A stretch of 24,637 nucleotides of DNA from a virus. The position numbers and the translations under genes were made by a program. How positions within the stretch are numbered: the first letter of the stretch is position 1; every line of letters starts with the position of its first letter. Below the pieces are notes generated by a model. The model saw nothing but the letters and a program-made list of their open reading frames with translations. It did not search any database and was not told the DNA's origin. Below are positions 1 to 24,637 of this stretch, in pieces. Where the stretch lies: the IMG/VR virus record IMGVR_UViG_3300017967_005797, positions 1-24,637 of that record; one strand, 5' to 3'.

Positions 1-1
1 C

Positions 2-370
2 GCGCTTGGTGGTCTTGTCGGTGCACAGTTCGGTGGTGGTTCTGGACGAGCTATCACTACTGCTGTTGGTATTATGGGTGGTGCTTTGATTGGTCGAGGC
101 ATTGGTCAAGAACTTGACCGTGCTGACCGAGCTCGTCATGCACAAACGTTTCACGCTGCACTTGAACACAATCGTTCTGGTTCAATGCAACGCTGGCAAA
201 ATCCCAACAATCGAACACAAGGTTATGTCGTTCCACAACGAACATACCAAACAAGTTCCGGTGGGTATTGTCGTGAGTACCAAACAAGTATTAGTGTTGG
301 TGGTCAAACACAAAACGGATACGGTACGGCTTGTCGTCAACCAGATGGTTCTTGGGAGATTCAAGGATGA
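2..370 (+). CDS. Glycine-zipper surface-antigen-like protein (5' end cut by window)
   Basis: The reading frame is open from the first bases, so the start lies upstream of the window; an internal ATG at 74 is not the likely start. The visible N-terminal part is a glycine-rich small-residue stretch (GGLVGAQFGGG, then GIMGGALIGRGIG), as in glycine-zipper membrane-spanning domains. The C-terminal half has the pattern YCREYQT...G...YGTACRQPDGSWEI, typical of the RT0821/Lpp0805 17-kDa surface antigen family, with two cysteines about 23 residues apart. Such proteins are usually envelope lipoproteins; a signal peptide or lipobox would be upstream and cannot be seen. In a phage it might act at the host envelope, which is inference. 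Its stop overlaps the next start (ATGA, 367-370). Confidence 0.8.
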   Translation, partial: ALGGLVGAQFGGGSGRAITTAVGIMGGALIGRGIGQELDRADRARHAQTFHAALEHNRSGSMQRWQNPNNRTQGYVVPQRTYQTSSGGYCREYQTSISVGGQTQNGYGTACRQPDGSWEIQG

Positions 371-630
371 ATTTGAATTGGGAACAAAAAGATATTGACT
401 ATATGCTTCGTAAGAAGGCTTTGCGTGACCGTGAAAAATTCATCGAGAATATTATTGTGCACCTTCTTACAGTTAAGAGTTTTAGACAGGGCCGTGATAT
501 CGTGGATATCGTAATCGAGTTTTTTCCTGATGAAATTCCACGCAATGTTTTACGCATGATATATAAGATTATGCATGTTGATTTGAAATGGTTACCGAAA
601 AATTATGAAGAGGATATGATACTGTTATGA
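367..630 (+). CDS. Small charged protein of unknown function (87 aa)
   Basis: I do not recognise this family. An in-frame codon at 331 would allow a longer protein, but the ATG at 367 overlaps the upstream TGA as ATGA, the coupling used throughout this window, so I chose it. The product is rich in Lys, Arg, Asp and Glu in its first third (KKALRDREKFIE) and has a hydrophobic amphipathic centre (IIVHLL, IVDIVIEFF). It ends NYEEDMILL. There is no clear signal peptide, zinc motif or membrane span. Its own stop overlaps the next gene by four bases, so the first three genes look like one translationally coupled transcript. Confidence 0.65.
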   Translation: MNLNWEQKDIDYMLRKKALRDREKFIENIIVHLLTVKSFRQGRDIVDIVIEFFPDEIPRNVLRMIYKIMHVDLKWLPKNYEEDMILL

Positions 631-896
631 ACCGTGAAGAAATGATTAGTGCTTTAAAAGAAGATGTTTGTCGTGTTACCTTCAAAAAAGTGAATGGTGA
701 TACTCGACTGATGTATTGTACGCTGAAGAGCGACTTTCTACCAGAGAATGACCGAATGATTAATGAAGCTGGTTTTGAACCTACAAAACAAGTAAACGAA
801 AAGGTACTTGCTGTGTGGGATATTGATGTAAAAGGTTGGCGTTCTTTTCGTGTAGATTCTGTCACACATTTTGATAGTAATCCAAATGCGGAATAA
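627..896 (+). CDS. Sm-like/SH3 beta-barrel phage protein (WYL_2 type, 89 aa)
   Basis: The pattern VTFKKVNGDTRLMYCTLKSD...LP followed by VWDIDVKGWRSFRVDSV matches the small phage family placed under WYL_2 (formerly DUF2693), with an Sm-like SH3 barrel fold. The motif G(W)RSFRVDS near the end is the most recognisable part. Members are short (about 80-100 residues) and widespread in T4-like phages; the molecular role is not established, though the fold suggests nucleic acid binding. The start overlaps the previous stop (ATGA, 627-630). The family call is from memory of the motif, not from a search. Confidence 0.75.
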   Translation: MNREEMISALKEDVCRVTFKKVNGDTRLMYCTLKSDFLPENDRMINEAGFEPTKQVNEKVLAVWDIDVKGWRSFRVDSVTHFDSNPNAE

Positions 897-903
897 AAAA
901 AAA

Positions 904-1674
904 ATGAGAATTATCGCTGGTCCTTGTCTCCATGAATCTTACGGCCAATCACTTGATATTGCTGAACATTGTTCTCGTGTCTGTAGTAAGTATGGTTTTG
1001 ATTATTACTTCAAGGCCTCCTTTGATAAGGCCAATCGTTCCTCTTCTTCAAGTGTAAGAAGTGAAGTAGAGTTTTCTGACTTTCAAGAAGACTTTTATGG
1101 ATTTCGTAAAGTTGAAAAAATCAAAACACTTACCGACGTACATGATGTATGGCAAGTGCCCAAAATATTTAATGTTGTAGATGTTATGCAAATACCAGCA
1201 TTTCTTTGTCGCCAAACGGATTTGATTGAACAGGCTGCTGAATATTCTCGAATCTTGAACATCAAGAAAGGACAGTTTCTTGCTCCTTGGGATGTTACCA
1301 ACATTGTGAATAAAGTAAAGAATGTAAATCCGGACTGTGAAGTTTGGATTACAGAGCGTGGTACATCTTTTGGTTACAATCGCCTTGTGGTAGACTTTAC
1401 TGGTATGCAATATATACTAGACCAAGACATTTGTACCCTAGTGTTCGACGCAACTCATAGCGCACAACAACCTGGTGGTGAAGGTACAAAGAGTGGCGGC
1501 AATCGTGAATATGCTAAGTCACTTGCGTATGCTGCAGCTGGCATGGGTGTTCAAAACTTCTTCATGGAGGTACACCCTGACCCAGACAATGCACCAAGTG
1601 ATGGACCAAACATGATACGATTAGAAGACTTTGAGGAAGTTATAAGTAAAATAAGTAAATTGATTAGGAGTTAA
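904..1674 (+). CDS. kdsA: 3-deoxy-8-phosphooctulonate (KDO-8-P) synthase, metal-dependent type
   Basis: KdsA condenses phosphoenolpyruvate with arabinose 5-phosphate to give KDO 8-phosphate, the precursor of the KDO that links lipid A to the LPS core. Counting from the ATG at 904 (256 aa, near the usual 255-285), signatures are GPCLHES at 6-12, KASFDKANRSS at 38-48, TDVH at 77-80, IPAFLCRQTDL at 97-107, KKGQF at 121-125, FDATH at 181-185 and EVHPDP at 222-227. Cys8, His185, Glu222 and Asp233 fit the metal ligands of the metal-dependent class; the metal-free class has Asn in place of the Cys. All key residues are present, so the enzyme is probably active. An in-frame ATG at 886 would overlap the upstream gene; 904 begins right at the barrel's first strand. 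A glycosyltransferase follows two bases later. Confidence 0.93.
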   Translation: MRIIAGPCLHESYGQSLDIAEHCSRVCSKYGFDYYFKASFDKANRSSSSSVRSEVEFSDFQEDFYGFRKVEKIKTLTDVHDVWQVPKIFNVVDVMQIPAFLCRQTDLIEQAAEYSRILNIKKGQFLAPWDVTNIVNKVKNVNPDCEVWITERGTSFGYNRLVVDFTGMQYILDQDICTLVFDATHSAQQPGGEGTKSGGNREYAKSLAYAAAGMGVQNFFMEVHPDPDNAPSDGPNMIRLEDFEEVISKISKLIRS

Positions 1675-1676
1675 GA

Positions 1677-2630
1677 ATGGAGTTTAAGATTACAGGTGCA
1701 GACACGATTACTGCTGATGGTACTGCTGCGAACGCAAAGGGTGGTACTGAACGAATGAAGGACGAACTCATGTCTCGTCTTTCACCGGAACTAAAAGAAG
1801 AGTTTAACATCATCTGTTCTCGTGTAAGAGAAGTACCAGAAGATAAGAAAAACATTCTCTGGCTTCATGATCTCTGGAACGACCCAGAGGCCATGCACCT
1901 GCGCGAAGAAGGTTCTATTGATAGATTCGATAAACTTGTTTTCGTTTCTAACTACCAGTTTCAGACTTATCATATGGGTCATGGTGTTCCTTATGATAAG
2001 TCTATTGTTCTTCGTAATGCCATTGAAGTGTTTGAAGAACATGAGAAACCAAAGGACGATCAGATTCGTCTAATCTACCACACCACACCTCATCGTGGTC
2101 TTGAACTCCTTGTGCCTGTATTTGAACATCTTTACCAGTCTTATGGTGATAGAATTGTTCTTGATGTATACAGTAGTTTTGATATCTATGGTTGGCCGCA
2201 ACGAAATGAACCATACGAACCGCTCTTTGAACAATGCCGTCAACATCCTGGTATTAACTATCATGGCACTGTTTCTAACGAAGAGGTAAGAGAAGCACTC
2301 AAGAAGTCTCACATCTTCGCATATCCATCTATTTGGATGGAGACTTCTTGTATTGCAGCGATTGAAGCTATGAGTGCTGGTTGTGCAGTGGTTTGTCCTA
2401 ACTATGGTGCATTACCGGAAACAACTGGTGGTCTTGCGACTGTATACCCATGGTCAGAAGATACTAACTATCACGCAAATCAATTTGCAAATGTATTGAA
2501 AGTGGTGATTGATAATTACTGGCACGAAGGCCTGCAAGGTAAGCTGAGATTCACCAAGACCTATGTAGACAATCTATATAACTGGGACACTCGTATCGAA
2601 GAGTGGGTTGCTTTGTTGAGAAGTTTATGA
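1677..2630 (+). CDS. GT4-type (GT-B fold) glycosyltransferase
   Basis: This 317-residue protein transfers a sugar from an activated donor, probably to a glycan acceptor; donor and acceptor cannot be read from the sequence. The N-terminal glycine loop is KGGTERM (21-27). A middle strand LVFVSNYQ (87-94) is typical of the linker to the second Rossmann domain. The C-terminal half has the Glu-x7-Glu signature of retaining GT-B enzymes (Glu222 to Glu230 in METSCIAAIEAMSAG) and then PNYGALPET. A strong ribosome site (AGGAG, 1666-1670) lies six bases before the ATG. It follows kdsA and overlaps the next glycosyltransferase by ATGA (2627-2630), so the three genes form one unit. Confidence 0.88.
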   Translation: MEFKITGADTITADGTAANAKGGTERMKDELMSRLSPELKEEFNIICSRVREVPEDKKNILWLHDLWNDPEAMHLREEGSIDRFDKLVFVSNYQFQTYHMGHGVPYDKSIVLRNAIEVFEEHEKPKDDQIRLIYHTTPHRGLELLVPVFEHLYQSYGDRIVLDVYSSFDIYGWPQRNEPYEPLFEQCRQHPGINYHGTVSNEEVREALKKSHIFAYPSIWMETSCIAAIEAMSAGCAVVCPNYGALPETTGGLATVYPWSEDTNYHANQFANVLKVVIDNYWHEGLQGKLRFTKTYVDNLYNWDTRIEEWVALLRSL

Positions 2631-3316
2631 TTAATATTTTCATAGGGTATGATACGAAAGAAGAAGTATCATACCATGTACTTTCACAAAGCATACTGAA
2701 GAATAGTACCTCTCCGGTTTCTATTACTCCAATATATCTTAATAATATAAGAAAGTACTTTTGGAGAGAAAGATCGAATTTGGAATCTACTGAGTTTTCT
2801 TTCAGTAGATTCCTTGTTCCTTTCCTTATGGGTTATGAAGGATGGGCTCTATTCATGGACTGTGATATGCTTATGCAAGCTGACATAACCGAACTTTGGG
2901 AAATGAGAAGAGATCAATATGCGGTACAGGTTTGTAAGCACGACTACACGCCTAAGAACGATTCTAAGTTTTTAAATCAGACACAAACAAAATATGAGAA
3001 GAAGAATTGGTCTTCATTTATGTTAATGAACTGTGAGAAATGTAAGGCCTTAACTCCGAAATTTGTAAATACCGCAACTGGTCTAGAACTACATCAATTC
3101 AAATGGTTAGAATCAGAAGATTTAATAGGAGATATTCCTCTTGAATGGAACTGGTTGGTTGGTGAATATGATGTTATAGACCACCCAAAGAATCTTCATT
3201 ATACTTTAGGTGGTCCATGGTTTGACGATTTTAAAAATTGTGACTATTCGGATGAGTGGTCATCAACTGCTCGCGAACTAACCGCCTTTTACGACGATAG
3301 TATTAACATTACATAG
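2627..3316 (+). CDS. GT8-like glycosyltransferase (GT-A fold)
   Basis: A 229-residue GT-A type glycosyltransferase. It opens with MINIFIGYDTKEE, the usual first strand of GT8-like enzymes that bind a nucleotide sugar, and has the metal-binding DxD motif as MDCDML (Asp78, Asp80). Towards the C-terminus HYTLGGPWF is a typical acceptor-side motif of this group. The open frame extends upstream to 2603, but the ATG at 2627 overlaps the upstream stop (ATGA) and aligns with the family's start. It is the last gene of the rightward unit. Its 3' end overlaps the convergent methyltransferase gene by 39 bases. The specific sugar is unknown. Confidence 0.87.
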   Translation: MINIFIGYDTKEEVSYHVLSQSILKNSTSPVSITPIYLNNIRKYFWRERSNLESTEFSFSRFLVPFLMGYEGWALFMDCDMLMQADITELWEMRRDQYAVQVCKHDYTPKNDSKFLNQTQTKYEKKNWSSFMLMNCEKCKALTPKFVNTATGLELHQFKWLESEDLIGDIPLEWNWLVGEYDVIDHPKNLHYTLGGPWFDDFKNCDYSDEWSSTARELTAFYDDSINIT

Positions 3317-3778
3317 TTTTATTTTTTCTTGCCACCATTCTTCCGATTTTATGGTTAAATGTGCGTTCATTCCGTTAGGCAATTTTTTTACAGCAGGCAC
3401 TTTTGAAATTTCAAAATAAACTGCTTTAGTAGCATAGTTGAAGATATCATTCAAAACATATTCTACAGAATTTTCCGGAATATGTTCCATCACATCGGTA
3501 CATATCACTAGATCATATTTTCCTTTAGGTTTTTCACTGAAAGGTTCAAAACCAGGATCATATAAAGTTGGGAATGGAATATTCCATTTTTCGTGAAATT
3601 TATGGCCAAACCATCCTAAAGCTTTACCACAACCATAGTCTAGAACAGATTCTATTTCTAATTCATCTATTAGATTCTTAATATCATTTTCGTGAGGCAA
3701 TAAAGAATGTCCGTTAAATTTTGAAGGGTTCTTATGTACTTGTGCATGTAACTCTATACCTTCTTCTAAAGTTAACAT
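3278..3778 (-). CDS. Class I SAM-dependent methyltransferase
   Basis: A compact 166-residue methyltransferase. Motif I is VLDYGCG (45-51), the acidic residue after strand beta2 is Asp74 (TLYDPG), and DLVICTDVMEHI (89-100) is the post-motif region with the typical EHI. The N-terminal FNGHSLLPHENDI resembles small methyltransferases found in glycan clusters and phages. The substrate cannot be read; O-methylation of a sugar is the simplest guess from the context. It is the last gene of the leftward run. It overlaps the SDR gene upstream by one base (TAATG) and runs 39 bases into the convergent glycosyltransferase gene. Confidence 0.85.
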   Translation of the reverse strand: MLTLEEGIELHAQVHKNPSKFNGHSLLPHENDIKNLIDELEIESVLDYGCGKALGWFGHKFHEKWNIPFPTLYDPGFEPFSEKPKGKYDLVICTDVMEHIPENSVEYVLNDIFNYATKAVYFEISKVPAVKKLPNGMNAHLTIKSEEWWQEKIKLCNVNTIVVKGG

Positions 3779-4380
3779 TAAACATTTCCTCCATGCATTT
3801 GTATTACAGTCCTATTAATATAAGGTTGTTCATACAATAAAGTATATATCAATTTTGAAACTTCACTGGCCATTATGAATCTTTTCATAGGATGACTTTC
3901 TCTTTTTCGTATCAGATTTTCTATATCTGTTCTTCTTTGAGTCATACCAGAGTCTTCTATAATTGAGGGAGCAATTCCTACAAGTTGTTGTTTCGGCTTT
4001 CTTAATTCCTTTCTTTCAATATATTGATTAACCAAGGCCTTGGTTAATGCATAAGTGTCGTCATATGATCCTGCAAATCCACTATAAGAACTTATTACAC
4101 AAATTCTAGCTTCATCATTATGTTCTATGATCTTATCGCACATTTCAATTACGCTAGTGAAATTTGTATACATACTATGTTCTTTTTCTTCTTTTGTTAA
4201 TTCATATGATTTCTTGGGGTACATTACTCCGTGACAAAAGACATATCTATCTGCATCTAGATGATTATCTATTTCTTCTGTTCTTATTTCAGCAACATTC
4301 TTTCCGCTTGGTGAAATTATATATTTAAAATTTTTGGCTATGGTGGTTTTATGACCTGTGACAACAACTTTTTTATTCAT
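3778..4380 (-). CDS. Short-chain dehydrogenase/reductase (SDR)
   Basis: A 200-residue NAD(P)-dependent oxidoreductase of the SDR fold. Strand beta1 is KVVVTGH; the glycine loop is degenerate (TGHKTTIAKNF rather than TGxxxGxG). The structural motif NFTS is at 73-76. The catalytic set is present as VISSYSG (Ser98 or Ser100) with Tyr110-x3-Lys114 in TYALTK. It is shorter than the usual 240-260 residues, so substrate loops are trimmed. Coupled to an FAD oxidoreductase on one side (8-base overlap) and a methyltransferase on the other (1-base overlap), it probably modifies a sugar or small-molecule intermediate; the substrate is unknown. Confidence 0.82.
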   Translation of the reverse strand: MNKKVVVTGHKTTIAKNFKYIISPSGKNVAEIRTEEIDNHLDADRYVFCHGVMYPKKSYELTKEEKEHSMYTNFTSVIEMCDKIIEHNDEARICVISSYSGFAGSYDDTYALTKALVNQYIERKELRKPKQQLVGIAPSIIEDSGMTQRRTDIENLIRKRESHPMKRFIMASEVSKLIYTLLYEQPYINRTVIQMHGGNV

Positions 4381-5374
4381 TAATCATTTCCTTCACGGTT
4401 CTTTCTGCTTCAATAACGGCATCAATTTTACCAGAACGAATACGAATTAACTTATCAGATAATCTGACAACATCGACCAACCTAGTATCTGCTGCGCTCA
4501 GTGGCATTGCCCTGATACTCGTCATCACATCTATTAATTCATATTCTTTTACCTTTGGATAAAAATGTGCCATACTATCGATCATGTTATGAGCTCTTTC
4601 CTTTAAATCTTCTTCATTATATGTTTCTAAAAGATTTTTCGCTTCTTCGTATGTTTTACATTCTTTCGATAGAGGAGACCATTTTGCAGAAGATAGGCTA
4701 GATAAATTCTTTTCTTCGTTCCAAGGATATAAACTAGGAAATGGTCCATCCATAATCGTGACTGCTTTCCAAGTTGGACCTTTTAGTTGCGGAACTATAC
4801 AAGGTTCAAATCTATCTACTCTAAGATTATCACTTGCACAAAAGGTACAATCAATAACTAAATCATATCCTTTATCTTCCCAGGGATCTTCATCTGATCC
4901 TAAGTGTAGATGTATATTATTTGAAAGTTCTTTTTCGAAATGTTCTTTCGCTTTTTGCACCACAATATGTCGTTCGCCTATCATAACAGCGCCTTCAACA
5001 TTTTGTAATCCATATTCACTAGGTTCATGTATTGTTAACATTTCTATTTGATTTTTAAGAACTAAAGAATAAGTGCCGAAATCAATTAATGAATTGTCTT
5101 TTGCAATTGCATAGATATTACATTCTACGCCGCGTGTGGTATGACCATAGTGTTTCATAAAATCTTCTCTATGATTATCACATGCTTGTTGTGTAATCAT
5201 AGACCGAGGATAATGAGGTGCGCCTAAATGAAGTCGAGCTGGGATATTTCCAGAAGCTCCTGAAAATATTGTATTTGATTTATCATATAAATGCACTTCA
5301 TAAAGAGGAAAATCTTTTAAACTAGCCGCTAAATGACAACCAAACCAACCAGCACCTACAATTTTTATTTTCAT
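4373..5374 (-). CDS. FAD-dependent oxidoreductase (DAO-like)
   Basis: A 333-residue flavoprotein. The N-terminus IKIVGAGWFGCHLA carries the dinucleotide-binding GxGxxG (Gly7, Gly9, Gly12), followed by an acidic end of beta2 (LYDKS) and the FAD-contacting stretch SGASGNIPARLHLG. YDLVIDCTF in the middle is the second FAD-contact strand, and DVVRLSDKLIRIRSGKID near the end fits the DAO superfamily closing strand. Members oxidise amines, amino acids or hydroxy acids; which one here is unknown. A secreted-type signal peptide is absent, so it should act in the cytoplasm. Its ATG overlaps the upstream glycosyltransferase stop (ATGA, 5371-5374). Confidence 0.82.
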   Translation of the reverse strand: MKIKIVGAGWFGCHLAASLKDFPLYEVHLYDKSNTIFSGASGNIPARLHLGAPHYPRSMITQQACDNHREDFMKHYGHTTRGVECNIYAIAKDNSLIDFGTYSLVLKNQIEMLTIHEPSEYGLQNVEGAVMIGERHIVVQKAKEHFEKELSNNIHLHLGSDEDPWEDKGYDLVIDCTFCASDNLRVDRFEPCIVPQLKGPTWKAVTIMDGPFPSLYPWNEEKNLSSLSSAKWSPLSKECKTYEEAKNLLETYNEEDLKERAHNMIDSMAHFYPKVKEYELIDVMTSIRAMPLSAADTRLVDVVRLSDKLIRIRSGKIDAVIEAERTVKEMINE

Positions 5375-6138
5375 TTGTAAAGTACCACCTTATCGGTTTT
5401 CCAACTTTCGTTGTTATTTTTGTATTGTTGACTAACATCTTTTCTTTTTCCTTTCCAATGAACAATTTTTTCGGCGAGAATGGAATAAGGAAATACATGT
5501 AGACCCTTTTCCCCATTAGTTGGATTTAAATTCTTCTTTTTAATATCTTTTATACTATCAATAGCAACATCCCACGCAAATGCAGAATGCCATTCTTTTT
5601 GTTCAAAGATGGTATAGTCACAATACAGGCTTGCAAATTTGTTCATCGCTTCTCTAGTTTTTTCATTTAGTCTAATAGCAAAGAATCCTATTTCAGTGTG
5701 AATAGGTTTACGGAATAAAGACGCAACGTCATTATCACCCAATACATATTCTATCCATTCTTCATTAACATGATCGTGCGTTTCGCAATCAGCATCCATC
5801 CAAACTAGAATATCACCATCTTTCCAATGAGAATTCATATCGAGTACAGCTTTAGGTGTAATTCCTTGTGGCATCCATTTGATTGCATGAAATCTCCACA
5901 TTTCTGAATCTGGTACATTGTTAGGAATAATAGGATTCTTATTCCATTTCTCTAAAAAATTATTAAAATCTGGTATATCATTTAAGTTTAATAATTTAGA
6001 TCTTTCGAAAGGAAGTTCTCGATCTGTTACTGTTACTATTTCTATATCTTCTTCCCAATTTTCTGTGAAAGTTTTCGCGAAGGTTTCGCCGTATCTTTCC
6101 CAAGCATTACCATACATCAAAGTACATACTCTAATCAT
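5371..6138 (-). CDS. GT-A type glycosyltransferase, paralogue of 7780-8508
   Basis: A 255-residue protein with the nucleotide-sugar-binding pattern WMDADCE (DxD at Asp115 and Asp117). It shares whole blocks with the gene at 7780-8508: CTLM(Y/W)GNAWE at the start, FRKPxHTEIGF after the DxD, EWHSA(F/Y)xWD, NLNPTN and (Y/P)YSILAE-like text near the end. The two are therefore paralogues from a duplication, now separated by two other genes. Sugar donor and acceptor are unknown. The start overlaps the upstream stop (ATGA, 6135-6138) and the stop overlaps the FAD oxidoreductase start in the same way. Confidence 0.78.
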   Translation of the reverse strand: MIRVCTLMYGNAWERYGETFAKTFTENWEEDIEIVTVTDRELPFERSKLLNLNDIPDFNNFLEKWNKNPIIPNNVPDSEMWRFHAIKWMPQGITPKAVLDMNSHWKDGDILVWMDADCETHDHVNEEWIEYVLGDNDVASLFRKPIHTEIGFFAIRLNEKTREAMNKFASLYCDYTIFEQKEWHSAFAWDVAIDSIKDIKKKNLNPTNGEKGLHVFPYSILAEKIVHWKGKRKDVSQQYKNNNESWKTDKVVLYK

Positions 6139-7049
6139 AATGACCTCTTTTTTCTAATATAATCTCCATCTGGATGAACATCAATAAATTTTAATGTATT
6201 GAACTCATCTCTATAATATGTATACGCGCACATTTTTGTTATCCAATCGTCAACTTCTTTTTCCGTAAAATGTTTTATCTCTCCTTCACAAAATTCTTCC
6301 CAAGTAGTGCTAATTTCTCTAGCAGGATTATGTTCAGATGTTGTTATAACAGGTGCGCCTAAAACAACTACTTCTGAAGTAGCAGCTGTATATTGGCCAA
6401 TTAATAGATCACAAGATTCTCTAACATATTGATCAGATATTTGGTTTCTGTGTCTATTACTCATATCTATTTTATGTCTAACAATATAATCAAAACCTTG
6501 CCTATCGAGTTCGTTTCTTATTTTATTCACCCATTCTTCTGGAGTTTCATTGAAAAAATTTTTATGATTTTTTGCAGAAGATGGAATAATAAGTGCTTTC
6601 TTTTTCTTTAAAGGTTTTGTAGACTTTGTTTCACCCCAAAGTTCAGAAATATCATTTATTAGACCTTCTGATTCAATATTTAATCTATTGTTTACTCTAT
6701 CTCTATGAGATACATCTACAGGACAATTGGGGTTCATATTCCATCTGTTGTAAGTTATTCTATGCCATAATTTATGACCTATTTTATTCGATGGAGAAAC
6801 ATAACGAAGCCAAGGTAACATTGTGTTATCAAACCAAAAAAATTTAAAGTCTTTCGGTTCTTGGTCGGGTTTAAACATTGTGTCTGGTTCACAACCTGTA
6901 AGTACATAAACATCTTCAAAATTTTTAATTTCTGATGGAGATATTCTATGTTTATTTTCTCTCCAATCGTTTCCTTGATAGTTAGGGTCTATCTTCCAAT
7001 AACCCCAACCTACTCCCTTCATACTAAAAGGATCCATAGGATGTGTCAC
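6135..7049 (-). CDS. Putative glycan-synthesis protein, GT-B-like C-terminus
   Basis: A 304-residue protein I cannot place in a named family. The N-terminal part is rich in Trp, Tyr and Asn (GVGWGYWKIDPNYQGNDW). The C-terminal half resembles a nucleotide-sugar-binding Rossmann domain of GT-B enzymes: KALIIPSS as a first strand, then CDLLIGQYTAATSEVVVLGAPVITT, where small residues precede a proline-containing turn. The start is GTG at 7049, overlapping the upstream stop as GTGA; an ATG at 7037 is the alternative. Location among four glycosyltransferases supports a role in glycan assembly, but the reaction is unknown. Confidence 0.6.
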   Translation of the reverse strand: MTHPMDPFSMKGVGWGYWKIDPNYQGNDWRENKHRISPSEIKNFEDVYVLTGCEPDTMFKPDQEPKDFKFFWFDNTMLPWLRYVSPSNKIGHKLWHRITYNRWNMNPNCPVDVSHRDRVNNRLNIESEGLINDISELWGETKSTKPLKKKKALIIPSSAKNHKNFFNETPEEWVNKIRNELDRQGFDYIVRHKIDMSNRHRNQISDQYVRESCDLLIGQYTAATSEVVVLGAPVITTSEHNPAREISTTWEEFCEGEIKHFTEKEVDDWITKMCAYTYYRDEFNTLKFIDVHPDGDYIRKKRSL

Positions 7050-7783
7050 TGGCCATAACCTCCATATTCAACTTTATTTTCTAGTAGTGACTCATCAAAA
7101 GGATAAAACCACCTTGCTTCGTCAAATGCATCCCAAAACAAATCAACCAAATCTTTTCTTGGGTGTTCCTCTGGTACACCTTTAAACCATTCTGGTTGCC
7201 AAGGTTGTGTTGGCATATGTGTATAGTGAAGAATCCAAAATGGATCTACATCACCATCATGGCTATTCCATCTTGGATCCAAATCACCAACGACATTATT
7301 TTGTATCATTAATTGTATATATTGTTGATGAAAATGATCTACATGTTTCCATTGTTCAGATGGTTGCATGACACCTTTCCATCTAACACAATCGAATAAC
7401 ATCACACAAAACTCTTTACCACCAAACCTTTTACCATCTCTCGCAAGACATAGTTTGCCTTCAGGTATTTCCAAATCAAATAGGTCGCCAATGTCACGGA
7501 AGTTTAACATATCTACATCAGTGTAAATAGCCTTACCTTCAAAGTTACAATATTCCGGAATACCCCAACGAAAACCACTGAACGGTGTTGACCATTGTTT
7601 ATCGTTCCATCCATGCCAAAACTTGTTCTTTTCGTTTAGTCGTGCGTCATTGACTTTACGCATCCATACAATTTCTAAATCTCTTGACGTGTTTTTCCTA
7701 AGAGTATGTTCGTATGCTGCTTCTGCTTTAAAATCTTCGCCATTGGCTGAGGTGCCAATAAACATTCTAACCTTGTCATTCAT
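7046..7783 (-). CDS. GT8-like glycosyltransferase
   Basis: A 245-residue GT-A type enzyme. It starts NDKVRMFIGTSANGED, a first strand common in GT8-like proteins, and has the metal-binding DxD as IYTDVDML. PFSGFRWGIPE before it and WILHYTHMPTQPW near the end are motifs of the same group (acceptor-side His and Trp). The open frame continues to a TTG at 7789, but the ATG at 7783 overlaps the upstream stop as ATGA and is the better start. It is related in fold, not closely in sequence, to the enzyme at 2627-3316. Confidence 0.78.
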   Translation of the reverse strand: MNDKVRMFIGTSANGEDFKAEAAYEHTLRKNTSRDLEIVWMRKVNDARLNEKNKFWHGWNDKQWSTPFSGFRWGIPEYCNFEGKAIYTDVDMLNFRDIGDLFDLEIPEGKLCLARDGKRFGGKEFCVMLFDCVRWKGVMQPSEQWKHVDHFHQQYIQLMIQNNVVGDLDPRWNSHDGDVDPFWILHYTHMPTQPWQPEWFKGVPEEHPRKDLVDLFWDAFDEARWFYPFDESLLENKVEYGGYGQ

Positions 7784-8508
7784 TTCCAACTTACCGTTTT
7801 CTTTAAATCGCCTTTATTATGTATTAACCTTTCTGCAAGTATCGTATAAGGATAAACATGATCACCCGGCCTTTTTTCATTTGTAGGATTTAAATTTATC
7901 AATTTCAAATCTTCAACACTTTCTAATGCTTTATCCCAAACATATGCAGAATGCCATTCATCGAAGTCGAAAACATCTCCGTTTATATAATAATCACTAA
8001 AAGTTTTTAAAACTTTTCTAGTCGATTCGTTCAAACGCATAGCATAAAAACCAATTTCTGTATGTTTTGGTTTTCTAAACAATGCAGCAACATCACCATC
8101 TTTTAAAATACTTTGAATCCATTCTTCATTAATCGAATTCGTCGCGAGTGTATCTGCGTCTAGCCATACAAAAATATCACCATCTACCCAATGTTTATTA
8201 TATTCAAGAACAGCGTTTGGTGTTAAAGCTTGTGGTAACCATTTCTTCCAATCAAACTTCCAAAATTTGTCTGGCGGTGAACTGGGGTAAGTCGGGTTAT
8301 GTTTTTTTAAAATTTTTAGATATTCGGTAACATCTTCAAGAACTATGTTTTTTGCTCTTTGAAAGTTAATTTTTTCAAATATTTTTTTATCGACTACGTT
8401 ATAAATTTCTATATCTTCACTACAATGAATTGAAAATGTGTGTGCAAAAAATTGACCGTATTCTTCCCAAGCATTACCCCACATTAAAGTACATATTCTA
8501 ACACTCAT
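7780..8508 (-). CDS. GT-A type glycosyltransferase, paralogue of 5371-6138
   Basis: A 242-residue protein with the DxD pattern WLDADT (Asp117, Asp119). It matches the gene at 5371-6138 in order and spacing of its conserved blocks (CTLMWGNAWE, FRKPKHTEIGFYAMRLNE, EWHSAYVWD, NLNPTN, YTILAE), so both have the same fold and probably related but not identical acceptor or donor preference. Divergence is greatest between residues 40 and 85, before the DxD. The ATG overlaps the FkbM stop (ATGA, 8505-8508). Confidence 0.78.
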   Translation of the reverse strand: MSVRICTLMWGNAWEEYGQFFAHTFSIHCSEDIEIYNVVDKKIFEKINFQRAKNIVLEDVTEYLKILKKHNPTYPSSPPDKFWKFDWKKWLPQALTPNAVLEYNKHWVDGDIFVWLDADTLATNSINEEWIQSILKDGDVAALFRKPKHTEIGFYAMRLNESTRKVLKTFSDYYINGDVFDFDEWHSAYVWDKALESVEDLKLINLNPTNEKRPGDHVYPYTILAERLIHNKGDLKKTVSWK

Positions 8509-9122
8509 TTATAAAACCAATCCTCAACTTCTTGATGTTCGCCAAAATTTTCTTCATATAATTTATATCCATAATCAAACATCATTTCTCTAATTCGGCT
8601 ACGACGAGAATCATCATATCTATTTTCCCAATTACCTGATTCTATAGTCCATAAACCGACTTCATAGTCCCATTTAAATCCTTCAAAAGCATCTTCTTCT
8701 GCGCCTTCAACATCCATACTTATATAATCTATGTATTTTGGAGCATTATGTTCTCTAAGCAAATCAGATAGGGTAACTGTTTCTACCATAACAGGTGTTT
8801 GGTGTGTGAACCTATCTTGATATATTGATCCAAGTCCATTTCCCGCTGCTGAAATATAAAAACTTAGATTTTGTTTAGACGATTTATAAATTGCACGATA
8901 ATCTTTAACACTATTATTTCTTTCACAGTTTACTAATTTATGAATATTCTGCGGTGAACATTCAAGTAAAATTCCTTTCCAATTAAGTTTCTTTTCTAGG
9001 TAGTATCCATTAGAAGTTTTGATTCCATCTCTTGCGCCAAGTTCTACAAAATAACCGTCGCGTTTTCCTTTTGTCATTTGTTCAACCCAAAGGTCTTGTT
9101 TAAATTGTGATTTACTATTCAC
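8505..9122 (-). CDS. FkbM-family methyltransferase
   Basis: A 205-residue SAM-dependent methyltransferase of the FkbM family, often involved in O-methylation of glycans or polyketides. Visible hallmarks are SQFKQDLWVE at the N-terminus, the SAM-binding YFVELGARDG (24-33), WKGILLECSP (beta2 acidic end) and IDYISMDVEGAEEDAFEGF. The start is GTG at 9122, overlapping the upstream gene by eight bases. An ATG at 9077 exists but would remove the conserved SQFxQD block, so GTG is preferred. It sits between a GT25 and a GT-A enzyme. Confidence 0.87.
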   Translation of the reverse strand: MNSKSQFKQDLWVEQMTKGKRDGYFVELGARDGIKTSNGYYLEKKLNWKGILLECSPQNIHKLVNCERNNSVKDYRAIYKSSKQNLSFYISAAGNGLGSIYQDRFTHQTPVMVETVTLSDLLREHNAPKYIDYISMDVEGAEEDAFEGFKWDYEVGLWTIESGNWENRYDDSRRSRIREMMFDYGYKLYEENFGEHQEVEDWFYK

Positions 9123-9858
9123 TTACTTTTCCTCTAATAAAACCAGGAGTTTCGTATAGATTATAAGTTGGTTGAGTTTTAGGACCTTTTGATCTACCTA
9201 CACTTGACTCCTTTTCTTTGCCTTCTCTCATATATGGAGCCACAACAACTGGTGGATCACACGCTTGCATTTTAAGATTTATATATTTTCCAACGTGGTG
9301 TTCTTTTAACCTAAGAAATATCCATTGATCTATACTATCACAAACTCCCAATGTTTCAACATGTTCAATTAATTTACGTGCGGTATTTGGAGAAATAGCA
9401 TATGCATGTGAACCAGCATGATGTTCTACTTCAAAAAAAGACATAGGTTCGCCGGGAAATTTATAACTCTGTAATGAAGATAATCTCGGACCCAGTAAAA
9501 CAATTTCATCATCTAGTACAGGTAAACCTAGAAAATTAACAACGGGCCTAGCATCATGCTCTAGAATAGCTACACCGACATTTAACTCAACACATAACCT
9601 CCACATAGCAATATGACTACAGAAATTAGACGCTGTTCCTGATCCATTTGGTCCGTGTTGACCATTAGTTAGTGTTGTTTTTTTTACATTTTGATCTGCA
9701 TAAGCTTTTTCAGAAACAACATGATCGTAATTGTTAAACGCAATATGTCCTAACTTATATTTCCTACACTCTTCTACAAATTCGGAATATTCTAATTTGG
9801 ATATTTCATTATTAGGCATATATCCATAAATAACTTTCGTTATCACATTTTCGTTCAT
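9115..9858 (-). CDS. Glycosyltransferase family 25 (LPS-type)
   Basis: A 247-residue protein with the GT25 signature: a cysteine-serine-histidine block NFCSHIAMWR (78-87) and then VAILEHDARP (97-105), which stands for the family's LEDDA metal-binding motif with His in place of the first Asp. Later HHAGSHAYAISPNTARKLI matches the usual G(x)YaIS..gA..L. GT25 enzymes are best known from lipooligosaccharide synthesis. The His substitution is conservative enough that I still expect activity. Its ATG immediately follows the stop of no upstream partner; the Fe-S carrier gene ends directly downstream in reverse order, with TAA at 9859 adjoining the ATG at 9858. Confidence 0.82.
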   Translation of the reverse strand: MNENVITKVIYGYMPNNEISKLEYSEFVEECRKYKLGHIAFNNYDHVVSEKAYADQNVKKTTLTNGQHGPNGSGTASNFCSHIAMWRLCVELNVGVAILEHDARPVVNFLGLPVLDDEIVLLGPRLSSLQSYKFPGEPMSFFEVEHHAGSHAYAISPNTARKLIEHVETLGVCDSIDQWIFLRLKEHHVGKYINLKMQACDPPVVVAPYMREGKEKESSVGRSKGPKTQPTYNLYETPGFIRGKVSE

Positions 9859-10155
9859 TTAAAATCCTATACTTTCTCCACACCCACATGTTGTTTTCAC
9901 ATTTGGATTCTCTATCACAAATGATTGTGAAAAGATTGTGTCTTTAAAATCTAAAGTAGAACCTTCGAGATACATCATGCTCATTGGATCTACCACCACT
10001 CTTTCTCCTATGTATATATCATCTTCTTCAGGTTTAGATATATCAAAGTTATACTTAAATCCGGTGCAGCCACCACCTTGTATTTCTACACGAAATACTT
10101 TATCCGATTCGAGTACACAATTCACTCTTTTCTGTGCAGCTTCTGTGATGTTCAT
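9859..10155 (-). CDS. A-type iron-sulfur carrier (IscA/HesB family)
   Basis: A 98-residue A-type carrier that holds and passes on Fe-S clusters. The three ligand cysteines are present: Cys30 in GGGCTGFKY and Cys90 and Cys92 in TTCGCGES near the C-terminus. Length and spacing match bacterial IscA/ErpA (about 107 residues, slightly shorter here). Such genes are known auxiliary genes of marine T4-like phages. Candidate clients in this window are the radical SAM protein (16375-17382) and host enzymes; that link is inference. The ATG overlaps the stop of the upstream membrane protein gene (ATGA, 10152-10155). Confidence 0.92.
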   Translation of the reverse strand: MNITEAAQKRVNCVLESDKVFRVEIQGGGCTGFKYNFDISKPEEDDIYIGERVVVDPMSMMYLEGSTLDFKDTIFSQSFVIENPNVKTTCGCGESIGF

Positions 10156-10358
10156 AGTCTTTTCGCTTTTCTTTTCTCAAACCAATAATCAATTGATTTT
10201 TTTGCACCATAAACTAACGCCATTACTACAAGAATAATTGGCAATTCAATATACCATGGATAACCTGTACCTAAAGATACACCACCAACATTTATTCCAG
10301 TTGGTTGTTCTGCCGGTGTTTCAACTGTTATGTGTTTGTTATATGTTACTTGTTCCAT
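10152..10358 (-). CDS. Small single-span membrane protein (68 aa)
   Basis: No family recognised. The chosen start is the ATG at 10358, which overlaps the upstream TAA by one base (TAATG); a longer frame to 10487 would run through most of the upstream gene. Residues 1-35 are polar with a Gly/Thr-rich middle, followed by one membrane helix (ELPIILVVMALVYG, about 38-51) and a positively charged tail (KKSIDYWFEKRKAKRL). That topology predicts the C-terminus in the cytoplasm. A holin, antiholin or envelope-modifying role is possible but unproven. Confidence 0.7.
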   Translation of the reverse strand: MEQVTYNKHITVETPAEQPTGINVGGVSLGTGYPWYIELPIILVVMALVYGAKKSIDYWFEKRKAKRL

Positions 10359-10639
10359 TATTGTGATACCATATGTTTGAATTCGTTTACAAGTGTCATG
10401 GTATAAACTCCGAGCAAAAAGATATTCATTACAATCAACGACCGATCTTGCCACATCATACCAACGACCGACCACGATAGAAAACAAACCAAACCCACAA
10501 TCATATTATAAGGAAAAAAATTTGCAGCACTTAATATCGCTGTAATGATACCTGTAATACTACCCAACCACTTTAACCACCAAGAAAAACCTTCTGATGG
10601 TGTAGCTTTCTCAACCGTGTTTGTTTCTATTTCTTCCAT
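10358..10639 (-). CDS. Small multi-span membrane protein (93 aa)
   Basis: Three hydrophobic segments are visible: WLGSITGIITAILSAANFF (about 24-42), MIVGLVCFLSWSVVGMMW (about 46-63) and LIVMNIFLLGVYTMTLV (about 68-84), with a WQDRS loop between the last two. The first 18 residues are acidic and polar. The pattern resembles small membrane proteins seen in marine phages (DUF6552-like by eye; not verified). Function unknown. Its 5' end overlaps the GIY-YIG gene by 29 bases in another frame, and its stop overlaps the next start by one base, so it belongs to the same transcript. Confidence 0.72.
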   Translation of the reverse strand: MEEIETNTVEKATPSEGFSWWLKWLGSITGIITAILSAANFFPYNMIVGLVCFLSWSVVGMMWQDRSLIVMNIFLLGVYTMTLVNEFKHMVSQ

Positions 10640-11060
10640 ATTCTCTGGCCTCCACTATATGTTTTGGTTTTCTTCTGTAGTTGCCAATGGTTTCGTTGTA
10701 CCATCCATCTTCTTCCAAAACATTATTCATAAACTGTTGTTTCACTTCCTCATAGTTACAATCACCTCTTGTAATATGAAGTGATACAATACGTCTTTCA
10801 AAATTCATCATACCATATTTTTGAATATCTTCCAAAAGTTGATTTGAACTTCCGTAGTATTCTTTCCAATCACTTTCGGTACGAACTCTCTTCTTTTTGC
10901 CACGAACTTTACGAATGTTATAGAAATACTTTCTACCAATGTATCTCTTATTGTTTAACTTATTCGTAATACAATAAACAAACCCTTCGAACTTTCCTAT
11001 CTGGTCTGTATCGAAGGGTTCGTTATTAAACAGCCAGGGATTGTCATATGTCAATCCCAT
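10611..11060 (-). CDS. GIY-YIG family nuclease, phage homing type
   Basis: A 149-residue nuclease of the compact GIY-YIG group found in T4-like phages. The two name-giving segments appear as GFVYCI (26-31) and RYIGRKYF (39-46, with Arg43 as likely catalytic residue); DWKEYYGSS (65-72) and the acidic helix NYEEVKQQF (102-110) follow at the usual spacing. A basic stretch KVRGKKKRVR lies between. There is no obvious separate DNA-binding domain, so target choice may rest on the core. It sits between the zinc-ribbon gene (10-base overlap) and a membrane protein gene (29-base overlap). Confidence 0.85.
   Translation of the reverse strand: MGLTYDNPWLFNNEPFDTDQIGKFEGFVYCITNKLNNKRYIGRKYFYNIRKVRGKKKRVRTESDWKEYYGSSNQLLEDIQKYGMMNFERRIVSLHITRGDCNYEEVKQQFMNNVLEEDGWYNETIGNYRRKPKHIVEAREYGRNRNKHG
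10977..11024 (-). repeat. Long inverted repeat inside the 5' part of the GIY-YIG gene
   Basis: AACCCTTCGA at 10981-10990 is exactly complementary to TCGAAGGGTT at 11011-11020. One mismatch outward, three more pairs form, giving 13 of 14 pairs around a 20-base loop. In the mRNA the stem covers about codons 13-28 of the nuclease gene. It could slow translation or be a processing site; no tract of T follows, so it does not look like a terminator. Confidence 0.7.
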
Positions 11061-11248
11061 TCTTCATCGTCTAGAGAATCGTCAAAATCAGGTTCCCATG
11101 GCATTTTATCTTCATCAAATACTTCTGTAGCCAAACTACCACAGAATGGACAATACTTTGATTCTTGTACTTCGTTATGATGGAGTTTAAACATTGCACC
11201 GCATTCGGTGCAGTTAAATGATTGTACTATGAGATCTTCATTTGACAT
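11051..11248 (-). CDS. Small zinc-ribbon protein with acidic tail (65 aa)
   Basis: Two CxxC knuckles, Cys13/Cys16 (CTEC) and Cys33/Cys36 (CPFC), spaced 16 residues apart, form a zinc ribbon. After it comes a very acidic tail (DEDKMPWEPDFDDSLDDEEWD style, residues 45-65). I start it at the ATG at 11248 because a strong AGGAG lies eight bases before it; an open frame to 11287 would run into nrdB. Small zinc ribbons with acidic tails often contact nucleic acid or a polymerase complex, but no specific role can be given. It follows nrdB by ten bases. Confidence 0.82.
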   Translation of the reverse strand: MSNEDLIVQSFNCTECGAMFKLHHNEVQESKYCPFCGSLATEVFDEDKMPWEPDFDDSLDDEEWD

Positions 11249-11258
11249 AGATTCTCCT

Positions 11259-12224
11259 TTATGTTGCCCAGACCTCCGACCAATCACCTGTCAAAGCGCC
11301 TTTGGCGTAATCGGTACTCCGATTCTCAAAGAACGATGTATGGATTGGTGCGTTGACCATTTCTTCTACCCAGGGTAATGGATTCTTTTTCACTTTAAAT
11401 ATACCTTTCATTCCCATTGAGATAAGTCTTCTATCTGCTATATATCTAACATAAGATTTTACTTCTTCTTCTGTTAGATTTTCCATTTGTCCCATTGTAA
11501 ATGCCAAATCAATGAACTTATCTTCTAGTTCTACCATCTTTGTTGCGATGGTATATATTTGGCTCTTTGTTTCGTCGTTCCATACTTTACGATTTTCTTC
11601 CACATATTCACGGAACAATCGAATCATACCTTCTGCGTGTTGCGTTTCATCTACAATCGACCATGTGACAATCTGACCCATGCCTTTCATTTTACCATGG
11701 CGTGGAAAGTTCAACAACATGATGAACGATGAGAACAACGCAAGACCTTCTGTAAAGGCACTTGTTGCAGCCACATTAATCGGAATCGAATCAGAGTTAA
11801 ATGATGTAAAGTAATCATGTTTCTCTTTCATCGCATCGTATTCGTAGAACTCATTGTATGTAGACTCAGGCATACCGAGTGTTTCGATCAGATGTGAGTA
11901 TGCTGCAATGTGTAGTGCTTCACGAGCCGCAAATCCAAGAAGCATCATACGAACTTCTGGTTGCGGAAAGTATGGAAGATAGTTATTCACATAACCAGAT
12001 GCTACATCAATATCAGACTGCGTGAAGAAGCGAAAAATCTGTGTAAGAAAATACTTCTCTTCCTGTGACAATCGATTCTTCCAATCCTTTACATCTTCCA
12101 ACATTGGAACCTCAGTATGTAACCAGTGAGATTGTTCGTGTGTGAGCCATGCGTCATAGGCCCATGGAAAACTAAACGGTTTGAAGTAAGGTCTTTCTTC
12201 TGTTAATCTAAACTGCTGCGCCAT
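11259..12224 (-). CDS. nrdB: Class I ribonucleotide reductase, beta subunit
   Basis: NrdB holds the metal-radical cofactor that starts ribonucleotide reduction by NrdA. The 321-residue protein has the expected helices with metal ligands: an acidic residue at 71 or 73 (TQSDIDV), Glu102-x2-His105 (REALH), Glu159 (AFTEG) and Glu193-x2-His196 (VDETQH). Tyr109, four residues after His105, stands where the radical tyrosine of class Ia/Ib enzymes lies, so a tyrosyl-radical type is likely. The C-terminus (SEVWAT) lacks the acidic tail of the E. coli protein, so docking to NrdA may differ. Unusually, nrdA is about 5 kb upstream rather than adjacent. The start overlaps the cupin gene by 22 bases. Confidence 0.94.
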   Translation of the reverse strand: MAQQFRLTEERPYFKPFSFPWAYDAWLTHEQSHWLHTEVPMLEDVKDWKNRLSQEEKYFLTQIFRFFTQSDIDVASGYVNNYLPYFPQPEVRMMLLGFAAREALHIAAYSHLIETLGMPESTYNEFYEYDAMKEKHDYFTSFNSDSIPINVAATSAFTEGLALFSSFIMLLNFPRHGKMKGMGQIVTWSIVDETQHAEGMIRLFREYVEENRKVWNDETKSQIYTIATKMVELEDKFIDLAFTMGQMENLTEEEVKSYVRYIADRRLISMGMKGIFKVKKNPLPWVEEMVNAPIHTSFFENRSTDYAKGALTGDWSEVWAT

Positions 12225-12715
12225 TCGTTTCTTGTTCCTTTATATCTTTCGTTTAAAGTTTTTTTCTCTAATGTGATTTTTGATTCGCCATAACCATCAC
12301 CAGGTTCAATCGATATTGGTTGTGGGTCTGTCATATTAGAAAACAGATTATCTGTGTGTGTGATCTTTAGATTGTCCTTATAACCCACAGTTTCACGCAC
12401 AATATCATTATGATTAAACTCAGCCCAATATAGTTCAAAGGCCACTGTATCTTCAAGTGCTTCGAACTGATGAAACTCACCAGGCTTGACCTGTGTAAAA
12501 TCACCTGGTTCAAGTATCGTTTCATCTATAAGGTCGTAATCATCTTTCCATACACGAATCAGAAGTTTACCGGATTCTACAAAGAACCCATTCCATTTGA
12601 ACTGGTGTTTATGTTTTGAACAAACGCCACCCTTTACAGTTTCAATACGATGAAACTCAAGTACACCATTAGCGTGTAATAGTTTTGTTTCACCCCATAC
12701 TTTACCAGACTTCAT
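12203..12715 (-). CDS. Cupin-fold protein, sugar-isomerase-like
   Basis: A 170-residue single-cupin protein. Cupin motif 1 is seen as VCSKHKHQFKWNGFFVESGKL, split here: His35 and His37 as likely metal ligands, then a Gly-containing turn. Motif 2 is EPGDFTQVKPGEFHQF with His82. The DFTQVKPGEFHQF wording resembles the cupin half of mannose-6-phosphate isomerase/GDP-mannose enzymes and small phage cupins. A sugar-phosphate or nucleotide-sugar substrate is possible given the glycan genes, but the reaction is unknown. The last 50 residues are extra, polar and basic. Its ATG overlaps the stop of the upstream 37-residue gene (TAATG, 12713-12717). Confidence 0.78.
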   Translation of the reverse strand: MKSGKVWGETKLLHANGVLEFHRIETVKGGVCSKHKHQFKWNGFFVESGKLLIRVWKDDYDLIDETILEPGDFTQVKPGEFHQFEALEDTVAFELYWAEFNHNDIVRETVGYKDNLKITHTDNLFSNMTDPQPISIEPGDGYGESKITLEKKTLNERYKGTRNEWRSSLD

Positions 12716-12828
12716 TATTTGATTCCTTTTAAACCTTTTTTAACATCCCATGTCCACTTACCATTTAGAGGACGAGAAGAGACAGAAACGGAAACTTTGT
12801 GTAATTGTATCGAAACTTTTTTACTCAC
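12715..12828 (-). CDS. Very small basic protein, GTG start (37 aa)
   Basis: This short frame exactly fills the gap between two genes: GTG at 12828 overlaps the upstream TGA (GTGA), and its TAA overlaps the cupin ATG (TAATG). Such tiling on both sides is the window's normal coupling and argues that it is real. The product begins SKKVSIQLHKVSVSVSS and ends WDVKKGLKGIK: a beta-strand-like first half, a tryptophan pair (KWTWD) and a basic end. No family recognised. Confidence 0.6.
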   Translation of the reverse strand: MSKKVSIQLHKVSVSVSSRPLNGKWTWDVKKGLKGIK

Positions 12829-12965
12829 TTACCTTGACCTCTATACTTTTTATAACTGCGCCGCGCACTCTTATTCATAGACGATGTTTTGATATGAGCA
12901 TCTTTTCCACCGATGCTCGTTTTCTTATGAAAAGTATTTCGCTTTGTTTCATTCACTTTAGCCAT
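12825..12965 (-). CDS. Small highly basic phage protein (46 aa)
   Basis: ATG at 12965 follows a good AGGAG ribosome site (reading left, about 12970-12975). The peptide is rich in Lys, Arg, Ser and Thr, with TFHKKTSIGGKD in the first half and SARRSYKKYRGQGK at the end. The combination KKTSIG...K(R)xYRGQG recurs, as far as I recall, in short basic proteins of T4-like marine phages; nothing is known of their function, but the charge suggests RNA or DNA binding. It is preceded by the gene at 12980-13324 (14-base gap) and overlaps the next gene by four bases. Confidence 0.75.
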   Translation of the reverse strand: MAKVNETKRNTFHKKTSIGGKDAHIKTSSMNKSARRSYKKYRGQGK

Positions 12966-12979
12966 TATATTCTCCTATA

Positions 12980-13324
12980 TTACCAACCGGAAGGTTTCTT
13001 TGTAACTACTGGCGGATTTGCCTTTTGTGCCACAGAATTTTCTAACTTCGTATTAAACTCAGCTTCGGTCATTTGTTCTTCGCCGTCACCAAACTTAACA
13101 CTCTTTACCCATTGTAACACTTGATCTTTTGTTAAAGATTCAAATGCCGTGAAGTCAGCTGCATCCGGTGCCGGCATTGTTTCAACACCAATACTGCGAA
13201 CACTCACACCATTTTCATCTACTGCTGTACATTCCCAGTGTACATTAGAAACTACATCAGTGAGTCCGTCTTGACTCTTTACTACATCCATTGTTAGGAC
13301 ATTCCAGGTCATTGTTACTGCCAT
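12980..13324 (-). CDS. Conserved small phage protein (DUF7936-like, 114 aa)
   Basis: The opening MAVTMTWNVLTMDV, then TDVVSNVHWECTAVDENG and later DFTAFESLTKDQVLQWVK, fits a family of about 100-residue proteins common in T4-like and marine phages (DUF7936 from memory, unverified). A beta-rich first half is followed by a helix with QWVK and a Lys/Pro-rich tail. The role is unknown; a virion or tail-associated place has been suggested by context for such proteins, but this window gives no support either way. A strong AGGAG ribosome site precedes the ATG. Confidence 0.75.
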   Translation of the reverse strand: MAVTMTWNVLTMDVVKSQDGLTDVVSNVHWECTAVDENGVSVRSIGVETMPAPDAADFTAFESLTKDQVLQWVKSVKFGDGEEQMTEAEFNTKLENSVAQKANPPVVTKKPSGW

Positions 13325-13442
13325 TTTCTTTCTCCTCTTCTACTTCATATACAAACTCATAAACAGGTTGTTCCTTTTCCTTCACGAAAAAGGACTTTAA
13401 CATATACCAATATAGGTATAAATACATTTTGATTTTTTTCAT
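13257..13442 (-). CDS. Possible small membrane-anchored protein (61 aa)
   Basis: The ATG at 13442 overlaps the upstream SGNH gene's stop as ATGA, and without this frame the 114 bases at 13325-13438 would be empty. Residues 6-19 are aromatic and hydrophobic (MYLYLYWYMLKSFF), followed by an acidic run (VYEVEEEKE). Its last 22 codons overlap the start of the next gene in another frame and have no family character, so the protein may serve mainly to carry ribosomes to that gene's start. Function unknown. Confidence 0.45.
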   Translation of the reverse strand: MKKIKMYLYLYWYMLKSFFVKEKEQPVYEFVYEVEEEKENGSNNDLECPNNGCSKESRRTH

Positions 13443-14299
13443 AGAAATCCTAAAACCTCTTTCGCAATTTTTTGGTGACCCTTTTCATTAGGGTGAAAAT
13501 CTCTATATTTAGGACATATAAGTTCACTCTCATCTAATTCTAGAATGTTTGCTCCTAATTCCTTTATGAGAGGCCAACCATAAAAATGTTCTTCATCTAT
13601 ATTTTGAAAATATGGATCTTTAATTAAGGTTGTAATTACTTTTAGTTTCATTTTTTTAAGTTGTAGTTTATCCTCTGAATCTCGATAGGTCATGATCGGC
13701 GGATCTCTTTGTTTAAAGATTTCAAAAAAAGGTATCATTGATTCTTCAACATTCATTAAAGGAAAAAATTTATATTTTATATTCCTGCTCTTTAGAAATT
13801 CTTGTAAAAGAAATATATTTCGTATGACGTTGAAAATATTTACTTTTCCGTAAGCAACTTTCTTTTCAAATTTCTGAATATCATCAAGATCCGGTAAGAC
13901 CCAACGAGCATTAATATCCATTAAATTGCCGCCTTTATTATTAACCGATTTTAAATCTTGGCCGGTGGGATCCCAATATCGAATTCTTTCTCTTGAGAAT
14001 TCTGATAGTCCTATCAAAACCATTTCTATATCATCATGGCCATTTTTGAATATATAGTTTATTGTACTATCCACAATACGTTCATTACTAAAACCACACA
14101 CAGCTAGATTAACTAATTTCAAATCCAATTGTTCAGATACAATTTCTGGCCATTTTTTATGTTTAGGCAATTTATATAATATATTACCATCTTTGTCACG
14201 ATTCATTTTTAGATTATTAGCAACTATTTCATGTGTATTATTACCAGTTGAAGTAAAACTACATCCCGATACCAATAATTTTTTCTTAGAAGACTTCAT
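13439..14299 (-). CDS. SGNH/GDSL-type hydrolase-like protein, copy 1
   Basis: A 286-residue protein with the block arrangement of the SGNH hydrolase fold: GCSFT (12-16, Ser14 as nucleophile), a CGFSNERI block that could supply the oxyanion-hole Gly and Asn, and FHPNEKGHQ near the end with Asp267 and His269. SGNH enzymes remove or transfer acyl groups on glycans and lipids; the substrate here is unknown. It is a tandem duplicate of the next gene upstream (14296-15066), with exact DNA repeats in between. The two overlap by ATGA (14296-14299). No signal peptide, so it should act in the cytoplasm or be packaged. Confidence 0.8.
   Translation of the reverse strand: MKSSKKKLLVSGCSFTSTGNNTHEIVANNLKMNRDKDGNILYKLPKHKKWPEIVSEQLDLKLVNLAVCGFSNERIVDSTINYIFKNGHDDIEMVLIGLSEFSRERIRYWDPTGQDLKSVNNKGGNLMDINARWVLPDLDDIQKFEKKVAYGKVNIFNVIRNIFLLQEFLKSRNIKYKFFPLMNVEESMIPFFEIFKQRDPPIMTYRDSEDKLQLKKMKLKVITTLIKDPYFQNIDEEHFYGWPLIKELGANILELDESELICPKYRDFHPNEKGHQKIAKEVLGFL
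14102..14155 (-). repeat. 54-base exact repeat, SGNH copy 1
   Basis: Identical to 14884-14937 at an offset of 782 bases. It encodes the shared block around KWPEIVSEQLDLKLVNLA. Further exact repeats are 14016-14047 with 14799-14830 (32 bases) and 14265-14294 with 15029-15058 (30 bases). Together they mark a recent tandem duplication, or gene conversion, limited to the conserved blocks. Confidence 0.95.
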
Positions 14300-15066
14300 C
14301 GTTCAATAAAATTCAAAATATCTTTTGCTATCATTTGATGACCTCTTTTATTAGGATGTCCATCCATTCCATCTTTTATGACATTCCTAGGTAAAGGAAT
14401 AAAAGATGGTTTTCCTCCAAGTTGTGTGAATACAGGCCAACCGTGAAAATTTTCTCCGTTTATTTGATTAAAAAATTCGTTATTAACAACTCTTCGAAAG
14501 AATTGTTTATTCGAATAGGACGAATGTATATTATCAAAACGTAATAAAGAGAAAAATTTATGTTCGATATTCCTAATTTCTAAAAATTCCTGTAAAAGAA
14601 ATATAGTTTTAATATCTTGTTCGATTTTCACTATTCCGAATTTTTTTCGAAATTCTTGCCATAAACTAAGATCATCCTGCGGCCGGCCGCCGGTTCTCCA
14701 TGTAGTAATATTCATTTTATATTTTTCAGGGGGTTTAAAATATGAGGTCTTGTCAGCAGTTTCAAAAAGAAACCTGTTAAATTCTGTCCATCCTACTAAA
14801 ACCATTTCTATATCATCATGGCCATTTTTTAAAATATATTCCATTAAAGATTCTGCTATTCTTTCGTTCGAATTTCCACACCTAGCTAGATTAACTAATT
14901 TCAAATCCAATTGTTCAGATACAATTTCTGGCCATTTCTTAAATCTGTAATCATAACCTTCTAAATATTCACCATGAACTTCTTTTATTGGAACGTGAGA
15001 ATGTTCTCCAGATGCTGTGAAACTACAACCCGATACCAATAATTTTTTCTTAGAAGACCCTAACAT
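14296..15066 (-). CDS. SGNH/GDSL-type hydrolase-like protein, copy 2
   Basis: A 256-residue paralogue of 13439-14299. Shared blocks include SSKKKLLVSGCSFT (Ser15), KKWPEIVSEQLDLKLVNLA, CGNSNERI, GHDDIEMVLVG and the terminal DGHPNKRGHQ (Asp235, His237). The middle third is diverged and shorter, so the two copies probably differ in what they bind. Its ATG lies 17 bases inside the carbamoyltransferase gene's 3' end. An odd GC-rich 12-base palindrome interrupts its AT-rich coding sequence at 14679-14690. Confidence 0.8.
   Translation of the reverse strand: MLGSSKKKLLVSGCSFTASGEHSHVPIKEVHGEYLEGYDYRFKKWPEIVSEQLDLKLVNLARCGNSNERIAESLMEYILKNGHDDIEMVLVGWTEFNRFLFETADKTSYFKPPEKYKMNITTWRTGGRPQDDLSLWQEFRKKFGIVKIEQDIKTIFLLQEFLEIRNIEHKFFSLLRFDNIHSSYSNKQFFRRVVNNEFFNQINGENFHGWPVFTQLGGKPSFIPLPRNVIKDGMDGHPNKRGHQMIAKDILNFIER
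14884..14937 (-). repeat. 54-base exact repeat, SGNH copy 2
   Basis: Partner of 14102-14155. Between the matching blocks the two genes differ strongly, which suggests that selection or conversion has kept the N-terminal half alike. Confidence 0.95.
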
Positions 15067-16378
15067 TGTATTTCCTTTGAAAGTTTAAAGAATCAGTTTC
15101 GTCATTTACTAATGGTTCATCCTTTATATTTAATGATGTATTTAGAATCATAGGACATCCGGTTTTGTTATACCATTCTTCCAATATAGGTCTAATCACA
15201 GACTCGCAATCTTTCTTTACTACCTGAACTCTTGCCGTTCCGTCAAAGTGTGTCACTGAACTATAATCATGTTTGGATTTTGCTACAAACTGCATGTATT
15301 CGTTCATAGGTCCTTCAAAATATTTATCAGCAAATTCTTCTAGTATTGCTGGAGCAAATGGTCTAAATTTTTGCCTTCTTTTGATTGTGTTTACCGTGTC
15401 TTTAATATCATAACGAGGGTCACCAATCAAAGAACGATTACCTAATGCCCTTGGTCCAAACTCAGCCTTTCCGTTAGCAACACCACATATTTTATGTTTT
15501 AATAAGTATTTTACAACATCGTGAGGGTTAATACTTCCTGTTATATTGTAACCTAAGTAAGCATTTTTCCATTCAATCTTCTCTTTTTTCACTAATGCAG
15601 CTGCACCCAAAGAACTTCCCGCATCACCAGGTGAAGGCATTATCCATATATTTTTGTTCTTAATCTTTGAATTTGCTACACAGTTTAACGCACATCCTCC
15701 CATTATAACTAAATTCTCATGTTTACATAAATCAACTAACTTCAAAAACTCATCTTCGTATAATTTTTGCGCTGACGCCGCTAAGTCTTCTTTTCTTGCT
15801 TCAGGTAATAAATTTCCAACACCCTTATGATTATTTCTATGTAATAAGAATTTTAAATCATGTATTGGTGAACCGTATGCAGCCATACCCATTGTAATAT
15901 ATTCATCACGATTGGGTTTTAAACCTATCCTCTGTGTTATCGCTGAATAAAATAGACCCAGAGAGTATGGATACCACCAAGAACTTATTTTCTTTAACTT
16001 GTTATTTTCTCCTCGCCATATAGAAATGGTATCCCATTCTCCTATTGCATCAACTATGAGTATATCACATGTGTCAAACTTTGATGTATAATATCCTGCA
16101 GCGGCATGTGATTCATGGTGGCCAAATGTAAAATCATACGATTCTTCCTGCTTTTTCCACTTCTGCCCAAAAATCAGACGCCTAAAATTCTTTTTAAAAC
16201 TTTTTTCATAGAAAGCAGTAACATCAGGTTTATAAAAACGTTTTAAATCTATAGAAATTTCTTTATCATTTTTAACTTTACTATACCTTTCTGCGTGAGA
16301 AGCAAAAAGTATTTTATTATCTTTTAAAAAAGTAAAAGCAGCGTCATGATATCCTTTTGAAATTCCTAATGTAATCAT
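15050..16378 (-). CDS. Carbamoyltransferase, NodU/CmcH family
   Basis: A 442-residue O-carbamoyltransferase, which moves a carbamoyl group from carbamoyl phosphate through an ATP-dependent carbamoyl-adenylate onto a hydroxyl, often of a sugar. Motifs in order: GISKGYHDAA (5-14), FGHHESHAAAGYY (85-97) with the metal-binding His pair, IVDAIGEWDT (108-117), MGGCALNCVAN (226-236), EFGPRALGNRSLIGDPR (306-322), FRPFAPAIL (338-346) and NTSLNIKDEPLVN near the end. It is shorter than NodU (about 560), but the C-terminal end (RKYNVRVF) looks natural. It overlaps the radical SAM gene by ATGA (16375-16378). Substrate unknown; a phage or host glycan is the likely acceptor. Confidence 0.9.
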   Translation of the reverse strand: MITLGISKGYHDAAFTFLKDNKILFASHAERYSKVKNDKEISIDLKRFYKPDVTAFYEKSFKKNFRRLIFGQKWKKQEESYDFTFGHHESHAAAGYYTSKFDTCDILIVDAIGEWDTISIWRGENNKLKKISSWWYPYSLGLFYSAITQRIGLKPNRDEYITMGMAAYGSPIHDLKFLLHRNNHKGVGNLLPEARKEDLAASAQKLYEDEFLKLVDLCKHENLVIMGGCALNCVANSKIKNKNIWIMPSPGDAGSSLGAAALVKKEKIEWKNAYLGYNITGSINPHDVVKYLLKHKICGVANGKAEFGPRALGNRSLIGDPRYDIKDTVNTIKRRQKFRPFAPAILEEFADKYFEGPMNEYMQFVAKSKHDYSSVTHFDGTARVQVVKKDCESVIRPILEEWYNKTGCPMILNTSLNIKDEPLVNDETDSLNFQRKYNVRVF

Positions 16379-17382
16379 CTTGTATAACTATCTAATAACC
16401 AGTTCTTTATCTGTTTTTCAACTAAGTTGTGCATCACAGGATAGTTTTTTCTATGCCGCATTTTGAATAACTGTTTATGTAATGTTTTATAGATTAAATT
16501 TAACTCATCTGTACTTAGATTCCACAAAGCACATGATTCTGGCTCCAATATTGTATTGTACCATAAACCCACATCATTTTCATGAGACCATTTTCCTATA
16601 TCTAACATTTCGTCCCAATTTTGTCTCATTGGATTTACTGCTATGGTTAGATTTCTTTTTCTTTCTTTACAATAGTTGTTGAAATATTCAAAATTAGCCA
16701 ACCATTTATCTAAATTACCATTCACCCTTATTTTTTCATATCTTTCCTTTATCAAACTATCGACAGATATATTCAATATCACATTAGTTTTTTCTAATAA
16801 GTCTTTAACCTTTTTTGTTAGAACAGTACCATTGGTAGCAAATGATACTCTACAGGCAGGATTCATTTCCGAAATGTCTTCACATATATCATAAACTAAT
16901 TTGTGTGTGAAAGGTTCACCTCCGTTAAATCGTATTTCCTCCAAATGAGGTATGAACTCTTTTAATTGTTCTCTTAACGCGTCATTGTATACCTGTTTGA
17001 TTGGTTCTAATTTATCTCTATTTTTCCTTATACTCGAGCTCTTAACCCCATCACACATAATACATTCTAAATTACAAATATTACTTATTTCCACCTCTAA
17101 CAATGAAGGATATTTTTTAACGGTAAATTTATCATAAGCGTTGGCTAAACACAATTCACCATTATCTCTTTGTTTCTTACAATTAAGGCAAGTATCGACA
17201 TATTCTTCGTTTTTTAATTGAGTTCTTTTATTTTCAAATTTTTCACCGAACCATATATCACTCAGTCCTTTTTCTTTACTCCAATGATCTATAGAATAAC
17301 GATCTGTACTTAACCCCCAACAAGGTGTAACAAAACCTTTTAAACCAAGGTACATATTATTACTAGGCGCTTTACAAAACAT
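16375..17382 (-). CDS. Radical SAM protein with N-terminal twitch-like cysteines
   Basis: A 335-residue radical SAM enzyme. The [4Fe-4S] motif CxxxCxxC is Cys103/Cys107/Cys110 (CNLECIMC), followed by RFNGGEPF (the GGEP SAM-binding motif) and SFATNGT. Before the core are Cys3 and Cys21 with Gly16 at a spacing like the first half of a SPASM/twitch domain, then Cys65, Cys68 and Cys78, suggesting a second cluster. Phage proteins of this N-terminal type are annotated as twitch-domain radical SAM proteins. The reaction and substrate are unknown; peptide or sugar modification is typical of the group. A purine-rich AAGGG lies before the ATG. It is coupled to the carbamoyltransferase and comes four bases after nrdA. 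Confidence 0.88.
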   Translation of the reverse strand: MFCKAPSNNMYLGLKGFVTPCWGLSTDRYSIDHWSKEKGLSDIWFGEKFENKRTQLKNEEYVDTCLNCKKQRDNGELCLANAYDKFTVKKYPSLLEVEISNICNLECIMCDGVKSSSIRKNRDKLEPIKQVYNDALREQLKEFIPHLEEIRFNGGEPFTHKLVYDICEDISEMNPACRVSFATNGTVLTKKVKDLLEKTNVILNISVDSLIKERYEKIRVNGNLDKWLANFEYFNNYCKERKRNLTIAVNPMRQNWDEMLDIGKWSHENDVGLWYNTILEPESCALWNLSTDELNLIYKTLHKQLFKMRHRKNYPVMHNLVEKQIKNWLLDSYTR

Positions 17383-17385
17383 TTT

Positions 17386-19176
17386 TTACCCTTCGCAGGC
17401 CAGACATTCTTCGTTGTTTACCATTGCGCTCATATCTAGCTCTTGAATGATTTGTCTTTCGATTTTCTTAGAAACTCTATCTGCTTTACCAATCTTTTCA
17501 CTACGACAATAATAAAGTGTTTTCAAACCTTTCTTCCATGCGAGGTAGTGTACCGCATGAAGGTATTTTATGTCTGCATTTGGTCGAAAGAACAGATTGA
17601 TTGATTGTGCTTGATCTATATATTCTTGCCGATCAGCCGCGTGTTCAATCAACCATCTTTGATCTATCTCCATACTTGTTTTGAAAACTTCTTTTTCGTA
17701 GTCGTCTAAACATCTCAGGTGTTGTACAGAACCATCATTTGAAACGATAGAGGACATAATTCTATCGAAGTCCAAGCTTTCATTCTCCGCACACTTTTGT
17801 TTTAATAACTCAACCAAATACTTATTCTTATTCATGTAAGAACCGCTCAAAGTATCCTGTCGATATGCATTAGCACGAAATGGTTCTACACTTGGTGATG
17901 TATTACCCATGATGATAGATGATGATGCGTTTGGTGCAATGGCTCGCATATGTGAAAACCTTTTCTTATAACCTTTCGCATCTGGTGCCTCGCCTCTTTC
18001 AACAGCTAATCTTTCATTTGCATAATCTAAACCTTCTTTAATGTGTTTTGCAATACGCATGTTCAATGACTTAGCCATTGCAGATTCAAATGGAATCATT
18101 TTGCTCTGTAACAAAGCGTGCCAACCGAGTTCACCAATACCAATACTGCGTTCACGCATTGCAGAATATTTTGCCCGAGAGATTTCGTTTGGTGCATTAT
18201 CGATAAAGTATTGTAGAACATTATCTAACATTTCAGCCACATCAAAAAGGAATTTTTTATCTTTTGACCACTCATCAAAATACTCAAGATTTACCGAAGA
18301 CAAGCAACAAACTGCTGTACGCTTTTCATCTGTTGGCAAAATGATTTCAGAACACAGATTGCTTTGTTTTACAGACAAACCTTTCTTCTTTAGCCACTCA
18401 GGCAGTTTTTCGTTAGATCGATCAATGAAGTGAATGTATGGTTCACCCGTCTGCATTCTCATTTCAAGAATACGCTGCCACAATTCTTTTGCTGACACTA
18501 CTTCACGAACTTCATCATTATGTGGATCAACCAGTTCCCATGAATCATCGGCCGATGGATCTGTCATACAGTTTTCTACTTTCTGCATAAACGCATCGCT
18601 GATGTTAATACCATGGTGTAGATTCAAGCATCGTAGATTCTGGTCACCAGTTGGTTTACGCATTTCAAGAAACAGTAAAACATCTGGGTGTGAAATGTCA
18701 AGATACGCAGCATAAGAACCACGGCGAGTTTTACCTTGACGATAAGCCAATGAAGATGCATCGTACATTTTCAAGTGTGGCATTACACCAGTGGATTTTT
18801 CGCCTGCACTACGAATACCAAAACCAACACCGACACCACCACCAAGCATAGACAACCAGTTTGTTTCTGATAGGTTGTCAACAAGACCTTCAGCTGTATC
18901 TTCGATATAGTTAAGATAACAACTGATAGGTAAACCTTTTGAACTACGACCAAACGATAGAATTGGAGTAGAATAACTCAACCAATGTTTTGAACTGTAA
19001 TCATATAATCTTTGTGCGTGTTCACCGTCACTTGCAAACTGTCTCGATACAAACGCAAATCGTTCTTGTGGTGAGATTTCTGTTTCCGTCATGTACGATT
19101 CTTTTAAGCGACGAATGCCATATTCATCTATCAAAGAATCACGATTGGGGTCTATCGTAAGTCCGTGGTGTTCCAT
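17386..19176 (-). CDS. nrdA: Class I ribonucleotide reductase, alpha subunit (short form)
   Basis: NrdA reduces ribonucleotides to deoxyribonucleotides with NrdB. This protein has 596 residues against about 760 in E. coli, because it begins near the catalytic barrel and lacks the N-terminal ATP-cone, so dATP feedback inhibition is expected to be absent. Active-site residues are present: Cys86 (ISCYL) and Cys290 (AVCCLS) as the redox pair, Asn273, Cys275 and Glu277 in NLCSE with the thiyl Cys275, the radical-transfer pair Tyr-Tyr in LKTLYYCRS, and the C-terminal Cys591/Cys594 (CLAC) that is re-reduced by thioredoxin or glutaredoxin. AGGAG precedes the ATG. The nrdB gene is 5 kb away on the same strand. 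Confidence 0.95.
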   Translation of the reverse strand: MEHHGLTIDPNRDSLIDEYGIRRLKESYMTETEISPQERFAFVSRQFASDGEHAQRLYDYSSKHWLSYSTPILSFGRSSKGLPISCYLNYIEDTAEGLVDNLSETNWLSMLGGGVGVGFGIRSAGEKSTGVMPHLKMYDASSLAYRQGKTRRGSYAAYLDISHPDVLLFLEMRKPTGDQNLRCLNLHHGINISDAFMQKVENCMTDPSADDSWELVDPHNDEVREVVSAKELWQRILEMRMQTGEPYIHFIDRSNEKLPEWLKKKGLSVKQSNLCSEIILPTDEKRTAVCCLSSVNLEYFDEWSKDKKFLFDVAEMLDNVLQYFIDNAPNEISRAKYSAMRERSIGIGELGWHALLQSKMIPFESAMAKSLNMRIAKHIKEGLDYANERLAVERGEAPDAKGYKKRFSHMRAIAPNASSSIIMGNTSPSVEPFRANAYRQDTLSGSYMNKNKYLVELLKQKCAENESLDFDRIMSSIVSNDGSVQHLRCLDDYEKEVFKTSMEIDQRWLIEHAADRQEYIDQAQSINLFFRPNADIKYLHAVHYLAWKKGLKTLYYCRSEKIGKADRVSKKIERQIIQELDMSAMVNNEECLACEG

Positions 19177-19185
19177 ATTTTCTCC

Positions 19186-19635
19186 TTAAAGGAAGGTTAT
19201 TGTGTTTTTAAAATATTCTGTGTCTGATACGATTTTTCGATTCTTTAAATGTTGTTCTTGTATTTTCTGTTTGCTTTGACCTTCATAAGCTACACCAATA
19301 CTGTCACGCAACATCATTTCAACGAGCATATTTTCTCTTTGTTCGATTGGGTCGTAAACTTTAAAGTCACCGAGTATACGACCGAATTTACCTCTACCAT
19401 CTTTTCGTGTGACGATTATACTTTCAGAATTTTCCGGTATTAGATTTTGTACATAGATTTTTGCGAACTTACCATACTTCTTCTCTTCCAAGTCTCTCGT
19501 TCGGCTCTCTGGTGTATCTATGCCTGCCAAACGAATGCGTTGATTCGTTAACCATATATCAAAACCAAGGTCAATATCTATATCGACAGTATCGCCATCA
19601 ACTACTCTTTTGATTATACATTTATATTCATACAT
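19186..19635 (-). CDS. Thermonuclease (SNase/TNase-like) family protein
   Basis: A 149-residue nuclease of the staphylococcal-nuclease fold. Key residues line up almost number for number with the reference enzyme: Asp13 and Asp15 in VVDGDT, Arg35 in IRLAGIDTPES with Asp40, Thr41 and Glu43, and Arg86 in KFGRILGD. All are present, so it should cleave DNA and RNA with calcium. There is no signal peptide, so it acts inside the cell; degradation of host nucleic acid to feed the nucleotide genes beside it is a reasonable inference. It overlaps thyX by eight bases and precedes nrdA by nine. Confidence 0.9.
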   Translation of the reverse strand: MYEYKCIIKRVVDGDTVDIDIDLGFDIWLTNQRIRLAGIDTPESRTRDLEEKKYGKFAKIYVQNLIPENSESIIVTRKDGRGKFGRILGDFKVYDPIEQRENMLVEMMLRDSIGVAYEGQSKQKIQEQHLKNRKIVSDTEYFKNTITFL

Positions 19636-20353
19636 AATCTACACCTTTGTAAAGAAACTTGCCATCCGAATCTTTAATAGCTTCTAACCTTTCTTCGTAT
19701 GCCACAACAAACTCATCAATCATAGGAAAAACGGGTTTGATCGCTTGTGCACATTTTCTTGCCAAATCAATATGTTCTTTCTGCGTACCATTTCCAGTAC
19801 GCAATGCAATATAATGAATCCAACTACGAAGAGTACCGTTTACATATAATGTAGACCGTGTAAGACCTTCTGGTAAAAGAGCTCTGGCCTGTTCTTTTGC
19901 GATACCTCTTTCAAGTGCATTTTCATATAGTCCATAAGCATCTTCCCAGGCCTTTTCTTGAGCCATATGCCAAAACTCTGCAAGAGCACTGTCTTCTACA
20001 GGAATGCTATTCTGACGATTCTTTTTATCTTGAACACGAGCCTTACGCATTACTGGTTTTGGATTATCAACCTTTGCGTATCGTTGACTAAACTCCTGAA
20101 AACTAAAACTCCTGTGCCGCAATAGTTGTCGAGCAATATCTCGTGTTGTTTGAACTTCAAGCACAACATTAGACATTTCAAAAATTGACCAATGGCCTTC
20201 TTTCATACAGTATCGTAACAGATTGTCCGAAGTGTCCGTATTTAACTGATTCTTTGGATTGCTTACACGAGCACAATATGACACAAAATCGTTTGCGTTT
20301 CTCAACTGTTCAATCACGGGTATTGTGTGAGCCACGAGGCTTACTTTATTCAT
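19628..20353 (-). CDS. thyX: Flavin-dependent thymidylate synthase
   Basis: ThyX methylates dUMP to dTMP using methylenetetrahydrofolate with FAD and NADPH, and is unrelated to ThyA. The signature RHRX7S is complete: RHRSFSFQEFSQRY at 79-92 (Arg79, His80, Arg81, Ser89). The C-terminal LRSWIHYIALRTGNGTQKEHIDLA holds the substrate-binding Arg and His residues of the family. Length 241 is normal. It is an often seen gene of marine T4-like phages and works with NrdA/NrdB in dNTP supply. The small membrane gene ends three bases before its ATG, with a GGAG inside that gap region as ribosome site. Confidence 0.95.
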   Translation of the reverse strand: MNKVSLVAHTIPVIEQLRNANDFVSYCARVSNPKNQLNTDTSDNLLRYCMKEGHWSIFEMSNVVLEVQTTRDIARQLLRHRSFSFQEFSQRYAKVDNPKPVMRKARVQDKKNRQNSIPVEDSALAEFWHMAQEKAWEDAYGLYENALERGIAKEQARALLPEGLTRSTLYVNGTLRSWIHYIALRTGNGTQKEHIDLARKCAQAIKPVFPMIDEFVVAYEERLEAIKDSDGKFLYKGVDYV

Positions 20354-20356
20354 ACT

Positions 20357-20476
20357 TTACTCCTTATCACTATCAACAGGCAACATTTTCGCTATCGCCT
20401 TTGTGGTTATATAAAAAAGAAAAACATTTAGTGATATCAACACGAACTTTGTGATCCATAACCATGTTATAGTCAT
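20357..20476 (-). CDS. Small single-span membrane peptide (39 aa)
   Basis: Not in the usual length range of gene finders, but well supported: AGGAG lies before the ATG at 20476, and that ATG overlaps the HNH gene's stop as ATGA. The product has one membrane helix (WLWITKFVLISLNVFLFYI, residues about 5-23) and a short polar tail ending LPVDSDKE. Its stop is three bases before thyX. No family recognised. It may be a small regulator of a membrane protein, which is only a guess. Confidence 0.7.
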   Translation of the reverse strand: MTITWLWITKFVLISLNVFLFYITTKAIAKMLPVDSDKE

Positions 20477-21294
20477 ACTTTTTTGCTCCTTAATGTATCA
20501 CTTATTTTTGCTTTGTGTTTTTTCTTATATGGTCCGCGCTTTTTACCTTTCCTAGCAGCACTTAGTTTTGCTCTAGTTTCTTCCGAAAATTCTCTACCTT
20601 TAAGAGAAGCACTTAGTTTTGCTTTATGTTCTTCCGAAAGTTTTCTACCTTTATTCCAAGGTATATTATCTTTAAGAGAAGCACTTAGTTTTGCTTTAGT
20701 TTCTTCTGAAAGCGGTTTACCTTTCCTAGCAGCACTTAGTTTTGCTCTAGTTTCTTCCGAAAATTCTCTACCTTTAAGAGAAGCACTTAGTTTTGCTTTA
20801 GTTTCTTCTGAAAGCGGTTTACCTTTATTAGCAGCACTTATTTTTGCTTTATGTTCTTCCGAAAGCGGTTTACCTTTTTTACCTTTATTAGCAGCACTTA
20901 TTTTTGCCTTACTTTCTTCTGAATGTGGTTTACCTTTTTTACCTTTCCTAGCAGCACTTATTTTTGCCTTAGTTTCTTCCGAAAGTTTTCTACCTCTTAT
21001 AAAACCTTTTGGTTGTTCACCCTCAAATGTTAAAATACTTTCACTTCCATTATTATACCAAACTTTACCTTTTTTAGAAGCACTCTGTGTTTCTCTTATT
21101 ATTTCCTCTTTTCCTATGATTCCGGATAAACCTTGCCACGCGACTTTATCCTGCCAACGACCATACAAACCATACAATACTTTATGGGCAATGGCATGAT
21201 CTTCAACGGTGAGTTCTACAAGATTGTTTGAATCGTCGGTTCCTCCAGCGTGACGAGGAATGATATGATGTTTATGGGTTGGATAAATAGACAT
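20473..21294 (-). CDS. HNH homing-type endonuclease with many NUMOD3 repeats
   Basis: A 273-residue protein. The HNH core is at the N-terminus: HKHHIIPRHAGGTDD (His9, His10) with Asn24 and His33 (VEDHAIAH), as in phage HNH nucleases. From about residue 105 to 255 there are eight full copies of a 17-residue unit of the form GKPLSEETKAKLSASLK, plus a degenerate ninth; this is the NUMOD3 DNA-binding motif, which usually occurs one to a few times. I start at the ATG at 21294 rather than 21321 because the family begins there and it clears the primase gene. The gene probably inserted between the primase and a small membrane gene. At the DNA level the repeats include an exact 85-base duplication. 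Confidence 0.85.
   Translation of the reverse strand: MSIYPTHKHHIIPRHAGGTDDSNNLVELTVEDHAIAHKVLYGLYGRWQDKVAWQGLSGIIGKEEIIRETQSASKKGKVWYNNGSESILTFEGEQPKGFIRGRKLSEETKAKISAARKGKKGKPHSEESKAKISAANKGKKGKPLSEEHKAKISAANKGKPLSEETKAKLSASLKGREFSEETRAKLSAARKGKPLSEETKAKLSASLKDNIPWNKGRKLSEEHKAKLSASLKGREFSEETRAKLSAARKGKKRGPYKKKHKAKISDTLRSKKV
20542..20800 (-). repeat. 85-base exact direct repeat within the NUMOD3 array
   Basis: 20542-20626 is identical to 20716-20800, an offset of 174 bases or 58 codons. The repeat spans more than one NUMOD3 unit, so the array grew by duplicating blocks of units, not one unit at a time. The change is in frame and keeps the protein open. Confidence 0.95.
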
Positions 21295-21305
21295 GTTATA
21301 AAACC

Positions 21306-22310
21306 TTAGCAACGACTCCATCTAGAAATCTCTAAAAACAATGATGTACCATTGTATGTATTCTCTTGAATCAACCTCTGTACATCGTGTCCGTTCATTG
21401 TCATTTCATTTATATCCTTCTCGTTTATATTCTTTGGCCAAACAACAACCGGAAAATCTTTCTCCCAAGCCTTTATCATCTGTTGCCGTATCTCTTTGTT
21501 TCTCGGTTGATTGTCATAAACCAACACACATTGGTTCGGTGTATACTGCTTCTCAATTCTGCTCAAATCAGAGTTACCAACGGCAATCGCATTTGAAATA
21601 AACAAACTATCAAGTGGACCTTCTACCACATATATCGTTTCATTCTCGTTTACTCTATCAATACCATAGAGCAATGGAAATGGACTGAACTTTGCTGTGT
21701 AGTAACGAAAAGGACTTTCGTCTATGGCTCGACAAGTAACGCCTGAAAGATTTTTGTATTTATCAAAAAACGGAATTCCAAGTCGATTCTCCACCTTACC
21801 CTTCATGTTCAATTCAAAATGTTTTTCAATTGGTGAGAAGTCGTCTATGTAATATAGCCTACCGTAATGCTTTCTAGGTATCTCTCTTTTCGCACAGTAT
21901 ATATAACAAGAGTGGTCATGATCCAATTCTGAAACTTTCGTATAGTATTCATCCAATATATTTTCTTGGGAGAACTTCGGGGTAGAAAATTCAAAGTCAT
22001 TATTTTTCTTTTGAAAACTTTTATTTGGTGACTCTTTAAATTTCTCCAATTTGTATTGATCAAACAAATGTGGATTAATATCTTTTAAAAAGAAACTAAA
22101 TGACTTAGATGCCGAACAGTTATGACATTTATAAGTAAGGTTTTCTTTGTTTTGATACAAATAACCTCTAGCCTTACTCTTATTTGTTTTAGAGTCACCA
22201 CATATAGGACATCTAAAATTAGAAAGAAAAGGATTGTTTTGTTTTAAACTATATCTATCTAAATGAATTGATAATAAATTGGCATACTTCACATCGAGCC
22301 AAAGCATCAT
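21306..22310 (-). CDS. DNA primase, T4 gp61-like
   Basis: A 334-residue primase that makes RNA primers for the lagging strand, working with the T4 gp41-type helicase. The N-terminal zinc-binding domain is FRCPICGDSKTNKSKARGY...YKCHNC (Cys34, Cys37, Cys62, Cys65), the wording of the T4 gp61 family. The Toprim domain follows: YVVEGPLDSLF (Glu230, Asp234) and VLVYDNQPRNKEI (Asp266 with Asn267). Length matches gp61 (about 340). Two ATGs are adjacent at 22310 and 22307; GAGG lies five bases upstream. It is the first gene of the leftward transcript and is driven by the promoter at 22340-22368. Confidence 0.93.
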   Translation of the reverse strand: MMLWLDVKYANLLSIHLDRYSLKQNNPFLSNFRCPICGDSKTNKSKARGYLYQNKENLTYKCHNCSASKSFSFFLKDINPHLFDQYKLEKFKESPNKSFQKKNNDFEFSTPKFSQENILDEYYTKVSELDHDHSCYIYCAKREIPRKHYGRLYYIDDFSPIEKHFELNMKGKVENRLGIPFFDKYKNLSGVTCRAIDESPFRYYTAKFSPFPLLYGIDRVNENETIYVVEGPLDSLFISNAIAVGNSDLSRIEKQYTPNQCVLVYDNQPRNKEIRQQMIKAWEKDFPVVVWPKNINEKDINEMTMNGHDVQRLIQENTYNGTSLFLEISRWSRC

Positions 22311-22315
22311 AAATA
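22308..22315 (+). promoter_or_regulatory. Possible T4-type late promoter, rightward
   Basis: CATAAATA reads right towards the gene at 22400 and matches the T4/cyanophage late form (N)ATAAATA in seven of eight positions. It overlaps the primase start codon, so it may be chance in AT-rich DNA. The distance to the ATG is about 85 bases. Confidence 0.3.
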
Positions 22316-22339
22316 CCTCTAATCACAAACTACATAGCC

Positions 22340-22368
22340 ATTATATCATATCCAGAGGTGATTGTCAA
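22340..22368 (-). promoter_or_regulatory. Extended -10 sigma70 promoter, leftward
   Basis: Read on the minus strand: TTGACA (22368-22363), a 17-base spacer, then TATAAT (22345-22340) preceded by TGA, giving the extended form TGATATAAT. Both hexamers are exact matches to the consensus. Transcription should start near 22333 and read the primase, HNH, thyX, nuclease and nrdA genes. This is the form expected for an early promoter using unmodified host RNA polymerase. Confidence 0.9.
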
Positions 22369-22399
22369 GAGCTAAATTAAACTTACGGAGCATGTTTCT

Positions 22400-23809
22400 A
22401 TGACAATTGAAGTTCCTGCAATTGCAAAAACTACTTTTACAAAAATAAAAAAGGTATTAAAAAGTAAAGAGTATTCTTCTTATCTTTTTGAAGTTAAGAA
22501 TGTTCAAGACACTCCTGGAGCAAAAAAAGTTGCTGAGTTAGTGGTATATGTACCACAAACAAACAGGATAACGGCAGCTGCAGGCATTCAAGAATTACTT
22601 GATAAAGAAGGGGTTATTGCGGAGACTTTAAATAAAGCCTCTGATTTAAATGTATATTTATTAAAGGACATTAAAAAATTTATTAGAATTCTCGTAAAAC
22701 CAAATGGCTCAAAGGGATCTGGTGGTGGATCTAAGGCTACGGCAATCCAAGAAGCAGCCCAATGTTTATATGCTGCTATGAGATACTATTGTGGCAAAAA
22801 GGAAATTTATACTGAAGAAGATCTTAAATGTGGAATGGAATATATTGATACTCCTGGAGTACCACTAGAGGATATTATGTCTCTTCCAACAGAATGGAAA
22901 GAAGGATCTATGAAAGGGGCAGATAAAATATTTAATACTATTCGCGGATCTGGTTATAAGTTTTTGAGAGGCGATACGGTTCTTGATGATGGTGCAATTA
23001 AAAGGGCATTTGGTAGAGTAAAAAAACAAACCAATCTTTCTTCGGAAGATAAATGGAATCCTGCTGATATTTGGATGGCGAAAGAAAACAAGATATCAGA
23101 GATTAAGGATCATTTGAATGGTGAGAATACGATTGACTGTTTGAATAATGCGATTCTTCAAAGATTTAATGATAAATCATTGATTGGCATCTCTCTTAAA
23201 AAAATTGAAGGAACGACCGCAAAAATAAGTATTAAAAATAATCAATCTCCTGAAGTTAGAAAAGCAAACGAAAAAGCAAAGTTTGAAAAATATACTCTTA
23301 CCTACTTATCTTCTATGGATGTATATTTTTATTATGGACCAGGACAATTTGAAAAAATTCAAGCAAGAAATTTTGGCGGAGATTCTAAAGGAGATTGGAA
23401 GTTGGAAGTAAAAGGTAAATCTGCTGCTCAAGGTAAAATACAGGACAAAGTTGTAATTAGACTTTTAAATGATGCTGGATTTACAAATATTTCTCGATTT
23501 AAAGTTCCGACCTGGGCAGAATCTAAACCAGGAAACACGGCCGCAAATAAAAAAATAACAAATGAAATTTATAGTCTTCTAAAAAAATATGAAGCGGATA
23601 AATTTGATAAATCTAAAAATGCAGAACAAAATAATAAAGCACAAATCGCTGTTAAAGATCAATCTTGGAGGTTTAGCAAACTTGCTGGTTTGAGATTTTT
23701 AGACTGGTTGAAAACAAAATGTTCAGATCCAGATATGGCAATGAAAGAAATATATCTTTATGCGTCCTCTCAATCCGATAAGTCGTCCGTTTACTATAAG
23801 TTGGAATAA
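22400..23809 (+). CDS. Large phage protein of unknown function (469 aa), isolated on plus strand
   Basis: GGAG at 22387-22390 precedes the ATG. I recall similar long proteins in several large phages but no named function. Visible features are a Gly/Ser-rich loop followed by a helix with Glu118 (GSGGGSKATAIQEAAQCLYAA, 107-127), WNPADIWMA with Asp223 (219-227) and LIGISLKK with Lys267/Lys268 (261-268). That order (helix Glu, then Asp, then a strand with Lys) is like the core of PD-(D/E)XK nucleases, where PxD precedes (D/E)xK; here the acidic residue of the last motif is Ser or Leu, so this remains a guess. The protein is lysine-rich and has no signal peptide. It is transcribed against its neighbours and converges on the gene at 23817 with a seven-base gap. 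Confidence 0.7.
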   Translation: MTIEVPAIAKTTFTKIKKVLKSKEYSSYLFEVKNVQDTPGAKKVAELVVYVPQTNRITAAAGIQELLDKEGVIAETLNKASDLNVYLLKDIKKFIRILVKPNGSKGSGGGSKATAIQEAAQCLYAAMRYYCGKKEIYTEEDLKCGMEYIDTPGVPLEDIMSLPTEWKEGSMKGADKIFNTIRGSGYKFLRGDTVLDDGAIKRAFGRVKKQTNLSSEDKWNPADIWMAKENKISEIKDHLNGENTIDCLNNAILQRFNDKSLIGISLKKIEGTTAKISIKNNQSPEVRKANEKAKFEKYTLTYLSSMDVYFYYGPGQFEKIQARNFGGDSKGDWKLEVKGKSAAQGKIQDKVVIRLLNDAGFTNISRFKVPTWAESKPGNTAANKKITNEIYSLLKKYEADKFDKSKNAEQNNKAQIAVKDQSWRFSKLAGLRFLDWLKTKCSDPDMAMKEIYLYASSQSDKSSVYYKLE

Positions 23810-23816
23810 TTATTTA

Positions 23817-24050
23817 CTAAGGATGCGTATCCAAATCAATTAATTGTATTGGATGCCATTTATCGTCAATCTTTTTCATTTTGACAATACCAGTTTCACA
23901 AGCCCAGCGGACACTTGTGTATTCCGTTTGTTGTCTTTCAACAATTCTTTTTGCCTTTAAACAATCGAACATAGATTCTTTTGGTGTAAATTCCATCACA
24001 TTTCCGCTAGCATACAATATTAGAATAAACCCTACAAATTCTTTAATCAA
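23817..24050 (-). CDS. Small secreted or membrane-anchored protein, TTG start (77 aa)
   Basis: Residues 2-18 are hydrophobic (KEFVGFILILYASGNV), like an uncleaved signal anchor, then two cysteines lie 22 residues apart (MFDCLKAKR and WACETG) that could form a disulfide in the periplasm. The start is TTG at 24050, overlapping the upstream stop by two bases (ATTGATT); an ATG at 23996 would lose the hydrophobic end. I recall short proteins with xCLxAKRxVE...C.TG in marine phages, unverified. Function unknown; a periplasmic or spanin-like place is possible. Confidence 0.65.
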   Translation of the reverse strand: MIKEFVGFILILYASGNVMEFTPKESMFDCLKAKRIVERQQTEYTSVRWACETGIVKMKKIDDKWHPIQLIDLDTHP

Positions 24051-24487
24051 TGGTGTGCTCCTAGAGATTTCAACTTCTCGTGTTTTGCGTCCATGATAGA
24101 ACTCTTTAAACCTTCAATCTGTCTCTCAAGCGATTCTATACGTTTTTCATAGAACTCTAGGGTAAGTTTTTGTTGTTGATCAAAAGGTGCCTCTCCGCTT
24201 TCGATTGTTTTAGACAGTTTTGATAACTCTTTTGACAGGTGTTCAATCAACATGAACTGTTCGTTGTCAGCAGGCAACGACCCCATTTCGCCACGAGGCC
24301 ACCGAATACGAAAGTCGGTGTTCTTTTCAATGTCAGACCCAAAAATTGCTTGCGCAGTTTCTATGTTGGTTATTCGCTCGGTAATTTCGAAATAGGCGGC
24401 GACAGCAACGGCTGTTGCAACTATCAACGTGATTAAATTCTTCAAAGGTACCTGTATTTCGGTATCTTCGCTTAATTTCTTGGCCAT
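24047..24487 (-). CDS. Membrane-anchored coiled-coil phage protein (146 aa)
   Basis: One membrane helix near the N-terminus (LITLIVATAVAVAAYF, about 18-33) is followed by a conserved-looking central stretch, TDFRIRWPRGEMGSLPADNEQFMLIEHL (split here as FRIRWPRGEMGSLPA and EQFMLIEHL), and a C-terminal coiled coil (about 80-140: KELSKLSKTIES, EKRIESLERQIEGLK). The middle motif is one I associate with T4-like marine phages. The function is not known. The ATG directly follows the previous gene's TAA (24488-24490). Confidence 0.75.
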   Translation of the reverse strand: MAKKLSEDTEIQVPLKNLITLIVATAVAVAAYFEITERITNIETAQAIFGSDIEKNTDFRIRWPRGEMGSLPADNEQFMLIEHLSKELSKLSKTIESGEAPFDQQQKLTLEFYEKRIESLERQIEGLKSSIMDAKHEKLKSLGAHH

Positions 24488-24637
24488 TTAAATCACATTT
24501 AAAGATTTCAACGCAATGATAGAACCAGCAATCGTCGTAATTGTGACTGCTAGAACCTTTACCCATTTCATGACTACTTTAATTTCAGCTACAGTTTTTG
24601 TATGTTCTTCGGCCTCGTCAAGGCGTTTGGCCTTTTC
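24488..24637 (-). CDS. Small coiled-coil plus membrane-span protein (5' end cut by window)
   Basis: The frame is open to the last base, so the start lies to the right of the window. The visible 49 residues are a charged helix (KAKRLDEAEEHTKTVAEIKVV) followed by a membrane helix (WVKVLAVTITTIAGSIIAL) and a short end, with TAA just before the next ATG. The layout recalls small phage holin- or hinge-like membrane proteins, but too little is seen to name it. Confidence 0.6.
   Translation of the reverse strand, partial: EKAKRLDEAEEHTKTVAEIKVVMKWVKVLAVTITTIAGSIIALKSLNVI

Follow-up and report, generated by a model that had tools for sequence, protein, structure and literature searches.

A radical SAM, carbamoyltransferase and SGNH gene cassette in a T4-like marine phage: a candidate glycan-tailoring module

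Background

The host-recognition cluster (HRC) of pelagimyophages is a variable island that combines tail fibres, glycosyltransferases and radical-SAM cassettes (PMC7029224). Carbamoyltransferases are already known from cyanophages (PMC3037559), and a phage carbamoyltransferase is also known in cytosine hypermodification (PMC8670742, MetaGPA). A preliminary description of the DNA analysed here (a stretch of 24,637 nucleotides, hereafter the window) knew of no phage system with a radical SAM enzyme (rSAM), a carbamoyltransferase (CT) and two SGNH proteins. In the literature that we searched, neither this exact set nor the CT-SGNH pairing was found to be described; however, HRC cassettes and phage CTs are already known from the papers cited above.

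Organization of the cassette

The cassette (13439-17382, minus strand) is located between nrdA and nrdB on a T4-like marine phage fragment and consists of four overlapping genes, all on the minus strand. They encode an rSAM with an N-terminal twitch (16375..17382, 335 aa), a compact O-carbamoyltransferase of the NodU/NolO/TobZ superfamily (15050..16378, 442 aa), the SGNH-fold hydrolase/acyltransferase-like protein SGNH-A (14296..15066, 256 aa, predicted catalytic S15-D235-H237) and a second SGNH-fold protein, SGNH-B (13439..14299, 286 aa), which retains the motifs GCSF and DFHPNEKGH. As the preliminary description had noted, the genes are tightly joined, with 4-nt ATGA overlaps at the rSAM/CT and SGNH-A/SGNH-B junctions and an overlap of 17 nt between CT and SGNH-A; the rSAM begins 3 nt past the nrdA (17386-19176) stop. 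A 61-aa ORF (13257..13442, minus strand), the start of which overlaps the SGNH-B stop (ATGA), is a possible fifth cistron. A promoter and terminator scan revealed no excess over shuffled sequences. When the cassette region was compared with phage records at the DNA level, the 25 matches listed were all due to nrdA alone.

The rSAM matches PF04055 and PF13186, with the SPASM/twitch domain placed N-terminally, and its nearest named family is N_Twi_rSAM (NF033640), at 139 bits and thus under the curated cut-off of 170. The CxxxCxxC core with the cluster ligands C103-C107-C110, together with the auxiliary-cluster cysteines C3, C21, C65 and C68, places the enzyme in the radical SAM SPASM/twitch class; among 33 homologues, C103, C107, C110, C3, C21 and C65 are invariant, and C68 is conserved in at least 90%. 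The core aligns to residues 5-109 and the twitch to residues 163-241 of BtrN, which shares the CxxxCxxC core and an alignable four-cysteine twitch; however, the twitch is C-terminal in BtrN and N-terminal in the window rSAM, and thus the domain order is swapped. The structure model (pLDDT 93.9) matches the folds of SuiB, BlsE, viperin, MoaA, anSME and DesII, and the best matches are peptide maturases (SuiB, SkfB). Outside of the window, a split radical SAM was recurrently observed, in which a separate gene encodes the SPASM domain (in L080, for example, the core at 6024-6755 and its SPASM partner at 6712-7074); no description of a radical SAM with SPASM as its own protein was found in the literature searched.

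The CT contains PF02543 and PF16861 (E 6e-37 and 3e-46), with Carbam_trans_N and Carbam_trans_C scores of 128 and 157 bits, above the Pfam cut-offs of 24 and 27, and also matches the NolO-like phrog_1601. Its architecture is a Kae1-like N domain followed by a YrdC-like C domain. The motifs HHxxH and EFGPRALGxRS, the predicted metal/ATP/carbamoyl site, align to NovN and GdmN and are conserved in 47 relatives, in which H87, H88, H91, D110, D252, R310, R315, R335 and R339 are invariant.

The CT profile matches the structure-solved NovN, GdmN and TobZ (E 1e-86 to 1e-66), whose substrates are small natural products. BtrN, to which the rSAM aligns, is a cyclitol dehydrogenase. These relationships would suit a metabolic or decoy function that involves no polymer, with a small molecule (a signal, an antibiotic or a nucleotide analogue) being made or broken down by the enzymes during infection. 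However, no export or resistance genes were seen, and a surface or virion target agrees better with the fast SGNH turnover and with the link to host-recognition-type loci; we consider a metabolic or decoy function very improbable.

The phage-type CT shown experimentally to act on 5-hydroxymethylcytosine (5hmC) suggests another alternative (PMC8670742), namely that the window CT forms 5-carbamoyloxymethylcytosine and that the other enzymes elaborate the base, and the position of the cassette among nucleotide-metabolism genes (nrdA, nrdB, thyX) would be consistent with it. However, TobZ W408, G421 and R423 correspond to V300, G313 and R315 of the window CT (mapped by alignment offset), which is therefore canonical at two of the three 5hmC-specificity sites, where the published 5hmC enzyme has C and T; both G313 and R315 are invariant in the 47 relatives. 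The thymidylate synthase of the window is ThyX, and among 27 records, mostly fragments, only 5 yielded a PF00303 gene (thymidylate-synthase/hydroxymethylase type), with none found in Mosig (about 76% complete), HTVC008M or C48C1. A TET/JBP match was found in none of 25 records, a weak result, as the search matched no control either. We know of no role for SGNH enzymes on bases, and DNA hypermodification is thus a quite unlikely function of the cassette.

The SGNH pair

Attempts to name the two SGNH proteins by PHROGs and Pfam yielded only tail-fibre tips and a weak likeness to DUF6071 (PF19547), with scores of 25.4 and 22.3 bits, below the gathering cut-off of 27. An AlphaFold model of SGNH-A (pLDDT 82.8) and Foldseek matches to TesA/GDSL esterases support its fold; together with the Ser of block I and the Asp and His of block V, the fold assigns the protein to the SGNH superfamily. 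The serine, on the conservation of which the preliminary description had staked its proposal, is retained in all homologues (S15, 71/71), as are H237 in 70/71 and D235 in 65/71. In block III, the Asn of GxND is replaced within W-[S/T]-E-x-x-R, the Arg of which is invariant (R98, 71/71), and since this Asn is missing, the activity could be altered or lost.

SGNH-A and SGNH-B are 39% identical (BLASTP) and are mutual nearest relatives (SH-aLRT 98); judging from the sequences, SGNH-B is a lineage-specific tandem duplicate of SGNH-A. Within-locus duplication was rejected as a general account of tandem SGNHs, as most tandem copies outside of the window have their closest relatives in other phages. 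With a median identity of 31%, against 68% for CT, SGNH is by far the faster-diverging of the two. A close-relative search with SGNH-A accordingly recovered two contigs, both of the same lineage, because SGNH diverges too fast, and the SGNH relatives were collected through CT loci instead.

Recurrence and relocation of the CT-SGNH pair

The neighbourhood check proposed earlier confirmed that the combination recurs. An SGNH gene lies directly downstream of CT in 50 of the 70 distinct CT relatives; in CT-selected loci, SGNH occupies position +1 in 49/61 cases and each offset from -8 to -1 in 0-1 cases. Chance falls far short of explaining this arrangement. The pair is maintained at three or more genome positions, with adjacency in 24/24 tail-fibre-type, 7/7 thyX/nuclease-type and 11/17 gp46/47-type contexts. 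Structural or tail-type neighbours were found in 24/70 relatives, the 'tail' labels being based on weak PHROG matches of upstream structural genes; among the neighbour families of the relatives are a hydroxylase on the downstream side and, immediately upstream, structural/tail-fibre proteins.

The rSAM genes cluster just upstream of CT (-1 in 13/58, -2 in 11/55, none at -6 to -8) and occur within -3 to +4 genes of CT in 26/70 loci. Thus, of the four-gene unit originally proposed, CT-SGNH is the core and the rSAM is optional. The exact order rSAM-CT-SGNH is found in one other clade (L067, L079, L080), and the full four-gene form is limited to the lineage of the window.

T4-like phages accumulate unrelated genes in their variable regions, and on the CT tree the rSAM switches between present and absent about 15 times; CT and SGNH might likewise be an inherited neighbour pair that has drifted in such a region with no joint function. 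However, the pair has been kept through about 14 genome-context changes on the same tree, on which SGNH adjacency requires only 9 changes, and the genes overlap tightly. Moreover, the catalytic residues of SGNH are conserved even though its identity to most relatives is only about 22-33%. We therefore regard mere drift as exceedingly improbable.

More distant cyanophage CTs are found without SGNH, indicating that carbamoylation does not generally require SGNH. A bacterial origin was rejected, with an SGNH match at one of the 80 best bacterial CT loci (L206, 20 bits). Apart from L149, the closest apparently bacterial case is L150, which is probably a phage contig placed in a MAG by binning, as its ThyX is 72% identical to a phage copy, although two GCSF-type proteins are also encoded upstream of its CT. 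At another bacterial CT relative (L149), the adjoining frames, read by eye, resemble glycosyltransferases and a sulfotransferase.

Glycan context and proposed function

The preliminary description suggested a pathway modifying a glycan or a peptide. Its peptide side, in which tail-fibre side chains or a RiPP-like peptide would be modified, agrees with the peptide maturases at the top of the rSAM fold matches and has a parallel in crocagin biosynthesis, where the SGNH-like CgnD releases the core, which is later methylated and carbamoylated (PMC10070186). CgnD (8a2n), which thus shares a pathway with a carbamoyltransferase, is among the SGNH-A fold matches, and Asp/Arg hydroxylase and 2OG oxygenase genes are found near the relatives, often after tail genes. 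However, the CgnD match is weak (rank 42, E 4e-3), and a non-systematic look noticed no precursor peptide, the sole nearby candidate being the 61-aa ORF, in which no repeated core pattern is visible by eye. With glycan genes plentiful in the window and around the wider phage CTs, a peptide or protein substrate seems rather unlikely.

The glycan side fits better, through genes for Kdo-8-P synthase, GT4, GT8, GT25 and an FkbM methyltransferase in the window, which also carries an SDR and, at low score, a WbuC-like cupin. The glycan genes in 871-9858, including that of the GT25 family (LPS-type) glycosyltransferase (9115..9858, minus strand, PF01755 E 1.1e-7), may be candidate partners of the cassette, and more widely related phage CTs (Bellamy, HTVC008M) lie in nucleotide-sugar clusters. 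The linkage of CT and SGNH across contexts, the enrichment of rSAM near CT, the retained catalytic residues, the glycan genes in the window, the CT neighbours elsewhere and the HRC description (PMC7029224) together suggest that the cassette is probably a glycan-tailoring module, the reactions, substrate and target of which we infer. Several observations run counter to this: peptide-modifying enzymes likewise resemble the rSAM profile, the neighbours of the cassette in the window are genes of nucleotide metabolism and not the glycosyltransferase run, the block III Asn of SGNH is missing, the 'tail' labels are based on weak matches, and the more distant cyanophage CTs are found without SGNH.

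In such a module, the twitch rSAM would act on a sugar or sugar-like ring, abstracting a hydrogen and then oxidising, epimerising or deoxygenating the ring, as do sugar rSAMs of the BtrN/BlsE/DesII type. The CT would use ATP and carbamoyl phosphate to form carbamoyl-AMP and would carbamoylate a sugar hydroxyl, and the cytoplasmic SGNH pair would attach an ester group to the same glycan or trim one off; the glycan itself is presumably built by the phage glycosyltransferases. Its destination could be the virion tail fibre or the host surface, the latter for O-chain remodelling or superinfection exclusion. SGNH, as the quickly changing and replaceable component, would determine the kind of decoration. 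The decorations are most likely carbamoyl and acyl groups on sugars, serving host recognition or a change of the host surface.

The cassette is best read as a swappable module, part of a movable set common to many related viruses. More tentatively, it may belong to a mobile kit of marine T4-like phages, with a conserved CT, an exchangeable SGNH and an optional rSAM, including the split rSAM/SPASM form, in which swaps alter surface or virion glycan chemistry as an arms-race device, although this is a doubtful extension. If the reading as a module is right, the vague 'LPS-like genes in marine phages' would become a definable module of CT core, fast-changing SGNH and optional radical chemistry, the enzymes of which are testable one by one; lytic marine phages would remodel or build glycans by carbamoylation and radical oxidation, a chemistry familiar chiefly from antibiotics; and there would be a handle on the high variability of such genes in phages of abundant ocean bacteria.

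Comparison with known systems

The window CT shares both domains and the invariant metal-site-like His/Asp with TobZ, NovN, GdmN and NodU, whereas it is ~130 residues shorter, with loops lost (442 vs about 570 aa), and belongs to a viral clade. Similarly, the SGNH proteins have the SGNH/GDSL fold and Ser-Asp-His of TesA and EstA and differ in block III, with W-[S/T]-E-x-x-R and its invariant Arg in place of GxND. The MetaGPA 5hmC carbamoyltransferase is phage-type and of the same superfamily; however, the window CT has the other type at two of the three discriminating residues, and in most of the records, mainly fragments, no linked hydroxymethylase was found. Pelagibacter phage Mosig EXVC030M (MT647606) carries SGNH, aminotransferase, rSAM, CT and methyltransferase genes in one run, including a split rSAM+SPASM pair, but its CT is about 29-33% identical to the window CT, the order is different and the SGNH is single. 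Finally, the HRC is likewise a variable island of marine T4-like phages with radical-SAM cassettes and glycosyltransferases; VrlC and gp14 flank it and tail fibres are part of it, in contrast to the nrdA-nrdB site of the window cassette, and carbamoyl genes are unmentioned in the text of the HRC paper (PMC7029224). Host-recognition islands of marine phages that carry glycosyltransferases together with radical-SAM cassettes have thus already been described, and the cassette is a variant of this type.

Genomic setting of the cassette

The 24,637-base record is probably a fragment of a virus genome. As nrdA, nrdB, thyX, primase and homing endonuclease genes are present in the window and it has relatives in the Kyanoviridae (e.g., Mosig, C48C1 and HTVC008M), we assign it to a T4-like marine phage. 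In agreement with the preliminary description, the minus strand carries, from nrdA (17386-19176) to nrdB (11259-12224), an intervening set of four genes with overlapping ends that encode a radical SAM enzyme (rSAM, 16375-17382), a carbamoyltransferase (CT, 15050-16378) and two SGNH-fold proteins, SGNH-A (14296-15066) and SGNH-B (13439-14299). A 61-aa ORF (13257-13442) follows SGNH-B with an ATGA overlap and is a possible extra cistron. The homing endonuclease genes include a SegE-type GIY-YIG gene near nrdB (10611-11060) and an HNH-type gene between primase and thyX (20473-21321), with a many-fold repeated SEE[TH]KAK(I/L)SA motif.

Recurrence and mobility

The cassette is real and recurrent: the genes, proposed earlier to form one pathway, were also found together in other CT loci. 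In IMG/VR, CT has 409 relatives. An SGNH gene lies at most 150 bases downstream of CT in 50 of 70 distinct CT loci and within 3 kb in 8 more; among CT-selected loci it occupies position +1 in 49 of 61, and upstream positions almost never contain it. Radical SAM cluster genes, a pool of split SPASM genes and rSAMs of several subtypes, peak at -1 (13/58) and -2 (11/55) relative to CT, with none from -6 to -8. The exact order N-twitch rSAM, CT, SGNH occurs in three loci (L067, L079 and L080), the full four-gene form solely in the lineage to which the window belongs (L006 and L007), and a different order (SGNH, SGNH, CT, rSAM) in the single-cell contig AG-345-D19 (L004). The more distant cyanophage CTs of S-SSM7, Bellamy and S-SSM5 are without an SGNH neighbor.

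The CT loci occupy at least three settings, behind structural or tail-fibre-type genes, beside gp46/gp47, or near thyX/nuclease genes, with SGNH in place in 24/24, 11/17 and 7/7 loci, respectively. Approximately 14 changes of setting (minimum 3) are required on the CT tree, against 9 changes in SGNH adjacency and 15 in rSAM presence. Median pairwise identity is 68% for CT, whereas it is 31% for SGNH, and loci with CTs 90-97% identical can carry SGNHs just 35% identical, although part of this spread may reflect comparison of different tandem-array members. This pattern of divergence and relocation suggests that CT is a conserved catalyst with SGNH as an exchangeable partner.

The enzymes and their likely target

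Both Pfam domains of CT score well over cut-off, and a PDB profile search retrieved NovN, GdmN and TobZ. CT is a compact form (442 aa), the absent stretches falling between conserved blocks; its HHxxH and EFGPRALGNRS motifs recur largely unchanged in 47 relatives, and the closest bacterial relatives show 40-47% identity.

In rSAM, the CxxxCxxC ligands and four auxiliary-cluster cysteines are conserved (33 relatives). The core aligns to residues 5-109 of BtrN, whereas the N-terminal domain aligns to the C-terminal twitch of that enzyme (residues 163-241), indicating a domain order swapped relative to BtrN. The best named family is N_Twi_rSAM, with a score under its cut-off; fold matches, which range over enzymes acting on peptides, nucleotides and sugars, do not single out one substrate. 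An A-type Fe-S carrier gene (PF01521, 9859-10155) lies on the same strand, and its product could be a source of clusters for rSAM.

SGNH-A and SGNH-B are mutual nearest relatives scarcely recognized by sequence libraries. A predicted structure (mean pLDDT 82.8), built on 71 homologues from viruses, resembles GDSL/SGNH enzymes such as TesA (E ~1e-4, target-normalised TM ~0.65), as well as many unannotated viral proteins. Conservation of the catalytic serine, on which the preliminary description depended, was complete (Ser15, 71/71), with His237 kept in 70/71 and Asp235 in 65/71 homologues. Block III is unusual, reading W-[S/T]-E-x-x-R instead of GxND (Arg98, 71/71). No N-terminal signal sequence was obvious by eye on either protein, which argues that the pair works in the cytoplasm.

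The cassette probably functions as a module, the reactions of which we infer throughout. The window also encodes Kdo-8-P synthase (3-deoxy-8-phosphooctulonate synthase, for Kdo synthesis; 871-1674, 316 bits), glycosyltransferases of the GT4, GT8 and GT25 families, a methyltransferase of FkbM type, an SDR and a cupin that weakly matches WbuC. Elsewhere, phage CTs lie in nucleotide-sugar clusters (Bellamy and HTVC008M), and the variable host-recognition island described in pelagimyophages combines glycosyltransferases and radical-SAM cassettes with tail fibres (PMC7029224). On these grounds we favor, with moderate confidence, a host-surface or tail-fibre glycan as the target. Hypermodification of DNA is weakened by the CT residue pattern and perhaps by the gene content; modification of a peptide is possible, in line with fold resemblance and crocagin-type chemistry.

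Comparison with related radical SAM systems

The split radical SAM of relatives, which lies outside the window, may be the most unusual element; in it, a core protein (PF04055) is followed by a separate SPASM protein of 92-137 aa (L080, 6024-6755 and 6712-7074; L074, 6990-7676 and 7673-8008; Mosig, 11026-11658 and 11654-11989). PF13186 scored over cut-off in 4 of 5 separate SPASM proteins tested, and an rSAM core lies directly upstream of 41 of 46 distinct stand-alone SPASM genes. SPASM occurs at the N-terminus, at the C-terminus or on a separate gene, all in the same kind of neighborhood. Three to six radical SAM genes follow one another in phage contigs (L107, L109, L113, L124, L130 and L138), and a 108-kb contig of a gammaproteobacterial MAG (G027:C3; L150, L235 and L236), which looks like a phage contig, holds approximately eight N_Twi radical SAM genes over the family cut-off, one CT and two GCSF-type proteins.

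The enzyme families of the cassette are known and its general setting is already published; the authors of the pelagimyophage study read the island glycosyltransferases as modifying the O-chain against coinfection (PMC7029224).
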